Shown here one piece after another: positions 1-64,000 of a DNA stretch of 64,000 nt; the first letter of the stretch is position 1; each line of letters opens with the position of its first letter. The notes beneath the pieces are model-generated. The model was not told the DNA's origin and searched no databases. It worked only from the letters and a program-made list of their open reading frames with translations. Origin of the DNA: Halogeometricum rufum (lineage in GTDB: Archaea > Halobacteriota > Halobacteria > Halobacteriales > Haloferacaceae); the NCBI RefSeq assembly GCF_900112175.1, contig NZ_FOYT01000001.1, forward strand, positions 372,001 to 436,000. The letters are read 5' to 3'. A program made the translations under genes and the position numbers.

Positions 1-550
1 TGTCACGGCGCACGTCGGAGGCGAGGTCCTTCGGCGCGAGGTCGAAGTAGCCGCCGGCGTCGTTCGTCTTCGTCGTCGCGCGACCCTCCTCGTCCTCCTC
101 GAACAGGAAGAACTCGGGTTCGGGCGCGGCGTTTATCTCGTAGCCCATCTCCTCGGCGCGGGCGATGGCCTGCTTCAGGATGTACCGCGGGTCGCCCTCG
201 AACGGTTCGCCCGTCGTGGTGTTGATCACGTCGCAGATGAGGCGCGCGGACCGGCCGTCGCGCCACGGGAGAATCGCGAACGTCTCGGGGTCGGGCTTGA
301 GGCGCATGTCGGACTCCTGGATGCGCACGAAGCCCTCGATGGAGGACCCGTCGAAGTAGATTCCTTCGGTAAATGCCTTCTCGGCCTGCGTCGCGGGAAC
401 GGCGACGTTCTTTACGGTGCCGAGAATGTCGGTGAACTGGAGGCGGAGGAAGTCGACTTCCTTCTCCTCGATTTCGTCGACGACGCGCTGTGCTTCCGCC
501 GAGAGACCGCCATCGGCTACAACGTCAGAGTGAGCGTTTTCGTCCGTCAT
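1..550 (-). CDS. glnA: Glutamine synthetase, N-terminal part (cut by window edge)
   Basis: Glutamine synthetase makes glutamine from glutamate, ammonia and ATP in the cytoplasm. About 183 N-terminal residues are visible. They cover the beta-grasp domain ([14 protein letters not shown], then [17 protein letters not shown]) and the beginning of the catalytic domain ([11 protein letters not shown], which holds metal-binding glutamates). The start is ATG at 548-550; the acidic tail [14 protein letters not shown] is typical of haloarchaeal GlnA. The gene is divergent from the Lrp-family regulator at 678, a common haloarchaeal arrangement in which Lrp is thought to act on glnA. The rest lies left of the window. 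Confidence 0.95.
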
Positions 551-677
551 CTTCCTGGACAGGAGTTTCTGACAACAGCCACCATTAAGATGTTATCGCT
601 TAGTGCAACTCGTGACTGTCTGTGGGAGAACTGGATATTCGTAAAATTCTAATGCCCCGAGTGAGTGGGTCGCTTTG

Positions 678-1136
678 ATGACGTACGAAAACCTCGATGC
701 AAAACTCATCAACGCACTCCTCGGCGACGGGCGCGCGAGTCTTCGAAGCCTCGCAGAGGAACTCGACGTGTCGGTCACGACAGTCTCGAACCACCTCCGC
801 GACCTGGAAGACGAAGGCGTCATCGAGGGGTACACCCCGCGTGTGAACTACGACGCCCTCGGCTACGACGTCACCGCCGTCATCCAACTCAAGGTCGAGG
901 GGAGCGCACTTCCCGAGATTACGGACCGACTCCGCGAACAGAAACAGATGATCTCCGTCTACGAGGTGACGGGCGACTACGACATCATCGCCATCGGCAA
1001 GTTCACCGACACCGACGGAATGAACGACCAGATAAAGCAACTGCTGACGGACGCGGACATCCGCGAGTCCAACACGAGCGTCGTCCTCAACGCCGTCGTG
1101 GAGAACCAGCAGTTCGACCTCGACATCGAAGAGTAG
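678..1136 (+). CDS. lrp: Lrp/AsnC-family transcriptional regulator
   Basis: The protein has 152 residues. A winged helix-turn-helix fills residues 1-55 ([20 protein letters not shown]) and the RAM/AsnC ligand-binding domain follows at about 65-145 ([27 protein letters not shown]). Such proteins form octamers that sense amino acids and bind promoter DNA. ATG at 678 is preferred over the TTG one codon upstream. The 127-bp spacer to divergent glnA must hold both promoters, which suggests control of nitrogen assimilation; the exact target is inferred from context. Confidence 0.93.
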
Positions 1137-1271
1137 CCGAGCGATACGACTAGTCGGCCGACCCTTCTCTCGGAACACGACCCGCCGAGTGACGACGACG
1201 GCGAACGACCGTCGCCCCCCGGCGACGACGTTCCCACAGACGCCCCCCACGGGCGTCGACGTCGTGCCTCC

Positions 1272-1424
1272 TCAGACGAAGCGATTCGCCACGTCTTCGA
1301 TGTCTGTTTGACAGTACGGGCACCGGTAACGCGTGTCGAATCCATCCCGCCGAGTCGTCGTCTTCGCCTCCAACTCGTGCATCCCCACGTCTCGACCGCA
1401 CTCGGTACAGAGTACCTTCGGCAT
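1272..1424 (-). CDS. Small two-CxxC zinc-ribbon protein (50 aa)
   Basis: A 50-residue protein begins MPKVLCTECGRDVGMHELEA and ends RYRCPYCQTDIEDVANRFV. The two pairs, CTEC and CPYC, make a typical treble-clef/zinc-ribbon site. Haloarchaea encode many such microproteins and few have known functions. The gene stands alone between lrp and the aminopeptidase. Function is not assignable from sequence. Confidence 0.72.
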   Translation of the reverse strand: MPKVLCTECGRDVGMHELEAKTTTRRDGFDTRYRCPYCQTDIEDVANRFV

Positions 1425-1573
1425 CGTCTGTTGGTACCCCAATCATCCGTGATAAATCACACGGTAGTTGTGAACGTCTCTCAATCTTAGATACTCGACG
1501 CTCCGGCCGCGAACGCGCCAGTTCCACCCGTCGCTCGCTTCGCCCACCCGAACGCACGCGAACGTCCGCCTCG

Positions 1574-2659
1574 TTACTCGAAGTCGTCTTCGAACACGAA
1601 CGTCCCGTCTCGCTGGACGACTTCGCCGTCAACCTCGACGACGGAGTCCTCCGACATGTCCAGAATCATGTCCACGTGTTCCGCGCTGTCGTTCACCTCG
1701 TTCTCCTCGCCCACCGTCTCGGGGTACGCCGACCCGACGGCCATGTGGACGGTGTCGCCCATCTTCTCGTCGAACAGCATGTTGTAGGTGAACTGGTCGA
1801 TGGCGCGGTTCATCCCGATGCCCAACTCGCCGAGGTAGCGCGCGCCCTCGTCGGTGTCGAACACGCCGTCCAGCACTTCCTCGTTGCGTTCGGCGCTGTA
1901 GGACTCGACGCGGCCGTCCTCGAACCGCACGCGGACGTCCGATATCTCCCGGCCCTGCCGGTAGAGGGGCATGTCGAAGTGAACCTCGCCCTCGACGCTG
2001 TCGCGCACGGGCGCGGTGAAGACTTCGCCGCCGGGGAGGTTCTTCTCGCCCTTGTCGTTCAGGGTGGTGTTGCCCGCGACGCTCATCGTCACGTCCGTCT
2101 CGTCGCCGGCGACGACGCGCACCTCGTCGGCGTCGTCGAGAATCTCGACCATCTGCTGTTGGAACTCGTACTGCTCGTCCCAGTCGAGGTTGACGGCGTC
2201 CCAGACGAAGTTCTGGTAGCCGTCGGTGCTCATGCCGGCGAGTTGGGCGTTGCCCGACGTGGGGAACTGCGTGAGACACCACTCCTTCGAGAGGCGTTCC
2301 TGCAGGACGGGTTGCATCGCCCGGCGGTAGGCGGCGTTCGTGTCCGGGTCCACGTCTGCCGTCTCCGAGGCGTTCACGTCGCCGCGAACCGCGACGAACA
2401 CGTCCATCTCCTCGTACATCGCGAGGAGGTGGTCCGGCGTCTCGAACTCGCCGTCGTGGTTCCGGAGGAACGCGCGGGAGGCGCGGGAACTGCTGTTCAG
2501 ATAGACGGGGTTCGCCCCGCGTTCCGCACACTCCTCGTGGAGGGCGACGACCAACTCCTCCGCCGCGGCGGGAGCGGTGACGACGACGTTGTCACCCTCG
2601 TCGATGTCGGTGGAGTGGTCCGCGACGACCTGCGCGTGTTCACGGATACGTGGGTCCAT
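1574..2659 (-). CDS. M29-family metallo-aminopeptidase (AmpS type)
   Basis: The 361-residue protein matches the family length. It shows the M29 landmarks: an N-terminal alpha/beta domain (EGDNVVVTAPAAAEELVVAL), the GGEVFTAPV segment with a metal-binding glutamate, LGIGMNRAI, and the C-terminal HMAVGSAYPE and EHVDMILDM pieces with His/Asp ligands. These cytoplasmic dimetal enzymes remove N-terminal residues from peptides. It is monocistronic and divergent from the DoxX gene. Confidence 0.9.
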   Translation of the reverse strand: MDPRIREHAQVVADHSTDIDEGDNVVVTAPAAAEELVVALHEECAERGANPVYLNSSSRASRAFLRNHDGEFETPDHLLAMYEEMDVFVAVRGDVNASETADVDPDTNAAYRRAMQPVLQERLSKEWCLTQFPTSGNAQLAGMSTDGYQNFVWDAVNLDWDEQYEFQQQMVEILDDADEVRVVAGDETDVTMSVAGNTTLNDKGEKNLPGGEVFTAPVRDSVEGEVHFDMPLYRQGREISDVRVRFEDGRVESYSAERNEEVLDGVFDTDEGARYLGELGIGMNRAIDQFTYNMLFDEKMGDTVHMAVGSAYPETVGEENEVNDSAEHVDMILDMSEDSVVEVDGEVVQRDGTFVFEDDFE

Positions 2660-2842
2660 AGGCTACCCTCATCCGTCGGAACCAAACCCCTTTCGCACCG
2701 GTCGTCGGTCGTGCACGGCTCGCGCATCTCCAACGAACGAGGTTTCTGAGCCTCGTCCGTATCGTTTCTACCGGTTTGAGAACGACGCCCTCTTTATATC
2801 GTCTCTTCCTCCGACTGTCCAGATGTAAGAGGTAGTACGATA

Positions 2843-3385
2843 ATGAGCACTCCCACCACCACCACGACTCGCAGCACCTACGACGAACTCCTCAACTTCG
2901 ACCTGCAGGGGACCCTCGCCGGGTACTGGCTGGTCGCCCTTCGCCTGATAACCGGCTACTGGTTCCTGCACGCCGGATGGACCAAGTTCGGCTTCGTCTC
3001 GGGCGAAGCGTTCGACGCCACCGGCTACCTCCTCCACGGAACCGGCGGCAGCCCCATCCACGGCTTCTTCGCGTGGGCCGCGTCGATGCCGTGGCTGATG
3101 TCGTTCACGAACTTCATGATTCCCGCGGGCGAGTTCCTCATCGGACTCGGACTGATCGTCGGCGGTCTCGTCCGACTGGCCTCGTTCTTCGGGGCCGTCC
3201 TGATGGTGTTCTTCTACCTGGGGAACGCCGACTGGGCGCACGGACTGGTCAACGGTGACCTGTTCGGACTGGTCCTGTTCGTGACCCTCGCGACGTTCGG
3301 CGCGGGCCGCATCCTCGGCCTCGACGCCTACCTCGAGAAACTCGACTTCGCGAAGTCGCGGGCCGCGAAGTTCATCCTCGGTTGA
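2843..3385 (+). CDS. DoxX-family membrane protein
   Basis: A 180-residue protein with four predicted membrane helices in the DoxX pattern: LVALRLITGYWFLHAGWTKF, FMIPAGEFLIGLGLIVGG, LASFFGAVLMVFFYL and DLFGLVLFVTLATFGAG. DoxX proteins were named from a terminal quinol oxidase subunit; most relatives have no proven role beyond membrane redox or stress links. A TATA-like ctttatat at about 2790 precedes the start. The gene is probably monocistronic. Confidence 0.85.
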   Translation: MSTPTTTTTRSTYDELLNFDLQGTLAGYWLVALRLITGYWFLHAGWTKFGFVSGEAFDATGYLLHGTGGSPIHGFFAWAASMPWLMSFTNFMIPAGEFLIGLGLIVGGLVRLASFFGAVLMVFFYLGNADWAHGLVNGDLFGLVLFVTLATFGAGRILGLDAYLEKLDFAKSRAAKFILG

Positions 3386-3900
3386 ACCGCCCCCGCTCGA
3401 CTGTTTCCCTTTTCGCCGCTTCCTTCGCCCCGACACGGACCCGCTTCACCGACGCTTCGAGCGTTCGACGGCGGCGGCCGCGACCCGAGCGTCGACGGAG
3501 ACGAGTCGCTCCGACGGGTCGACGTCTCCGAGAAGGTAGTGGGCGGAGCGGTCTCCATGCGCCCGCGCCCGCGAACGACAGTATGCCTACGACCGATCGC
3601 TCGGCCCACCGCACGTCGTGCGGTCGGTCGAGCGAAGACGCGCAGACGCTACTGTGCCGCTTCGAGAGTCGAGCCGGAGTGTGGGGCTCCTTCTCGATCC
3701 CCCGTATCTGCCTTGCACTCCATCCATGGGAGGCGTATCGACGTGTCACACACTCCTAATTAAGAATTTCCTTCTCGCTAACCATACCGCGCTCCCGCCG
3801 GTCGGGTCGGCACTGGACTCCGCACGGCGACGCGAGTCGACCGACTCGAACACGTAGTCATTGTCTCCCACGATAGTGTAATCGAAAAATGAAGTTCACA
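3386..3900. other. Intergenic stretch upstream of the S-layer gene
   Basis: About 515 bases without a convincing gene. Short open frames exist on both strands but have no family features or consistent codon bias. An AT-rich patch (cctaattaagaatttcc, about 3755) sits in otherwise GC-rich DNA. Long 5' spacers are common before strongly expressed S-layer genes. Confidence 0.5.
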
Positions 3901-4035
3901 AAGTATTTAATGCGCTGAATGATAGTTCGCGGTCCCCCTACCCCACGACGACACATCGGTGAGTAAGCCCTCCCTCTCTCTCCACAACGAGGTGAGTCGG
4001 ACCAAAGCCTCTGTCGTCACTACCCAACCAAATAC
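3901..4035 (+). promoter_or_regulatory. S-layer promoter and ~100-nt 5' leader (copy 1)
   Basis: A TATA-like agtatttaatg at 3902-3912 implies a start about 25 bases on, near ggtccccctacccc, and so a leader of roughly 100 nt before ATG 4036. The stretch aagttcacaaagtatttaat and downstream blocks (tcggtgagtaagccctc; tgtcgtcactacccaac) recur upstream of the S-layer gene carried by the mobile element (60533-60680, minus strand). Leader conservation between otherwise diverged genes suggests regulatory or mRNA-stability constraint, or recent recombination. Confidence 0.75.
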
Positions 4036-6825
4036 ATGACAAGCAACACGAAGCAACTCCGCGCAGTGTTCCTCGCGGCGCTGATGGTTCTGTCGGTCTT
4101 CGCCGGCACCGTCGCGTTCGCAGGATCTGCTGCTGCCGTCGATTCGGGGACGGTCGACAACTTCGACCCCGACAACCTCGACGAGGGCACGCAGGAGACA
4201 CACACGTTCAACGTATCGTATGCGAACTACGACGGTGGTGACGGTACCGACACCGTCGACATCAACCTGCCGAGCTCCGTGACCGTCGACTCCTACGACG
4301 TCACGGTCTACAACGAGAGTAACAGCTCGAACATCGCGACGGCGTCCGGCTCTTCGCCCGGCACGACGGACCTCTCCGTCGACTTCGGTCAGGCGACGAC
4401 CGGCTCCAACAACGCGACCATCTGGGTCAACGGCACGGTGACCATCACCGCGCCCTCGGTCGACAAGGACACCGACGCTAACGTCTGGTTCAACGTCTCT
4501 GACGCCACCGACGGTATGGTGAACAAGAGCCAGACGGTCACCATCAACGACCTCGGCGCGACGAGCGAGAACCCGCGCTACCTCGAGAGCGTCCACTGGG
4601 ACAACTTCTCGTCCGACAACAACGCGCAGCTGGAAATCGCGTTCAGTGAGCCCGTCACTGGCGTGAACAACATCCAGTGGTACGTCGACGAGAAGCCGAT
4701 GGGCACGCTCGGTTCCGCGGACGTCAGCGACAACGGTCGCTACGTCTGGAACCTGAGCGAGGTCTACACCGGTGACGTCGAAGTCAAGATTCCCGCGAGC
4801 GTCGAGGACCTGCAGTCCAACGACGTCTCGAACACGGGTAACAAGACGGTCGACGTCGCACCCGTGACGGTCAAGTCCGGTGACGTGAACGCCTACAAGG
4901 GCTCCAGCGTCGCCGTGGTCGCGGACGCGCCCGACACCGACATCGAAGTCGAAGCGGGCGACGACGAGGACTTCACCTACTTCCAGTCCGGTAGCACCGG
5001 CACGAACAGTCAGGTGTACGTCTTCGGTACGCAGAACCGCGACGTGGGCCAGTACAACGTCAGCGTCGCCGGGACTGCTGACGTCGCAGAGATCAACGTT
5101 CGTGACCTCGGTCTGGAAGTCAGCGTCGACGACCTGAACGTCACGAACGAGGACGTCATCGAGGGCACGGTCTCCGCGAACGCGGGCGAGCGTCCCATCG
5201 AGGTCGAACTGCTCGACTCCGACGAGGACACGGTCGCCACCATCGGCGCTGACCTCACGGGTCAGGCCGAGTACGACTACGAGTTCAACGCGTCCGAACT
5301 CGAACTCGACGAGGACAACTACACGGTGCTGGCGACGGACAACCAGTCCGGCGTCGACGCCGAGTCCTCCTCCATCGTCGTCAGCGACGCCGGTGAGGGC
5401 CGCGCCGACATCGGCGGCTCCGGCATCATCACCGACGAGCGCGGTGACGTCGTGAACATCACCATCACGCTGCAGAACACCGACTACGCGACCCTGACGC
5501 TCGGGTCCTCGGACGTCGGCTACCGCAGCAACGTGACGGTCGAAGACGAGAACGGTGACGGGCAGGTCAACCTCCTGTTCAACACGTGGGCGGCCACCAA
5601 CGCCGGCAGCATCGGCAACGACGGTGGTAACGTCTACGACGTCCCCAACCTCGAGGACGACGACGACTCCATCACCAAGGCTAGCATCGAGGAGGGCGTC
5701 AACTCGCTCCTCGAATCCGGCGAGTACGACCTCGAAGTCCGCGCCGGTCAGGACTCCGACGACGACTCGCAGGGCGTCGGCACGCTGACGCTCGAAGAGC
5801 GCAACACGACCGCCGTCAACACGTGGACCGCACCGTCGGGCTCGACGCTCGAGGACACCGACGACGTCTACGAAGCCGTCGGTAACAACAACCTCACGCA
5901 GACCAACACGGTCGCCTACGGCGACCTCGCCGTCCACCAGGTCGAGGCGTCCGGTCTCGAGGGCCTCCTCGAGGCGCAGGGCACCGACGACGTGACGACC
6001 GCGTTCTACAACAACAACGGCAGCGAGTACACGCTCACGGTCGAGCAGGTCGACCCCGGTGCGAACCGCGACCCGTACGCGCTGGTCCTGAACGACACGA
6101 ACTCCGACGTCTTCGCTGACTCGGAGAACGACACGTACTTCGTTGTCTACGACACGGACAGCAAGGACATCGACACGACCGAGCGTAGCATCGAGAACGA
6201 CCACACGCTCGAAGCCAACTTCACGGTCGAGGAAGACGAGGACAACCTCGCTGACGACCGCCAGACGGTCACCGACGAGTACGACCTCGTCGAAGGTGAG
6301 CACATCCTCGACGACCCGTACAACGTCTCCGCCTCCGCGGAACAGACGATAGAGGGCGAGACGACCGTCGCGCCCGGTACGGAACTCAGCCTGCGCGTCC
6401 GCTCTAGCGGCGACACGCAGCCGAGCTTCCTGAAGACCGCGACCGTCTACGTCACCGAGAACCGGACGTTCTCGGGCACGTTCGACTTCAGCGAGCAGGA
6501 AGTCGGCGACACGTACGAGATCACGGTCCGCAACGGTCCCGCTGACTCCGAAACCGTCGACGGGACGGTTCTCGAGAGCGTCGAGACCGAGACGGAGATG
6601 ACCGAGACGGACGCGCCGGACACGGCCACGGACGCGCCGGACACGGCCACGGACGCGCCGGACACGGCCACGGACGCGCCTGACACGGCTACCGAAGCGC
6701 CCGGTACGGACACCGAAGCGCCCGGTACCGACACGGGCACCTCCACCGGCACGCCCGGCTTCGGTGTCGTCGTCGCCGTGACGGCGCTGCTGGCCGCCGC
6801 GCTCCTCGCCGTCCGCCGCGACTAA
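4036..6825 (+). CDS. S-layer glycoprotein, chromosomal copy 1
   Basis: The 929-residue exported protein probably forms the cell-surface lattice. A signal peptide (residues 1-34, MTSNTKQLRAVFLAALMVLS... ending GSAAAV) precedes a long acidic beta-rich ectodomain with many N-x-S/T sites. A Thr/Pro-rich spacer follows (about 857-899, six 7-residue repeats), then the PGF-CTERM anchor TPGFGVVVAVTALLAAALL plus AVRRD, an archaeosortase substrate signal. The ends are near-identical to those of the genes at 18401 (minus) and 57635 (minus), while the middles diverge. Whether this is the main S-layer gene cannot be told here, but its strong promoter and leader suggest it. Confidence 0.93.
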   Translation: MTSNTKQLRAVFLAALMVLSVFAGTVAFAGSAAAVDSGTVDNFDPDNLDEGTQETHTFNVSYANYDGGDGTDTVDINLPSSVTVDSYDVTVYNESNSSNIATASGSSPGTTDLSVDFGQATTGSNNATIWVNGTVTITAPSVDKDTDANVWFNVSDATDGMVNKSQTVTINDLGATSENPRYLESVHWDNFSSDNNAQLEIAFSEPVTGVNNIQWYVDEKPMGTLGSADVSDNGRYVWNLSEVYTGDVEVKIPASVEDLQSNDVSNTGNKTVDVAPVTVKSGDVNAYKGSSVAVVADAPDTDIEVEAGDDEDFTYFQSGSTGTNSQVYVFGTQNRDVGQYNVSVAGTADVAEINVRDLGLEVSVDDLNVTNEDVIEGTVSANAGERPIEVELLDSDEDTVATIGADLTGQAEYDYEFNASELELDEDNYTVLATDNQSGVDAESSSIVVSDAGEGRADIGGSGIITDERGDVVNITITLQNTDYATLTLGSSDVGYRSNVTVEDENGDGQVNLLFNTWAATNAGSIGNDGGNVYDVPNLEDDDDSITKASIEEGVNSLLESGEYDLEVRAGQDSDDDSQGVGTLTLEERNTTAVNTWTAPSGSTLEDTDDVYEAVGNNNLTQTNTVAYGDLAVHQVEASGLEGLLEAQGTDDVTTAFYNNNGSEYTLTVEQVDPGANRDPYALVLNDTNSDVFADSENDTYFVVYDTDSKDIDTTERSIENDHTLEANFTVEEDEDNLADDRQTVTDEYDLVEGEHILDDPYNVSASAEQTIEGETTVAPGTELSLRVRSSGDTQPSFLKTATVYVTENRTFSGTFDFSEQEVGDTYEITVRNGPADSETVDGTVLESVETETEMTETDAPDTATDAPDTATDAPDTATDAPDTATEAPGTDTEAPGTDTGTSTGTPGFGVVVAVTALLAAALLAVRRD
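6607..6732 (+). repeat. 21-bp tandem repeats encoding a Thr-rich spacer
   Basis: Six in-frame 21-base units encode DAPDTAT (four copies) and EAPGTDT (two copies), just before the membrane anchor of the S-layer protein. The first three units are identical at the DNA level, a sign of recent slippage or unequal exchange. Thr-rich spacers of this kind are O-glycosylated in haloarchaeal S-layer proteins. Confidence 0.9.
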
Positions 6826-6835
6826 CGTCTGAACC

Positions 6836-6851
6836 ACCGGCTCACGCCGGT
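6836..6851 (+). terminator. Conserved hairpin downstream of S-layer copy 1
   Basis: ACCGGC-tcac-GCCGGT forms a perfect 6-bp stem just after the stop codon, followed by pyrimidine-rich acctttctttc. The same hairpin with the same tail follows the other two S-layer genes (18375-18390 and 57609-57624), so it is probably the transcript 3' end. Confidence 0.65.
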
Positions 6852-6948
6852 CTCCACACTTCACCTTTCTTTCGACGCCACGACCCGAGAGCGGCGGCGC
6901 TGCCGCTTCCCGACGAGTCGAAAAGAATGACTGCGGCGTCGACCGGTC

Positions 6949-7644
6949 TCAGTCGTTCATGTGCGCCTGCTCGAACGGGTACGGCGGCAGGCGGAGTTCG
7001 TCGAGTCCGGGCAGGTGCTTGACGTTGAAGATGACCTTGATGTCGTCCGAGACGGGACCGCCCATGCAGGACAGGCGGATGTCCTGGTCGAGCATCGTCG
7101 AGGGGAGGATGTGGTCACCGGGCGTGTCCATCTCGCCCTCGACGACGGCGACGGCGCAGTTGGCGCACGCTCCACCGCGGCAGGCGTATGGCCACGCGAA
7201 GCCGCGGTTCTCGGCGGCTTCGAGGAGCGTCTCGTTCGGGTGCGCGAGGAACACGCCGAAGTCCTCGTGTGCGAGGTCGGCCTCGGCGGCCTTCTCGAAC
7301 AGGTCCTCGTCGCCGAGGTCCCAGCCGTGGTCGTCCAGCACTTCGTAGTTCAGATACTCGACCCGCGACCCCTCCTCCTCTTCTTCTTCGTCCGCCTCGG
7401 GTTCCGAGTCGGCGTCCTCGGCGACGCGCGTCGACTCCGGCGCGTTCGCTGCGACTTCGCCGTTGGTGGACTCGGGCGAGTAGCCCGCTTTTATCTGCTC
7501 GTACGCCGTCCGAACGCGGTTGAACTCGGCGGCCGACCCGCCCTGGTCGGGGTGGACTTCGATGACCCGGCGCCTGTAGGCGCGGTCCACCTCCGCGTCG
7601 TCCGCGTCCGGTTCGACCCCGAGAATCTCGAACGGAGAATCCAC
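6949..7644 (-). CDS. J-domain fused [2Fe-2S] halo-ferredoxin
   Basis: The 231-residue protein fuses an N-terminal J domain (1-55, HPD at 31-33) through an acidic linker (60-92) to a plant-type halo-ferredoxin domain (95-231). The cluster ligands are C155, C160, C163 and C193 in the pattern C-x4-C-x2-C...C. Ferredoxins carry electrons for 2-oxoacid oxidoreductases and other enzymes; a J domain would normally engage DnaK, so it may aid assembly or localisation. It is a single gene, convergent with S-layer copy 1. Confidence 0.92.
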   Translation of the reverse strand: MDSPFEILGVEPDADDAEVDRAYRRRVIEVHPDQGGSAAEFNRVRTAYEQIKAGYSPESTNGEVAANAPESTRVAEDADSEPEADEEEEEEGSRVEYLNYEVLDDHGWDLGDEDLFEKAAEADLAHEDFGVFLAHPNETLLEAAENRGFAWPYACRGGACANCAVAVVEGEMDTPGDHILPSTMLDQDIRLSCMGGPVSDDIKVIFNVKHLPGLDELRLPPYPFEQAHMND

Positions 7645-7849
7645 GGCGAGCGCTAGGGAGTCGGAACGTAAATCTGCTCCCCTCTCGGTAACTCGTTCGA
7701 GGGGCGATACGCCCGAACGACCCGATTCGTCTGACGAACGTCTGACGTGCGTGCGCCGCTGCGGTCACGTGGTTCTCAGAATCGGGAATTACTGGATTAA
7801 CTATAACTGTTTGCGTTGTAGATACGCCAACAGTAGCCGAGGTTCACAC

Positions 7850-8749
7850 GTGTCACGAGAACCACCCTCCGGGGACGACTCCGGACTCGAAACCGTCGGC
7901 GACCAGAGCGGGGAGCGGTCCGAACAGCAGCAAGCCGAGGAGTCTGCGACCGGAACCGGCGCGTCCGAGGAACCCGTCGGCATCGTCGCCGACGACGAGG
8001 AGTCCGTCGAACCGACGGAGTTCGTCGACCGAGTCGTCGAGACGGCGCTCACGGACCCGATTACCGCGGGCGACGCCATCGGGGACCTGTTGGCCATCAG
8101 CCGCGAGTGCGACGAGGACGCGCGCACGGCGGCCGAGGAGGCGCTCGACCTCCTCGGACTGCTGCGACCCGTCGAGTTCGAGGTGTGGGTGGACGACGTG
8201 GTGGCGTTCGCGTCCGCCGACCGGGACCGTCTCGCGTTCGTCGGCCTCCGAGCGCTCGCCCAGTTGTCTGCGGTGCGCCCCGGCGTGGCGAAGACGGGGC
8301 TCGACGCCGCGATGCGTCGACTGGAGACGCCGCACGCCCCGACGCGCCGGGCGGCACTCGCCGTCGTCGGCGAAGTCGGCGAGGCGTTCCCCGACGCCGT
8401 CGCACAGGCCGACAGACAGGTGATGGCCGCGATGCGAGACGACGACCCGTCGGTCAGACTCGCCGGTACGATGACCGCCGGGAAACTGCTCGGGGCCGAA
8501 CCGCAGCAGTTCCCCCGGACGGTGACGACGCTCCCGGACGTCCTCGAAGACGACGACGAGGAGGTGTGGGAGTACGCGCACGTCGCCCTCGTCCACTTCG
8601 TCCGCGAACACCCCTCGCAGGTGCCCGAGAAGCGTCACGTCGTCGAACGGCTGGCGAACGTCTCCGACGAGGAACTGGGCGTCCGCGAGGGGTCGACCAA
8701 GGACGCGATGACGAAACTGCTCGCCTACGAACCCGGCTTCGACCTGTAG
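7850..8749 (+). CDS. HEAT-repeat protein
   Basis: A 299-residue acidic protein. After a disordered Ser/Glu-rich N-terminus (1-60) come alpha-helical HEAT-like units: ALTDPITAGDAIGDLLAIS, RLAFVGLRALAQLSAVRP, TRRAALAVVGEVGEAFPDAV, RLAGTMTAGKLLGAEP and VWEYAHVALVHFVREHP. Such repeats make protein-protein scaffolds; the partner is unknown. GTG at 7850 is chosen because a TATA-like ttaactataac near 7797 would place transcription start just upstream of it. Confidence 0.8.
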   Translation: MSREPPSGDDSGLETVGDQSGERSEQQQAEESATGTGASEEPVGIVADDEESVEPTEFVDRVVETALTDPITAGDAIGDLLAISRECDEDARTAAEEALDLLGLLRPVEFEVWVDDVVAFASADRDRLAFVGLRALAQLSAVRPGVAKTGLDAAMRRLETPHAPTRRAALAVVGEVGEAFPDAVAQADRQVMAAMRDDDPSVRLAGTMTAGKLLGAEPQQFPRTVTTLPDVLEDDDEEVWEYAHVALVHFVREHPSQVPEKRHVVERLANVSDEELGVREGSTKDAMTKLLAYEPGFDL

Positions 8750-8849
8750 GCCGAACCGACGAGCCTCGACCGACGACCGGCCCACGGGCCACCCGACCGG
8801 TGACCGACCGCCGCGAACGTTCAAGTGCGAAGCGGCGGCCAGCGCCCCC

Positions 8850-9518
8850 GTGTCACGACCCTCGACTCCCTTCTCGCATCTCGGGCGGGCGGCGTACTGT
8901 CCGCGTCAACTCCACTACGCGAAGCGACGCGACGACCACGAACCGCCGCCGGAGGTCGAAGCGGTCCGCGAACTGGCGTTCCGCTACGACGAGTTGCGGA
9001 CGGCCGCCGACGAGGAATTCGCCGACCTCCCCCTCGCCGTCGGGCCGACGACGTACCGCGCGAACCTCGAACGCCTCACCGCGCGGGACGACTGGGCGGA
9101 GTTGGCGGACCCCTCGCGACGCGACGTGTTCCTGCGCGGCCGCGACTGCCACGGGACCGCGCACAAGATTCTGGCCGGGGACCCGCCGACGCCGACGGTG
9201 GTCTCGCCGGGGTCGCCGCCGGACCGCGGCGTCTGGGAACCGCAGCGCGTCCGGGCCGTCGCCGTCGCCAAGGCGGTGGCGTGGGAGCGAGAGCGCGAGA
9301 TTCCGCGCGCGCTGGTCGAGTACCCCGCCCACGGCGTCGTCCGGACGGTCCGGCTGACGACCCGGAACGCGGGTGCCTACCGGCGGACGCTGTGGACCGT
9401 CCGGCAGATGGACGGCGTCCCGCCGCGCGTGCGCGACTCCGCGAAGTGCGCCGCCTGCGAGTACCGCGAGTCCTGCGGGACGAAGACGCGGTCGCTGAAG
9501 ACGCTGCTGGGACTGTGA
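8850..9518 (+). CDS. Cas4/Dna2-like Fe-S nuclease-type protein
   Basis: A 222-residue protein with the Cas4/AddB-type cysteine arrangement: one N-terminal Cys in AAYCPRQLHYAKRRDD and three near the C-terminus (CAACEYRESCG), which could ligate a 4Fe-4S cluster. The RecB-type core is weak; ALVEYPAHGVVRTVRLT may hold the catalytic Glu but no clear ExK is visible. No CRISPR array or other cas gene lies nearby, so a role in general DNA repair or an inactive relative is more likely than CRISPR adaptation. The start is GTG at 8850. Confidence 0.7.
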   Translation: MSRPSTPFSHLGRAAYCPRQLHYAKRRDDHEPPPEVEAVRELAFRYDELRTAADEEFADLPLAVGPTTYRANLERLTARDDWAELADPSRRDVFLRGRDCHGTAHKILAGDPPTPTVVSPGSPPDRGVWEPQRVRAVAVAKAVAWEREREIPRALVEYPAHGVVRTVRLTTRNAGAYRRTLWTVRQMDGVPPRVRDSAKCAACEYRESCGTKTRSLKTLLGL

Positions 9519-9546
9519 CGCGGACGCGACGCGGCCGCGCGGTTCA

Positions 9547-10173
9547 TCAGTCTTCGACCGTCGGTGCCGCGCCGACGCGGTCCGTCAACCACGACTCGAT
9601 GGCGTCGGCCATCGCGCCGCGGCGGTGAATCACGTTCCGTTCCGGGTCCACGACCGTGCTCTCGACGCCGCCCGGCGCCTCGCCGGCGTCGAGGACGGCG
9701 CCGACGGCCGCCCGGAGCGTCGCGTCCAGGTGGTCCGGGTTCGTCACGCTCGGGGCACCGCTCCGGTTCGCACTCGTCGCGGTCACCGGCCGGCCGGCGC
9801 GGCGGTAGAAGTCGAGCGTCACCTCGTAGTCGGGGACGCGGAGGCCGACGCGGTCACGGCCCGCGGTGAGGACGTCCGGGAGGTCGGGGCCGCGTTCGAC
9901 GACGACGGTGACGGGGCCGGGGAGGAACCGCGCCGCGAACCGTGCTTCGAGGTCGGTGAGTCGGACGTACTCCCGCGCGGTGGTCACGTCGGGCACGCCG
10001 ACGGAGAGCGGTTTCTCGCGGGGGCGACCCTTCAGTTCGAACACGCGTTCGACTGCGTCGGCGTCCGTCGCGTCGGCGCCGAGACCGTAGACCGTCTCGG
10101 TCGGATAGACGACTGTCTCGCCCGCGCGGATGGCCGCGGCGGCGGCGTCGATGGCTTCGTCGAGGTCCGGCAT
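9547..10173 (-). CDS. L-threonylcarbamoyladenylate synthase (Sua5/YrdC)
   Basis: The 208-residue enzyme makes threonylcarbamoyl-AMP from threonine, bicarbonate and ATP, the first step of tRNA t6A37 formation. Visible motifs are AIRAGETVVYPTETVYGLGA, VFELKGRPREKPLSV, the basic binding patch after it, and SANRSGAPSVTNPDHL. The length fits the YrdC-domain-only form. It is a single gene divergent from no obvious partner. Confidence 0.93.
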   Translation of the reverse strand: MPDLDEAIDAAAAAIRAGETVVYPTETVYGLGADATDADAVERVFELKGRPREKPLSVGVPDVTTAREYVRLTDLEARFAARFLPGPVTVVVERGPDLPDVLTAGRDRVGLRVPDYEVTLDFYRRAGRPVTATSANRSGAPSVTNPDHLDATLRAAVGAVLDAGEAPGGVESTVVDPERNVIHRRGAMADAIESWLTDRVGAAPTVED

Positions 10174-10266
10174 CGCTCGTCGGAGGATGGTGGTGCGAGC
10201 CTAAGAGGGTGCCGAAGCGCCGACTCCGCGCGCCTGTCGACGGCCGGTGCGAGGACGCGCGGGCGA

Positions 10267-10776
10267 CTACGCGTGTTCGGCGACGGCGTCCGCGACGTCG
10301 TCGTAGTCGGGGAACTCGGGCCACTCCTGTGCGACCCACGCGTACTGCACCGTCCGGTCGCCGTCGACGAGGAAGACGGCCGGCCGGTGTTCGGTGACGC
10401 CGGTCATCCCGTCGAGGGGGTTCTCGATGCCGTACGCCTCGGCGACGCCCGCGCCGGGGTCCGAGTAGAGGCGCGCGTCCACGTCGCGTTCCGCGAGGAG
10501 CGTCTTGTGCTCGTACGGCGAGGAGATGGAGACGCCGACGACCTGAATCTGCTCTGGCAGGCCGTGGTCGCGGACCGCGTTCCAGAGGTACGTCGCGGGG
10601 AACGCGCCGTCCATCGGGTGGAACAGGAGCAGCACCGGCCCCTCGTCGGTGAGGTCCGAGAGCGCCACGTCCTCCCAGTACTCCTCGTCGACGAGAGGGC
10701 GCGTGAAGTCCGGCGCGGTGTCGCCCACCGCGGGGTGGTCCGACGCCGGCAGGTCGACGACTTCGAAGTCGACCAT
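10267..10776 (-). CDS. Redoxin-domain protein lacking cysteine
   Basis: A 169-residue peroxiredoxin-fold protein: HPAVGDTAPDFTRPLVD, then GPVLLLFHPMDGAFPATYLW, VVGVSISSPYEHKTLLAE and a C-terminal strand with FLVDGDRTVQYAWVA. The peroxidatic Cys expected after HPMDGAFP is absent, and there is no Cys in the whole chain, so ordinary peroxidase chemistry is unlikely. Its start overlaps the stop of the upstream glutaredoxin gene (ATGA), so the pair is one operon. Confidence 0.85.
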   Translation of the reverse strand: MVDFEVVDLPASDHPAVGDTAPDFTRPLVDEEYWEDVALSDLTDEGPVLLLFHPMDGAFPATYLWNAVRDHGLPEQIQVVGVSISSPYEHKTLLAERDVDARLYSDPGAGVAEAYGIENPLDGMTGVTEHRPAVFLVDGDRTVQYAWVAQEWPEFPDYDDVADAVAEHA

Positions 10777-11057
10777 CAGGCCGCACCTCCCTCGTCGACG
10801 CCCTCGCCGTAGGTGCGCTGCAGGTAGTCCACGATGTTGGCCGACTCGGACATCGTGACGCCCGTCTCGTCGTCGACGATGGCCGGGACGGTGCGCTTGC
10901 CCGAGATGCGCTTGACGACGTCGCGGTCCGAGTGCATCGGTTCGACGAACCGCGACTCGTAGGGGAGGTCCAGTTCCTGCAGGACGCGAACGACGCGCTC
11001 GCAGTAGGGGCACGCCTGGAGTCGATACAGCGTAATCGCCGGATTGTCGCCCGCCAT
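10776..11057 (-). CDS. Glutaredoxin / GST-N-like thioredoxin-fold protein
   Basis: A 93-residue protein with the glutaredoxin active site CPYC (C16, C19) after ITLYRLQA, the cis-Pro segment KRTVPAIVDD and the C-terminal SESANIVDYL helix. It probably reduces disulfides in the cytoplasm (haloarchaea use gamma-glutamylcysteine). It is the first gene of a two-gene operon with the cysteine-less redoxin. ATG at 11055-11057 gives the compact family length. Confidence 0.88.
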   Translation of the reverse strand: MAGDNPAITLYRLQACPYCERVVRVLQELDLPYESRFVEPMHSDRDVVKRISGKRTVPAIVDDETGVTMSESANIVDYLQRTYGEGVDEGGAA

Positions 11058-11203
11058 GCGCTCCGGTACGTCCGTGCCGTCCCTAAGCGCTTCGCCCCCG
11101 GAATCGCCCGCCGCCAGCGGCCGAAACGCGAAAAAACCACGAGTCAGTTCGGACCCGGTAGGGTAACTCTTAATTCCGGGGCCGGACAATTGGACGTATT
11201 TAC

Positions 11204-12649
11204 ATGGGTTTGTCGTCGCTCGTACCATCTATCGCTGCTCAGAATCGCCCTCCCGGGACCGCCGATGGAGCAGTGACCACTCAGACAGTCGACGCCGCGC
11301 GTGACGTGACCACGTTCGTGACCGGGGCGCTCCAGGCGCTTCCCATCAACGACACCAACATCACCCTCGCCGGCGTCGTCGCCATCGCCGTCCTCATCGG
11401 ACTGTCGGCGTTCTTCTCTTCGTCGGAGATAGCGATGTTCTCGCTGGCGAAACATCGCGTCGACTCGATGGTCGAACGCGGCGTGCCCGGCGCGGAAGTG
11501 GTGAGCGAGCTCAAATCCGACCCCCACCGACTGCTCGTCACCATCCTCGTCGGCAACAACATCGTCAACATCGCGATGTCCTCCATCGCCACGGCACTGG
11601 TCGGCATCTACTACGACCCCGGGCTGGCGGTGCTCATCTCGACGTTCGGCATCACCACCCTCGTCCTCCTGTTCGGCGAGAGCGCGCCGAAGTCGTACGC
11701 CGTCGAGAACACGGAGTCGTGGGCGCTCCGCATCGGTCGCCCGCTGAAGTACTCCGAGTACCTGCTGCTCCCGTTAGTCGTCTTCTTCGACTACCTGACG
11801 CGCGTCATCAACAAGGTGACCGGCGGCCGGTCGGCCATCGAGACGTCGTACATCACGCGCGACGAGATTCAGGACCTCATCGAGACGGGCGAACGCGAGG
11901 GCGTCATCGAGGAAGAGGAACGGGAGATGCTCGACCGCATCTTCCGGTTCAACAAGACAATCGCCAAGGAGGTGATGACGCCGCGTCTGGACGTGACCGC
12001 CGTCCCCAAGGACGCCCCCGTGGACGAGGCCATCGAGACGTGCGTCCAGTCGGACCACGAACGCGTCCCGGTGTACGAGGGCAACCTCGACAACATCATC
12101 GGCATCGTCAACCTCCGGGACCTGGTCCGCGCGAAGTACTACGGCGAGGGCGACAGCAAACTGGCCGACATCGTCCAGCCGACGCTGCACGTCCCCGAGT
12201 CGAAGAACGTGGACGAACTGCTGGCGGAGATACAGGACAACCGCCTCCAGATGGTCATCGTCATCGACGAGTTCGGGACCACCGAGGGCCTCATCACGCT
12301 CGAAGACATGGTCGAGGAGATCGTCGGCGACATCCTCGAAGACGACGAGGAGGAGGCGTTCGAGTTCGTCAACGACCGCGAGACGCTCGTCCGCGGCGAG
12401 GTCAACATCGACGAGGTGAACGAGGTGCTGGAACTCGACCTGCCCGAGGGCGAGGAGTTCGAGACGCTGGCCGGGTTCATCTTCAACCGCGCCGGCCGCC
12501 TCGTCGAAGAGGGCGAAGAGATAGCGTACGAGGGCGTCACCATCCGCATCGAGCAGGTGGACAACACGCGCATCATGAAGGCGCGCATCACCGTCGACGA
12601 GACGTACGAGGCGGAGACGGAGACCGAAGCCGAGATAGAGCCCGAGTAG
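11204..12649 (+). CDS. CNNM-domain/CBS-pair membrane protein (hemolysin C family)
   Basis: The 481-residue protein has a four-helix CNNM (DUF21) membrane domain (about 45-220, TLAGVVAIAVLIGLSAFFSS; VGIYYDPGLAVLISTFGITT), a CBS pair (about 250-375, EVMTPRLDVTAVP; IVIDEFGTTEGLITLEDMVE) and a CorC_HlyC C-terminal domain (about 395-465). Relatives act in Mg2+/Co2+ efflux or homeostasis, with CBS domains sensing nucleotides. TATA-like gtatttaca precedes the start closely, so the mRNA is nearly leaderless. Confidence 0.92.
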   Translation: MGLSSLVPSIAAQNRPPGTADGAVTTQTVDAARDVTTFVTGALQALPINDTNITLAGVVAIAVLIGLSAFFSSSEIAMFSLAKHRVDSMVERGVPGAEVVSELKSDPHRLLVTILVGNNIVNIAMSSIATALVGIYYDPGLAVLISTFGITTLVLLFGESAPKSYAVENTESWALRIGRPLKYSEYLLLPLVVFFDYLTRVINKVTGGRSAIETSYITRDEIQDLIETGEREGVIEEEEREMLDRIFRFNKTIAKEVMTPRLDVTAVPKDAPVDEAIETCVQSDHERVPVYEGNLDNIIGIVNLRDLVRAKYYGEGDSKLADIVQPTLHVPESKNVDELLAEIQDNRLQMVIVIDEFGTTEGLITLEDMVEEIVGDILEDDEEEAFEFVNDRETLVRGEVNIDEVNEVLELDLPEGEEFETLAGFIFNRAGRLVEEGEEIAYEGVTIRIEQVDNTRIMKARITVDETYEAETETEAEIEPE

Positions 12650-12705
12650 ACGCGGCGCGTCCTTCCGCCCGGTCCCCGCCCTCCGCGGGTGGGACGCGAA
12701 CGGCC

Positions 12706-13908
12706 TCAGACGCCGAGCAGGAACGACACGGCACGGAAGCCGCCGTAGGAGACGACGAACGCGAGTGCGAGCGACCCGGCCCACGCGAGGACCGTCTTCA
12801 CCATCTTCTCTCGACTGACGCCCGCACCGCCCGCGGCGTATCCGCTGCCGACGATGGCGCTGACGATTATCTCGTTGAACGAGACGGGGATGCCGAGCGC
12901 CACGGCCGTCTGCGCGATGGCGAACGAGGGAATCATCGCCGCGATGGACCGCCGCGGCCCGAGCGACGAGTAGTCCTGCGCGAGCGCCTTTATCATCCGC
13001 GGCGCGCCCGTCCACGACCCGACGAGCAGACCGAGGCCGCCGCCGGCGAGGAGAGCGGGTAGCGGGATGGTCACGGCGTCCAACAGCGGGACCAGCGGCC
13101 CGATGGCGAGGCCGACCTGACTCCCGCCCGCCGAGAACGCGACGAGGCCGCCGAGGACGAGGAGGAACCGGCGCTGTCCCCGCGCCTCGTCGCGGTACAT
13201 CGACTGCCCGACGGCCCCGACGGCGAGGAGGGCGAGCGCCGCGGTGGCGAGCACGCGACCGAGGCCGGGGCCGACCAGTTCGGCCGACGGGAGCGACCGG
13301 ACGACGAACTCGGCGATGGACCCGGCGGCGGCGTCGGCGGTGCCGAGGACGGCGAAGTCGACGTTGGCGACGATGACGCCGACGACGCCGCCGAGGAGGG
13401 GGACGGCGACGCGTTCGGGCACCCGGTCGCTGCGGAGGAGGCGCGCCGTCGCGTACGCCGTGCCGCCGCCGACGAACGGCGTGAGCACCCACAGCGACAC
13501 GATCTGTTGGTACTTCGCCCACGCGGGCAGGCCGCCGTTGGCGAGTCCGACGCCGACGACGGCCCCGGTGACGGTGAACGCGGTGGCGATGGGGTAGCCC
13601 GCGAAGACGCCGAGGGCGACGAGGCCGGCGGCGACGATGAGGGCGACGGTGGCTGCCGTCGCCGTCAACACGTTGCCGACGACGAGTTCGTTGCCGACGG
13701 CCTGCGTGACGTTCGCCCCCTGCAGGAACGCGCCGGCGAAGCCGAGGAGGCCGACGACGAACCCCGCACGCATGACGGAGATGGCGTTGGCGCCGACCGC
13801 GGGCGCGAACGGCGTCGACCCCGACGACCCGGCGCCGATGGCCCACGCCATGAACAGACTCGCGAGTGCGGCGACGACGAACGTGGCGAGCGTCCCGGTG
13901 GCGACCAT
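12706..13908 (-). CDS. PiT-family inorganic phosphate transporter
   Basis: The 400-residue polytopic protein matches the PiT/PHO-4 family. It shows the duplicated signature: GANVTQAVGNELVVG in the first half and a second-half counterpart around YAAGGAGVSREKMVKTVLAW. The family transports phosphate with H+, Na+ or as a metal-phosphate complex. It follows, two bases apart, a 59-residue membrane protein, so the two are probably cotranscribed. Confidence 0.9.
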   Translation of the reverse strand: MVATGTLATFVVAALASLFMAWAIGAGSSGSTPFAPAVGANAISVMRAGFVVGLLGFAGAFLQGANVTQAVGNELVVGNVLTATAATVALIVAAGLVALGVFAGYPIATAFTVTGAVVGVGLANGGLPAWAKYQQIVSLWVLTPFVGGGTAYATARLLRSDRVPERVAVPLLGGVVGVIVANVDFAVLGTADAAAGSIAEFVVRSLPSAELVGPGLGRVLATAALALLAVGAVGQSMYRDEARGQRRFLLVLGGLVAFSAGGSQVGLAIGPLVPLLDAVTIPLPALLAGGGLGLLVGSWTGAPRMIKALAQDYSSLGPRRSIAAMIPSFAIAQTAVALGIPVSFNEIIVSAIVGSGYAAGGAGVSREKMVKTVLAWAGSLALAFVVSYGGFRAVSFLLGV

Positions 13909-13910
13909 CG

Positions 13911-14090
13911 CTACTCCTTACCGTAGCCGTCGTCGTAGCCCTCGCGTAACCCGAGGAGCGTCCGACGGACGAACAGGTAGCCGAAGAAGACGAACAACAG
14001 CAGTAAGACGACGAACCCGACGAATATCGGGTTGGTCAGGACGAAGTCGACGGCGTCGCCGAGGAGGCCCTGGAGCGGACGGGCGGACAT
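13911..14090 (-). CDS. Small single-pass membrane protein upstream of PiT
   Basis: A 59-residue protein with one strong helix (NPIFVGFVVLLLLFVFFGYL) and a charged C-terminus LREGYDDGYGKE. It ends just before the PiT start, and small partners in this position are frequent for haloarchaeal PiT genes. A role in transporter assembly or regulation is inference. Confidence 0.7.
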   Translation of the reverse strand: MSARPLQGLLGDAVDFVLTNPIFVGFVVLLLLFVFFGYLFVRRTLLGLREGYDDGYGKE

Positions 14091-14197
14091 GCGCGGGCCT
14101 TTCTTGGGCGCGGGTAAAGCCGTTTCGCCGTCGGGCGACGCGACCGGTTCTCGCGAGGAGAAGACTCATCACCCCGGATGCGGAATCGGGGGACGAG

Positions 14198-15193
14198 ATG
14201 GCCGACATCCTCCCCACTCGGCCCGACCCCCCCTCCGAGGAGGACAAGGAGCCTCGCGTCGTCGGCCTCGACAGCGACGAGGTGTCGGACCTGCTCTCCG
14301 CTATCTCCTCGGAGACGGCTCGGACGATGCTCTCAGCCCTCCACGACGAACCCGCGACGCCCTCCGAACTCGCAGACCGGGTGGATACCTCCATCCAGAA
14401 CGCCCAGTACCACCTCGGAAAGCTCGAAGACGCCGACCTCATCGAACCCGGCGGCACCGCCTACTCCGAGAAGGGTCGCGAGATGACCGTCTACACGCCG
14501 GCCGACCGCGCACTCGTCGTCGTCGCCGGCGGCGAAGACGACACCAGCGGCCTCCAGTCGGTGCTCGCGCAACTGCTCGGCGGCCTCGGCGTCGTCGCAC
14601 TCGGCAGCGTCGTCGTCGAGCGACTCACGCGGACCGGCGCGGGACCGGACGTCTCGCTGGCCGAGACGGGCGGCGACGGCGGTGCCGCGGGCGGCGCGGC
14701 GAACGCCACGGCGGCCACGGCGACGGCGGAGCCGACGGCCGAACCGACCGCGACGGCCGCGGAGACGCCGGCACCGACGGCCGAACCGACCGCGACGGCC
14801 GAACCCGCGGGAACGCCGACCGGGACGGGCGACGGCGGTGGCGGCGGGTTCAACATCGCCGAGGCGACGGAGACGGCGACGCCGCAGGCCACCGGAACGG
14901 AGGCGGCGGGCGACGCGACGGTGACGGAGTCCGCGCGGACGATTACCGAGTCGGCGGCGACGGAGACGCCGCAGGCGACGGGTGCGCCGACGGCGGAGCC
15001 GACGGTGACCGCCGCGGCGGAGGCGACTCGGACGGCGACCGAAGCGGTCCGGACGACTGCCGAGACGACGGTGCTCTCCGGCGGTGACCCCGGCGTGACG
15101 AGCGTGGCCGCGCTCTCGCCCGGGGAACTGTTCTTCCTCGGCGGCGTCGTCACGCTGGTCTTCACGACCGCGTACTGGTGGCTGAGAAGCTAA
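14198..15193 (+). CDS. Membrane-anchored ArsR-like winged-helix regulator
   Basis: The 331-residue protein has an N-terminal ArsR-type winged helix (about 25-95, ISSETARTMLSALHDEPATP; NAQYHLGKLEDADLI). A hydrophobic stretch (LAQLLGGLGVVALGSVVVE) comes next, then a long Ala/Thr/Pro/Glu low-complexity linker with TAEPTATAE-type repeats, and a C-terminal helix ELFFLGGVVTLVFTTAYWWL. Haloarchaea have many such membrane-tethered HTH proteins; the ligand is unknown. It is divergent from the PiT pair. Confidence 0.85.
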   Translation: MADILPTRPDPPSEEDKEPRVVGLDSDEVSDLLSAISSETARTMLSALHDEPATPSELADRVDTSIQNAQYHLGKLEDADLIEPGGTAYSEKGREMTVYTPADRALVVVAGGEDDTSGLQSVLAQLLGGLGVVALGSVVVERLTRTGAGPDVSLAETGGDGGAAGGAANATAATATAEPTAEPTATAAETPAPTAEPTATAEPAGTPTGTGDGGGGGFNIAEATETATPQATGTEAAGDATVTESARTITESAATETPQATGAPTAEPTVTAAAEATRTATEAVRTTAETTVLSGGDPGVTSVAALSPGELFFLGGVVTLVFTTAYWWLRS

Positions 15194-15481
15194 AAGCACC
15201 ATTTGACTCTACGATGCGTATATGGACCGAGCGTCCCACGGTGCAACTGCGAGGTCTCACGGTGCTTCGGCCCTCCCCCCGAACCGAGCGTCGGGCGCGG
15301 TGACGCGGACGGGACACCCTCCCTCCCCCCACGTCCCGTTCGCCGACGACTGCCCCCCCTCACCGACCACCCCCTGCGCCCACGCCCGCTGACACGCCGT
15401 GAGGCCTGCACTCCCCCCTCCACACGGTGTCGCCTCCCCCGGCGCACCGACGTTTTCTGCACGGCGAGCGACCGCGTCAGA
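15194..15481. other. Gene-free spacer, C-rich
   Basis: Pyrimidine-rich spacer (runs of c such as gccctccccccc and tgccccccctc) between convergent genes. No gene or clear hairpin is seen. Confidence 0.5.
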
Positions 15482-16003
15482 CTACTCCGCCGGCGGAATC
15501 GTGAACGTCTCGAACGTGTCCCCTTCGACGGTGACGAGTCGACCCGTCACGCCGCCGTCCGTCATCTCCTCCAGTTCCGCGTGCGCCGCGCGGTGGCCGC
15601 GCGGTTGCGCGTGGCTGCCGGGGTTCAGCAGCGTCACCTCCCCCGAGGCGTCGAACGTCGGCCGGTGACTGTGCCCGAACAGGACCACGTCGGCGTCGCG
15701 TTCGCGTCCGAACATCGACAGCGGCATCCGACCGCCGCCGCGACGGGTGTGCGTCGCCGCGAACGTCAGTCCCGCGAAGGTGAACGTGCGCGCCTCCGGG
15801 AGTCTGTCGCGGACGTCGGCGTCGTCGTTGTTCCCGTACACCCCGAGTAGGCGCGACGACTCGTCCTCGAACGCGTCGAGGACCTCGCCCCGCATGAAGT
15901 CGCCGAGGTGGACGACGGACTCCGCCTCGCGGACGGCGTCCAGCGTCCGGCCGGTGAGGCGGTGCGAACTCGTACTGTGCGTGTCGGAGACGACGGTCAG
16001 CAT
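15482..16003 (-). CDS. YfcE/MJ0936-type metallophosphoesterase
   Basis: The 173-residue enzyme has the calcineurin-like set: SDTHS (residues 6-10), HLGDFM, GNNDD, the ATHTRRGG segment and the final GHSHRP motif, then LLNPGSHAQPRG. These ligate two metal ions. Family members hydrolyse phosphodiesters such as cyclic nucleotides; the physiological substrate is unknown. It is divergent from the CDF transporter gene. Confidence 0.92.
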   Translation of the reverse strand: MLTVVSDTHSTSSHRLTGRTLDAVREAESVVHLGDFMRGEVLDAFEDESSRLLGVYGNNDDADVRDRLPEARTFTFAGLTFAATHTRRGGGRMPLSMFGRERDADVVLFGHSHRPTFDASGEVTLLNPGSHAQPRGHRAAHAELEEMTDGGVTGRLVTVEGDTFETFTIPPAE

Positions 16004-16179
16004 CGCCCGAGGCTACGAACCGCAGGGTCAGGAACGTTCCGCTCCGCTCCGGGCGTCTCGTCGTCGAGTGCGTTCGGCTTCGACTCGACGGCAGTCGGTC
16101 TCGACTCGGTGCCGCCTCGCCCGCCGGGCCGGTGTGCGTCTGTGGAAACGCTCTTACGGGAGACGCAAGAGGTGTGAGT

Positions 16180-17121
16180 ATGGCAGGTAGCAGAGGCGTC
16201 GTCATCGCAGCCCTCGTCGCGAACGGCGCCATCGCGGTTCTGAAGTTCCTCGGCTTCCTCCTCACCGGGAGTCCCTCGATGCTGTCGGAGACGTACCACT
16301 CCATCTCCGACACCGGGAACCAGGTGTTCCTCCTCGTCGGCATCCGGTACAGCGGGAAGGAAGCGAGCCGAGCGCACCCGTTCGGCTACGGGAAGGCACA
16401 GTTCTTCTACTCGTTTCTCGTCTCGGTGTTGCTGTTCGGCATCGCCGGGTGGGAGTCGCTGAAACACGGCTACGAGGCCATCGTCCACGGCGGCCACGCC
16501 CTCGGCGGACTGGTGTCGTTCGCGGGCTACACGTTCCCCGGGTGGTACGTCAACGTCGTCGTCCTCGTCGGCGCCATCGCCTTCGAGAGTTACGCGATGA
16601 AGAAGGCCGCGGCCGAACTCCGGCGACAGATACGCGAGTACGAGTGGGACGGCGTCGTCGACGCGTTCCGAAAGACGAGCGACGTGACGACGCTGACGGC
16701 GTTCACCGAGGACGGCATCGCCCTCCTCGGCGCCGGCATCGCCCTCGTGGGCGTCGTCCTCACCGAGGTGACGGGCAACTACATCTACGACGCCGTCAGC
16801 GCCGCGGTCATCGGCGTCCTCCTGATGGGGTTCGCGCTCGCCCTCGCGTGGGAGAACAAGCGGCTCCTCCTCGGTGAGAGCCTCCCGAACGACGTCGAGA
16901 AGCGACTCCGCGAGGTCGTTCTGGCTCACCCCGGCGTCGTCCACGTCGACAACTTCCGGACGGTCCACGTCGGCCCGGAGAAGGTGCTCGTCAACGCCGA
17001 CATCAGCTTCGATTCAGGCCTCGACACCGCTGACTTGGACGACGACATCTCGGCGATAGAGCGGAAGATGAAGGCCGAGGACAAACGGGTGAAGTTCGTC
17101 TACATCGAGCCCGAACTGTAG
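16180..17121 (+). CDS. Cation diffusion facilitator (CDF) transporter
   Basis: The 313-residue protein has CDF features: LSETYHSISDTGNQVFLLVG and HPFGYGKAQFFYSFLVSVLL in the first helices, FTEDGIALLGAGIALVGVVL in a later helix, and a cytoplasmic dimerisation domain from about residue 220 (VLAHPGVVHVDNFRTVHVGP). CDF proteins export Zn2+, Mn2+ or Fe2+ using proton exchange; the metal is not decidable. It is a single gene. Confidence 0.92.
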   Translation: MAGSRGVVIAALVANGAIAVLKFLGFLLTGSPSMLSETYHSISDTGNQVFLLVGIRYSGKEASRAHPFGYGKAQFFYSFLVSVLLFGIAGWESLKHGYEAIVHGGHALGGLVSFAGYTFPGWYVNVVVLVGAIAFESYAMKKAAAELRRQIREYEWDGVVDAFRKTSDVTTLTAFTEDGIALLGAGIALVGVVLTEVTGNYIYDAVSAAVIGVLLMGFALALAWENKRLLLGESLPNDVEKRLREVVLAHPGVVHVDNFRTVHVGPEKVLVNADISFDSGLDTADLDDDISAIERKMKAEDKRVKFVYIEPEL

Positions 17122-17137
17122 CCGAGAGCGCTCGGCC

Positions 17138-18166
17138 TCAGCGCTCGGCCATCGCCGACTCGATTCGTTCTATCGCCGCGTCCACGTCGTCGGCAGACAC
17201 GTCGAGGTGGGTACAGAACCGCGTGAGATAGTCGCCGTGCGCGCCGCCGAGGACCCCCGCGTCCTCGCAGACGTCGACGAACTCGTCGGCCGAGAGGCCC
17301 ACCTCGTCCGTGAACACCTGCACGATGTTCGTGTCGGGGGCGGGGGCGCGCAGGCCGTCGACGGCGTCCAACCCCTCGGCGAGACGCGCGGCGTTGGCGT
17401 GGTCGTCGGCCAGTCGGTCGACGTTGTCGAGGGCCGCCAGTCCGGGGGCGGCGATTATCCCCGCCTGCCGCATCCCGCCGCCGAACAGTTTGCGGACGCG
17501 ACGGGCGCGTTCGACGTACTCCTCGCTGCCGGCGAGCATCGACCCGACGGGCGCGCCGAGGCCCTTCGAGAGGCAGAACATCACCGAGTCCACCTCGCGC
17601 GTCATTCGCTCGGGGTCGACGTCGAGGGCGACGCAGGCGTTGAACAGGCGCGCCCCGTCGAGGTGGACCGGCACGCCGAGTTCGTGGGCGGCGTCGGCGG
17701 CGGCGTCGATGGTCTCGGGCGGGACGGCGACGCCGCCCCGGGCGTTGTGAGTGTTCTCCAGTGCGAGCAGACCGGTCCCGGCCTCGTGGAGACTCTCGGC
17801 GACGTAGCCCGCGCGGACCTGTTCGGGCGCGGGCGCGGCGGCGTCGCCGCCGTCGAACGAGCGGACCTGCAGTCCCGAGAGTTGCGCGAGGCCGCCGAGT
17901 TCCCACTTGTAGACGTGCGCCTGTTCGTCCAACAGCACCTCCTGCCCGCGGTCGGTGTGGACGCGGGCGGCTATCTGGTTGCCCATCGTCCCCGTCGGGA
18001 CGTACAGGGCCGCCTCCATCCCGACTCGCTCGGCCGCGGTCGCTTCGAGTTCGTTCACCGTCGGGTCGTCGCCGTACACGTCGTCGCCGACGGGCGCGTC
18101 GCGCGCGGCGTCGCGCATCGCTTCGGACGGCCGCGTCACCGTGTCGCTGCGAAGGTCGATAGCCAT
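17138..18166 (-). CDS. Low-specificity threonine aldolase
   Basis: A 342-residue PLP fold-type I enzyme that splits threonine/allo-threonine to glycine and acetaldehyde. The N-terminal DLRSDTVTRP is the family hallmark; GDDVYGDDP, PTGTMGNQIA, the HLDGARLFNA aspartate and CLSKGLGAPVGS with the PLP lysine K201 are all present. The length is standard. It is convergent with the CDF gene, 16 bases apart. Confidence 0.95.
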   Translation of the reverse strand: MAIDLRSDTVTRPSEAMRDAARDAPVGDDVYGDDPTVNELEATAAERVGMEAALYVPTGTMGNQIAARVHTDRGQEVLLDEQAHVYKWELGGLAQLSGLQVRSFDGGDAAAPAPEQVRAGYVAESLHEAGTGLLALENTHNARGGVAVPPETIDAAADAAHELGVPVHLDGARLFNACVALDVDPERMTREVDSVMFCLSKGLGAPVGSMLAGSEEYVERARRVRKLFGGGMRQAGIIAAPGLAALDNVDRLADDHANAARLAEGLDAVDGLRAPAPDTNIVQVFTDEVGLSADEFVDVCEDAGVLGGAHGDYLTRFCTHLDVSADDVDAAIERIESAMAER

Positions 18167-18374
18167 GCAGAGAGCATCTCTGTCGGTCGTGTTATAGACG
18201 GTGGTCGCGGCGGTCCGGGCGGGTGAGACGACCGTCGAGCGTCGGCGTGCGGTGTCGTGGTCGCCCCACGTCGGGCGGCCGGCCGTCGTCTCTCGGCCCC
18301 GGTGGCGGCGACCGTTCTTCGGCGGTCGCTGTCGCTCTCGGGTCGGAGCGTCGAAAGAAAGGTGAAGCGCTGAG

Positions 18375-18390
18375 GCCGGCGTGAGCCGGT
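18375..18390 (-). terminator. Conserved hairpin downstream of S-layer copy 2
   Basis: A GCCGGC-gtga-GCCGGT stem lies after the stop of the 18401 gene, with gaaagaaaggtgaag beyond it on the plus strand. It is the inverted counterpart of the hairpin at 6836-6851. Confidence 0.62.
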
Positions 18391-18400
18391 GGTTCGGACG

Positions 18401-20746
18401 TTAGTCGCGGCGGACGGCGACGAACGCCGCGGCGAGGAGCGCCGTCACGGCGACGACGACACCGAAGCCGGGCGTGCCGGTGGAGGTGCCGGTGCCCTCG
18501 GCGGGCGTACCGGTCTCGCCGTCAGTCGGCGCGGCGGTTTCGGTGCCCTCGGCGGGCGTACCGGTCTCGGTGCCCTCGGCGGGCGTGCCGGTCTCGGTCA
18601 TCGTCTCCGTCTCGGTCACCGTTTCGTTGGTGTCCGTCTCGGTCTCGTTCGCGCCGCCCTCGCCGACGTTACCGTCGACGGTTTCGGAGTCGGCCACGCC
18701 GCCCCGGACGGTCACGTCGAAGGTGTCGCCGGCTTCCTGCTCGCTGAAGTCGAACGTGCTCGAGAACGTCTCGTTCTCGGAGACGTAGACGGTCGCGGTC
18801 TTCAGGAAGCTCGGCTGCGTGTCGCCGCTAGAGCGGACGCGCAGGCTGAGTTCCGTACCGGGTGCGACCGTCGTCTCGCCTTCTATCGTCTGGTTCGCGG
18901 CCGCGGAGACGTTCACGGGTTCGTCGAGCGTGTGCTCGGCGTCGACGATCTCGTACTCGTCCTCGACCGTCTGCTTCTCGTCGTCGGCCGTGAGGTTGCC
19001 CTCGTCGGCGGCGACGGTGAAGTTGGCCGTCAGGCCGTCGTCGGCTTCGATGTCGTCGCCGGTCGTGCCGACCTCGTCCGTGTCGTAGACGATGAAGTAG
19101 GTGTCGTTGTCGGCGTCGGCGACGACCGTCGTGTTACTCTGTGCCAGCTGGACCTCGTACGGGTCGCGGTTCGCACCGGCGTCCGTCTGCTCGACCGTGA
19201 GGTCCACCGCGCCGCTCTGTTCGAGCGACCAGAACTCGGACGTCGCGTCGTCGTCGTTCGCGTCGATCGCTCCTTCGAGGCCGGAGGCCTGAAGCTGGTG
19301 AACGGCGAGGTCACCGTACGCTATCTGGTCGTCCTGCGTGAGGTTGCTGTTCTGGACCGCTTCGTAGACCGCTTCGGTGTCCTCGAAGTCGGTGCCGGAC
19401 GCGGCCGTCCAGCTGTCGAGCGCGCTCGTGTTGCGCTCTTCGAGGACGAGCGTGCCGACGCCCTCGGCGTCGACGGAGGCGTCGTCACCCGAGCGGACTT
19501 CGAGCGGGTACTCGCCCGCGTCGAGGAGCGAGTCGATCTGGTTCTGGCTGTCGGGTTCGACGTTCTCGATGGAGTCGTCGGAGTCGGCCACCTCGAAGGC
19601 GTTCTGCGCGTTCCCGATGGAGGCCTCGTAGGTGTTGAACTGGACCGTGACCTGACCGTCGTCGGAGCCGTCCTCGACGGTCACGTTCGTGCGGTAGCCG
19701 ACGTCGTCGTCGCCGACGGTCAGCGTCGCGGTGTCGGTGTTCTGCAGGTCGACGGTGATGTTGGCGATGTCACCGCGCTGCTCGGTGACGACGCCCTCTG
19801 CGACGTCTGCGCGACCCTCACCGGCTTTCGAGACGGTGATGGACTCGGACTCGTTGGTGACGCCGGAGTCGAGGTCGGTCGCTTCGACCGTGTAGTCGCC
19901 CGTGTCGGAGACGTCGAAGCTGAAGTCGGCCTCGCCCTGCCCGCTGAGGGACACGGTGTCGGAGGCGACTTCGTCGTCGTCGCCGTCGAGGAGGACGACG
20001 TCGACGTCGCGGTTGCCCGCGTTTGCCGTCACGTTACCCTCGACGTCGTCGTCGGTCGTGATGTTCGTGTCGTCGATGTTGGCGCTGAGGCCGAGTTGAC
20101 GGACCGTGACGGTCGCCGTCGAGCCGTTCTCGTAGGTGACCTCGTACTCGCCGAGCTGACGGTTCGACGTGTCGAAGATGTAGACTTCGCTGTTCGTGCC
20201 CGTGTTGCCCGAGCGGAAGTAGTTGTTGTCGTCGTCCGTCCCGACGATTTCGACGTCGGTCGAGCCGCTGTCGGCGACGACGGCGACTTTCGAGCCCTTG
20301 TAGGCGTTGACGTCGCCGTCCGCGCCCACGGTGACGGCCGCGAAGTCGACGTCGTAGGTGCCGTCGTTCGCGAGCGTCTCACCGGTCGCGTTGCGGATGT
20401 CGCCCGAGAGTTCGAGTTCGAGGTCGTTCGAACGGACGACCTCGTTCGTCTCGACGGTCACCGTACCGCCACTCGCGGAGATGTCGGTGATCGAGTCGGA
20501 GACGTTCTCGTCGTCGTCGGTCAGCGTGAAGTTCGCTGCCGTCAGACTGGCGCTATCGACGTTGCTGTTGAACGGTACTTCGACGACGGCCTGACCACCG
20601 GTCTGGTAGTGGGCCGCGCCACCTTCGTAGGTGAACTCGTGGTTGTCGGCGGCAGCCGACCCCGAGAACGCGATGGCTCCTGCGAATACGGAGCAGACCA
20701 TCAGCGCCGCGAGGGTGACTGCGCGGAGTTTCGATGTTTCACTCAT
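18401..20746 (-). CDS. S-layer glycoprotein paralogue, chromosomal copy 2
   Basis: The 781-residue protein has a signal peptide (1-33, MSETSKLRAVTLAALMVCS... ending SGSAAADN), an acidic beta-rich ectodomain, a Thr/Glu spacer built on GTPAEGTET repeats, and the PGF-CTERM anchor TPGFGVVVAVTALLAAAF. The segment ETTVAPGTELSLRVRSSGDT and the following ~60 residues are almost the same as in copy 1. It faces copy 1 across 11.6 kb, so the pair is a long-spaced inverted repeat. Its leader differs more than the other two. Confidence 0.92.
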   Translation of the reverse strand: MSETSKLRAVTLAALMVCSVFAGAIAFSGSAAADNHEFTYEGGAAHYQTGGQAVVEVPFNSNVDSASLTAANFTLTDDDENVSDSITDISASGGTVTVETNEVVRSNDLELELSGDIRNATGETLANDGTYDVDFAAVTVGADGDVNAYKGSKVAVVADSGSTDVEIVGTDDDNNYFRSGNTGTNSEVYIFDTSNRQLGEYEVTYENGSTATVTVRQLGLSANIDDTNITTDDDVEGNVTANAGNRDVDVVLLDGDDDEVASDTVSLSGQGEADFSFDVSDTGDYTVEATDLDSGVTNESESITVSKAGEGRADVAEGVVTEQRGDIANITVDLQNTDTATLTVGDDDVGYRTNVTVEDGSDDGQVTVQFNTYEASIGNAQNAFEVADSDDSIENVEPDSQNQIDSLLDAGEYPLEVRSGDDASVDAEGVGTLVLEERNTSALDSWTAASGTDFEDTEAVYEAVQNSNLTQDDQIAYGDLAVHQLQASGLEGAIDANDDDATSEFWSLEQSGAVDLTVEQTDAGANRDPYEVQLAQSNTTVVADADNDTYFIVYDTDEVGTTGDDIEADDGLTANFTVAADEGNLTADDEKQTVEDEYEIVDAEHTLDEPVNVSAAANQTIEGETTVAPGTELSLRVRSSGDTQPSFLKTATVYVSENETFSSTFDFSEQEAGDTFDVTVRGGVADSETVDGNVGEGGANETETDTNETVTETETMTETGTPAEGTETGTPAEGTETAAPTDGETGTPAEGTGTSTGTPGFGVVVAVTALLAAAFVAVRRD
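18491..18600 (-). repeat. In-frame spacer repeats of S-layer copy 2
   Basis: About 27-base units encode GTPAEGTET, with two good copies and degenerate ones around TAAPTDGE. The repeat sequence is unrelated to the 21-bp units in the other two S-layer genes, so the spacer evolves fast while the flanks are conserved. Confidence 0.8.
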
Positions 20747-20885
20747 AGTTGGAGACTGCGACGGAACGCAAGCTTTGGTCTACGACCGCCCGCGCCCGAC
20801 TGCTCGGAGGCGAACGGCGACGTACTCGGATTGCGTCCCTCGGGTAGGGGTATCTCGGATGCCTCGCCCTTGTTATAAGTGCCTT
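20747..20885 (-). promoter_or_regulatory. Promoter and leader of S-layer copy 2
   Basis: On the minus strand a TATA-like cttataac lies at about 20870-20880, followed by gagatacccctaccc (20842-20856). That 15-base block is identical to one in the element-borne S-layer leader (60627-60641). A leader of roughly 100 nt precedes ATG at 20746. The remaining spacer to the GH3 gene (to 21104) shows nothing further. Confidence 0.6.
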
Positions 20886-21104
20886 CTGGGTTGGAAAAAA
20901 TACTGCCAGTCGTACATCAAATACATCGAAACTGTCTGTTCACCCGGCCATCACGCTCTTGTACTCGAAACTATCCTTCCCGGTCGTCGTCGTGGCTGCT
21001 GACACGACGTTCGACAGGAAGCTGACAGCTCCGGGCGATTCGCGCGCAGTCGGCGGCGACCGGACCCTCGCGCGCAGTCGGCGGCGACCGACCCGCCGAC
21101 CGCC

Positions 21105-23327
21105 TCACTCGACCAGTTCGAACGTCTCGACCGCGGCGATGTCGTCGGCCGCGTGGCCGACCTGCACCTCGAACTCGCCGGGTTCCGCGGCGTACTCGTC
21201 GTCGGCCGTCCAGAACGCGAGGTCGGCCGCCGTCAGGTCGAACGAGACGGTCGCCGACGCGCCGGCGTCGAGGTCGACGTTCTCGAAGCGGACCAACTCT
21301 CTGACCGGCCGCGCGCGACTGCCGACCGGGTCTCTGAGGTACACCTGGACGACTTCGGTCCCGGCCCGGTCGCCGGTGTTCTCGACCGTCACGTCGACGG
21401 AGAGCGTCTCGTCGGCCGTCATCGTGGCCGCGTCGAGCGACACGTCGGTGTACGCGAACGTGGTGTAACTCTCGCCGTGGCCGAAGGCGTACAGCGGTTC
21501 GTTCGGAACGTCGAGATAGCGGGACAGGTACTTCTCGCCGGGGTCCGACGGCGGTTCGGTCAGGTCGGCGTCCTCGGCCGGTCGTCCGGTTCGCAGGCGG
21601 TTGTAGTAGACGGGTATCTGGCCTTCGGTGACGGGGAAACTCATCGGCAACCGACCCGACGGGTCGCACTCGCCGAGGAGCACGTCGGCGATGGCGGGAC
21701 CCGCCTCGACGCCCGGGAACCAGGCTTCGAGAATCGCGGGCACGCGTTCGGCCGCCCAGTCGATCGCCAACGGCCGACCGTTGAACAGGACGGCGGCGAC
21801 GGGCGTTCCCGTCTCGACGAGCGCTTCCAAGAGCGCTCGCTGGTCGCCGGGCAGGTCGACGTGCGCCCGACTCGCCGCCTCGCCGCTCTGACTGTAGCGC
21901 TCGCCGACGGCGACGACCGCGGCGTCCGCGGACGCGACGGTCTCGACTGCCGCCTCCAGTTGCTCGTCGCTGACGGCGCCGTCACGGTCGCAGCCCTCGA
22001 CGTACGTCAGACCCTCGACGCGGTCCGCGAGCGTCGCTCTGAGCGTCGTCACGTCGTCCGGGTCGCCTTCGGCGCGCCAGGCTCCGAGCATGTCCGTCGC
22101 GCTGTCCGCGAGTCCGCCGACGAGTGCGACGTCCCCCCCGTCGTCGAGCGGTAACAGGCCGCCCTCGTTCTTCAACAGGACCTGCGACTCGCGCGCGACG
22201 TCGCGGGCGGCCTCGCGGTGGTCGTCGGTGAGGAGTCGCCGAGACCGACGCTCCTCGTCGAAGTAGCGGTAGGGGTCCTCGAACAGGCCGAGGGCGCCTT
22301 TGACGGTCAGCAGTCGTCGGACGGCCCGGTCGACGAGCGACTCGTCGACGACGCCGTCCTCGACCAGGTCGACCAGTTCGGTCGCGTAGGCCCCGCTGAC
22401 CATGTCGACGTCTGACCCGGCCTCGATGCACGCCCGCGCCGCGTCGCGGAGGTCCCCGGCGACCCCGTGTTCGAGGAGTTCGCCGAACGAGTTCCAGTCG
22501 GACACGACGAGGTCGTCGAAGCCGAGTTCGCCGCGCAGCAACTCCCGCACGAGTTCCTCGTTGCTGCTGGCCGGGACGCGGTCGTAGAGGCTGAACGCGT
22601 TCATCACGCTGCCGACGCCCGCCTCCAGACAGGCCTCGAACGGCGGGAGGTGGACCTCGCGGAGTGCCGTCTCGGAGAGGTCGACCGTGTTGTACTCGCG
22701 ACCGGCCTCGGACGCGCCGTAGCCGACGTAGTGCTTCGCGCACGCGAGGACGGTGTCGTCCGCGGCGAGGTCCTCGCCCTGGAACCCGCGGACGCGCGCC
22801 CTCGAAATCTCGGCGGAGAGGTACGGGTCCTCGCCCGCCGCTTCCATGACGCGTCCCCAGCGCGCGTCGCGACTGACGTCGACCGACGGCGCGAACGTCC
22901 AGTGGACCCCGCTGGCGGCGGCCTCGGTCGCGGCGACGCGAGCAGATAGCTCCGCCATCTCCGGGTTCCACGACGCCGCCTCGCCGAGCGGAATCGGGAA
23001 GATGGTCCGGTGGCCGTGGATGACGTCCAGCGCCAGTACGAGCGGAATCCCGTGGTCGGACTCCTCGACCGCGAGTTCCTGAAACGCCCGGGCCTCTTCG
23101 AGGTCCGCCACGTTCAGGACCGACCCGACGTCGCCGTCCAGAACCCCCTGTTCGACGTCCATGTCGCCGACGGCGGTTCCCGTCGCGAAGTCGGCGTTCA
23201 ACTGGTTCAGCTGTCCCACTTTCTGTTCGAGCGTCAGTTCGGAGAGCAGCGTCTCGACGCGTTCCTCGACCTCGGCTCGTCGCTCGGGCGGAAGCTGGTC
23301 GAGCAACGACCGCGTCTGCGTTTCCAT
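21105..23327 (-). CDS. Glycoside hydrolase family 3 beta-glucosidase
   Basis: The 740-residue enzyme has the GH3 N-terminal barrel (KHYVGYG from 198; LVVSDWNSF with nucleophile D277), the alpha/beta sandwich (about 370-580, with AVLFNGRPLAIDW) and a C-terminal fibronectin-III-like domain (about 640-735, SVDVTVENTGDRAGTEVVQV). It releases beta-linked glucose or similar sugars. No signal peptide is seen, so it is probably cytoplasmic. ATG at 23325-23327 is preferred because a further upstream frame overlaps the TATA-like cataaag. Confidence 0.93.
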   Translation of the reverse strand: METQTRSLLDQLPPERRAEVEERVETLLSELTLEQKVGQLNQLNADFATGTAVGDMDVEQGVLDGDVGSVLNVADLEEARAFQELAVEESDHGIPLVLALDVIHGHRTIFPIPLGEAASWNPEMAELSARVAATEAAASGVHWTFAPSVDVSRDARWGRVMEAAGEDPYLSAEISRARVRGFQGEDLAADDTVLACAKHYVGYGASEAGREYNTVDLSETALREVHLPPFEACLEAGVGSVMNAFSLYDRVPASSNEELVRELLRGELGFDDLVVSDWNSFGELLEHGVAGDLRDAARACIEAGSDVDMVSGAYATELVDLVEDGVVDESLVDRAVRRLLTVKGALGLFEDPYRYFDEERRSRRLLTDDHREAARDVARESQVLLKNEGGLLPLDDGGDVALVGGLADSATDMLGAWRAEGDPDDVTTLRATLADRVEGLTYVEGCDRDGAVSDEQLEAAVETVASADAAVVAVGERYSQSGEAASRAHVDLPGDQRALLEALVETGTPVAAVLFNGRPLAIDWAAERVPAILEAWFPGVEAGPAIADVLLGECDPSGRLPMSFPVTEGQIPVYYNRLRTGRPAEDADLTEPPSDPGEKYLSRYLDVPNEPLYAFGHGESYTTFAYTDVSLDAATMTADETLSVDVTVENTGDRAGTEVVQVYLRDPVGSRARPVRELVRFENVDLDAGASATVSFDLTAADLAFWTADDEYAAEPGEFEVQVGHAADDIAAVETFELVE

Positions 23328-23426
23328 ATACGGTACGTATCCGGGGCGCTCATAAAGTGCCACCTCCGCCGCACCGCTCTGGATGCGACCGGTTTCGGTG
23401 ACCGTGCCGACTCGCCGGCCGACCGC

Positions 23427-24797
23427 TTACCGCGTCGTCTCGGTCGCCGCTTCGGACGCCCGGTCGTGAAGCTTCATCCTGACCTCCTCGTCCGGTCGCG
23501 AGGTTATCGTCGGGACCACCTCCAGATTCCGGTCGGAGACGAGTTCGAGGTGGTAGTCCTGGTAGACCGTCGCGAGGATGAGGCGGGCCTCGAGCATCGC
23601 GAAGCGGTCGCCGATACACCGCCGCGGCCCCGCCCCGAACGGGAAGTACGCCAGCGGCGGGAGCGAGCGTTCGAACTCCTCCGTCCAGCGCTCCGGTTCG
23701 AACGCCAGGGGGTCGTCGTACCAGCGCCCGTCCCGGTGGACGACCCACTGGTTCATGAACATCCTCGACCCCGCGGGAATCGTGTAGCCGCCGATTTCGT
23801 CCGTCGACTTCGCCTCGCGAACGATGCCCGGGACCGGCGGGAACAGCCGCATCGACTCCTTGACGACCTTCTCCGTGTAGGGGAGTTTCGGGAGGTCGGC
23901 CATCGTCGGCGGCTCGTCGCCGAGCACCGAGTCGAGTTCGGCCACCAGTTTCGACTCGACGGAGGGGTGCTGCGCGAGGAGGTACGTCGTGTACGTCAGC
24001 GAGACCGCCGTCGTCTCGTGGCCCGCGGTGATGAGCGTGATGGCCTCGTCGCGAATCTGCTTCTCGGAGAGCGAGTTCCCGTCGTCGTCGCTCGCGGCGA
24101 GCAGTTTCGAGACCACGTCGTGTTCGCCGGGGTCCCGTCGCTTGCGCTGGATGATCTCGTCGACGACGTCGTCGAGCGTGTCCCGAGCGTCGCTCATCCG
24201 CCGTCGGGACGGGAGCGGTACCTCCTCTGGGAGTAGGAAGTTCGGCAGGCTCGTCGTTGCCGGGAGGAAGTCGCCGACCGCGGTCTCGATGTCGTCGACG
24301 TACCGGTCGATGTCGACGCCGAACAGCGCTTCGGAGACGATTCTGAGGGTCAGCTCCATCATGTCGTCGTGGATCGAACGCGTCTGCCCGTCCGACCAGT
24401 CGTCGAGCATGTCCTCGGTCAAGTCGGTCATCATCCCGGCGTACCGCTGTATCTGATCGGGGTGGAAAGACGGCTGGACGAGGTGGCGGTTGCGCCGCCA
24501 CGCCTCGCCCTCGCTGTTGAGGATGCCGTTGCCGAGTAGCGGGCCGAGCAGCCGCTGGAACTGTTCGCCTTTCACGTAGTTGGTGTTGTTGTGGACCAGC
24601 ACGTGTCCGATGAACTCCGGGTCGTTGAGCTGGTAGACGTGATCCCGGTGGGTCTCCCAGTGGACGATGTCGCCGTACTCCTCCGCCATCCGTTCGCGGA
24701 AGTCCAGTCCGCCGAGGACGGAGTAGGGCATCGCGCCCACGACGGGGAGTCCCGTCGGACCCGGCGGGAACTCGTCGACCGCTGATTGGTCACTCAT
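23427..24797 (-). CDS. Cytochrome P450
   Basis: The 456-residue monooxygenase has the I-helix AGHETT oxygen-activation motif, the K-helix KESMRLFP (ExxR), and the haem loop FPFGAGPRRCIGDRF with proximal ligand C394. It resembles CYP102/CYP4-like soluble bacterial P450s that hydroxylate lipids or terpenoids; the substrate is unknown. No dedicated reductase is adjacent, though the ferredoxin at 6949 could serve. It is divergent from a Bat-type regulator at 24892, a likely controller. Confidence 0.94.
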   Translation of the reverse strand: MSDQSAVDEFPPGPTGLPVVGAMPYSVLGGLDFRERMAEEYGDIVHWETHRDHVYQLNDPEFIGHVLVHNNTNYVKGEQFQRLLGPLLGNGILNSEGEAWRRNRHLVQPSFHPDQIQRYAGMMTDLTEDMLDDWSDGQTRSIHDDMMELTLRIVSEALFGVDIDRYVDDIETAVGDFLPATTSLPNFLLPEEVPLPSRRRMSDARDTLDDVVDEIIQRKRRDPGEHDVVSKLLAASDDDGNSLSEKQIRDEAITLITAGHETTAVSLTYTTYLLAQHPSVESKLVAELDSVLGDEPPTMADLPKLPYTEKVVKESMRLFPPVPGIVREAKSTDEIGGYTIPAGSRMFMNQWVVHRDGRWYDDPLAFEPERWTEEFERSLPPLAYFPFGAGPRRCIGDRFAMLEARLILATVYQDYHLELVSDRNLEVVPTITSRPDEEVRMKLHDRASEAATETTR

Positions 24798-24891
24798 CTA
24801 CTGTTTCGAGGGGCGCGCCACGGTTGAGCGTTCCTTCCAGCATGTGAGCGGTGTTTATATTCCCGCCTCTACTCACACCGTGACCACCGAC

Positions 24892-25566
24892 ATGCTTCGC
24901 TACGCCACGCTCTCGCTCTCGCTCCCCGACGGAGTGCGCGAACCGACGTTCGACCTGTTCGACGACTCTCCGGCCGTCTCGACGACGGCGACGCGGTACC
25001 TCGGCCCCACCGAGAACGGACGGCACGTCGGACTCTCCGACGTCTGCGGCGACCTCGCCGTCGCCCGCGACCTGCTGGAGTCCGACGACGACGTGCTCCA
25101 GTACAACGTCGCGGGGACGGACGGACGCGGCGTCGTCTACGCTCACCATCGGAGCGTCGGGCCGATCAAGGAGTTGCTCGACATCCTCTACCGCCACGAT
25201 ATCGTCCTCGAGTGGCCAATCGACCACCGGGGACGCGAACGCGACTCCGCCGTTCAGTTCACTATCGTCGGGACGGACGAGGGCATCCACCGGGCCACCA
25301 CCGAGATTCCGGACGTCGTCGACGTCACCGTGGAGCGAGTCGGCGGCGTCGAATCGAAAGCCGAGGCGGAGCCCACGTTGACCGACCCGCAGGCCGCCCT
25401 GCTCGACCTGGCCGTCGAGAAGGGATACTACGAGGTGCCGCGACGGACGACCCAGCGCGCGCTGGCCGACCACCTCGACGTCGCGCCGGGGACGGTCGGC
25501 GACCGCCTCCAGCGCATCGAACGCCGGGTGATGACTGCGTACGCCGACCGCGGCGACGACTGGTGA
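24892..25566 (+). CDS. Bat-type HTH-10 regulator
   Basis: A 224-residue protein with an N-terminal sensor-like region (1-150) and a C-terminal HTH_10 domain (about 165-220): LTDPQAALLDLAVEKGYYEV then TTQRALADHLDVAPGTVGDR. This is the haloarchaeal Bat family of transcription activators. TATA-like gtttatatt at 24851 supports ATG 24892. It is divergent from the P450 gene, 94 bases apart. Confidence 0.88.
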   Translation: MLRYATLSLSLPDGVREPTFDLFDDSPAVSTTATRYLGPTENGRHVGLSDVCGDLAVARDLLESDDDVLQYNVAGTDGRGVVYAHHRSVGPIKELLDILYRHDIVLEWPIDHRGRERDSAVQFTIVGTDEGIHRATTEIPDVVDVTVERVGGVESKAEAEPTLTDPQAALLDLAVEKGYYEVPRRTTQRALADHLDVAPGTVGDRLQRIERRVMTAYADRGDDW

Positions 25567-25683
25567 GGGTGCTTGTCGCCGAGCGTCGCGAAGTATATGG
25601 AGGTATCTCACCGGAACCGGCGGGCGGTGATCGCTCTCGCGAAGTGTGTCGAGACGGGCCGCCTTCTGTCGTTCTCTCGTGTG

Positions 25684-25712
25684 TACGCGGTGGTGCCGCC
25701 CGGATTCGAACC
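25684..25712. other. Degenerate attachment-site copy
   Basis: tacgcggtggtgccgcccgg plus attcgaacc matches the 3' end and downstream flank of tRNA-Pro (63487-63520) at 26 of 29 positions. It is the outermost of three copies. Confidence 0.6.
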
Positions 25713-25989
25713 TTGGTCGTTCCGCTTTGCTCCACTCTCTCTGATTCCGTGGTCGTCCACGCACCACGGATTTCGGGCGTCGCGCACCGTTTCCTGTTCG
25801 ACCAATCAGTCGCTCCGAGAGACTTTCTTCGCCGCCATCATCGACTCCCGACGAGAGGGAAGGTAAAAACTCGAATCCGTGGATGGAGAGTGAAACTGAA
25901 GTTTCGTCCATCCGGGGGACGCACCTCCGATTTGGGCCGATTCAGCCGGTGAAACTAAACGGTTTTTCCGGGCGATACTGCCGCTTGGT

Positions 25990-26100
25990 CGGGGGATTGA
26001 AGCCCCCGCGTAGCTTTCGAATTCATGGCTTTCGTGGTGTGGTCACGGAAGCCCGTGCGGACTTGTGGTGCAACACGGGGTCCGCTTCTGTGGTGGACCC
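25990..26100 (-). pseudogene. Remnant of the hairpin leader and first codons of a zinc-finger gene
   Basis: Bases 26034-26085 repeat the two-hairpin arrangement found at 34797-34857: GGCTTTCGTG...CACGGAAGCC and then GCGGAC...GTCCGC. The inner part of the second stem differs between copies but stays paired (GTG/CAC here, CGATG/CATCG there). On the minus strand an ATG follows the first hairpin, as in the intact copy, and leads into about 20 codons (MNSKATRGLQSPD) resembling MLDTNFGGNQAPD before the match ends. The body of the gene is lost. Confidence 0.65.
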
Positions 26101-26170
26101 AATGGCGAACGAGAGGTCCGCGAAGGGATTCCGTTGGCCTGGCTCACGAAGTAGTGATTCATAAATTTTG

Positions 26171-26211
26171 CTCACTACTTAGTGAGGTATCTATCATCAC
26201 TTAATGAGTGA
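26171..26211. promoter_or_regulatory. Two operator-like palindromes before the repressor
   Basis: CTCACTA-CT-TAGTGAG (26171-26186) and TCACT-TAATG-AGTGA (26197-26211) share the half-site TCACT and lie 25-26 bases apart, centre to centre. They stand just upstream of the winged-helix repressor gene, so they look like its autoregulatory operators. Confidence 0.6.
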
Positions 26212-26249
26212 AATCTAATAAGTAGATTTCCCCTGTATAGGGAATAGCC

Positions 26250-26515
26250 GTGAACAGTGCTCGCAGGCAACCGGGGAATTGGATGCAACTTCCGATTGAT
26301 GACCGAATTTTAGAAGTTCTACATTCATCAGAGCTAGTACTTTCTCCAACGATAATAGCTGAAAACATTGATAAAAGTCGTGCAGAGGTAAGCCGTCGAC
26401 TTCCAATCTTAGTTGAGAACGACTTAGTTAAAAAACAGATAGAGGGCGTTATCAAGTTGCTGAAAAGGGAAGTTTGTATCTCTCTGGGCAGCATCATCCT
26501 ACAGAAGAGAACTAA
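26250..26515 (+). pseudogene. PhiH-type winged-helix repressor, frameshifted
   Basis: The first ~65 codons encode a PhiH1-repressor-like winged helix (PIDDRILEVLHSSELVLSPT; SRAEVSRRLPILVENDLV). At about 26448 the frame leaves the family pattern. One extra base in the ggg run of gagggcgtt restores RYQVAEKGSLYLSGQHHPTE and a stop at 26513-26515, the usual repressor C-terminus. So a one-base deletion is inferred. In the unshifted frame the gene runs on into the next one as an artificial fusion. Confidence 0.72.
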
Positions 26516-26531
26516 GAAGAGTAACTCAATA

Positions 26532-28255
26532 ATGATTGTAGAAGGTATTTCGACACAACAATACAAGAGCTTCGATAAATTTGACGCTAACATCGGCGAT
26601 CTAAATATTGTTGTGGGGAGAAACAATTCTGGAAAATCTGGAATAATTGATGTATTCTCAAATTATCGAGAAGTAATCCTAGAAAATTTCAATTTGCAGT
26701 CTGTGACCAGCCTCATCTCTGGGAAATCATCTAAGGGACAGTTATCAATCAAAATTAACTACAAGCTGACCTCTGTAGAATATGAGGCCCTTTTCGATTA
26801 TATGGCGGAAAAGAAAGGAACTACAAAATCTGATGTTGACCAGTTGAGGGAAAATAACAGCTTTCGCCACTTGACTCATACTATCGTGTTAGAAGATGGA
26901 AAATTATCCACCTCTTTACTTGCTGGAGAAATCAATGGTGAATTTGAAAAAATCACATACACGGATTCCAACGGTCGACGGAAGTATTTGAAGTTCGAGT
27001 CGTTACCAATGGCTCGTTACTCTTCAAGCACTACCTCGATGTATAATATCAGCTCTCCTTTTGAAAGAATGTTAAATCGACTGTAAGTGATTGGTCATTT
27101 ATTAACGCGTTCCGGCTTCCCAATGACCTACCTGCATTCCGGAACACCACAGATCTTGAGCGCGATGGGGACAACCTCGCACAAGTACTAAAAACACTCC
27201 GTGACGAGCCTAATGACAAATTTGACCGGATAGAGAGGGCTTTCGTTAATATTATGGATGGTGTCTCTGGAATTCGGGTTCCTGGGAGGAAGGCTAAAAA
27301 TATTACTGTAGTTGTTGATGAACCTGGATTCGGAACAGCGTTCGAACTTTCTGAGATCTCCTCTGGATCAAAAGAGATCCTGACTCTAATCACACAAATA
27401 ATCCTCTCAGATGGTTCATCGAACCTACTACTGATTGAAGAGCCAGAGTTACATTTACATCCTATCGCTGAGAGAAAAATATTTGACTTACTTAAGAACA
27501 TCTCAGAAAATGAGCTAACAAAGGTTATTGTGACGACTCATTCTGAAGTCTTTGTAGATCAGAGTAAAGTAGACAATATTCTTCATGTTCACAGAGATGG
27601 TGAAACTGGTGTCTCGGAGCTCTTCCGAGTCGAAGGATCTGCTGATGATGTCTTAGTGAACCTAGGATATAGCAATAGTAGCTTGTACCAATCTTCAGGG
27701 ATTCTTTTTGTAGAGGGTCGCTCGGATCAGAGAATACTTGAAGAATTTTCTAGAACTATCTCTTCGTCAGATGATTCGTTGAAATCGTTCGATGAACTAA
27801 GGATTGAAGTGTTTAGTGGGGGTGGTGATACGCTTGTAAAGAATGCTCCAACATTGGCGAACATAACCAGCAGACTACGTTTACCATTTTTATTCGTATT
27901 TGACTTTGATGATCAAAATCCAGATGAAAAACACCAAGATCTAAAAGGTGAGATCGGTGAATACCGAGTTCACATCCTTGACAAATATTGTATTGAATCC
28001 TATTTGATAGACTCTCCCAGAGCAATTTCGGCGGCATTCAATTTCTCAGAGAGTAAAATAGAACAGTATCTTAACAACAATTCAGGTCAGAAAAATTCCA
28101 AGAACGTTTTGAAGGGCCTTTTTAAGGAGTTTGCAGACGGAGTCACATACGATGAAGAACAGCATGGGTGGTCTATTGCTCGACAGATGAATGCTTCAGA
28201 ATTAGATGATGAGATGTACTTGATCGTTGAGCAAATAAATTCGATGCTCAGTTAG
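26532..28255 (+). pseudogene. OLD-family ATPase/TOPRIM nuclease, one frameshift
   Basis: The product would have about 575 residues. ATG 26532 is followed by an ABC-type ATPase with Walker A GRNNSGKS (29-36), the signature and Walker B region (FELSEISSGSKEIL; NLLLIEEPELHLHP) and the VTTHSE switch. A TOPRIM domain follows (SGILFVEGRSDQRIL; FLFVFDFDDQNP). OLD proteins are DNA nucleases, often in phage defence. At 27074-27076 the frame breaks (stop at 27084); one additional a in gttaaatcg gives MLKSTVSDWSF and joins both halves. No GajB-type helicase is adjacent. GC is far below the neighbours. Confidence 0.8.
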
Positions 28256-28471
28256 GTTGGTCTCAACGCGACCAAGACAGTCCATCTCTCTCATATCGGC
28301 GACGTTCAACATGGGACACTCAGATGGGAGACGAGATGCTATCGGAGGCTCTTAATGGTTCACCTGACGACTGCTGCTCACCCCCCCTTTCCTGAGTGCT
28401 TTACTCCGAAAATACTGAGATGATTCGTAGGCTGATCAATGCTGACCGGGATACTACGTAACCCCCGCGAA
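28256..28471. other. Gene-free spacer in the older element
   Basis: Spacer between convergent genes with a run of c (ctcacccccccttt) near 28380. No gene, repeat or clear terminator stem is seen. Confidence 0.4.
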
Positions 28472-29689
28472 TTAGCTCCGTCCAGACGCCCGAAGTTCTG
28501 CGCGAATATCTGCAAGTCGTCCCTTCGCGTCGTTCTCGATCTCCTCTAACTGTTCGTCTATCTCGTTGGCCGTCTTGACGAGTGACGTGGTCTTGCTCCG
28601 AATCGTAGAGAAGCGCCCGATTGCATCCTCTACCTCGCTGATGTTCGTCTGTACTACTTCGGCGTCGAAATCAGTATCCGAATCAGCGTACTGTTGGATG
28701 GCCCGCGTCTTCGCCCAACTGAACGCGATTCGCAAGTACCCCGGTTCAACCTCTTCGGCGTCTTCGTCCTCGCTCAGTGCGATCGACAGTCTGTCCCTCT
28801 CGAATTCCTGGAAGTAGCCGACCTTGTTCGGCACGTAGTCTTCGCACTCGAACACGATGATTCCGTAGTCGGCGTCACGGTTCTCGATCGCATCATCGAG
28901 TTCCTTCTTGATCTCCGGTTGCGAGTAGCTCTTGTCGCTCTTCGCCTCGATCACGATTCGTTGCCCCGTCTCTTCCAGCGTGAGAACGAAGTCTCCCACT
29001 TTCCGGTCGGTGAGTTCACCGATCGTATCGCCCGTGAACTCGTACTCGTGGCTGGTTCCTCGCACCAACTCAGCCAGCAGGTCGTCTACCGTCTCCTCGA
29101 ACTCGTCTCCTTTCAACCGTGTCTGTTGCCGCATCTCCGATTCGGTTTCTGCGGCAGTGAACTCTTCTTCGATCTTCTCGCGAACAGAGCGAATCTCGTC
29201 TTTGAAGACGCTCTTCAGCCTGTTCGTCGGCGTTCCTTCTTTATCGGGATCCAGTGCTTCGGAGATTCGCTCACCGTCTTCTCCCAGTTCTTCGTCGAGG
29301 CGTTCGACGAACACTCCGTCCTCACCGAACGCGTCGTCGAGGCGTTCTCGAAGTGTCCCGTCATCGCCGAGGTGCTGATCGAGAACGTTCGGAACGTGGC
29401 CCTCCTCTCCGAACTTCTCCTCGATCTCCTCTTCGACTCGCTCTATTTCTCCCTCGAAGTCCCGACGCATCTCCTCGAATTTTCGTTCGACGTACTCCTG
29501 TTCACCGGAGGTCGTCGCGAGGTCCATCGTTGTAATTCCGATTCGGAGCGCCCGCCGAATCTCAGCGGCCCGCTCATCCTCGTCTACGCTCCGAATGTAG
29601 TCTACAATCTCGGTGTCTTCGATCTCTAAGTTAGAAACCTCCAGACGGCCGTCTTCAATCGTGACCGAGGTTCCTTGTTCTGTCGACAT
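28472..29689 (-). CDS. Coiled-coil PD-(D/E)XK nuclease-like protein
   Basis: A 405-residue protein. Residues 60-95 form a charged coiled coil. Residues 100-145 repeat a short motif ending LGDDG, FGEDG or LGEDG about every 15 residues. Residues 190-275 look like a restriction-endonuclease fold: E198, D233 in KVGDFVL and E248-A-K250 in IVIEAK give the D-(x)n-ExK core. A C-terminal helical part follows (ISEVEDAIGRFSTIRSKTTS). It may cut DNA as a defence or repair enzyme; no methylase is adjacent. ATG 29687-29689 is chosen. Confidence 0.68.
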   Translation of the reverse strand: MSTEQGTSVTIEDGRLEVSNLEIEDTEIVDYIRSVDEDERAAEIRRALRIGITTMDLATTSGEQEYVERKFEEMRRDFEGEIERVEEEIEEKFGEEGHVPNVLDQHLGDDGTLRERLDDAFGEDGVFVERLDEELGEDGERISEALDPDKEGTPTNRLKSVFKDEIRSVREKIEEEFTAAETESEMRQQTRLKGDEFEETVDDLLAELVRGTSHEYEFTGDTIGELTDRKVGDFVLTLEETGQRIVIEAKSDKSYSQPEIKKELDDAIENRDADYGIIVFECEDYVPNKVGYFQEFERDRLSIALSEDEDAEEVEPGYLRIAFSWAKTRAIQQYADSDTDFDAEVVQTNISEVEDAIGRFSTIRSKTTSLVKTANEIDEQLEEIENDAKGRLADIRAELRASGRS

Positions 29690-29748
29690 ATCGAACTGTT
29701 CATGAAATAGATTGATAACTCTACTCACTCTCCGGTTCCTTCGCTCAG

Positions 29749-30011
29749 CTATTCTCTGCCGACAGACCACCGAGACTCGTATTCTACCGGAATCTCCCGT
29801 ATATCGAGTATCTCGGTGATCTCCACCGCCGTTAAACTCCCCCGCTCTTCGGCCGCCTGAATCAACTCCTCGAACTTCCCGGTTGGATGAGCGACCGAGT
29901 TCCCGCGCATCTGCAAGGTGAACGCTATCGCCCGGTCGATAGCTTTCGACTTCGTTTTTCGTCGAGCGCGTCGGTCAGCGCGTCGAGGCGACGTTCCCGC
30001 TTGTCGGTCAT
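29749..30011 (-). pseudogene. Small haloarchaeal DNA-binding-like protein, frameshifted
   Basis: From ATG at 30009-30011 the frame reads MTDKRERRLDALTDALDEK and then breaks. Adding one base to the run of five t at about 29955-29959 (plus strand) joins it to TKSKAIDRAIAFTLQMRGNS and a further 45 residues. This is a short family, common beside haloarchaeal mobile elements, that resembles ribbon-helix-helix regulators. A single-base deletion is inferred. Confidence 0.65.
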
Positions 30012-30241
30012 TCTGAGGCGCATCGAATTGCACACGTCCCCCGAAACCTAGTTCTATGCGGTCGCTCGTTTCGACGGACTACCTAAAGAGAGGTGGATTC
30101 ACCGCCTCGATAACCCCCGACGGACCGGGCGAACCCCCAGCGAGTTCGCCCCGGCCGGAGTCATTCTGCACACGTCGTCTCGGCGGCCGTATGCAGTTTC
30201 GGGGAAGCAACTTTCTCGACGCAAAATCGCCAGCAGTCGGG
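30012..30241. other. Gene-free spacer
   Basis: No gene with codon bias or family features was found here. The stretch ends just before the vapC stop. Confidence 0.4.
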
Positions 30242-30667
30242 TCAGAAGGGGTTATCCGCGGTTTCCAACCGAGTTACCCAGTCGAGTGCGTCAAAATCGT
30301 CGTCGAACGAATAGAGATATTCGACGTCCGTCCGTTCCATGTAGGCGGCGATCGTCGCGTCGCCGAAGGCGAGACCGTCGTACGTCTCGAACAGTTCCAT
30401 CGCCCGCCTGAAGTCCTTCTGCGGTGCGTGGTGAATCTCGAATCCAGACGAGGTGTTGAGCCGTTCGTACACCTCGGTCGCCTTGTCGTGCCGATTTCGC
30501 CCGTCAATCCAGTTGAGCGTCTCGAGGACGACGTAGTTCGTCACTCGCCCGGTCGGCAGGTCGCCCGCGTCGACGCCGCGGACGATGTCGAACCCGGCGG
30601 TGTGGCGGGCGTCGTCCGCGTCGAACCCTGCGATCAGAACGCTCGTATCGACGACGGCAGACGCCAC
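30242..30667 (-). CDS. vapC: PIN-domain toxin (VapC family)
   Basis: The 141-residue PIN ribonuclease has the acidic set: D7 in VVDTSVLIAGFD, the Glu in VVLETLNW, the Asp in GLAFGDATIAAYM and the Asp in YSFDDDFDALDW. VapC toxins cut tRNA or rRNA. The start is GTG directly after the antitoxin stop (TGA-GTG), so it is translationally coupled to vapB. The pair sits next to the attachment site and may stabilise the element. Confidence 0.9.
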   Translation of the reverse strand: MASAVVDTSVLIAGFDADDARHTAGFDIVRGVDAGDLPTGRVTNYVVLETLNWIDGRNRHDKATEVYERLNTSSGFEIHHAPQKDFRRAMELFETYDGLAFGDATIAAYMERTDVEYLYSFDDDFDALDWVTRLETADNPF

Positions 30668-30931
30668 TCAGTTCTGCTCCGTCGCCTCGCGTTCGTGTCC
30701 CACGAGGTCGTGTGTCTCCAGTCCGTCGCCACCCATCGAAGCGGGTTCGAAGTCGCCGAAGGCGCCGTACCGTTCGTGGACGACGCCGACGCTCAGCGAA
30801 CCGTCGTCGGCGACTTCCCATCGAATCGTGTCGCCGGGTTCGATATCGAGGCGTCGGCGGATGGCGGCCGGAATCGTGACCATACCGCTCTCGCTCACCT
30901 TCGTCTCCTCGTAGCTATCCTCGGCGGCCAT
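30668..30931 (-). CDS. vapB: AbrB/SpoVT-type antitoxin (VapB family)
   Basis: An 87-residue protein with an N-terminal swapped-hairpin domain: TKVSESGMVTIPAAIRRRLD then IEPGDTIRWEVADDG. The C-terminal part would wrap the PIN toxin. ATG 30929-30931 gives the standard length; the frame stays open upstream as far as 31054 by chance or as a fusion with the rep-like remnant. Expression may start from the TATA box in the attachment core at 31105-31115. Confidence 0.86.
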   Translation of the reverse strand: MAAEDSYEETKVSESGMVTIPAAIRRRLDIEPGDTIRWEVADDGSLSVGVVHERYGAFGDFEPASMGGDGLETHDLVGHEREATEQN

Positions 30932-31039
30932 GCTCGTCTGTAGTCGGTAATGAATGATACATGTTGCGCCACATGTGGAGCAGGGAGGTCGTCGACGGGT
31001 CGGTGAACGACGGCTTCGGTAGCGCCCTCCGCGCTTGGA

Positions 31040-31104
31040 CGGCGCGAGACTCACGCCGAGCACCTCCGCTGAGGGCGGTGAAAGAACCGGCAAAATGCGC
31101 TGGA
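31040..31104 (-). pseudogene. Promoter-RBS-start remnant of the rep-like gene
   Basis: On the minus strand the bases after the attachment core read ggcaaaatgcgctgg, then an RBS ggaggtg (31061-31067) and GTG 31052-31054. The large element has the same order at its right end (RBS 63435-63444, GTG 63429-63431). The flanking translation (PSAEVLGVS against PSAEVIGVS) also matches. Beyond the start the match stops. This shows that DNA left of the middle attachment copy is the right end of a related element. Confidence 0.7.
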
Positions 31105-31135
31105 TCTTTTATATACGCGATGGGACCGCCCGGAT
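31105..31135. other. Attachment site, middle copy (left end of large element)
   Basis: 31 bases are identical to 63485-63515: tcttttatatacgcgatggg followed by accgcccggat. The last part is the tRNA-Pro 3' end and the first part holds a TATA box read leftward. It marks the left boundary of the 32-kb element. Confidence 0.85.
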
Positions 31136-31387
31136 GTCGAACCTCAGTCACTCACTTCGTTCGTTCCCTGCTTCGAATCCGGACGGTTGCCACTCTTGGC
31201 TCGTCACGTTCGTTTCTCGCACAAGAGTGGGACCGCCCGGACCGCAACCACCCGTAAATTCTTGACCGTACCGTACGTCTATCCGCTGAGTCAGTCGCAT
31301 TGATAGTTGGTGCTGGCTCATGTTCATCAGCGAGCCAAACGGTAGGTTGTCTGGCTCAGATTGCTCGGCGAGCCTGCTGGTACAGGC

Positions 31388-32416
31388 TCAGTCGATCGTC
31401 AGCTTCTCCAGGTGAGGGCGACGGCGCAACTCCATCCGCTCTCGCTGGGAAGCCTTGTCGTAGTGCTTCTCGATGACGTCCTGAGACGCGTTCACACGTT
31501 CAGAAGTCACCTCCGCAGGGAAACCTCGGTCTCGATGCCACGTGATCGAACCCGTCCGAACGTGATGCGGTGCCCTCGAGGACGGACACTGACTCGCCGT
31601 CGAGTGCCGACGGAAGTCGCAGTCCTTCGGATCGTACTGGTGAGGACACGCACCCGCGACGCACGGTTGCGTCGCGCGGTACATCCACGCTCGAAACGCG
31701 TTCTCGCTGACGCGGTTCTCGTGAAACGTCACGAACAGCGGCGACCGGCCGAACTCGTCGTGGCCGGAGGGCCGGTGCCGGGCGATGTACGCGTCGACGG
31801 CGTCGCAGACCTCCGAGAGAAGCGACACCGACCGCTCACCACTCCGCTGGTTCTTCAACGGCGTGTTTGTCTCTGGTCGGTGAACGAACTCGACGAACTG
31901 CTCGTCGGAGTGGTAGTCGCGACGATCAAGGCCGCGCAGCGCTCCGAGTCGCGCACCCGTGTGAAACGCGAGTTCCAGAGCGACGTGGAACCGCGTGCCG
32001 TAGACGTGGTCGTGCGTCCGGTAGTACCGGATGAGTTCCTCCGCATCTTCGGGTCGGAGCATCGTGTCCCGCGACATCTCCGAATCAGGGACGTCCGGGA
32101 CGTGGACCTTCTCGGCGAGGCCATCCTCGACGGCCTCGATCCGTTCCAGATACTCGATGTGTCCCTTCAGCGTCTCCATCTCACCGTGGAGTGTCGGCGA
32201 CGCGATACCCTGTCCCGAGCGGAACGCCTCGAAGCGTTCGAAGGTCCAGCCCGAAAGCTCCTCCAGGGACTCGATGTTCTCGTCCTCGCACCACTCGACC
32301 CACAGCTTCAGCCGATAGCGGTACGAGCGGATCGACGACTCGGCGAGTTCGGTGCTGCGCCGATCGAGGTAGCGATCGACGGCGTCGCGAGGGGAGAGGT
32401 CTTCGGGCGCCCTCAC
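31388..32416 (-). CDS. int: Tyrosine integrase of the large element
   Basis: The 342-residue recombinase has an N-terminal core-binding SAM-like domain (10-100) and a catalytic domain. Catalytic residues: R156 in HTGARLGAL, H284-x-x-R287, H294 and nucleophile Y319 in EKHYDKAS. Four cysteines (C252, C257, C266, C277) inside the catalytic domain could bind zinc. It lies 250 bp from the left attachment site and ends an operon with the microproteins that follow; its start overlaps the stop of the upstream gene. It probably integrates and excises the element at tRNA-Pro. Confidence 0.94.
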   Translation of the reverse strand: MRAPEDLSPRDAVDRYLDRRSTELAESSIRSYRYRLKLWVEWCEDENIESLEELSGWTFERFEAFRSGQGIASPTLHGEMETLKGHIEYLERIEAVEDGLAEKVHVPDVPDSEMSRDTMLRPEDAEELIRYYRTHDHVYGTRFHVALELAFHTGARLGALRGLDRRDYHSDEQFVEFVHRPETNTPLKNQRSGERSVSLLSEVCDAVDAYIARHRPSGHDEFGRSPLFVTFHENRVSENAFRAWMYRATQPCVAGACPHQYDPKDCDFRRHSTASQCPSSRAPHHVRTGSITWHRDRGFPAEVTSERVNASQDVIEKHYDKASQRERMELRRRPHLEKLTID

Positions 32417-32667
32417 TGTTTCACCTCAGACGTGTTGCACGGGTCCACGAGGTCGACTGTGGAGTAGCGCGAATCCAGCAGTTCCAGAACCTCCGACTCG
32501 CACGAGGAACAGACCCAACCAACCACGGGACCGTTGTGACAGTGGCCGTGGTCCGCGGCGTATCCGAGGTGATAGAGGTCTTCGACTGACACGCACGCGG
32601 GACACTCCGCGCGGGTCTTGTGCCGCGTGTCGACGGAGAAGCCGCCGACTGTCTCGCGGGTACTCAC
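32413..32667 (-). CDS. Zinc-ribbon microprotein (84 aa)
   Basis: An 84-residue protein with CPAC near residue 22, an HCH cluster (HGHCHNG) and CSSC near residue 52, a likely zinc-binding fold. The GTG start at 32665-32667 overlaps the upstream stop (GTGA), and its own stop overlaps the integrase start. Its position beside int suggests a recombination directionality or DNA-binding factor, but this is inference. Confidence 0.75.
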   Translation of the reverse strand: MSTRETVGGFSVDTRHKTRAECPACVSVEDLYHLGYAADHGHCHNGPVVGWVCSSCESEVLELLDSRYSTVDLVDPCNTSEVKQ

Positions 32668-32834
32668 GGCGACCACCAGCCCTCGAAGGTCGCACGTGCG
32701 CATCGGTCGTGTAGTACGAACTCGTCCTGCTCGTCGCGGTCGTGCATCCGCTTCTTCTCGTCCGTCACGTAGTGGTGGTCCTCGTCGAGCGGGACCGACC
32801 CACCGCAGACGGCGCAGGTCAGCGAATCGACCAT
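32664..32834 (-). CDS. Zinc microprotein (56 aa)
   Basis: A 56-residue protein beginning MVDSLTCAVCGGSVPLDEDH. CAVC plus a downstream HDRC (residues 44-47) and nearby His residues form a probable HNH-like or zinc-ribbon site. It overlaps the next gene's GTG start and follows the 46-residue gene closely. Function unknown. Confidence 0.7.
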   Translation of the reverse strand: MVDSLTCAVCGGSVPLDEDHHYVTDEKKRMHDRDEQDEFVLHDRCARATFEGWWSP

Positions 32835-32835
32835 C

Positions 32836-32976
32836 TTACTCAGCCTCCATGTTTCGCAGCAGTCGGTCGGCCTCCGACAGCGGAATCATCAGCTTGCGAG
32901 CGAGGTACTGGACCTGCTCGTCTCGCGGCATCCCGCGCGTCTCGAAACCACCGACGGACGACTCGGCATCACTCAT
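32836..32976 (-). CDS. Conserved-looking small protein (46 aa)
   Basis: A 46-residue protein starting MSDAESSVGGFETRGMPRDE and ending LSEADRLLRNMEAE. It is probably helical and shows no recognisable family. It overlaps the stop of the gene upstream by eight bases and precedes the 56-residue zinc protein by one base, so it fits the operon. Confidence 0.6.
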   Translation of the reverse strand: MSDAESSVGGFETRGMPRDEQVQYLARKLMIPLSEADRLLRNMEAE

Positions 32977-33190
32977 CGTCATCCTCCAGAGGCGCGTCCA
33001 GGTCGGCACCGGCCTGCCGGATCAGTCCGTAGACACCGGTCCCGTTGCGGATGCTCGTCTCCAACTGGAGCGCGTCACGAACGAGTTCGCGCGAGCGCGG
33101 GTGGGACACAGCGTCCGCGGCTTCCTCGAGCAGGTCGACAGCGTCGGCGTCGTTCTGGTTACCCCCGTTCTGAACGGCGCCGTCACTCAT
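32969..33190 (-). CDS. Small helical protein (73 aa)
   Basis: A 73-residue acidic protein (MSDGAVQNGGNQNDADAVDL; SRELVRDALQLETSIRNGTG). No family is recognised. It overlaps both neighbours by eight bases, as the other genes in this operon do. Confidence 0.65.
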   Translation of the reverse strand: MSDGAVQNGGNQNDADAVDLLEEAADAVSHPRSRELVRDALQLETSIRNGTGVYGLIRQAGADLDAPLEDDDE

Positions 33191-33782
33191 CGGTTACCCC
33201 CGAGAGCAGGGTCTTCTCCGCCTTCGTCACGCGCTTGAACTCCGAGACATCGCCTCCGTTGTCGGGGTGCGTCTCGGCCTTCTTCTGCCTCGCGGCGCGT
33301 CTCACCGTGCTGGCAGACGCGTTTGGAGGCACGCCGAGAACCACATGCGCGGGAGCAGCGGCGGCCGTCGGCTCATCGCCCGCGGGGAGACGCGCGGTCG
33401 CGAACTCCGAGTCGACTGTCGCGACGCCGTATCGGTCGAGAGCCCGCTTCGCGTTGAGGTACTTCGCGACCGCCTGCGCGTTGTCCCGAATCGTGTTCCA
33501 GCGGTCGCACGGCGCGGCGAACTGATCACCGTCCACAGTCCACCGAGCGACGACACCAGGGTCGTCGGGCTCGTTCGGTGCGTTCGCGTACGGGAGGTGT
33601 GGCTCGTCCGACCGGTGGTCGGTTCCCGACTCGACGCGCCACTCGTCGACGTCCATCCGCTTGAGTTCGGTCGCGATGTTCGCGAACGCCACCTGCATGT
33701 CGACGCGAAACCCGTGCGGGTAGCGCGTCCGTTCCTCCGCGGGCGTTCGCTCGTACCCGGTGGGCCACTCCAGACTACTCAT
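33183..33782 (-). CDS. Protein with C-terminal J domain
   Basis: A 199-residue protein. Residues 145-195 form a short J domain (VVLGVPPNASASTVRRAARQ) with HPD intact at 172-174, so it could recruit host DnaK. The N-terminal 130 residues (YPHGFRVDMQVAFANIATEL) are not recognised. Viral J proteins often act in replication or assembly; the role here is unknown. ATG 33780-33782 is used. Confidence 0.75.
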   Translation of the reverse strand: MSSLEWPTGYERTPAEERTRYPHGFRVDMQVAFANIATELKRMDVDEWRVESGTDHRSDEPHLPYANAPNEPDDPGVVARWTVDGDQFAAPCDRWNTIRDNAQAVAKYLNAKRALDRYGVATVDSEFATARLPAGDEPTAAAAPAHVVLGVPPNASASTVRRAARQKKAETHPDNGGDVSEFKRVTKAEKTLLSGVTDE

Positions 33783-33912
33783 CGTCGTCCACCTGCTGCT
33801 CGAGGTCGTCCTCGAACTCGACGGACTCCCAGAACTCCTCCATCTCACGCGTGCGCCGGCAGGTCTGACAGCGAAGCCCGCGCGCCGGCGACCCGCACTC
33901 CACGCACGCCAT
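33775..33912 (-). CDS. CxxC zinc-finger microprotein (45 aa)
   Basis: A 45-residue protein with CVEC and CQTC pairs (MACVECGSPARGLRCQTCRR) and an acidic tail. It overlaps the start of the J-domain gene and, by ATGA, the stop of the regulator upstream. Confidence 0.72.
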   Translation of the reverse strand: MACVECGSPARGLRCQTCRRTREMEEFWESVEFEDDLEQQVDDDE

Positions 33913-34796
33913 CAGTTCTCGCCTCCGTCGGTGACTGCGATACCGGACACCTCACCACCGAGGACGCGCGTGACAGCGTCTTCGGCCGCGCGCCGGACCA
34001 ACTCTCGGCCCGCGGGCGTCGGCGCGTAGTAGTTCGAGCGACGGTCGACCTGACCCTTCTCGATCAGCCCGTACCCGACGAGCGTATCGAGGTTCGGATA
34101 CAGACGGCCGTGGTTCGTCTCCGTCTCGTAGAACTCCGACGTCGCCTCCTTCAGGTCCAGACCGATCGGCGGCTCGTCGTGAGCGCGCTCGAACGCGATC
34201 GCCTCCTGGAGGCAGCGCTGCTGGAACTCCGTCAGGTCACCCCAGCGGACGCCACCGTCGGCGACGAGGCGCTTCGTCCCTTGCTCCGTTTCGTAGCGTT
34301 CGACCTTCCAGCGGACGACCGAGGAGTTCGTGTTGAACCGCTCGATGTGAACGTCGTCCTCCAGGTCGATCGGGTCGAAGCGCGGGTCGGCCCCCACGAT
34401 TCGCGAGAACCAGTAGCCGGCCTCCTGGCCCGTGAGTTCGGTCTCCTTCGCGACGCGCTTCGCCGAGTAGACGCACCAGTCGCCCGCATCGACGTTGTCG
34501 CGGATGAACTCCTCGATGATTCCGACGGGCTCTGGACGGCCGCCGTCGGTGATGAGTCGGCACCCGGCGTTCGGGTTCTCCTCGTTTGATTCCACAGTCT
34601 CGCTGCTCTCGGTGTTCTGGAACATGAGTTCGCTCGCTGGTTGGAAGCCGAGTTCGTGGCCGCACGGATCGGCGGTCCGTCGTCCCGGGGCGCGGGCGCT
34701 GAACCCGTCGATGCGCGCACCGCAAACCGGGCAGTTCGTCATCAATTCCGCGGTCGTGTCGGGGGCTTGATTACCTCCGAAGTTCGTATCCAACAT
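33912..34796 (-). CDS. Zinc-finger plus PadR-like winged-helix protein
   Basis: The 294-residue protein has an N-terminal zinc finger (CPVC at about 21-24, a second Cys/His pair near DPCGHEL) and a C-terminal PadR-type winged helix (about 205-280, SEFYETETNHGRLYPNLDTL; PTPAGRELVRRAAED). It heads the integrase operon. ATG 34794-34796 follows the three-hairpin leader directly; an internal Met (MTNCPVC) is an alternative start. The degenerate homologous start at 26032 supports the longer form. It probably regulates the lysogeny or integration operon. Confidence 0.78.
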   Translation of the reverse strand: MLDTNFGGNQAPDTTAELMTNCPVCGARIDGFSARAPGRRTADPCGHELGFQPASELMFQNTESSETVESNEENPNAGCRLITDGGRPEPVGIIEEFIRDNVDAGDWCVYSAKRVAKETELTGQEAGYWFSRIVGADPRFDPIDLEDDVHIERFNTNSSVVRWKVERYETEQGTKRLVADGGVRWGDLTEFQQRCLQEAIAFERAHDEPPIGLDLKEATSEFYETETNHGRLYPNLDTLVGYGLIEKGQVDRRSNYYAPTPAGRELVRRAAEDAVTRVLGGEVSGIAVTDGGEN

Positions 34797-34903
34797 GGCT
34801 TTCGTGCCTGTTTCACGGAAGCCTATGCGGACCCGATGCCCATACATCGGGGTCCGCTCAGTTTTACAGACTGAACCACCGGTGTACCGGTGCGTCTGTA
34901 AGT
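34797..34903 (-). promoter_or_regulatory. Three-hairpin 5' leader of the integrase operon
   Basis: Three consecutive hairpins end at the start codon. Hairpin 1 is GGCTTTCGTG/CACGGAAGCC (34797-34823). Hairpin 2 is GCGGACCCGATG/CATCGGGGTCCGC (34827-34857, one bulge). Hairpin 3 is TTACAGAC/GTCTGTAA enclosing CACCGG/CCGGTG (34863-34903). Hairpins 1 and 2 are conserved at 26034-26085 with changes that keep pairing. A minus-strand TATA (catataag, 34972-34979) upstream makes this a transcribed leader. Confidence 0.75.
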
Positions 34904-34956
34904 TGCCTCCGTTGTTCCCGACGATACACTGTGGGGTCTTAACTGTTAGCGTATAC

Positions 34957-34980
34957 AAGCTATTATCTAAGCTTATATGA
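34957..34980. promoter_or_regulatory. Divergent promoter with palindrome
   Basis: AAGCT-attatcta-AGCTT (34957-34974) overlaps AT-rich TATA-like DNA between the integrase operon (leftward) and the PhiH-type repressor (rightward). It is a candidate operator for the repressor. Confidence 0.5.
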
Positions 34981-35038
34981 GACAACAGAAATCCGGAACG
35001 GACACGACTATCCCAAATAGGATAGCTATGCTGAACGA

Positions 35039-35305
35039 ATGCGACCACGCCCGGGGTGGATGTCTTTGAACGACTCGGTGGTTCTCGAGTTTCTCGATGA
35101 GCACGATATGGAACTTCCACCGAAGCCTCTATATCGAAATCTGAACCGCCACGGACACAAGATCGGATATTCGACTGTTCGCCTCCGAGTAAACAAGCTG
35201 GAGGAACACGGCCTACTGAGTAAAGACTCAGATGGGTACTACGAGCTAACTGACCTCGGGAAGCGGTGGCTTGACGGCGAGGCGGAGATGAACGAGGTTG
35301 AGTAA
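35039..35305 (+). CDS. PhiH-type winged-helix repressor
   Basis: An 88-residue winged helix (MSLNDSVVLEFLDEHDMELP; STVRLRVNKLEEHGLLSKDS; YYELTDLGKRWLDGEAE) of the family named from the halovirus PhiH immunity repressor. It is divergent from the integrase operon, as expected for a lysogeny switch. The same kind of gene (now broken) lies beside the same hairpin leader in the older element. Confidence 0.85.
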   Translation: MRPRPGWMSLNDSVVLEFLDEHDMELPPKPLYRNLNRHGHKIGYSTVRLRVNKLEEHGLLSKDSDGYYELTDLGKRWLDGEAEMNEVE

Positions 35306-35485
35306 TCGATAACGATTCACCCCGTTCGAGATCTCCTCGTAGTTGCAGATATTCTACCTTCATACAGAAATTCTCTACCCGGAGAATGAGTATGAAAGCG
35401 AGCCTTGGGTGCGGAGTGAAAGTGGTGGAAACGGCGGAAGTAGAGCTTGCGAAGGATTATTAGTCAAATAGAGTGAGTGTAGGCT

Positions 35486-35872
35486 ATGCCCACGGGACCG
35501 GTAACGAAACTCGTGGCCGATAATCGAGTTGTCGGCCTGTCACTTACCTATTCGATACTGTATATCGTTGCTATATGGACTCTCGCGACGATCGCGGTCG
35601 CTCTCTTTTTCATCATCGGTCTGATTCTCGGCTTCCTGAACGCCTACGACGGTGCTCTCGGTATTCTGTTTAGCACAATCACTGACGATATCCTTCGCCT
35701 CGGTCTACCGTTCATGATGTATTCCTCCGAGATCGCGGTCGTAGTCGCAGTCGTCAGCGGTGGACTAATCGCCGTGACGAAATCTCTCGACTGGATTCTG
35801 AGAAAGAGTCCGCCGTGGGTACGCCGGACGATTAATCGAAGGGCTGGCGGTCTGCTGCGCTCGGATAGGTGA
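35486..35872 (+). CDS. Membrane protein, three helices
   Basis: A 128-residue protein with hydrophobic segments at about 20-50 (LTYSILYIVAIWTLATIAVA and on) and 80-105 (SEIAVVVAVVSGGLIAVT), then a basic tail. No family is recognised. It is convergent with, and overlaps by 41 bases, the end of the structural operon. Confidence 0.65.
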   Translation: MPTGPVTKLVADNRVVGLSLTYSILYIVAIWTLATIAVALFFIIGLILGFLNAYDGALGILFSTITDDILRLGLPFMMYSSEIAVVVAVVSGGLIAVTKSLDWILRKSPPWVRRTINRRAGGLLRSDR

Positions 35873-36182
35873 AGACGGCCCAGTTGAGCGCGAGGATCAC
35901 GACGAGGCCGAGTTCGTGAATCGCTAAATGCGCGAGTGTCGAAGCCGTCGGAATACCGAACAGCGCGACGAGGACGAGCAGCAGGCCGAGGCCGACGAGC
36001 GTGGGCGCGAGGTGGGCGAGTCGGACGGCCCAGGTGGGCGTCGTCTCAGACCAGTCGAACTCGACGCGAGCGTTCTCTCCAGCGAGAGCTACCTCGACAT
36101 CGGCCCAGGGGAGAGCGAACGCGGCGTGGGTCAACTCGTGGAGCGGGACGGAGGGCGTCAGGAGCCACGTGCGGAGGCTCAC
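35832..36182 (-). CDS. Membrane zincin-like protein (HELTH motif)
   Basis: A 116-residue protein with HELTH (residues 14-18) in VPLHELTHAAFALPW, and AHLAPTLVGLGLLLVLVALF in the first helix. The HExxH plus AP-hxxG pattern resembles DUF3267/site-2-type membrane peptidases. A second helix follows (ELGLVVILALNWAVF). It is the last gene of the leftward operon. It might process an element or host membrane protein; activity is not proven. Confidence 0.62.
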   Translation of the reverse strand: MSLRTWLLTPSVPLHELTHAAFALPWADVEVALAGENARVEFDWSETTPTWAVRLAHLAPTLVGLGLLLVLVALFGIPTASTLAHLAIHELGLVVILALNWAVFTYPSAADRQPFD

Positions 36183-36433
36183 GATGTTTCCCCCAGTGCG
36201 AGTGCCGTGAGTAGTAGCGAGCAGTTCAGCGCGCCGTAGGCGACGATGGCGGCGGAGGAGATGGCGAACTCGATGTCGGCCGGGAGGAGTCCGGCGGTGT
36301 GCCCTGAGGCGGGGAAGACCATCGCGACCAGGAGGACGAACTCGGCCATCACGAGGAGGTGACCGAACACCTCGTTTCCGGAGAGGTCGTCCTTGGTGAC
36401 GTGCGCACGGAGGTCCTCGACGAGCGCCATCAC
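36179..36433 (-). CDS. Small membrane protein (84 aa)
   Basis: Two or three helices: FGHLLVMAEFVLLVAMVFPA, FAISSAAIVAYGALNCSLLL. Starts and stops overlap both neighbours by four bases. No family recognised. Confidence 0.68.
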   Translation of the reverse strand: MMALVEDLRAHVTKDDLSGNEVFGHLLVMAEFVLLVAMVFPASGHTAGLLPADIEFAISSAAIVAYGALNCSLLLTALALGETS

Positions 36434-36723
36434 TGGATCACCGTCCTGTAGAGGGTCGTGAAGACGGCGACGGCGATGGTCATGAAGATGACCGTCCAGG
36501 CGATGCTGACGAGCACGCCGGGAAGGATGGGGATGGCGAGCGCGGACATCATGATGAGCAGGACGCTCGGGAGGATGTAGTCGCCCGTTTTCGCGTACAT
36601 CGGGATGATGACGATGGCGACGACGAACATGGCGAAGACGGGCTCGTTGCCGCCGAAGGCGGATGCGAGGCCGTCGGTGAAGCAGGTGTGCGCGTCCTGA
36701 TTTAGCCAGCAGTCGACGCTCAT
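36430..36723 (-). CDS. Small membrane protein (97 aa)
   Basis: Residues 25-95 are almost wholly hydrophobic (VFAMFVVAIVIIPMYAKTGD; VLLIMMSALAIPILPGVLVS; IAWTVIFMTIAVAVFTTLYR), giving three helices. The N-terminus has two Cys (DCWLNQDAHTCF). ATG 36721-36723 overlaps the upstream stop. A similar Cys-containing short N-terminal loop occurs in the 40017 gene. Confidence 0.68.
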   Translation of the reverse strand: MSVDCWLNQDAHTCFTDGLASAFGGNEPVFAMFVVAIVIIPMYAKTGDYILPSVLLIMMSALAIPILPGVLVSIAWTVIFMTIAVAVFTTLYRTVIQ

Positions 36724-37088
36724 CGGATGTTGAACCCCCGGATGATCTGGTAGGCGCCGAGGTAGTTCACGAGTTGGATCGGGATGGCGATCGGGTAGGC
36801 GAACCAGTCGGGGAATCCGACGTTCGCAAGGACGACCGGGAGCATGAGGCTCCACTTGAACATCCCGATGACGGCGCCGACCGCGGTGGTGGTGAAGCCG
36901 AGGTACGACGAGGAGCCGCCGCCTCGGTCTGCGCGATACTCCGAGGTTTCGTCTTCGAGTTGGTCCACGTCGTCCTGGAGGCCGGTGGCGCGCTGGACGC
37001 CGACTTCTTCGGAGAAGCCGGAGCCGCCCATGATGGCGCCGGAGACGGCGAAGGACAGGACGAGGAGCATGGGAACTGTGACTTTCAT
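36720..37088 (-). CDS. Membrane protein with acidic coiled segment (122 aa)
   Basis: A signal-like first helix (VPMLLVLSFAVSGAIMGGSG), a short coiled segment (LQDDVDQLEDETSEYRADRG) and two more helices (FTTTAVGAVIGMFKWSLMLP; AYPIAIPIQLVNYLGAYQII). It is translationally coupled to the LamG surface protein upstream. A structural membrane role is inferred. Confidence 0.68.
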   Translation of the reverse strand: MKVTVPMLLVLSFAVSGAIMGGSGFSEEVGVQRATGLQDDVDQLEDETSEYRADRGGGSSSYLGFTTTAVGAVIGMFKWSLMLPVVLANVGFPDWFAYPIAIPIQLVNYLGAYQIIRGFNIR

Positions 37089-39748
37089 ATCGTGTCTCCG
37101 AATTCAGCAGCGAGCCCGAGCAGCGCGACCGCGCCCATGAGCCCGACGTAGGTCATCGGGAGGTAGATCCAGCCGAGCCAGGAGAGGCCAGTGGCGATGG
37201 CGACGACCGCGACGGCGCCGACGCGGGCGAGCGTCGAGGGGAAGAGCGCGCCGATGCAGACGAGCAGGAGCATCCCCGCGAGCGTCCCCCAGCGCTTGTC
37301 GATGGGGATGCCGGTCTCGATCGCGGCTGTCGAGGAGACGGGCTCAGTGATGGTGATCGTACGATTCCGTTCGACGGTCATCTCGACGACCCAGTCGGTC
37401 TCGTTCATCCCGCCGGTGAGCGGGTGGGTGTACTGGTAGGTGTTGACGGCGCCGAGGTTCCCGTCGAGGAGGATGTTCGAGTCGTTCCCGCGTTCGTGGA
37501 TGACGATGTCGAACGAGGAGGTGTTGTCCTCGGGGTCCTCGTACGCGACGACGAGGTTGTTCGAGGACTCGTTGACGTAGGCGTCGTACTGGATGGTGTC
37601 GCCCTTAGGGCTGGTCCAGCGGATCTGCCCGACCTCAAGCGTAGCCGTTCCGTTGACTGCTGCAACATATGCGCCGAGATCGCGTCGGGCACCGTCGGTG
37701 TTCTCGATGATCAGGCGGTAGCGGACGCCCTCCTCGAGGTAGGTTTTGAAGACAGCATCCGAGCCGAGTGTGTCACCGGCGACAGCCTGCCACTCGAGCG
37801 TGCCGTTGTTCTCGATAGGGCGCTCGATGTAGAGCGTCGTCTCGGCGGGCTCGAACTCGCCGGTGAGGTCGTTGAGCGTGAGTTGTTGGTAGACTGCGGT
37901 CTCGCCTTCGGGCAGCAGGTAGACGCTCCCCTGGTCGAAGACCGAGCGGATGGCGACGGTACGCGATCGGTAGCCGTCGACGTTGACCTCGATGATGTAG
38001 CCGCGGTCGACGGGCACACCGGTGAGGTCGATCGTCCCGTCGGTGGTCTCCTTCTCGAAGATCAACTCGCCGCTGTAGAGCTTCGCGGTGACCGTCGCGG
38101 AGCCGTCGATGAGTTCACCAGAAGTGACGTTGACGATGCGGAGCGTCGATGGCGAGCGGATGGTGCGCGACTCGGATTCGACGGAGTTCCCGTACTCGTC
38201 GGAGACGTCGACGTGCCAGGACGCCGACCCGCCGTCCATCGTGTACGAGACGCTCGCGGTCCCGTTACTGTTCAGCGTGTCGGTGCCGACAACGTCGCCG
38301 TCGACGACAAAGTCCGCGGTCAGCGTGTCGCCGTCGAGGGCGAAGTCCGTGTCGGAGAGGTTCGCTGACAGGGTTATATCGCGCGTCGTGAGGGACGTGT
38401 TGTCGGCGGGATCGAGAGACTCGATAGACGGCGAGTAGTGCTGGACGTCGAACGACCAGGTCGAAGACGTCGTGGTGGACCCGAACGAGTCGGAAAGTTC
38501 GACGTGCCACGTCTTCGGACCGTCTTCTAACTCGGTCGCTTGGTACATGACGGTCCCATTCGAGGAGACGGAATCTGTGGCGACCTGCGTACCGTTGAGA
38601 TACCAGATCAGGTCGACTGTGTCCCCGTTGGCACCGAAGTCAGCGTCTGCGACATCGACCGAGAGCGTGACGTTCTCCTGTGCGAGGGTCTCGGAGTTCG
38701 GGCTCGGGTTGGTGGCCGACGGAGAACGAGTCTCTGCGAGGATGCTCTCGTCGTCGAGGACGACGCTCGGCGTGCCGCCGTCCTGTTCGAAGTCGATCTG
38801 GACGTCGATGGTGTCGGAGTCCTGCTCGAGGAGCGAGAGCGTGTGATTCCCGGCAGAGGAAACCGTCGTCTGGGCTAAGGTCTTGCCGGAGACGTCGTCG
38901 GTGACGGTAATCGTCGCGGTCGCGTTAGTCAACTCGGCGATGTCGACGGCTGCCTGCGTCGCGCGTTCAGCCGTGTGCTGAGACTGATAGCTCCCGGACG
39001 TCGGGGTGAATCCAGAATCGTGGAACTCATCGAAGTAGCTGGTAGCACTCCCTGAGTTCGGAGCCTGTGCGTAGGGACCGTAGGACGTCCCATCGATACC
39101 AGACAGAGTCGCAGAGGTGGATGCGATCGGAGATTGGCGCGGAGATGAGTCGTCGTCGACGTAGTAGACGATGTCTCCGGTCGAGTGGTCGTAGTCGATC
39201 GCGAGACGGTAGTACGTGTTGTAGCTCAGGGATGCAGTCGTCTCGCTCTCGAAGTTGCCAGACGTCCAGTTGTAGATCCCGAGACGGCTCTGTCCGGGAT
39301 GTATCGCGAGTTGGTATCCGTCGCTCGATGTCGTGTTGGAGATGGCGAAGCCGCCCTGACGGTCTCCGAGATAGATCCACGTTTCGAGGGTGAGGTCGTC
39401 GCTGATCTGTCCGGCGATGAGGTGGTTGTCGTTACCGTCGCTCGGGGATACCTCAGCGGCGTACTGCCCGGAGTAGGGATTGGTTGACGTCACGGACCAG
39501 CCGCCTGTAGACGAGTATTCGTCGAGGTTTCCGTCCTCGAATCCGTCGGTGGTCTGAGAGTCCCCGAGAACGACGCTCGCACCCGCCCCCGTCCCCTCGA
39601 TACTCATGTTGGTGATGGTAGCGTCCTCGAAGTCCGAGTCGGTCGTGTGCTGGCTGACGACAGACACGTTCGCGGCAGCAACGGGTGTAGCGGTGACGAC
39701 CAGGAGGACGGCGAAGACCGCGAAGGAGACGACTCTCGACCGCTTCAT
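37085..39748 (-). CDS. Large exported LamG-domain surface (spike-like) protein
   Basis: An 887-residue protein with a signal peptide (1-25, MKRSRVVSFAVFAVLLVVTA) and a LamG/concanavalin-like domain at about 60-225 (LTLETWIYLGDRQGGFAISN; YYRLAIDYDHSTGDIVYYVD). Repeated Ig-like beta domains follow (about 330-560; NVTLSVDVADADFGANGDTV and DITLSANLSDTDFALDGDTL are a duplicated pair), then a carboxypeptidase-regulatory-like part and three C-terminal helices. It could bind a host surface glycan. It is the main candidate for receptor binding. ATG 39746-39748 precedes a strong signal peptide. Confidence 0.78.
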   Translation of the reverse strand: MKRSRVVSFAVFAVLLVVTATPVAAANVSVVSQHTTDSDFEDATITNMSIEGTGAGASVVLGDSQTTDGFEDGNLDEYSSTGGWSVTSTNPYSGQYAAEVSPSDGNDNHLIAGQISDDLTLETWIYLGDRQGGFAISNTTSSDGYQLAIHPGQSRLGIYNWTSGNFESETTASLSYNTYYRLAIDYDHSTGDIVYYVDDDSSPRQSPIASTSATLSGIDGTSYGPYAQAPNSGSATSYFDEFHDSGFTPTSGSYQSQHTAERATQAAVDIAELTNATATITVTDDVSGKTLAQTTVSSAGNHTLSLLEQDSDTIDVQIDFEQDGGTPSVVLDDESILAETRSPSATNPSPNSETLAQENVTLSVDVADADFGANGDTVDLIWYLNGTQVATDSVSSNGTVMYQATELEDGPKTWHVELSDSFGSTTTSSTWSFDVQHYSPSIESLDPADNTSLTTRDITLSANLSDTDFALDGDTLTADFVVDGDVVGTDTLNSNGTASVSYTMDGGSASWHVDVSDEYGNSVESESRTIRSPSTLRIVNVTSGELIDGSATVTAKLYSGELIFEKETTDGTIDLTGVPVDRGYIIEVNVDGYRSRTVAIRSVFDQGSVYLLPEGETAVYQQLTLNDLTGEFEPAETTLYIERPIENNGTLEWQAVAGDTLGSDAVFKTYLEEGVRYRLIIENTDGARRDLGAYVAAVNGTATLEVGQIRWTSPKGDTIQYDAYVNESSNNLVVAYEDPEDNTSSFDIVIHERGNDSNILLDGNLGAVNTYQYTHPLTGGMNETDWVVEMTVERNRTITITEPVSSTAAIETGIPIDKRWGTLAGMLLLVCIGALFPSTLARVGAVAVVAIATGLSWLGWIYLPMTYVGLMGAVALLGLAAEFGDTI

Positions 39749-40020
39749 AGTCTCCCTCGCATACGTGCGACCTGTTGCTTCTCTCTCGTCACCGAGGAGA
39801 CGACGAGGTAGACCAGCAGATCGATGAAGAAGATGGGGACGAGGAGGATGTAGACAGCGTACTCGATGTGCTGGAGCGGCTCCCAGACCCACGTGTTCTG
39901 AACGTACGGAAGCGACTCCGCGACGGCGAACGCCTCAGCGCCGGCCGTGTTCAAAAAGAGGATCAGGCCGACGACCTGAGCGACGCCGATCGCGACGAAG
40001 ATGACGGTTCGAAGGTTCAC
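39745..40020 (-). CDS. Small membrane protein (91 aa)
   Basis: Two helices (RTVIFVAIGVAQVVGLILFL; IEYAVYILLVPIFFIDLLVY) and a basic tail KQQVARMRGRL. The GTG start at 40018-40020 overlaps the upstream stop, and the gene's own stop overlaps the spike-like gene start. Confidence 0.68.
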   Translation of the reverse strand: MNLRTVIFVAIGVAQVVGLILFLNTAGAEAFAVAESLPYVQNTWVWEPLQHIEYAVYILLVPIFFIDLLVYLVVSSVTREKQQVARMRGRL

Positions 40021-40271
40021 GACGGCGACCCCCCGAGGAGAACAGCGCGGGAGAGTGCCGTCACGAACGCGCCGACGATGACGATGGAGAAGAACCACGT
40101 CACGACCTGCTGGCCGTATAGGCAGTTCTTCGCGCCCTCGACGACGGTCGGCCATTTCGGATCACAGGCGACCGCGAACATAGGATTAGTGAGCGATTCG
40201 AGGACGTCCTGGAGGAGGATCGAGACGAAGGCGGCGAGCCCGATCTGGAGGTAGGTGTAGAACGTCGCCAT
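40017..40271 (-). CDS. Small membrane protein with Cys loop (84 aa)
   Basis: Two helices (YTYLQIGLAAFVSILLQDVL; VVTWFFSIVIVGAFVTALSR) flank a loop with two Cys (ACDPKWPTVVEGAKNC), perhaps a disulfide exposed outside the cell. No family recognised. Confidence 0.68.
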   Translation of the reverse strand: MATFYTYLQIGLAAFVSILLQDVLESLTNPMFAVACDPKWPTVVEGAKNCLYGQQVVTWFFSIVIVGAFVTALSRAVLLGGSPS

Positions 40272-43200
40272 CAGCGACCACCGAACTCCTGATTCCAGAG
40301 GTCATCGATGTCGGCGATGCCCGTCTCCCACGTGTTCTCCCAGACGCTCGTGTCCCAGAACCGGTCTTGGAGGTTCTGGTCGGACGCGGCTTCCTCGAGG
40401 CGCTCGCGTTCGCGTTCCTGCTCGCGCTCCCACTCGCGTTCGAGTTCCGTCTCGCGCTCGTACTCCTGGGAAGCCTCGTACACCGGGTCGACGCGCGTCT
40501 CCGTCTGCATCTCTTGGAGGCGCTCCTGCTCGAGTTCCTGCATCCGTTCGAGTTCGGTGGTGAGGTCGAGTTCCGTCTCGCCGACGCCTTCGAGTTCGGT
40601 CGGTCGGACGCCGACGTCGCCCCGGTAGTCGGCCGGGGAGTCGGCCAGTTCGCGCTCTCGCGCACGGGTGTCGATGCCGACGTCCTCGATCTGACGCTGG
40701 GCTTCCTCGAGGCGCTGCCGTGCGTCCTCGGTGACGGAGGTCTCCATCCCGGTCGGGTTTCGGCGGGACCGCGCCCTGCGAGCGCTCCGTACGTCGTCGA
40801 GGCTCCGGCGTTCTGCGCGGCGGCGGAGTTTGGCGGCCTCGGCGGCCGGGTCGCTCCCGGTCTGCTTGGCGAGCTTCTGCCGGAGGTCGTCCTCGGGGAT
40901 GCGGCGGAGCGAGGAATCCCACACTTCGCCCATCTGGTCGGGCTGGACCGACTGGGACTGGCTCTCGCGTTCCATCCTGCGAGCGCGGCGGCGCTCCTCC
41001 AGGACGTCGGCGTCGACGGTCGGTCCCTGCGCGGCCTCGACGTCTCGCTCGCGGGTGGCCTCGACGTCGTCCAACTGCTCGCGCCGGACGTCTTGCTCCT
41101 GTTCGGCGAACTCGCGGAGTTCGTACTGTGCCTGGTCGAGTTCCTGCTCGCCGACGAAGTCGCGGTCGAAGTCGTACTGTCGGTTCACGTCCGGGTCGAC
41201 GTCGACGCGATCGACGTCGCGACGGCCGTCGGGACCGGTCAGGTCGAGTTGCCCGCGGTCGTTTCCGGCACCGGCGAACTCCCTGAGTTTCCGGCGTTCC
41301 GCGGCGGCGTACTTGTTGACGACGTCGTACTTCGCACGGCGGATGGTCCGTGAGAGCTTCGACGTCGCGGCCAGCGCGAGTTCCTCGTTGTCGATGCGAC
41401 CGCCGGGGACGCGGTTGAGTACCTTCTGACCGACTCCTGTTGGTTCAGCGCGGGCGACGAACGTCGCGGTGTCGGATAGCAGTTCTTCACCGGGCTGAAC
41501 AGCATAGCGAGGAACTTTCTCAACAGCACCTCCAGTGTACCGAGCAACACGGCTACTCTGACCGAATCGGGACGCTGCTGATGCTTTGGCGGCTTTCCCC
41601 GCTTTTGACGCAGCACCCAGGCCGCCTACAGATACTGCGAGAGATCCCACGAACTGTCCCGAGGTGCTCCCCGGGTTGGTCTCTAACTGAGATTCGAAGT
41701 CCCGGCGAACGGCTCTGGCGGCTTCAGTAGTCTGGTCGATGACTTTCTGGTTGTCCTCGTCCACTGCGAACTTCGCGTACTCCACTCCTTCGAGGACGCC
41801 CTTTGCGACCTGCGGGACGTTCCCGAGTTGGACGGCACCTTGGACGAGCCCGCTCTGGAACTCCTCGCTGCGGGTCCGTCCAGTCTCTTGGTTCTCGATG
41901 ACGGCCGTCGCCCAGTCGGGGAGATAGTCGTCGACGGCGTCGTAGCTCTCGCGGGTGATGATCTGCGTTGGCCCGTACTTCTCGGAGGCGTCAACGACGT
42001 CTCTCGCGAAGTTGTCGTAGCCGGCGGACTGGTCCTCGAGGAACTGTTCGACCTCGTCCTCGTCGCCACCGAGCCCGAACGACCAGTCGATGTCGCCGAA
42101 GCGTTCTCGGTTCTTGCGCGCTTCGCTCTCGGAGAGGATGCGAGCCTGAACGTTGCCGCCCTCGGCACCCGTGATCACGACGCGGTCCGGACTGACGCCG
42201 GCCTGTTGGGCGAGTTGCTGTCGCTTCTCTCGGGCGACGCTCTCGGGGAGTTCGGAGTCGTTGTCCGTGGCACCGACGCGTTCGAGGAGTTCGTCCTCGG
42301 CCATCTGGCCCTGTCGAAGGAACTCTTCCTCGGTGCCGTCGGTGGCGATACCGCCGCCACTCACGCGACTCTCTCGTCGAGGCGAGAGCGTCTGGTCGGC
42401 CTGCGAGCCGGTGGAGGCGTTCCTGCGCTCCTCGGCGCGTTGGCGGAACTCGCGGGCGGCGTCCTCGTTGAAGACGAAGCGTCGGGTGACGGTGCGTCCG
42501 TCAGCGGTCTGGACGGTCGCGACGTAGCCGCCTTCGGTGGCTTCGCGGATGTCGGTCGACCGGACGTCGCCGTCGACGCTGTTTCGGACGCGCTCGTTGA
42601 CGAGGTTCATCTCGGCCTGGTCGCGGAGCTTGTCGCGCCCGCTGTCGGTGAGTCGGACGTCGACGTTCCCCGATTCCTTGAGAACGAACTGGTAGTCGTC
42701 CTGGTCGAGGTCGTCGTACTGGTTCTCGAGCGCCCTGCGCTGTTGGTTGATCTGGTACTGGACGGCGGGGTTGGAGGGATCGATCTCCTCGTTCCGGTCG
42801 ACGACGCGCGGGGGTTGTGAGGCGTCCGAACCGGGCTGGGTGCCGCCGGATTGCTGCCTCGAGGGGCGCTGGGGGGCGGGCGAACTGCCGACGTTCGGGT
42901 CGTCGGGAGCGCCGGGGATGCGACCGCCCGCGCGGGGCGTGGGTTCGTCGGGCTGCTGGTCGGGCGAGGACCGGCTGTCGGATGCGGCCCCGCCGCTACT
43001 CTTGGTGTCGGTGGGCTGGTCGGGCGAGTCGGGTGTGATGACGCGGTCGTCGTCGCCGCCTCCCGAGGACGATGATCCAGTTGAACCAGAGTCCGGGGAG
43101 GAGGTCCCACCGCTGCCTGTCGTGTCGGTGGGTTGATCGGGCGAGTCGGGAGTGAGGACGCGATCGTCGGAGCCGCCGCCCCCCGACGACGAGCCGCCCG

Positions 43201-43468
43201 ACCGGTCTTGGCCTCCACCGCGGTTTCTTCCACCGCCACCTCCGCCGCCTCCTCCTCCACTCCTCCCGCCGCGACTACGACCATCGTTGTCGGCGCCGGA
43301 CGAGGAGGACCCGCCGCTGCCTTTCGTGTTAGTCGGTTCGTCGGGATCGTCGGGAGTGAGGACGCGGTCGTCGGAGCCGCCGCCTCCCGACGACGAGCCC
43401 GAGTTTCCGCCGTCGTTGTCGTCGTCTTCGTCGGGGGACCCGGGTGCGCCGGGGATGTAGCCCGACAT
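40271..43468 (-). CDS. Giant Gly-rich/coiled-coil protein (1065 aa)
   Basis: Residues 1-215 are disordered and Gly/Ser/Asp-rich with three copies of a unit containing DDRV(L/I)TPD and QPTDT. This region is bracketed by IPGAPGSPDED at residue 5 and IPGAPDDPNVG near residue 187. Residues 230-400 are mixed alpha/beta; around 570-680 is an amphipathic/hydrophobic stretch (FVGSLAVSVGGLGAASKAGK). Residues 780-1065 are a charged coiled coil rich in E and R (LEREWEREQERERERLEEAA). It is the largest gene of the element and probably a scaffold or matrix protein. No family is recognised. Confidence 0.75.
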   Translation of the reverse strand: MSGYIPGAPGSPDEDDDNDGGNSGSSSGGGGSDDRVLTPDDPDEPTNTKGSGGSSSSGADNDGRSRGGRSGGGGGGGGGGRNRGGGQDRSGGSSSGGGGSDDRVLTPDSPDQPTDTTGSGGTSSPDSGSTGSSSSGGGDDDRVITPDSPDQPTDTKSSGGAASDSRSSPDQQPDEPTPRAGGRIPGAPDDPNVGSSPAPQRPSRQQSGGTQPGSDASQPPRVVDRNEEIDPSNPAVQYQINQQRRALENQYDDLDQDDYQFVLKESGNVDVRLTDSGRDKLRDQAEMNLVNERVRNSVDGDVRSTDIREATEGGYVATVQTADGRTVTRRFVFNEDAAREFRQRAEERRNASTGSQADQTLSPRRESRVSGGGIATDGTEEEFLRQGQMAEDELLERVGATDNDSELPESVAREKRQQLAQQAGVSPDRVVITGAEGGNVQARILSESEARKNRERFGDIDWSFGLGGDEDEVEQFLEDQSAGYDNFARDVVDASEKYGPTQIITRESYDAVDDYLPDWATAVIENQETGRTRSEEFQSGLVQGAVQLGNVPQVAKGVLEGVEYAKFAVDEDNQKVIDQTTEAARAVRRDFESQLETNPGSTSGQFVGSLAVSVGGLGAASKAGKAAKASAASRFGQSSRVARYTGGAVEKVPRYAVQPGEELLSDTATFVARAEPTGVGQKVLNRVPGGRIDNEELALAATSKLSRTIRRAKYDVVNKYAAAERRKLREFAGAGNDRGQLDLTGPDGRRDVDRVDVDPDVNRQYDFDRDFVGEQELDQAQYELREFAEQEQDVRREQLDDVEATRERDVEAAQGPTVDADVLEERRRARRMERESQSQSVQPDQMGEVWDSSLRRIPEDDLRQKLAKQTGSDPAAEAAKLRRRAERRSLDDVRSARRARSRRNPTGMETSVTEDARQRLEEAQRQIEDVGIDTRARERELADSPADYRGDVGVRPTELEGVGETELDLTTELERMQELEQERLQEMQTETRVDPVYEASQEYERETELEREWEREQERERERLEEAASDQNLQDRFWDTSVWENTWETGIADIDDLWNQEFGGR

Positions 43469-43926
43469 CAGGCCACCTCCTCGTCAGGAGTGCCGAAGCG
43501 ACGTTCGAGGTACTCGCTGAGGCGCTGGAGTTCGGGCGTGTTCGAGAGTATCGGCGACATCGCGTAGAGGCCGAAGAAAGACCCGAACGCGAGTCTATCG
43601 ACCACGGTCATGTCGACGGTCTCGAACGCGGAGAGCCCGATCGCGGCGAAGGCGGCGATACCGACGACGGTGAGAAGCGTGTTCCGCTCTCGAATCTCGA
43701 TGCCGACGGAGAGCGAGGTCATGAACCCGCGGAAGACCCATGCGAGAAGCAGGATCATCAGCATCTCGAATGGGAAGACGAGAGTTTCGACGGTCTCTGC
43801 CTCGAGGGGGGTGGCCTCGACGAGCGAGTTCAGTTGGACCATGTGGAGCACGAGGAAGATGCCGAGGAAGCAGCCGATGACGAGGCGGTCGTGCGCCATC
43901 CGCGAGGTGAGCTTATCGAGGTTCAT
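43468..43926 (-). CDS. Polytopic membrane protein (152 aa)
   Basis: Four hydrophobic segments, for example RLVIGCFLGIFLVLHMVQLN, FPFEMLMILLLAWVFRGFMT and LLTVVGIAAFAAIGLSAFE. The start and stop overlap the flanking genes by one base. No family recognised. Confidence 0.7.
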   Translation of the reverse strand: MNLDKLTSRMAHDRLVIGCFLGIFLVLHMVQLNSLVEATPLEAETVETLVFPFEMLMILLLAWVFRGFMTSLSVGIEIRERNTLLTVVGIAAFAAIGLSAFETVDMTVVDRLAFGSFFGLYAMSPILSNTPELQRLSEYLERRFGTPDEEVA

Positions 43927-44795
43927 CAGAACGGCACCCCCAGGAACAGCGGGAGGGAGACGCCGATCCCGCCGCCGCCACCACCGCCGGCGATGGACTG
44001 TGCGAGGGCGGGTCCGAAGAGGCCGAGGGCGACGCCGCCGGCGAAGATGAGAACCATCATGACCTGCTGTCGAGTCGAGAAGTCGATTTCGGCGAGCTTG
44101 GCGCGCGTCGCCTGAAGGTTCATGTCCTCCTGCGAGACGTTGCTCCCGAACAGCCGGTAGGCGTCGCGGAAGGAGATGGCGCGTCCGTCGTAGCCTTCGG
44201 TTTCGGCGTGGATGGCGACGTCCTTCCCGGCGCCGTCGGTGCGGAGGTGTTGGTCGTAGTTCCCGCGCCGACGCTGGCCGGCGGTGTAGGCGGCGATGGG
44301 GTCCATGATCTCGGCGGCCTCGGCGAGGGTCCAGACGGTGGGGTACTTGCCGTTGACGAGGCGTGGAGCGGTCAACTGGTCGCTCTTGTAGGCCTTCCCG
44401 TCGTTGAGACGATACTCGTTCTCGGTGGTGTGCCACTCGGCGGCGCGTGGGATGACCATACCGTCGCCGTAGATGACGTTGATGATGGTGTCCGCGCTGG
44501 TGGTTTTGAGCTTGAGTTTGTAGCCGGCGTCGATGAACTTGTCACCGAGGACGCCGGACTTCGGGACGAAGCTGAGGATCTTGAAGAAGAGGGTGAGGGC
44601 GAAGACGGCCCAGCCGTCGAAGATCACGCGGGCAACGCGGGCGAGTCCGTCTGCGGCGCGCTTCGCGTTGGAGTCGTCGTACTCGAAGTCGATGTGTCGC
44701 TTGGCCTGCTCGAGGCGACTGGGGTGGTCAGTCTGTTCGTCCGGCTGTGCGTCGGTCGGTTCGAGTGGGTCGTCGTGAGGTTCGTCGTTCGTCAT
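43926..44795 (-). CDS. Two-region membrane protein (289 aa)
   Basis: An acidic N-terminus (1-50), a hydrophobic helix near 57-80 (VIFDGWAVFALTLFFKILSF), a central soluble domain (90-240, IINVIYGDGMVIPRAAEWHT) and a C-terminal helix (QVMMVLIFAGGVALGLFGPA) that ends in a Gly-rich tail. No family recognised. It may form part of the membrane complex served by the ATPase at 47732. Confidence 0.7.
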   Translation of the reverse strand: MTNDEPHDDPLEPTDAQPDEQTDHPSRLEQAKRHIDFEYDDSNAKRAADGLARVARVIFDGWAVFALTLFFKILSFVPKSGVLGDKFIDAGYKLKLKTTSADTIINVIYGDGMVIPRAAEWHTTENEYRLNDGKAYKSDQLTAPRLVNGKYPTVWTLAEAAEIMDPIAAYTAGQRRRGNYDQHLRTDGAGKDVAIHAETEGYDGRAISFRDAYRLFGSNVSQEDMNLQATRAKLAEIDFSTRQQVMMVLIFAGGVALGLFGPALAQSIAGGGGGGGIGVSLPLFLGVPF

Positions 44796-44801
44796 GGTGG
44801 A

Positions 44802-45407
44802 TCACCAGGGGAGCAGCGACCGGAGGCCGCCGCTCTTGCTGCTGTTGGACTTGCTCTCGCCGAGGCGCTCGTGGGAGACGTGCATCTCGGTGAGTCCCTC
44901 GAAGAAGGTGCCGTCGCCGAGGGACTGTCGGTCGGTTCGGACGTCGGCGAGGACGGTTCGGATGGCTTCTTTCTCGGCGTCGGACCAGTCGTTTCGCACG
45001 CCGGGGAAGCTGTCGCCGTTGATGTCTTGGGCGATCTCGCGGAAGACGCCGTCACAGAGGTCGGGGTACTCGCGGCCGCGGACGACGCGGTCAGCGAGGT
45101 TCTCGTTGAGGAGTCGCCGGCTGCGATCGTCGTAGTAGTCCTCGTCGTGACTGGCGAGCATCTCGCTCGAGGAGAGGAACGGTTTGAGGATGGCGACGAG
45201 TTCGTCGTACTCCTCGGACTCGACGTCGGTCTTGGTGAGTCGGTCGAGGAGTTCCTCGGGTTCCATATCGCGCAGCACGTCGACGGCGGGTCCGTCGGAG
45301 ACGCCGCGGTTGGTGACGGCGCGTTCGAGTTCCTGCTCGGCGCGTTCGTCGAGTTCCTGCTGCTGGAGTTCGCGCTGGGCGTCGGCGGGGTCTTTCCCAC
45401 CGAGCAT
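44802..45407 (-). CDS. Soluble acidic protein (201 aa)
   Basis: A charged, probably helical protein (MLGGKDPADAQRELQQQELD; LLDRLTKTDVESEEYDELVA) with a basic, Ser-rich end (SKSNSSKSGGLRSLLPW). No membrane helix. It is the only clearly soluble protein among the small ones of the operon and could be internal. No family recognised. Confidence 0.68.
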   Translation of the reverse strand: MLGGKDPADAQRELQQQELDERAEQELERAVTNRGVSDGPAVDVLRDMEPEELLDRLTKTDVESEEYDELVAILKPFLSSSEMLASHDEDYYDDRSRRLLNENLADRVVRGREYPDLCDGVFREIAQDINGDSFPGVRNDWSDAEKEAIRTVLADVRTDRQSLGDGTFFEGLTEMHVSHERLGESKSNSSKSGGLRSLLPW

Positions 45408-45715
45408 CAGGCTCTCACCCCGTTAGACGCGGCTTCTTTGCTGATGGCGCCGTAGACGGCGACGAGACTGACGAACGCGAAGGCGAGCGCGACGACCTGA
45501 AGAACGGGGCTGCCGATCGTGACGAGGCCGTCGGTCTGCGTGTTGACGGTGACGCTCCCGCCGCGAAGAGCGAGGACGCCCCACGCGATGAGGCTGAGGA
45601 GCGCCCACATGCCCTCGGACTGGTGCCCTTTCCAGACGGTCACGCAGAGAAGCGCGACGAGTCCGAGGAGCCCGAGTCCGAGTTGCTGGGCGACGAGGAG
45701 CGTCACGAGAGCCAC
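45407..45715 (-). CDS. Small membrane protein (102 aa)
   Basis: Three helices: LGLGLLGLVALLCVTVWKG, MWALLSLIAWGVLALRGG and LQVVALAFAFVSLVAVYGA. It overlaps the gene before it by 13 bases and the gene after it by one base. Confidence 0.66.
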   Translation of the reverse strand: MALVTLLVAQQLGLGLLGLVALLCVTVWKGHQSEGMWALLSLIAWGVLALRGGSVTVNTQTDGLVTIGSPVLQVVALAFAFVSLVAVYGAISKEAASNGVRA

Positions 45716-46137
45716 CCCGCGATGACGAGGACGGCGGCGGCGAGGGCGATGAACGGGAGGGTCGCGCCCGTCGCCTCCATGCCCTTGTTGACGTCTTTGG
45801 TGGTGTCGTCAGGTGCGTTGAACTGGTAGTCGATGCTGACGGATGCGCCGTCGGGGACCGAGGACCCGTTCAGGCGTTCGATTTCTCCGGTCGATTCGTT
45901 CCAATGGTAGTCGACGCCCTCCTCGAGCGTCGATCCGTTGTAGGTGACTGTGACGTTCGCGCCGAAGTCGAAGGCGACGTCGCTCTTGTCGACGAGGTTG
46001 CCGGCGTCGGAGAGCGTGATCTGCTCGGCGGCGTCGAACTGCTCAGCGCTGGTGTTGTAACCGACGCTGAAGGCGCTGATGGCGAGTGCGCCGAGGACGA
46101 CGACGACGGCGAACGTCGAGATGAATGATGAAGTCAT
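45703..46137 (-). CDS. Exported beta-rich protein with two anchors (144 aa)
   Basis: A signal-anchor helix (STFAVVVVLGALAISAFSVG), an external beta-type part (VAFDFGANVTVTYNGSTLEE; GASVSIDYQFNAPDDTTKDV) with possible N-glycosylation sites, and a C-terminal helix (ATLPFIALAAAVLVIAGWLS). It could be an envelope surface protein. Confidence 0.68.
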   Translation of the reverse strand: MTSSFISTFAVVVVLGALAISAFSVGYNTSAEQFDAAEQITLSDAGNLVDKSDVAFDFGANVTVTYNGSTLEEGVDYHWNESTGEIERLNGSSVPDGASVSIDYQFNAPDDTTKDVNKGMEATGATLPFIALAAAVLVIAGWLS

Positions 46138-46196
46138 GGCTCAGGGTGTGGTGTGAAACGGTAGGATGGTGGCAGGTTGTGCGAGGGGGTGCGGGG

Positions 46197-46715
46197 TTAC
46201 CGACCGCCGCCGCCCATGCCGCCCATACCTCCGAAGTAGGAGAGGGCGACGCCCGCGCCGACGGCGATGAGGCCGACACCGATGAGGGTGAAGGCGGTGC
46301 TGCCGTAGTTGGCGAAGGTGTCGAACATCTGCGTCCAGGTGTTGTTGTACTGGGGGTTGGCGACGATTTCGGTGTTGTAGAGCGCACCGAGGACGATGAG
46401 GGCGACGACTGCGATGATCACCCCCTGCGCGACGACCATGATCGACCCGCCGATTCGGGCGGTTGTGCTCGCGTCGTCGGCGAGATGCTCGGTCTTCGGC
46501 TCGATGCCGAGACGCTGAGTCACTCCGAGAGCGTACTCGAGAGCGGGTCGCATCTCGCCGTCCGTACTCTCGATGAACTCCTCGATGGGGTTCGCGTTCT
46601 GGTTCGATTCGATTTCTTCGACGGTTTCCACCTCGAGGGAGGTGTCGTCGACTACGGTGGCACCCGGCCCCAGACGCGCACCCGGAGCGGGGTGATCTGC
46701 TACTATGGCAGACAT
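46197..46715 (-). CDS. First gene of the membrane operon (172 aa)
   Basis: A soluble N-terminal half (1-85) is followed by two helices (IMVVAQGVIIAVVALIVLGA; GSTAFTLIGVGLIAVGAGVA) and a Gly/Met-rich tail (YFGGMGGMGGGGR). As promoter-proximal gene with TATA aatataatacg about 25 bases from ATG 46715, it is probably leaderless and highly expressed, so it is a candidate for the main membrane protein of a particle. Confidence 0.7.
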   Translation of the reverse strand: MSAIVADHPAPGARLGPGATVVDDTSLEVETVEEIESNQNANPIEEFIESTDGEMRPALEYALGVTQRLGIEPKTEHLADDASTTARIGGSIMVVAQGVIIAVVALIVLGALYNTEIVANPQYNNTWTQMFDTFANYGSTAFTLIGVGLIAVGAGVALSYFGGMGGMGGGGR

Positions 46716-46855
46716 ATCTCAGACCATGTGATGCTACGTATTATATTTCCGGGTGTTTTTTGACGTAATATACGGATTACAGGGAGTAGAAGCCATATGA
46801 CGAACCATATGGCCACCCGATAGTATAACACAAATCAGGAGAATCTGGTGATTGT
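46716..46855. promoter_or_regulatory. Divergent promoter region with 8-bp palindrome
   Basis: The spacer separates the leftward membrane operon from the rightward ATPase operon. It holds a leftward TATA (cgtattatattt, 46737-46748), a rightward TATA (gatagtataac, about 46819) and GCCATATG-acgaac-CATATGGC (46792-46813), a perfect palindrome well placed for a shared regulator. Confidence 0.65.
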
Positions 46856-47161
46856 ATGTCAGTAGAGACTATACAAGATGACAGAATGTCTGACCGGGAG
46901 GAAGGGGAGTCCCGGTCGGTCGTGCAGATGGGCCAACGACAGTCGGTCTGCATCCAGCAACTGATTCGGGAGATGGTCGGCGACCTCGAGACGCAGGCGC
47001 TCCGCAGCGAGACGCGGAACGTCGTCGACTACGGCGGCGCGCTGTACATCAACCCGACGGCGTGGGGGCTGGACTGGCACGAACTCGAGGCCGGGTCGGA
47101 GGTCGTGGTCCGGACGTTCCCGGATGCGATTCTGATCACGCGGGAGGACGAGGATGTCTAA
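46856..47161 (+). CDS. AbrB-like regulator candidate (101 aa)
   Basis: A 101-residue protein whose C-terminal 50 residues (LYINPTAWGLDWHELEAGSE VVVRTFPDAILI) resemble an AbrB/SpoVT swapped hairpin. The N-terminus is charged, with QQLIREMVGDLETQALR. It is the first gene of the rightward operon and lies next to the palindromic operator. DNA binding is inferred. Confidence 0.6.
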   Translation: MSVETIQDDRMSDREEGESRSVVQMGQRQSVCIQQLIREMVGDLETQALRSETRNVVDYGGALYINPTAWGLDWHELEAGSEVVVRTFPDAILITREDEDV

Positions 47162-47735
47162 GCGAGCCGAGGAGGAGATGCGGAAGTCGACGCGAGAGAA
47201 GATCATCGACGACGCGCAGATCCAGTGCCACCAGGCGCGGTCGGATGTCATCGAGACGCGACTGCAAATCGATGCGGTTCCTCGACAGGTTCGGAAGGGG
47301 TTCCAGCAGTCGATTCTCGCGTACTACCACGCGCTGAGGCCGCTCCGGACCGAGGGGATCATCAACTCGTGGTGGAAGTCGGTGACGCTGTCGGAGGACT
47401 GGATTCGGGCGGTGATGTTCGAGACGGAGGATGGCGACGAACTCGCCGTTTCGCCGGAGAACGCACAGTCGAAGATGGCGTCGGACTCGTTCCAGTACGT
47501 CGGTGTCGAACTGCATCAGGGACTGGATACGCTGGAGTCACTGGACGACGCGACCGAGGAGACGACGACCGTGGTCGGCGGGATGCGTGGTCGGCGTGAG
47601 GAGACGACGACCCGGCCGCTCGTCCTGGAGACGGAGGTACTGGTCGACATCTCGCGCGTCCTCGACGAGGCGGCGACGAAACTCGGGTTCGCTCCCGACA
47701 TCGACCTGCAAGACGCGGAGGCTGAGGTCGTATGA
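47154..47735 (+). CDS. Unknown helical protein (193 aa)
   Basis: A 193-residue soluble protein (STREKIIDDAQIQCHQARSD; QQSILAYYHALRPLRTEGII). Overlaps of eight and four bases with its neighbours place it in the ATPase operon. No family recognised; it could be a partner of the ATPase. Confidence 0.7.
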   Translation: MSKRAEEEMRKSTREKIIDDAQIQCHQARSDVIETRLQIDAVPRQVRKGFQQSILAYYHALRPLRTEGIINSWWKSVTLSEDWIRAVMFETEDGDELAVSPENAQSKMASDSFQYVGVELHQGLDTLESLDDATEETTTVVGGMRGRREETTTRPLVLETEVLVDISRVLDEAATKLGFAPDIDLQDAEAEVV

Positions 47736-48688
47736 GCTCGACGGGTGAGACGGTAGACGTCAGCGACCGGATGGAGTCGCACGCTCCACCTGAGAATCTC
47801 GCGAGCCACATGAGCGAGATGCCGAAGCCGGTGATGGAGAACCTGATTCTCCGGCGGAAGGTGTGGCCGCGGATGAACGTGTGGAACGAGAACTGGATGT
47901 GCTTCTTCGCCGGCGGGACTGGCTCGGGGAAGTCGTACGCGACGCTCCGACTCGCGTCGGCCCTCGATCCGACGTTCCACGTCGGCCGTGTCGCGTACTC
48001 CGTCGAAGAGTTCCTGAAGCTGGCCGCGCAGGACCTGCCGGAGGGTGCGATCATCGTCCTCGAGGAGGCGGGCGTGGCGGCGGGGAACCGCGACTGGTAC
48101 ACGATCGCCAACAAGGTGCTGGACGCGCTGACGCAAACGTGGCGGCACCAGAACAACGGCGCGATCATGACGGCGCCGGACTTCGACTTGATCGACAACC
48201 ACGTCCAGCGGCGTTTCCACCACCTGATGGTGATGGAGGGGAAGAACGAGGCCGAGGGGATCTCGAAGGCCCGCGTCAAGTACATCCAGACGAACCACGA
48301 GATCGGGAAGATGTACAAGAAGTACCACCGGATGATCGGAGACGACGGCGTCCTCCGGCGGTACAAGCACATCAAGTTCCGTCTGCCCGATCCAGAGGTG
48401 ATCGAGGCGTACGAGAACACGAAAGACGACTACTCCGAGGGTCTCGTCGGAGACCTGCTGGAGCAGATCCAAGCGGAGCAGGCGAAGAACGAGAAAGAAG
48501 ACCTCTCGCCGATGGAGGTGGCGCAGGAGATTCTCGACGAGGACCGAGTCGGAGATTACATCAGCGAGGCGTCTGGTGGCGAGTACTTCGATCGGGACCT
48601 GCTGAAGATGGACTGGAACGTTTCGGAATCGCAGTCGAAGCAGATCAAGAAGTATCTGGTCCGGGAGGCTGATCTCGATGTCATGTGA
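47732..48688 (+). CDS. P-loop ATPase (Zot/packaging-like)
   Basis: The 318-residue ATPase has Walker A GGTGSGKS (61-68), Walker B AIIVLEEAG (106-114), and a sensor-like segment (MTAPDFDLIDNHVQRRFHHL). A C-terminal helical/winged part (250-318) follows. Single ATPases of this kind serve DNA or protein translocation in membrane viruses (the pleolipovirus NTPase, or Zot-type proteins of filamentous viruses). No terminase nuclease domain is present. It is probably the motor of the particle module. Confidence 0.82.
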   Translation: MSSTGETVDVSDRMESHAPPENLASHMSEMPKPVMENLILRRKVWPRMNVWNENWMCFFAGGTGSGKSYATLRLASALDPTFHVGRVAYSVEEFLKLAAQDLPEGAIIVLEEAGVAAGNRDWYTIANKVLDALTQTWRHQNNGAIMTAPDFDLIDNHVQRRFHHLMVMEGKNEAEGISKARVKYIQTNHEIGKMYKKYHRMIGDDGVLRRYKHIKFRLPDPEVIEAYENTKDDYSEGLVGDLLEQIQAEQAKNEKEDLSPMEVAQEILDEDRVGDYISEASGGEYFDRDLLKMDWNVSESQSKQIKKYLVREADLDVM

Positions 48689-48859
48689 GGAGAGGTCCGA
48701 ACGACACCCCCACACCCCCACACCCCTGTGTGTTTATACTAAGTTGAGATACGCGACTGGGGTCGAACCGAGTCGGTCGAATCGGTCGGTCTTCGGCGTT
48801 TCATCGCGTAGGCGGCGGGCGAGCGCGGCCTGCACGCGGTCCTCGTGGAGGTGTTCGTG
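48689..48859. promoter_or_regulatory. Internal spacer with TATA-like element
   Basis: The spacer has a C-rich run (cacacccccacacccc), a short palindrome around cacacccctgtgtg and TATA-like gtttatacta (48731-48740), a possible internal promoter for the genes at 48860-50528. A minus-strand frame (48734-48886, GTG start, 50 codons) has plausible bias but no other support. Confidence 0.4.
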
Positions 48860-49018
48860 ATGCGCTTGTCCGATGTCGATGAGCACGGCAAGAGGACGGC
48901 CGCTCAGCAGCAGGAGTCTCGGGACTCGGCGTTCCGGTACGGGCTGGCGCTCGGCGCTGCTGTCGGCCTGTCGGGCGGGATGTTCGTGACTGTCGTCGCG
49001 CTGCTGGTGGTAGCATGA
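48860..49018 (+). CDS. Single-pass membrane microprotein (52 aa)
   Basis: MRLSDVDEHGKRTAAQQQES is followed by one helix (YGLALGAAVGLSGGMFVTVV). The stop overlaps the next ATG (ATGA), which supports it as a real gene. No family recognised. Confidence 0.62.
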   Translation: MRLSDVDEHGKRTAAQQQESRDSAFRYGLALGAAVGLSGGMFVTVVALLVVA

Positions 49019-49284
49019 CTCTGCTCGATCGATTCCACGAGGAGTACGAATCCGACGGCGCGCTCGTGCTGTTCCGCTGTGCCGAGTGTGGCTACACGTC
49101 GATGAGCCTCGGACTGTTCCACGCGCACTGCGAGAAGCATCGAGGCTACACTCGCTTCGGTATCCAGGTCCCGTTCACAAAGACGTCGCCGGGACGGTTC
49201 GAGGGCCTGATGGAACTGACCGAAGTACTGCGCGTCGAAGAGACGTCGACGATCTCCCTCGAGGACGTGGAGGGTCGACGATGA
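49015..49284 (+). CDS. C2H2 zinc-finger protein (89 aa)
   Basis: The 89-residue protein holds CAEC (23-26) and HAHCEKH (36-42), a classical C2H2-type finger within FRCAECGYTSMSLGLFHAHC. It may bind DNA or protein. It is coupled by ATGA overlap with its neighbours. Confidence 0.72.
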   Translation: MTLLDRFHEEYESDGALVLFRCAECGYTSMSLGLFHAHCEKHRGYTRFGIQVPFTKTSPGRFEGLMELTEVLRVEETSTISLEDVEGRR

Positions 49285-49565
49285 TCGGCGGATCGGTCCC
49301 GCTGCTTCAGGCAGTCACGGCTCTCCACGTGGTGATCGTGGCGGGTATCTTCGTGTGGTCTGTCTGGCCGGGGATTCGCGAGGTTTCGTCGCGCTCTGCA
49401 TCTGGTCAGTTCCGTTTCTGTCCGCACTGCGGCGCCGCGGCGGCTCACGCGTACCACGGTGGAGTCGCCCTCGAGTCGGTGCGGGTCTCGGAGAAGTCGA
49501 GTCAGCACATGCGGTGTCCTGACTGTAGTGTTACGTCGGTAGTCATCACGGAGGATGATCGATGA
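49281..49565 (+). CDS. Membrane-anchored zinc-ribbon protein (94 aa)
   Basis: One N-terminal helix (LLQAVTALHVVIVAGIFVWS) and a cytoplasmic zinc ribbon with CPHC and CPDC pairs. ATG 49281 overlaps the upstream stop and fits the hydrophobic start. Function unknown. Confidence 0.72.
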   Translation: MIGGSVPLLQAVTALHVVIVAGIFVWSVWPGIREVSSRSASGQFRFCPHCGAAAAHAYHGGVALESVRVSEKSSQHMRCPDCSVTSVVITEDDR

Positions 49566-50236
49566 CCTCTGTTCGAGGTCTCCTCGAGGAGGTCGTGCCG
49601 TGGCCGACGGTCCGGTTTGCGGGGGTTCGTGTTCCACGGCCTCCAGGTGGCCGCGTCCCGTGGCCGACAGTCGCGGACTCGAAGTCTCACTACGAGGCGG
49701 CTTTGCTCGATGCGATTCGGGAGACCGTCTCGATCGGCGACGACGTCGTCATCGCCGGCGGTGAGTACGGCGTCTCGTCAGTCGTCGCAGCGAATCAGGC
49801 GGGCCACTCTGGCACCGTCACGTGTTTCGAGGCGGCAAGAGATGTCGCCGAGAGAGCAGAGGAGACGGTGACGCTGAACGGCGTCGGTCACCGAGTGAAC
49901 GTTCGGAATCGAGTCGTGGAGACTGAGGGACTGACACGAGGCGAGGACGTCGGCCGCCCGATCCGGCTGGATCGTGTCGACTCACCCGACGTGCTGGTTG
50001 TCGATGTCGACGGCGCCGAACTGGACCTCGTCCGAGCACTCTCGTCCTCGAGGCTCTCGCCCCGCGCCGTCGTGGTGGAGCATCACGCTGTCCCCGGAGG
50101 CTCGGACTACAATCCGGGGAGAGTCGTGTCGGCGGTCGAGGAGGCTGGCTATCAGATTGTGGCCGTTCACACGCGAAAGATACCGCCTCGATTCGGAGGG
50201 CAGGAGACCGTTCTGATCGGGAGGCAGAGCCGATGA
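49562..50236 (+). CDS. FkbM-like SAM-dependent methyltransferase
   Basis: The 224-residue protein has a Rossmann-type SAM pocket (DDVVIAGGEYGVSSVVAANQ), an acidic strand (TVTCFEAARDVAERAEETVT) and VLVVDVDGAELDLVRALSS, the family's DVDGAE motif. FkbM enzymes O-methylate sugars or other hydroxyls. In this operon it could modify glycans on the surface protein or host S-layer; the substrate is inferred. Confidence 0.75.
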   Translation: MTSVRGLLEEVVPWPTVRFAGVRVPRPPGGRVPWPTVADSKSHYEAALLDAIRETVSIGDDVVIAGGEYGVSSVVAANQAGHSGTVTCFEAARDVAERAEETVTLNGVGHRVNVRNRVVETEGLTRGEDVGRPIRLDRVDSPDVLVVDVDGAELDLVRALSSSRLSPRAVVVEHHAVPGGSDYNPGRVVSAVEEAGYQIVAVHTRKIPPRFGGQETVLIGRQSR

Positions 50237-50352
50237 GTGAGAACTTACCCGGTGTAGTCTTTCAGTTCGCCTCAATCGTTATCATAGTCGTCATCCTGGT
50301 CGTCGTGGCCTACGTGTGGCTGTTCCAGCCACTCGGGAGGATGAAACGATGA
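50233..50352 (+). CDS. Single-pass membrane microprotein (39 aa)
   Basis: MSENLPGVVFQFASIVIIVV continues as one strong helix, ending WLFQPLGRMKR. Start and stop overlap both neighbours by four bases, which is the main support. Confidence 0.65.
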   Translation: MSENLPGVVFQFASIVIIVVILVVVAYVWLFQPLGRMKR

Positions 50353-50528
50353 GATTCGGTCCAGGGTATTCAGAACCGCCGAGAGTATTCGTCTGGCTGT
50401 TTGTCGGCGCCATGGCCTTTGGACCGTGGATCTATGGATACCATCAGGGTGGGGCGGTCGGAGCCGTGCTTGCGGCAGGACTGGCCTACCTGCTGTACTG
50501 GGGCGTTTCTCTCACGCTCAGATATTAG
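50349..50528 (+). CDS. Small membrane protein (59 aa)
   Basis: Two helices (PPRVFVWLFVGAMAFGPWIY; VGAVLAAGLAYLLYWGVSLT). The last gene of the rightward operon; a repeat half-copy begins 15 bases after its stop. Confidence 0.65.
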   Translation: MRFGPGYSEPPRVFVWLFVGAMAFGPWIYGYHQGGAVGAVLAAGLAYLLYWGVSLTLRY

Positions 50529-50543
50529 ATCTCGCTGAGACTC

Positions 50544-50630
50544 GGACTTCCGAGAATCACCTACCCCCGGAGATCGCTCTGCTGGTGTCACTATCTCTTG
50601 ACAGATACTGCAAAGCGTGCTGAATACAGG
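50544..50630 (+). repeat. TIR repeat, right half (copy A)
   Basis: It matches the right part of the full copies at 53902 and 55007: cttccgagaatcacctac, then gctggtgtcactatctcttg, and the right terminal repeat CGTGCTGAATACAG. The left half is missing. Confidence 0.75.
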
Positions 50631-50679
50631 GCGCAAATCGGTCACTCGCCCCTGCCGAGCTCGATGGGAGGTATAGCTG

Positions 50680-50847
50680 CTATACTTCGAGAGGCTCGCC
50701 AGAGTCGTTCCAGAGTAAAATAGCGCCGACAATTGCAACGACTGACCATGCGACTATCGTAAGCGTATTGTCCTCCACGTATCCGGCTATGGCGAGAGCG
50801 AGGCCGAGGAGAATCTGAATACCGTACAGAAGATGTCTGAGGTTCAT
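50680..50847 (-). CDS. Small membrane protein between repeat halves (55 aa)
   Basis: Two helices (LLYGIQILLGLALAIAGYVE; IVAWSVVAIVGAILLWND). It is a lone gene enclosed by a right-half repeat (A) and a left-half repeat (D), so it looks like a cassette. Function unknown. Confidence 0.6.
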   Translation of the reverse strand: MNLRHLLYGIQILLGLALAIAGYVEDNTLTIVAWSVVAIVGAILLWNDSGEPLEV

Positions 50848-50963
50848 ACTATAGAGGCAGTACAATACAGTATATATCCTATGTCGAGTCACGCACCCAG
50901 CTATCTACGGCCGTGTCATCACTGATTAAGTAGAACGAACACCGATGGCTTGCTGAACTCACC

Positions 50964-51029
50964 CTCTGTATTCACCATGACGCTCTGACAGTCATTCGAG
51001 TAAATCTAGTCGGGAGATGCTTCCGAGAA
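50964..51029 (+). repeat. TIR repeat, left half (copy D)
   Basis: CTCTGTATTCACCATGACG and following bases match the left part of the full copies, including gcttccgaga, where the match stops. The right half is missing. Confidence 0.65.
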
Positions 51030-51093
51030 GAGAGGTTCAGCGGACTTGCTAAGTACCTCACGTAGGTCTGTCACAGCTCCGCTTGAACACTAC

Positions 51094-52182
51094 TCAATCA
51101 GTCCAGCGGTCAGTATCGCCAAACTCCTCATCTCCGTCGAAGGGTTCCGGCATATCGGTCTCGTTGTCAGCGTTGAGTAACAGATACCCCAGAGCAAGTG
51201 CCGTGTTGTAATCGATATACTTCGGATTTCGTTCGCCCACATATAGTGTCGAGTTCTCATACACCTCCGGGGAATCATCACTGTCAGTATTCAGTGCCCA
51301 GAACTGCCATCTCACCCCCTCTGTATCTTCTATTTTCACTACGATGTTGGACTCTGAGCGGCTGTCTACGAACTCGAAGGAAACGTCCTTGTTGAGATGA
51401 TCTGTGTCTGTTGTCCAGTACTCCCATCCCTCACGGATTTCTTGGCGGTACCCGTCTTCTTCAACGCTTGAGACAGTCCCAGCCGTGTCGAAGTAGACGC
51501 GGAACGTAGTCGTATTCCAGCCGTATGAACGATTTTCGAGATTCGGTTTTGGGATAAGCAACGTATCAATCGTCGCGTTCATCTGAGGTATCGTGTAGCT
51601 GTTGGAGTGCTCAAGCCCTCGCGTGTGACCCAGTTCGTGAATGATGATGTCTCGGGTGGTTGATGCTGCATAGTCATCTTCAACTCGGACAGTCGTCGGG
51701 TCCTCGGCGGTATCGAACTTATCCAGAACTGGAGCACAACCGACTGTTGAATCGTCGTACCCGTCGCAGTAGCTAATCGTATCGACGAACTGAATCAGAA
51801 TCTGCGCTTCGGACGGATCGGGTTCATAGGTATAGTTCACGCGATAGCTTCCCGCTGAGCGATTATTCCAGAAGGCCAGTGCATCAACGACAGGCTGCTT
51901 AAATGAGCGGTTCCGTGCATCATCCCCGATTCTGTACCCAACACGAACGGTATTGCTGGCAAACGGATTTGATGGCGGTTCGGGTGTGAGTGATTCTGAA
52001 GTGGGAGTCTCTGTAGAAACCGTCTTCACCGGCGTTGGTGTGTTCTCAGTCGGTGAATTTGTTTGCGACTCTGGTGTTATCGGCTGCGTAGCTGATTCGA
52101 CGCTAGTGGATGGAGGAACAGCCTCTCCACTACAACCCGCAAACAGCACGAGGAAACAAACCAGAACTTGATACTTCCTCAT
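51094..52182 (-). CDS. Matrixin-like zinc metalloprotease, lipoprotein
   Basis: A 362-residue protein with a lipobox (LFAGC, C17), a Thr/Pro/Ser-rich linker (20-72) and a metzincin-type domain. Zinc ligands H182, H186 and H192 and catalytic E183 lie in IHELGHTRGLEHS, with a Met-turn candidate M201 (IPQMNA). It is probably exported, anchored at the cell surface and able to degrade or process extracellular proteins. Codon GC is lower than in core genes. It stands alone between repeat pieces. Confidence 0.82.
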   Translation of the reverse strand: MRKYQVLVCFLVLFAGCSGEAVPPSTSVESATQPITPESQTNSPTENTPTPVKTVSTETPTSESLTPEPPSNPFASNTVRVGYRIGDDARNRSFKQPVVDALAFWNNRSAGSYRVNYTYEPDPSEAQILIQFVDTISYCDGYDDSTVGCAPVLDKFDTAEDPTTVRVEDDYAASTTRDIIIHELGHTRGLEHSNSYTIPQMNATIDTLLIPKPNLENRSYGWNTTTFRVYFDTAGTVSSVEEDGYRQEIREGWEYWTTDTDHLNKDVSFEFVDSRSESNIVVKIEDTEGVRWQFWALNTDSDDSPEVYENSTLYVGERNPKYIDYNTALALGYLLLNADNETDMPEPFDGDEEFGDTDRWTD

Positions 52183-52543
52183 GTAGTCAATTTATAGTAT
52201 GCTGAAATATATCTTTCGACGCCAAAGAAACAGCTGAACAACTAGAGAACAGATGGCGCTATCGCCTCGAAGAAAGGTACGTCCACAGCCGATGACTCGA
52301 AACAGGAACGCTTGGCTCTGTTGAAATCCTCAGCCGCTGATGGTTTGCTGAGGCCGTGCTGAATACAGGGCGCGAATGCAGCACGAGATTCGGCTCAATC
52401 TACGAAAGTGGTGATTGCTCAGGGGGCGGTAACGTTGTTGTGGGCGCGGAACTCAGGACATCAATCATCTCTCAACAAGTGGCGCTTTCAGATTTCGGAA
52501 GGCTCGAATGCGTCACTGGGGTCGTGTGGAGGATCCTTATCCT
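52183..52543. other. Spacer with repeat end (copy E) and IS-like bases
   Basis: Within this gene-free stretch CGTGCTGAATACAGGGCG (52355 on) is an isolated right terminus of the TIR repeat. ggctctgttgaaatcctcag at 52314 resembles a transposon terminal repeat but has no partner nearby. Confidence 0.5.
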
Positions 52544-53380
52544 TCAGTCTACTTCGCTAATAAAGGATAGCACCTCATCGGTATAGCGGTCCGGGGCAAC
52601 GAGATGTACTGCATGTCCGTATCCCTCGAAGGTAGCGAGTTGACTGTTCGGCATCATTCCGTCGAGTCGCTCGGCCAAACCTTTGTGGGGGCTCTCACTG
52701 CCGACGAGCAGTAAGGTCGGGGTGGATAGCTCTTCGAATGGTTTGAGGTTCCACCAATCGAACTCCGCCGCAGCACCCAACTCGGGCAGGAGAGTCTGAT
52801 GGAAGATATCCACGTGGGCGTCCCAAGCCGGTGATGAGCGAAGCTCGGTAAGTTCATCCGGTGTGAATTTCGCAAAGTCGCTGACGACCATCGATAGTGC
52901 CTGCTCGTTCTGCCCCTCTTCTATCAACGCAATCGTCTTCCCCATGGTTTCTTTCAGGACGGCTTTAATGTCCTCGTCGGGCGGGGCAGCAGGCTCGTGC
53001 GGGATTACGCTGGCGAGATTGTCGGTTCGCAGGGCTGCCCATAACGCGTAGTTGGCTCCTGAGGAATGACCAAGCAGGTGGACTGGTTCGTCGATCGACT
53101 CGACGACCGCGACCACGTCGGCAATCTGTGCGTCCGGACTTGCATCGTCAGAAGACGCGCTGTCGCCGTGGTTCCGTCTGTCCATGGCGTAGACTGTAGT
53201 CTGTTCCGCGAGCCTAGAGCGGACATTACCGATGTCCCATATCGACCGATCGATCATCGCCCCGTGGACGAGAACCAGCGGCGGCCCGCTTCCCGATCGC
53301 TCGTACCAAATCTCAGTTCCATCTGCGGACGTAACGGTTTCCATTTCTCCGCTGTTGTCTGATGGTGTTGCTTTGGCCAT
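52544..53380 (-). CDS. Alpha/beta hydrolase
   Basis: The 278-residue enzyme has the oxyanion-hole strand PPLVLVHGAMIDRSIW, the nucleophile elbow GHSSG (S106), an acidic residue after LLLVGSESPHKG and the catalytic His in GYGHAVHL. The family includes esterases, haloperoxidase-like enzymes and lactonases; the substrate is unknown. It is a lone gene in the cassette-like zone. Confidence 0.85.
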   Translation of the reverse strand: MAKATPSDNSGEMETVTSADGTEIWYERSGSGPPLVLVHGAMIDRSIWDIGNVRSRLAEQTTVYAMDRRNHGDSASSDDASPDAQIADVVAVVESIDEPVHLLGHSSGANYALWAALRTDNLASVIPHEPAAPPDEDIKAVLKETMGKTIALIEEGQNEQALSMVVSDFAKFTPDELTELRSSPAWDAHVDIFHQTLLPELGAAAEFDWWNLKPFEELSTPTLLLVGSESPHKGLAERLDGMMPNSQLATFEGYGHAVHLVAPDRYTDEVLSFISEVD

Positions 53381-53556
53381 GCTTGGTCTACGGGACGCTG
53401 GCAAGTGAACTGGTAATATATTCACGCCCGGATTGTGTTAGGAGGTAATGAGTGAACTGGGACGGATGAGACGGAACGATACTGAATTCATGCTCTAAAT
53501 GTTGCACGAGTGTTTTACCAGTTGGTGGATCGTTCGTAATTCTCCGCGTTACTTCG

Positions 53557-53892
53557 GTGGCCTATATTTCGTATCAAGACTTTCCTGAACGCGGCATCAC
53601 GATTGAACGACGGATGACACCACGAGTGCAACTCAACGAGTGGGAGACACTGATTGATGAACTACGTCGATTCGGTCGCGCGGGTGATGTAACGGCTACT
53701 GATGATCGGATTCATATCGACTTCGGCTCTGCACGTGTCGAATTGTCGCGCGATGGGACGCTCCAGACTGGGATGCCATTGCACGATTTCACGCACGATG
53801 ACACCGTCGTGGTTGTCGTGGATCACGACGCCGGCACCCTCACAGTTGACGCAGATACGGTAAGCTACACGTTCAGGCGGCCAAGTGGGTGA
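53557..53892 (+). CDS. Hypothetical acidic beta-rich protein (111 aa)
   Basis: A 111-residue protein from GTG 53557 (YISYQDFPERGITIERRMTP; VVVVVDHDAGTLTVDADTVS). No family is recognised. It ends just before full repeat copy B. Confidence 0.55.
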   Translation: MAYISYQDFPERGITIERRMTPRVQLNEWETLIDELRRFGRAGDVTATDDRIHIDFGSARVELSRDGTLQTGMPLHDFTHDDTVVVVVDHDAGTLTVDADTVSYTFRRPSG

Positions 53893-53901
53893 TGACTACA
53901 T

Positions 53902-54045
53902 CCTCTGTATTCAGCACGACGATCGTGACAGTCATTGGAGCAAATGTAGGTGGTACAGGTGCTTCCGAGAATCCCCCACTCCCGGAAATCCTCTGCTGGT
54001 GTCACTATCTCCTGATAGGGACTGCAAAGCGTGCTGAATAGAGGG
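53902..54045 (+). repeat. TIR repeat, full copy B (~144 bp)
   Basis: The left terminus CTCTGTATTCAGCACG and right terminus CGTGCTGAATAGAG are inverted repeats. The inside matches copy C at most positions (cgtgacagtca.tggagca; ctctgctggtgtcactatct). There is no coding capacity, so it is MITE-like. Confidence 0.8.
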
Positions 54046-54081
54046 TACGTATCGGTTACGTGATGAGGTGAAGGCTTCGAT

Positions 54082-54870
54082 TCAGTCCGTTATAGACGCC
54101 GCCTTCTCCCCGAGACCGATACGCCGCCCATAGATGAACAACCAGAAGATCAGCAGGACTTCGCCGACGAACGTGAACGCGGCGACCTCGAACGAGTAGC
54201 CAGTGAGGAGTACCCGGCCGAAGCTATCGATTACGTAGCCAACTCCCGCGATGGCCAAGAGGACGCCCAGCACCTTCGGAACGTACCCGGACTTATACGA
54301 CGGGACAGCCCCCGATCGGTACACAAGATACCCCAGTAGCACCAGGTGGAGACCGACGAGGATCAATGCGGCATCCCAGATGTCGTAGAAGGCGTTGACG
54401 CCAAGCAGCGCTTGGGCGTAGTGCTGCTCCGTGCTGAATGCCGAAACCGAGTTGGCAGTGGTCAATATCGAAAGCACGCCCGTGAGCTGACTGATTGCCA
54501 CCATGAAGATCCCGGCGAAGACGATTCTAAACCACGCCATCAGCAATGCGATTCCGCGGCTAACCGGCTCGAACACCACATACAACGCCCACGCGACAGT
54601 CAGATCGAGCACAGCGACCACGAAGAGACTCGCGATGGCGAAACGGAACGTTCCTTCGGCGTTCAGAATAGCGCTCGCGGTTTGCGCGGCGTTTCCCGGC
54701 GTGACAAGGGCATCTAACACGGCGAAATTGGCAAACGCCGCTAACGGCGTCATCACGAGGAGTGCGAGTCCAGCGATCAGACTCCCCCGACGCACCGAGT
54801 GATCCGCGAGATTCACTTCGTCCGACTCTGGGACGTAGCCTTCATCGGACCTGATTGTCGTTTCAACCAT
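54082..54870 (-). CDS. DUF4386-like polytopic membrane protein
   Basis: A 262-residue protein with six to seven helices (LIAGLALLVMTPLAAFANFA; FAIASLFVVAVLDLTVAWAL; DAALILVGLHLVLLGYLVYR). The pattern fits the DUF4386 family of unknown role. It stands alone between full repeats B and C. A start at 54870 (MVETTIRSDEG) is preferred over one three codons upstream. Confidence 0.75.
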   Translation of the reverse strand: MVETTIRSDEGYVPESDEVNLADHSVRRGSLIAGLALLVMTPLAAFANFAVLDALVTPGNAAQTASAILNAEGTFRFAIASLFVVAVLDLTVAWALYVVFEPVSRGIALLMAWFRIVFAGIFMVAISQLTGVLSILTTANSVSAFSTEQHYAQALLGVNAFYDIWDAALILVGLHLVLLGYLVYRSGAVPSYKSGYVPKVLGVLLAIAGVGYVIDSFGRVLLTGYSFEVAAFTFVGEVLLIFWLFIYGRRIGLGEKAASITD

Positions 54871-55006
54871 CCCTCCCAATGGTCACGTAGCCGCATAACC
54901 ATATCTCTCAAATCGGTCATATACCGATTCTCTGGTTCACAGATGCGGTTTAACACGAACCGGGCGGGGTTCACCCTGTTGGAGATTCAACGATGCTGCA
55001 CTCACT

Positions 55007-55145
55007 CTCTGTATTCAGTACGACGCTCGTGACAGTCAGTGGAGCATGCAGTTAAGACGGGTACTTCCGAGAATTACCTACTCCCGGAGATCCTCTGCTG
55101 GTGTCACTATCTCTTGATAGATACTGCAAAGCGTGCTGAATACAG
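55007..55145 (+). repeat. TIR repeat, full copy C (~139 bp)
   Basis: It runs from CTCTGTATTCAGTACG to CGTGCTGAATACAG with the same interior as copy B. Termini pair as inverted repeats of about 14 bases. Confidence 0.8.
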
Positions 55146-55224
55146 CGCGCGAGTCAGTCACGAGACACTCACAGGCTAAGCAGTACTGAGCGGATAGAGA
55201 CAGAATGAATGCGACACGAGAGCG

Positions 55225-55641
55225 TCATTCACCCAACCACGTCGGTGCTTCGGGGATCTCCTGTGGAGAGTTATAGTGTAACTGTTTTAGACACTCTGTG
55301 ATGAATCCGACAATATCTCGGCCTGCTTCCGGTTCAAGGGTGATTACAGTACCGAGCCTGTCTCCTTGTGTGAAATGGAATAGTATCGCGTCGTCGTAAA
55401 AATTCACAGTACAATGGTTATTTCCGAGTTCGAACGGCTCCTCAGAAGTCTGATACTGATTTTCCTTCCGGTAATACTGTACCAGCTCCTCCATCTTCTC
55501 GTTTGAGTATAGAGAATCTACGTCGTCTCGCAGATATAACACATAATACTCATCTTCAGAATAGTGGATTGCTCCGCGGAAATATGGGCCTGCTTGCTTT
55601 TCGAGATAATTTACCAGACGATTAGCAGATTCTTTTGGCAT
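55225..55641 (-). CDS. Haloarchaeal small hypothetical protein (138 aa)
   Basis: A 138-residue soluble alpha/beta protein (RLVNYLEKQAGPYFRGAIHY; DAILFHFTQGDRLGTVITLE) of a type frequent in haloarchaea, perhaps with a roadblock-like or sensor fold. No function can be given. GC is clearly lower than the core genome. It is flanked by repeat C and half-repeat F. Confidence 0.65.
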   Translation of the reverse strand: MPKESANRLVNYLEKQAGPYFRGAIHYSEDEYYVLYLRDDVDSLYSNEKMEELVQYYRKENQYQTSEEPFELGNNHCTVNFYDDAILFHFTQGDRLGTVITLEPEAGRDIVGFITECLKQLHYNSPQEIPEAPTWLGE

Positions 55642-55781
55642 ATTGAATTATCAACCCTCGAATGAGGCTATTCTCTTAAGACTAAATAACTCCATAGGAA
55701 GCGTCCGATATGAACGTGATACTTGATGGATAGTTCAGCGCTGACAGCTTGGGATAAACAAGGCCTCCGAGCGAGATCCAC

Positions 55782-55855
55782 CCTTTGTATGTAGCACGAT
55801 GTTCGTGTCAGTCAATGGAGCAAATCTAGTTGGGACAGGTGTTTCCGAGAATGGT
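55782..55855 (+). repeat. TIR repeat, degenerate left half (copy F)
   Basis: ctttgtatgtagcacgatg, then cagtcaatggagcaaatcta and gtttccgagaat match the left half of copies B and C. The match ends at the same internal ttccgaga point as copy D. Confidence 0.65.
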
Positions 55856-55973
55856 CCATTCTCGTAACCGACTGGTCCTCGAGGACGCCAAACCCCCCCG
55901 ATTCGGGTGGAGATCGAGGCGACCGAACTAGCTAAGGTTCCGGAAAATAGAGATAACTACGATTACCGGAACC

Positions 55974-56597
55974 ATGCAAACCCGTCCATACCCGTCAAAG
56001 TCTGGTCGTCGTCTCTGGCTCTCGCGAGCCGAGCAGCAGCGGCTCCTCGACTGCGTCGACGAGGACTACCCGAGACGTCGCATCGCCCTCGACCTCGCGC
56101 TGACCGGACTCCGCAGCGACGAGGTTCGGAACGTCGAACCGAGACACTTCGAGCGCCTCGACGGCGGCGACGACAAGTGGCGCCTCACAGTCCCGGATGG
56201 AAAGACTGGGACGCGGTCGACGCCAGTCTCGCGCGACCTCCGAGAGCGAGTCAAGTATCTGAAGTCCGCTGCTCGGCTTCGCGCCGATGAACCCATCATC
56301 GATGTCTCCACCAGGTCACTCCGCGACTGGATCGGAGAAGCGCGGGACGAACTCGCCGACGTCCTCGAGGACGATCGCTGGCACGACCTCGGGATGCACG
56401 ACCTCCGACGCACCTGGGCGACGGACACCTTCTACTCGCTGGCGTTCGAGGGCGTCCCGATCGCCGAGGAGCTGACGATGGCGTGGGGCGGCTGGGCGAT
56501 GACCGACTCCGGCCGCGAAACGTTCCGTCGCAACTACCTTGGCCCGGTCCCAGATCATGTGACAGCGAGCGCGATGGACCACCTACCTATCTCATAA
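55974..56597 (+). CDS. Second tyrosine recombinase (short form)
   Basis: The 207-residue catalytic-domain-only integrase keeps R47 (TGLRSDEV), H142-x-x-R145 (HDLRRTW), W174 and Y188 (RRNYLGP). It lacks the N-terminal core-binding domain, as do many short haloarchaeal integrases. Its place at the end of the repeat-separated gene row suggests a nested or earlier element, or a role in moving cassettes. Confidence 0.85.
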   Translation: MQTRPYPSKSGRRLWLSRAEQQRLLDCVDEDYPRRRIALDLALTGLRSDEVRNVEPRHFERLDGGDDKWRLTVPDGKTGTRSTPVSRDLRERVKYLKSAARLRADEPIIDVSTRSLRDWIGEARDELADVLEDDRWHDLGMHDLRRTWATDTFYSLAFEGVPIAEELTMAWGGWAMTDSGRETFRRNYLGPVPDHVTASAMDHLPIS

Positions 56598-56883
56598 TTA
56601 GAACCAGAAGCGCACAGTGTGTGCGTACACGGGCGTTCTCGCACAGAGGTGAAGCACGGTGCATCTACCGAAGTCTTCATTTTCGAATGAGTCAGAATCG
56701 AAATATATCCTCTGCTGAAACCTGCTTGATTAGAGTTCTCGAAGCTCATCCCTCTCTTGTATAGTTCTACTGGCATCCGGTGGTTCCGATAGCCGATAGT
56801 GTACTGTTATGCTTCAATAGCCGCCAAATCGGATAGAACGACCTTTCCGCTATCTCCTGAAGTTCCAATCGGTGATGCGGGAA
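56598..56883. other. Gene-free, AT-richer spacer
   Basis: No gene or repeat was recognised. Base composition is more AT-rich than the core chromosome. Confidence 0.45.
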
Positions 56884-57531
56884 CTATTGATTTTCAGCCT
56901 CACGAATGCACTCTGGATACTTCCAAACAGAGGCTGATCCACCGACATGACGAACAAGACATTCGAATTCGGGATGTTCGTCAAAGTATACAAACAACCA
57001 CTCTCGATCACCGATCACAGTATCTGGGATTTCTTCGACCGTCGCTCGTGAAGGCAACTGCCGATAGATCGCATCAGGCGACGTCCCATCAATTTTAACC
57101 GAGCCAGGAGACCCTGTGCTGTACCGACGATTTGGTGCAGAGTAGTATTTATCTCGAGAGATTATCCAGTCTACATCACTACGTGACTCATAGACGGCAC
57201 GATTTAGAATCTTGAGGTGCCGCTCACCCAGCCAATGGAGAATCCAATCATATGCCTCGCGAGAAACAGATGACCACACACCATTTGACTTCGAGAAATC
57301 GATTTGCTCTAATCTTTCGCGGTTCTCCTCTACAAATCGCGCAGCCGCTGCACGGATATCTCCTTCTAAGTAATAGACTGCAGAAAATCGGCCTTTAGTA
57401 TTCGATCTTGTAATACCGTTACACCCAGAGACATGGAGACGCCGTAACTCGGCCCGCTCTTCAGGAGATAATTGGGATCTATTGATGTCTGGCTGTGGAC
57501 TCTCAATAAGTGCCTCGTATGGCTCAGTCAT
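56884..57531 (-). CDS. Hypothetical protein of low GC (215 aa)
   Basis: A 215-residue soluble protein (ELRRLHVSGCNGITRSNTKG; EAYDWILHWLGERHLKILNR). No family recognised. Low GC and codon use unlike its neighbours mark it as a recent arrival. It precedes the terminator of the element-borne S-layer gene. Confidence 0.6.
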   Translation of the reverse strand: MTEPYEALIESPQPDINRSQLSPEERAELRRLHVSGCNGITRSNTKGRFSAVYYLEGDIRAAAARFVEENRERLEQIDFSKSNGVWSSVSREAYDWILHWLGERHLKILNRAVYESRSDVDWIISRDKYYSAPNRRYSTGSPGSVKIDGTSPDAIYRQLPSRATVEEIPDTVIGDREWLFVYFDEHPEFECLVRHVGGSASVWKYPECIREAENQ

Positions 57532-57608
57532 TATTATATCAACTAGTATTCCAGCAGCGATGTCGTTTACGGTGTCAGACGTCGTCGAAAGAAAGGTGAA
57601 GTGAGGTG

Positions 57609-57624
57609 ACCGGCGTGAGCCGGT
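57609..57624 (-). terminator. Conserved hairpin downstream of element-borne S-layer gene
   Basis: An ACCGGC-gtga-GCCGGT stem, with cgaaagaaaggtgaag next to it, is the same arrangement as after both chromosomal S-layer genes. Confidence 0.62.
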
Positions 57625-57634
57625 GGTTCGGACG

Positions 57635-60532
57635 TTAGTCGCGGCGGACGGCGAGGAGCGCGGCGGCGAGGAGTGCCGTCACGGCGACGACGACACCGAA
57701 GCCGGGCGTACCCGTGCTCGTCTCCGTGTCAGCCGGTTCCTCGGTGGCCGTGCTCGGTTCCTCGGTGGCCGTGCTCGGTTCCTCGGTGGCCGTGCTCGGT
57801 TCCTCGGTGGCCGTGCTCGGTTCCTCGGTGGCCGTGTCCGGTGCGTCCGTCTCGGTCATCTCGGTTTCGGTCTCGACACTCTCGAGAACCGTCCCGTCGA
57901 CGGTGAGCGTGTCGCCACCGTTGCGGACCGTGATCTCGTACGTGTCGTCGACTTCCTGCTCGCTGAAGTCGAACGTGCCCGAGAACGTGTTGTTCTCGGT
58001 GACGTAGACGGTCGCGGTCTTCAGGAAGCTCGGCTGCGTGTCGCCGCTGGAGCGGACGCGCAGGTTGAGTTCCGTACCGGGTGCGACGTTCGTCTCACCG
58101 GAGATCGTCTGCTCGGCAGCGGCCGAGACGTTGTACGGGTCGTCGAGCGTGTGCTCGGGCGTGACGACTTCGTACTGGTCTTCGACCGTCTGCTGCTCTT
58201 CAGCGAGGTCCGTAGCCTCGTAGACCGTGAAGTTGGCCGTGAGGCCGTCACCGTCTTCGAGGTCACGGTTCGCATCGTTGGTGTTGACCGCACCCGTATC
58301 AACAACAACGAAGTAGGTGTCGTTGTCGCTGTCGGGGAGGACGGTCGCGCTGTTGTTGTTCAGGTTGAGCATGTACGGATCACGGTTCGCACCGGCGTCC
58401 GTCTGCTCGACCGTCAGGTTGACCGCACCGTTCGCGGCAAGGCCGAAGAACGCGGCCGTGTCGTTGCTGGCGGACTGGTCCTCGAGGGCGCCCTCGAGAC
58501 CGGATGCCTGAAGCTGGTGGACAGCGTAATCGCCGATCGCGATCTCGTTATCCTGCGTCAGGTTGTTGGTGCTGATCGCCGTGTAGACGTCGTCAGAGTC
58601 GTCGAGCGTCGTATCGGTGTTCGCCGTCCAGCTGGTGAGCGCAGTCGTGTTGCGCTCTTCGAGGACGAGCGTCCCGACGTTCTGCACGTCGTCGGGGGTC
58701 GCCTCGGTTCCAGTCTGGACTTCGAGGTCGTACTCGCCCGCTTCGAGGAGCGAGTCGACGCTGTTTTCGGTGTCGACGTCAGCTTCGTCGAGCGTGTCGT
58801 CAGAGTCAGCGACAGCGAAGACGGACTCCGCCTTACTGTCCGACAGGCTGCCGGACAGACCGGTGACGGCGTAGGTGTTGAACAGGACGGAAACCTGGCC
58901 GTCGCCGCTGTCGTCGACGACAGTGACGTTGCTGCGGAAGCCGACATCGGAGGACCCGAGTGTCAGCGTCGCAGTATCCGTGTTCTGGAGATCGACCGTG
59001 ATGTTCGCGATGTCGCCACGCTGGTCAGTGACGATGCCTTCCTGGAAGTCAGCACTGCCTTCGCCAGCTTTCGAGACCTCGATGGATGAGGACTCGGTTT
59101 CGACGCCGGACTGGTTGTCCGTCACCAGAACCGTGTAGTTACCCGCGTCGAGGCCGTCAGCGCTGAAGTTGTATTCGTACTCTGCCTGACCCGTGAGGTC
59201 AGCAGCGATCGTCGAGACGGTCTCCTCATCGGAGTCGAGGAGTTCGAGCGTGACCGGGCGACCACCAGAGCTGGCGGTGACCGTACCGGTGATACCGCTG
59301 TCGACAGCGTTCGTGACCGTCAGATCGTCAACAGAGACGTTGAGATCGAGGGACCGAACAGTAACGTTACCGTAGTTGTCAGGCGTTGCAGTACCGATCT
59401 TGACACGGTACGTGTCGAGCGCGCGGTTGGTCGTGTCAAAGACGAAAACCTGGCTGTTGACGCCCGTGGAGCCTTCGCGGTAGAAGGAACTGTCTTCGTC
59501 CGTACCTTCGACCTCGATGTTCGTGTTGACGCTACCAGCGAGGACTGCGACCTTCGACCCCTTGTACGCGTTGACCTTGGTGGTGTTCGTCACCGTGACA
59601 GGCGCGACGTCGACCGTCTTGTTGCCCGTGCTGGCGAGCGAATTGCCACTTCCGTCGATAACACTATCGGTGAGCTTGACCTCCACTTCACCGGTGTAGT
59701 AATCGTTCAGGTTGTAGACGACCTGACCGTTAGTGCCCGAATCGGGCTGGCCGAGGGTCATCACTTTCTTGTTGTCAACGTAGAGGCTAGCGTTGTTCTT
59801 GATCGTAACGTCCTCGTTGAACGAGATCTCGAGCTTCGCCTGGCTGCCGTCCTTGTAGTGGACACTCTCGAGGTAACTCGGCGTGTCGTCGGACACAGCG
59901 GTCAGCGTCGCCTTCTGATAGACGCCCTCACTCTGGTCCCAGTAGGCGGCCGTGATGGTCTCGCCATCGGCCGTCTGGAGGATACCGTCACCCGCGCTGG
60001 CGGAGCCGCCACCAAGCGTGTAAGCTACCGTAGTGGGGCTGCTGGACAGGTCCACAACCTTCGACTCGACAGCCGAGTCGTATTCGATGTGAACGTTGCC
60101 GGTGTCCGAAGCAGGCGCCGCACTAAGCGTCACTTCACCGGTGGTCGCGTTAACGCTCGAGATGGTCTGGGAACCACCGTCGACCGTAAGCGTGAGTTCG
60201 TCACCGATGAGGGTGCCGTCAAGATCCGAGTCAACGATGGGGGCATTGGCGACTGTGAAGGTCGTCTTCGAACCAGTGCCATCGAAGGTCTCGTTTTCGT
60301 TAGTTATCGTCTCAGTACCACTAAGGAAGACCACAGCGTCAGTTCCGGTACCGTCGGAATCAGATACTGTGAAACTCGCGTCTTCGCCTATCTGCACTTC
60401 CGACGAATCTGCGGAAATGCTACCGGCGACCGCAGCAGCAGATCCAGCGAACGCGATGGTGCCGGCGAAGACCGACATAACCATCAGCGCCGCGAGGAAC
60501 ACTGCGCGGAGTTGCTTCGTGTTGCTTGTCAT
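57635..60532 (-). CDS. S-layer glycoprotein carried by the mobile element
   Basis: The 965-residue protein has a signal peptide almost identical to copy 1 (MTSNTKQLRAVFLAALMV, residues 1-35), a different N-terminal ectodomain, and a conserved later ectodomain (AYKGSKVAVLAGSVNTNIEV; RVRSSGDTQPSFLKTATVYV). It ends with a spacer of five EEPSTAT repeats and the PGF-CTERM anchor TPGFGVVVAVTALLAAALL. It is intact, with promoter, leader and terminator like those of copy 1. Carriage by the element could let an infected cell wear a new surface lattice and so affect virus adsorption or superinfection; this is inference. Confidence 0.92.
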   Translation of the reverse strand: MTSNTKQLRAVFLAALMVMSVFAGTIAFAGSAAAVAGSISADSSEVQIGEDASFTVSDSDGTGTDAVVFLSGTETITNENETFDGTGSKTTFTVANAPIVDSDLDGTLIGDELTLTVDGGSQTISSVNATTGEVTLSAAPASDTGNVHIEYDSAVESKVVDLSSSPTTVAYTLGGGSASAGDGILQTADGETITAAYWDQSEGVYQKATLTAVSDDTPSYLESVHYKDGSQAKLEISFNEDVTIKNNASLYVDNKKVMTLGQPDSGTNGQVVYNLNDYYTGEVEVKLTDSVIDGSGNSLASTGNKTVDVAPVTVTNTTKVNAYKGSKVAVLAGSVNTNIEVEGTDEDSSFYREGSTGVNSQVFVFDTTNRALDTYRVKIGTATPDNYGNVTVRSLDLNVSVDDLTVTNAVDSGITGTVTASSGGRPVTLELLDSDEETVSTIAADLTGQAEYEYNFSADGLDAGNYTVLVTDNQSGVETESSSIEVSKAGEGSADFQEGIVTDQRGDIANITVDLQNTDTATLTLGSSDVGFRSNVTVVDDSGDGQVSVLFNTYAVTGLSGSLSDSKAESVFAVADSDDTLDEADVDTENSVDSLLEAGEYDLEVQTGTEATPDDVQNVGTLVLEERNTTALTSWTANTDTTLDDSDDVYTAISTNNLTQDNEIAIGDYAVHQLQASGLEGALEDQSASNDTAAFFGLAANGAVNLTVEQTDAGANRDPYMLNLNNNSATVLPDSDNDTYFVVVDTGAVNTNDANRDLEDGDGLTANFTVYEATDLAEEQQTVEDQYEVVTPEHTLDDPYNVSAAAEQTISGETNVAPGTELNLRVRSSGDTQPSFLKTATVYVTENNTFSGTFDFSEQEVDDTYEITVRNGGDTLTVDGTVLESVETETEMTETDAPDTATEEPSTATEEPSTATEEPSTATEEPSTATEEPADTETSTGTPGFGVVVAVTALLAAALLAVRRD
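57735..57839 (-). repeat. Five 21-bp tandem repeats in the element S-layer spacer
   Basis: Unit ggttcctcggtggccgtgct plus one base is repeated five times, four of them identical, and encodes EEPSTAT on the minus strand. It has the same position and unit length as the 6607-6732 repeats but an unrelated sequence. Confidence 0.9.
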
Positions 60533-60680
60533 GTTTTAGTTAGTTGGGTAGTGACGACAGGGGCTTTGATCCAGCTCGCCTCCAGCTTGAGGGAGAGCGA
60601 GGGCTTACTCACCGAAATGCCGTCGTGGGTAGGGGTATCTCCTGCTTTTGGCGTCTACATTAAATACTTTGTGAACTTCC
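60533..60680 (-). promoter_or_regulatory. Promoter and leader of the element-borne S-layer gene
   Basis: On the minus strand aagttcacaaagtatttaat (TATA) is identical to the copy 1 promoter at 3892-3911. Also shared are ccctaccc.acgacg, tcggtgagtaagccct and tgtcgtcactacccaac. The block gggtaggggtatctc (60627-60641, plus strand) is identical to one upstream of copy 2. Confidence 0.8.
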
Positions 60681-61289
60681 CGTATTACTAACAATATCCA
60701 GTAAGAGGCAATTGAATAGTTGCTAAAGGTGCCGTAGAGCCTCTGTGTCTAATTCGTAGGAAGTAATTCTTCAACTGAGTACATAGGCTCGGAAAAATAA
60801 ATAAAAAGAGAAACTCTTATTTGCAACATGCTCAGAAGTTGAAACTGCCTTGCATGTATTTGGAGTGCTTGGCAGACAGGAAATCCGTGCAGGTGCCCAC
60901 ACACCGGCAGGATTCCTGAATGGGTAGAAACCGGGCGCGAAATTAATTACGCGCCCGTTTACATTCAACAGAGTTACCCAATCAGATACTCTATTGACAC
61001 GAATCTTGATGAGTCAAGCCGCGCCGAGTAGGCGCGGCGACCAACCTTCGTCTGTTTCATCTGAACCCTGAGCGCAGCGAAGGGTGAGGTAATCTGTAGG
61101 TGTGAGTCTTTACTCACACCCCTAACGGAGAAGTGGGGCACCCCCGGCGAACTTCGAACGCCGCCGCTCGTCGGCCTCGACATCGACGAACCGAACACCT
61201 CACTCAAGAATCAGGACCCGGGCGAAAAGGCGGAAACAGTTACCGGAAAATAGACGGGAGAGTAGTGTTGCCACTCACGAGACACCGCG
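60681..61289. other. Palindrome-rich noncoding region (origin candidate)
   Basis: Four inverted repeats lie within 200 bases: CGGGCGCG-aaattaatta-CGCGCCCG (60932-60957), GCCGCGCC-gagta-GGCGCGGC (61018-61038), ACCCT...AGGGT (about 61062-61085) and GGTGTGAGT-cttt-ACTCACACC (61099-61120). There is no credible gene. It lies just past the end of the rep-like gene, so it could be a replication origin; terminators are an alternative. Confidence 0.5.
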
Positions 61290-63431
61290 TCAGCCGTACG
61301 ACGGAGTCACCGAGTAGTTTCTCGGAAGGAGCTTCTTCAGCGCCCTCCAGTCGAGGTTGAAGCGCGAGTTGTCCGCGAGCGTCATCTCGATCTCGAACTC
61401 GCGGGCGAACCTGGGCATGTCCTCGCCGGCGACCTGCGCCCACTTCATCGCTCCCGCGCGGATGAGGCGCTTCGCGTCGTGTCGGTCGCTCGGCTTCCAG
61501 CCGAACTCGAGGACGTCGCGGTTCCCGCTGCCGTCGTGCTCGTGGACGTCGTCGACGTAGTGATCGAGCCAGCGACTCCACGGATCGTCGTCGCCGAACG
61601 TCTCCGCGCGCACCAGGTCGTCGGCCGCTTCCTCGAGCGTGTTCTCGACGACAGCGCGGGCGGAGTCGATGTGTTCGACGACTCCCTGCGCGATGTGCTT
61701 CGACGCGAGTTCGACGGAGCCGTAGTCGTGCTGGACGATGCTCCCGAGCCGCTTCAGCGACTTGTAGCAGGTACTGATGTGAACGCCGATCCGCTCGGCG
61801 AGGTCGGCGGGCGAGTGGTGACCGCCGTCGGTGAGGAGTTGGTCGACCAGGTCGACGTCGGTCTCCGTGAGGTTCCCGGCGACGGCGAACCGCCGAACCT
61901 CTTCGTCCTGCTGCTGGGCGATTCGCGGGAGCGGGTTCTCGATGATCTTCCGGAAGCGTCGACTACCCGTGACGGAGAAGTAGTCGTCCGCGACGAACAC
62001 CTGATGGTCCGGCGTCGTCGGGAGGTCCGACCACCGAAGCAGGTTCAGGAGTCCCTCGTCGAGTTCGCGCTCGAGGCGGTCGAGGTCGTCCCAGTACATC
62101 GTATCGTCGTAGAGGCCGTGCTGGAACGAGACACCGAGCTTCGGATTCTCGAGCGCCGTTCCCGCGTTCGCGTCCGGCTTCCGCATGTGGTAGTGCTTGA
62201 ACTCCTTCGGGAGTTCGTGACCGCCGACGAGAGCGGCCGCGCGCATCGCCCCGATCGTGGCGGTGTGGTAGTGGCCTGGGCACTCCCGGTCGTCCCGAAC
62301 TGTCTTTGAGTATCCCGCCCGCTCGCGTCCGAGGAGCAGCGAGATACGGTGAAGCGTCCCGTCGAACGCGTAGACCTTCCCGGTCAGTTCCTTCGCGACG
62401 CGCACGTAGTATTCTGCGTCGGTGACGTTCGACGATTCGTGAGTCTGCTCGGGGTGGCACGCATCCGCGTCGATCGAGGTGTACGAGTTCCAGCCGAACT
62501 CCGTCTGGCGCTCGCGAAGGACGTTGAGCGCGTCGTGGAAGAGGTCAGCGTACTGATCGAACTCGAAGTAACTCCCTTTGACATCGACGTCGACGCCGAG
62601 CAGGTCGTGCGGGTTCGAGATCGGATTGTCGTTGACCGATTCTATGTTCGGCCACCGGGGTGATACGTTGAAGAAGGCCCGTTGCCGGTTCTCCTGTCCC
62701 GCAGCGGCGTAGCTCTCGTACGCGCTGGGGTAGACGTAGATCAGGAACTCGATCGGGTCCTCGAGTCTCCAGTCCCAGGGACCGAGGTCGGAGTCATCCT
62801 CTGGCGCTTTGATTCCGCAGTTCTTGAATCCGAACGAGATGTTCCAGTCCTGATCGTCGAACTCGAGGCCGGCGCGAAGGCGTCCGTACTCCTCGAAGTC
62901 GTGCATCTTGTAGAGCGAGACGAGGCCGAAGTAGGTGCTGAGAGCGTTGTCGTACTTGAGGTAGGCGCTGAACTCGTGAGGCTGACCGTCGATGAACTGA
63001 CGCGTGTCGAGGCCACCACCAGAGTGCATCGTGCGGGCCCGCGAGTTCCGTACCTCCTTTTCTCGGTAGCGCTGATACTCGTCGCACGAGTAGAGGTGAT
63101 CCTCGGGGTCGTCTCGGGAGGTGTGTTCTTCGCCACAGAATCGGCAGGCTGAGACGGGCTCTTTCGAGCAGTCCTCGTGCGAGCCCGCGTCTTCTTCGCT
63201 TTCGAAGCCGACGCGGCACCAGCGACACTCGGCGACGAACTTCGAGGCCGGTTCTTCGTGCTCGGACTCGTCGTCGCTCGCGTCCAGGTCGGCGCCATCG
63301 GTGCCGGCGCTCGAGCGGATTCGGTTTGCTTCGGTGTTTTCGACCTCGTTGGTGACGGAGTCCTGGTCGTCGGAGGTGACGGGTTCGGCGCCGCCGAGGA
63401 AGTCGAGCGGATCGTCGACGTCCTCAGACAC
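61290..63431 (-). CDS. Large zinc-finger/winged-helix protein, candidate replication initiator
   Basis: The 713-residue protein has an acidic N-terminus, two C2HC fingers (C69, C72, H85, C88; C96, C99, H112, C116), a long central domain (SGGGLDTRQFIDGQPHEFSA; NSYTSIDADACHPEQTHESS) and a winged helix near 540-600 (DGGHHSPADLAERIGVHIST). The GTG start at 63429-63431 is fixed by the strong RBS ggaggtgatc (63435-63444) and by TATA tatataaaag at 63485-63494, which puts transcription start near 63464. Relatives occur on haloarchaeal plasmids and proviruses. Its site next to att suggests replication, but no rolling-circle or primase motif is visible. Confidence 0.7.
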   Translation of the reverse strand: MSEDVDDPLDFLGGAEPVTSDDQDSVTNEVENTEANRIRSSAGTDGADLDASDDESEHEEPASKFVAECRWCRVGFESEEDAGSHEDCSKEPVSACRFCGEEHTSRDDPEDHLYSCDEYQRYREKEVRNSRARTMHSGGGLDTRQFIDGQPHEFSAYLKYDNALSTYFGLVSLYKMHDFEEYGRLRAGLEFDDQDWNISFGFKNCGIKAPEDDSDLGPWDWRLEDPIEFLIYVYPSAYESYAAAGQENRQRAFFNVSPRWPNIESVNDNPISNPHDLLGVDVDVKGSYFEFDQYADLFHDALNVLRERQTEFGWNSYTSIDADACHPEQTHESSNVTDAEYYVRVAKELTGKVYAFDGTLHRISLLLGRERAGYSKTVRDDRECPGHYHTATIGAMRAAALVGGHELPKEFKHYHMRKPDANAGTALENPKLGVSFQHGLYDDTMYWDDLDRLERELDEGLLNLLRWSDLPTTPDHQVFVADDYFSVTGSRRFRKIIENPLPRIAQQQDEEVRRFAVAGNLTETDVDLVDQLLTDGGHHSPADLAERIGVHISTCYKSLKRLGSIVQHDYGSVELASKHIAQGVVEHIDSARAVVENTLEEAADDLVRAETFGDDDPWSRWLDHYVDDVHEHDGSGNRDVLEFGWKPSDRHDAKRLIRAGAMKWAQVAGEDMPRFAREFEIEMTLADNSRFNLDWRALKKLLPRNYSVTPSYG

Positions 63432-63484
63432 GCCGATCACCTCCGCTGATGGACGAAAACGAAGAATCGGCAAAATACGCCGGG

Positions 63485-63515
63485 TCTTTTATATACGCGA
63501 TGGGACCGCCCGGAT
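63485..63515. other. Attachment site, right copy
   Basis: 31 bases identical to 31105-31135. It covers the last 15 bases of tRNA-Pro and 16 bases of flank, and contains the TATA box of the rep-like gene. The homology to the left end continues, with mismatches, for about 45 more bases leftward. Confidence 0.85.
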
Positions 63516-63573
63516 TCGAACCGGGGTCACGGGCACCCAAGGCCCGAAGTATACCAGGCTAACCCACGGTCCC
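63501..63573 (-). tRNA. tRNA-Pro (anticodon UGG)
   Basis: The 73-nt cloverleaf has acceptor GGGACCG/CGGTCCC with discriminator A, a D-arm with GGTTAGCCTGGTA, an anticodon stem CGGGC/GCCCG around loop CTTGGGT (anticodon TGG at its centre), and a T-arm CCCGG-TTCGAAT-CCGGG. CCA is not encoded. Its 3' end is the integration target of both elements, and the integrated element restores an intact gene. Confidence 0.96.
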
Positions 63574-63620
63574 GCGTCTCCAACTCCGTCCGTGTAGCGG
63601 TAAAACGTTTCGTTCGGCGG

Positions 63621-64000
63621 TCACGCGGGCGGTGTGAGACCCCATATCGCGGCGATACCGACGGTGGTGACGGCGGCGAACAGCAGTTGCATGGGTGCGC
63701 CGACGCGCAGGTAGTCCGTGAACCGGTAGCCGCCGGGACCGTAGACGAACAGGTTCGTCTGGTAGCCGACGGGCGTCATGAACGCCGTCGAGGCGGCGAA
63801 CGTGACCGCGAGGATGAACGCGAACGCGTTCGCGCCCAGCGTCTGCGCCGCCTCCACCGCGACGGGAATCATCAGCACGACGCTCGCGTTGTTCGAGACG
63901 ACGTTCGTCAGCAGCGCGGTGACGAGGTAGAACACCCCGAGGACGCCGACCAGCGGGAGGTAGTCACCCGTCAGGACGACGAACTCCGCGAGGAGCGCCG
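63621..64000 (-). CDS. SLC13/ArsB-type permease, C-terminal part (cut by window edge)
   Basis: About 126 C-terminal residues are visible: FYLVTALLTNVVSNNASVVL, AFILAVTFAASTAFMTPVGY, QTNLFVYGPGGYRFTDYLRV and a final helix. The SNNA...TPVGYQTN signature fits the divalent-anion:Na+ symporter (DASS/SLC13) or related ion-transporter superfamily. Some members of this group also carry TrkA-C domains in the unseen part. Substrate is unknown. Confidence 0.85.
   Translation of the reverse strand, partial: ALLAEFVVLTGDYLPLVGVLGVFYLVTALLTNVVSNNASVVLMIPVAVEAAQTLGANAFAFILAVTFAASTAFMTPVGYQTNLFVYGPGGYRFTDYLRVGAPMQLLFAAVTTVGIAAIWGLTPPA

Follow-up and report, generated by a model that had tools for sequence, protein, structure and literature searches.

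An LSV-48N-type provirus at a tRNA-Pro gene

The window analysed here, a stretch of 64,000 nucleotides of Halogeometricum rufum (contig NZ_FOYT01000001.1, positions 372,001 to 436,000), carries at a tRNA-Pro gene a 32.3 kb element (31228-63514) that harbours a full-length S-layer gene together with a promoter, leader and terminator-like hairpin of its own (Table 1). Judged by its genes, the element is a provirus of the type of the lemon-shaped virus LSV-48N, with a virus core that is intact by its ORFs.

Table 1. Features of the provirus and its S-layer unit, and the two further S-layer genes of the window
Feature	Coordinates	Strand	Remarks
S-layer paralog, chromosomal	4036..6825	+	929 aa; nearest to the 57635 gene in leader, signal and anchor
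S-layer paralog, chromosomal	18401..20746	-	781 aa
attL core TGGGACCGCCCGGA	31228..31241		just before int1
int1, SNJ2/LSV-48N-type tyrosine integrase	31388..32416	-	adjoins attL
LSV-48N-type virion/morphogenesis module	36430..48688		colinear, full-length ORFs
Zot/DnaA-like ATPase	47732..48688	+	75% identity to LSV-48N
Second cargo region	48689..55973		FkbM methyltransferase, M10-like peptidase, alpha/beta hydrolase, DUF4386
int2, small tyrosine recombinase	55974..56597	+	84% identity to LSV-48N; left border of cargo slot
Palindromic motif GTGCGTN4GGGCGTTCTCGCACAG	56620..56645	+	just downstream of int2
215-aa ORF	56884..57531	-	same slot as S-layer unit; GC3 42%, foreign-looking
Terminator-like hairpin ACCGGCTCACGCCGGT, then CCTTTCTTTC	57588..57624	-	common to most S-layer paralogs
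S-layer glycoprotein gene	57635..60532	-	965 aa, uninterrupted ORF
Host-type core promoter CACAAAGTATTTAA (60660-60673) and 5' leader (TACCCCTACCCA...GTGAGTAA)	60533..60679	-	80% identity to leader of the 4036 gene
Predicted rolling-circle origin hairpin GGTCGCCGCGCCTACTCGGCGCGGC	61018..61042	-	invariant in LSV-type elements; right border of cargo slot
Rep-Arvir (DUF7845) rolling-circle replication endonuclease	61290..63473	-	727 aa
attR core TGGGACCGCCCGGA	63501..63514		tRNA-Pro 3' end; homology with four element-free relatives starts here
tRNA-Pro(UGG)	63501..63573	-	integration target

LSV-48N (PP151251) is a chronically produced virus that has been seen by electron microscopy (PMC12714723). 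It shares with the window provirus a colinear arrangement of SNJ2-type integrase, virion module, ATPase, int2, origin hairpin and Rep-Arvir gene, and most core proteins are 45-84% identical (63% for the integrase and 60% for Rep). LSV-48N is smaller (24.9 kb) and has no S-layer gene, whereas the window provirus is without a Cdc6-like gene. The latter (CDS06 in LSV-48N) is present in H. limi at 62%, and its absence here renders the activity of the provirus uncertain. A further relative is the provirus of H. limi CGMCC 1.8711 (NZ_FOYS01000001.1, ~371334-402830), which represents the same virus at the same tRNA-Pro, with the same gene order and ~80% DNA identity, yet holds other genes in place of the S-layer gene. 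LSV-48N aside, the kinship to pleolipoviral relatives is confined to the integrase, and PHROG profiles gave no matches at all for the large ORFs of the virion module, with no pleolipovirus spike or membrane-protein gene recognised among them. Scans of viral contigs with the S-layer protein, the ATPase, int2 and the origin hairpin gave no match, and no detectable relative of the S-layer protein was found in viral contigs or phage records.

The DUF7845 protein is assigned to Rep-Arvir, a family of rolling-circle endonucleases (PMC13107129), and downstream of its gene lies a 28-nt hairpin sequence that is invariant in six elements. The 25-nt core of this hairpin occurs at ten places in 394 haloarchaeal genomes, at nine of them behind a Rep gene; by analogy to the SNJ2 origin (PMC13107129), it is predicted to be the origin of replication. 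The second cargo region found no counterpart when compared with other LSV-type elements; its genes are surrounded by dispersed repeats of 120 nt (50530, 53944, 55046).

As to the boundaries, homology of the right flank in four relatives (G001, G003, G004, G011) starts exactly at the tRNA end. To the left of the tRNA, the sequence in G003 and G011 (BLAST) and in G001 (by eye) resembles that left of attL in H. limi or the window, and on these comparisons it is the empty site. With its att repeats at a tRNA gene, and with relatives in which this site is unoccupied, the element qualifies as an integrated provirus. The first-pass annotation had placed the S-layer gene on a mobile element, a claim that is borne out and can now be narrowed to an LSV-48N-type provirus with its att cores. 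It had also named the occurrence of the gene at the same place in strains lacking the element as an observation that would count against it. What we found instead is that the four empty-site relatives diverge exactly at the tRNA end and, conversely, that the sister species H. limi has the element without the S-layer gene. An att site first assigned to 31105-31135 was replaced by the present one after the empty-site comparison.

The neighbourhood of attL holds further traces of elements. Just to its left, at 31052-31135, lies a decayed copy of the right end of the provirus (rep upstream region and tRNA 3' end), which an earlier element of this type probably left behind as a scar. An AT-rich island (25684-31135) between repeats that resemble the tRNA-Pro end (25691, 31121) encodes an OLD/AriA/GajA-like ATPase-nuclease (26250-28255, in two frames) and a PIN protein (30242-30667), and may represent an element with defence genes that sits in tandem at this tRNA.

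A mosaic S-layer gene with host-type signals

The protein encoded at 57635 consists of a signal peptide (residues 1-34), a rare outer domain (36-212), a middle and DUF7827 part, a BGTF domain (~797-883), a Thr/Glu-rich spacer and a PGF-CTERM membrane anchor, and we counted 21 sequons in it. It matches the NCBIfam model of ArtA-dependent S-layer glycoproteins, NF041335, over residues 151-965 with 669 bits (E=1e-200), which is below the equivalog cut-off of 1100, as are the scores of the two window paralogs (640 and 664). We therefore class it as a member of the S-layer family and not as an NF041335 equivalog. NCBIfam further recognised the signal peptide (halo_sig_pep, TIGR04207; 47.7 bits, cut-off 24.6), the anchor (PGF-CTERM, TIGR04126; 44.5 bits, cut-off 24.5) and the BGTF surface domain, and Pfam matched DUF7827 and PGF-CTERM. 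The general architecture is thus that of csg-type haloarchaeal S-layer glycoproteins (NF041335), which share the signal peptide, DUF7827, the BGTF domain, a Thr-rich spacer and the PGF-CTERM anchor. Unlike these, however, the protein is provirus-borne, and its type of outer domain has usefully similar counterparts only in the H. rufum genome and in one sister species. A PDB sequence search gave no relative, and a scan of named genomes with the S-layer protein, near records left out, gave no match. An AlphaFold prediction built from three rows reached a mean pLDDT of 39 and was set aside.

Seven full-length S-layer genes are present in the host genome (4.19 Mb in 7 contigs), three of them inside the window, and the signals around the 57635 gene are those of its paralogs. 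The promoter box CACAAAGTATTTAATG is identical to the one preceding the 4036 gene, the leader blocks TACCCCTACCCA and GTGAGTA recur in most paralogs, and the 3' hairpin CCGGCTCACGCCGG is common to other S-layer genes of the genome. Between the 57635 and 4036 copies, 115 of 143 positions are identical in the leader, 98 of 102 in the signal codons and 53 of 58 at the 3' end; the leader alignment scored 76.5, as against a maximum of 15.5 for shuffled sequences. RNAalifold predicted no conserved RNA fold for the leader.

Along the coding sequence, the nearest relative changes from segment to segment. In codon alignments, the 4036 gene is the nearest match for residues 1-40 (88%) and the gene at C3:139k for residues 41-212 (50-58% DNA), while the anchor comes nearest to the 4036 and C1:1109k genes, at up to 92%. 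In agreement with this, trees place the N-terminal segment with C3:139k and its counterpart in H. limi (87/94) and leave the DUF7827 segment outside a clade of three other paralogs of the same genome (100/100); the anchor is placed among the host's own copies, where the forks are weakly resolved. The outer domain (36-212) found good matches in 394 genomes only in the C3:139k paralog (45%) and the H. limi counterpart (40%); three further matches were all weak. Besides, none of the other six genes (GC3 85-91%) has a GC3 as low as that of the 57635 gene (79%). On these alignments and trees, the protein is a mosaic: leader and anchor are of the host type, the outer N-terminal domain is a rare one, and the central part stands outside the host-homogenised group. 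The first-pass annotation thus recognised correctly a 965-residue S-layer glycoprotein with a differing outer ectodomain, the former upheld by the uninterrupted ORF and the NCBIfam and Pfam matches, the latter by a best match of 45% among the 394 genomes. Its statement that the signals equal those of "the chromosomal copy" stands in part: promoter, leader, signal, anchor and hairpin do match, but there are six other full-length copies, not one.

Two observations concern the S-layer loci at large. In the trees of the G000 and H. limi paralogs, the C-terminal halves cluster by genome and the N-terminal and middle parts by synteny, a contrast that points to gene conversion between S-layer loci. 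In addition, a comparison with H. limi shows an inversion of the window segment 6949-18217, which is bounded by the opposed S-layer genes at 4036 (+) and 18401 (-), which H. limi does not have there. As G011 agrees with H. limi on the neighbour of tRNA-Pro, the inversion looks derived in the window genome, and its endpoints suggest recombination between S-layer genes.

The cargo slot between int2 and the origin

In LSV-48N and Haloferax G261, ~30 nt separate the int2 stop codon from the origin hairpin. The same interval in the window measures 4.4 kb and holds the 215-aa gene and the S-layer unit. Across the LSV-type family this slot is differently filled in four elements and empty in two. In H. 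limi it contains genes for a membrane protein, an HNH-repeat protein, a weakly FokI-like protein and a 458-aa protein; in Haloferax G135 a single gene, which reads as a Mrr-type nuclease (a reading of the sequence, not a database match); and in Hfx. mucosum a 236-aa gene. PADLOC returned no matches for the slot genes. The palindromic motif downstream of int2 is found in three cargo-bearing elements and not in those with an empty slot. Of the LSV-type regions examined, the window element is the only one in which an S-layer gene turned up; such a single case shows no recurrent advantage, which counts against a function in surface conversion. Given its position, the S-layer gene is cargo of the provirus. 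Being accessory to the virus, variably present and equipped with its own transcription signals, it has by sequence the hallmarks of a lysogenic-conversion gene.

Further details concern the slot and its borders. In Haloferax G135 (L120, ~9430-11150), a segment with a second, diverged and oppositely oriented recombinase fragment seems to interrupt int2, which suggests that this gene can be an insertion target in its own right. In the H. limi slot, another fragment within the cargo looks, by eye, like the 3' end of int2 (L051:5340-5403); a search of the window slot for a duplicated int2 end flanking the cargo showed none. At G000:C2:678708-679219 (L151, L124), an orphan LSV-type origin hairpin without a Rep gene lies ~460 bp from a copy of the palindromic motif, in the relative order seen at the ends of the cargo slot. 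This locus might be a mobilised unit of origin and cargo end. The orphan origin and motif hint at cargo capture driven by the origin, in an ISCR-like manner, but the intergenic region concerned is variable in all relatives and offers no clean empty site.

Proposed surface conversion and competing readings

We lean, with modest confidence, towards the view that the LSV-48N-type provirus carries the S-layer unit as host-benefit cargo that alters the cell surface and excludes competing viruses. The unit would be transcribed from its own host-type promoter, and its product would be exported, glycosylated, ArtA-anchored and built into the host S-layer. As the outermost N-terminal domain is unlike the common host types, the surface bound by haloviruses would be changed, and competing or sister viruses could be excluded, amounting to lysogenic surface conversion. 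Receptor change with superinfection exclusion appears the likeliest function because S-layer proteins are known receptors of three haloviruses. The S-layer glycoprotein serves as receptor for HFTV1, with a hot spot at residues 237-246 (PMC9973310), and for HRTV-DL1, whose escape changes in two S-layer genes map to residues 45-46 and 209-210 (PMC10544981), and it triggers fusion of HRPV-6 (PMC8875312; also as cited in PMC9973310). The HRTV-DL1 and HFTV1 sites fall around the region of the exchanged outer domain, although numbering across these proteins is only roughly comparable. The six other S-layer genes of the host could mask any effect of the 57635 gene. For the same reason, the "replacement of the main surface protein" proposed in the first-pass annotation is too strong a wording, and an addition to, or shuffling of, the S-layer repertoire is just as likely.

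The main rival, which we consider rather unlikely, is that a host-type S-layer gene, one of seven, recombined into a resident provirus as a neutral passenger and renders no special service to virus or host. S-layer genes are indeed many and mobile here, with two more within 57 kb at both ends of the inverted segment, and the leader and anchor are of the host-lineage type. However, the gene sits in a slot that the family fills variably, and it is no recent duplicate: its leader is about 15-20% divergent, its outer domain unrelated and its GC3 lower, and it lies beside a gene with a GC3 of 42%. There is a small chance that the provirus copy acts mainly, much like a silent cassette of surface-variation systems, as a source of new outer domains, which would recombine into S-layer genes of the host by way of the leader and anchor that they have in common. 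The segment-wise mosaicism in the trees, with C-terminal halves homogenised per genome and N-terminal and middle parts following synteny, would fit such a donor. Yet the unit has, unlike a silent cassette, its own complete promoter and signal, and no other locus shows signs of having received its outer domain recently (best 45%). That the protein is packed into or decorates the particles and aids release or attachment is highly improbable: the gene does lie within the viral genome, and living cells release LSV-48N particles without interruption (PMC12714723), but LSV-48N and other elements manage without an S-layer gene, and this one has a host-type promoter apart from the virion operon as well as a host membrane anchor. 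Surface conversion may also be part of something broader, though we deem this unlikely, namely a virus-driven system of surface variation in which the origin-adjacent slot of LSV-type elements circulates coat and nuclease-type genes, and S-layer units serve both as coat-switchers and as outer-domain donors.

In bacterial lysogenic conversion, prophages alter O-antigen and receptors by means of sugar-modifying enzymes or small inhibitors. The window provirus would resemble these prophages in carrying cargo that alters the host surface, yet here the cargo is the wall protein itself. We class a provirus-borne, complete S-layer unit as a putative variant of lysogenic conversion for which partial precedents exist. 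On genomic island 1 of Haloquadratum walsbyi, an S-layer gene likewise lies on a strain-variable segment with its N-terminal region exchanged, which is thought to evade viruses; that island, however, was reported as deletion-coupled and not identified as a provirus (PMC3119063). Gene 23 of the methylophage Melnitz is an S-layer-like gene on a virus, with superinfection protection proposed, but the carrier is a bacterial lytic phage (PMC9004378). Further S-layer-like genes are found on a cryptic integrated element of a thaumarchaeon (PMC6563490) and, distantly related, on the Hrr. lacusprofundi plasmid NZ_KX906370, neither of which was shown there to be a provirus. For these last three, a host-type leader, anchor and terminator have not been demonstrated, whereas the 57635 gene has all of them. 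In the literature covered, from which many subscription papers are missing, we came upon no previous description of an archaeal provirus with a complete S-layer transcription unit.

LSV-48N, a relative of the provirus, has been cultured in Haloferax and can be cured there, which makes surface conversion testable. Among the receptors of haloarchaeal viruses, S-layer proteins have the best support, and they differ greatly from strain to strain. If our reading is true, a temperate virus that brings along an alternative S-layer gene in full would offer such variation a direct means of spreading, and would represent archaeal lysogenic conversion that acts on the wall protein itself.
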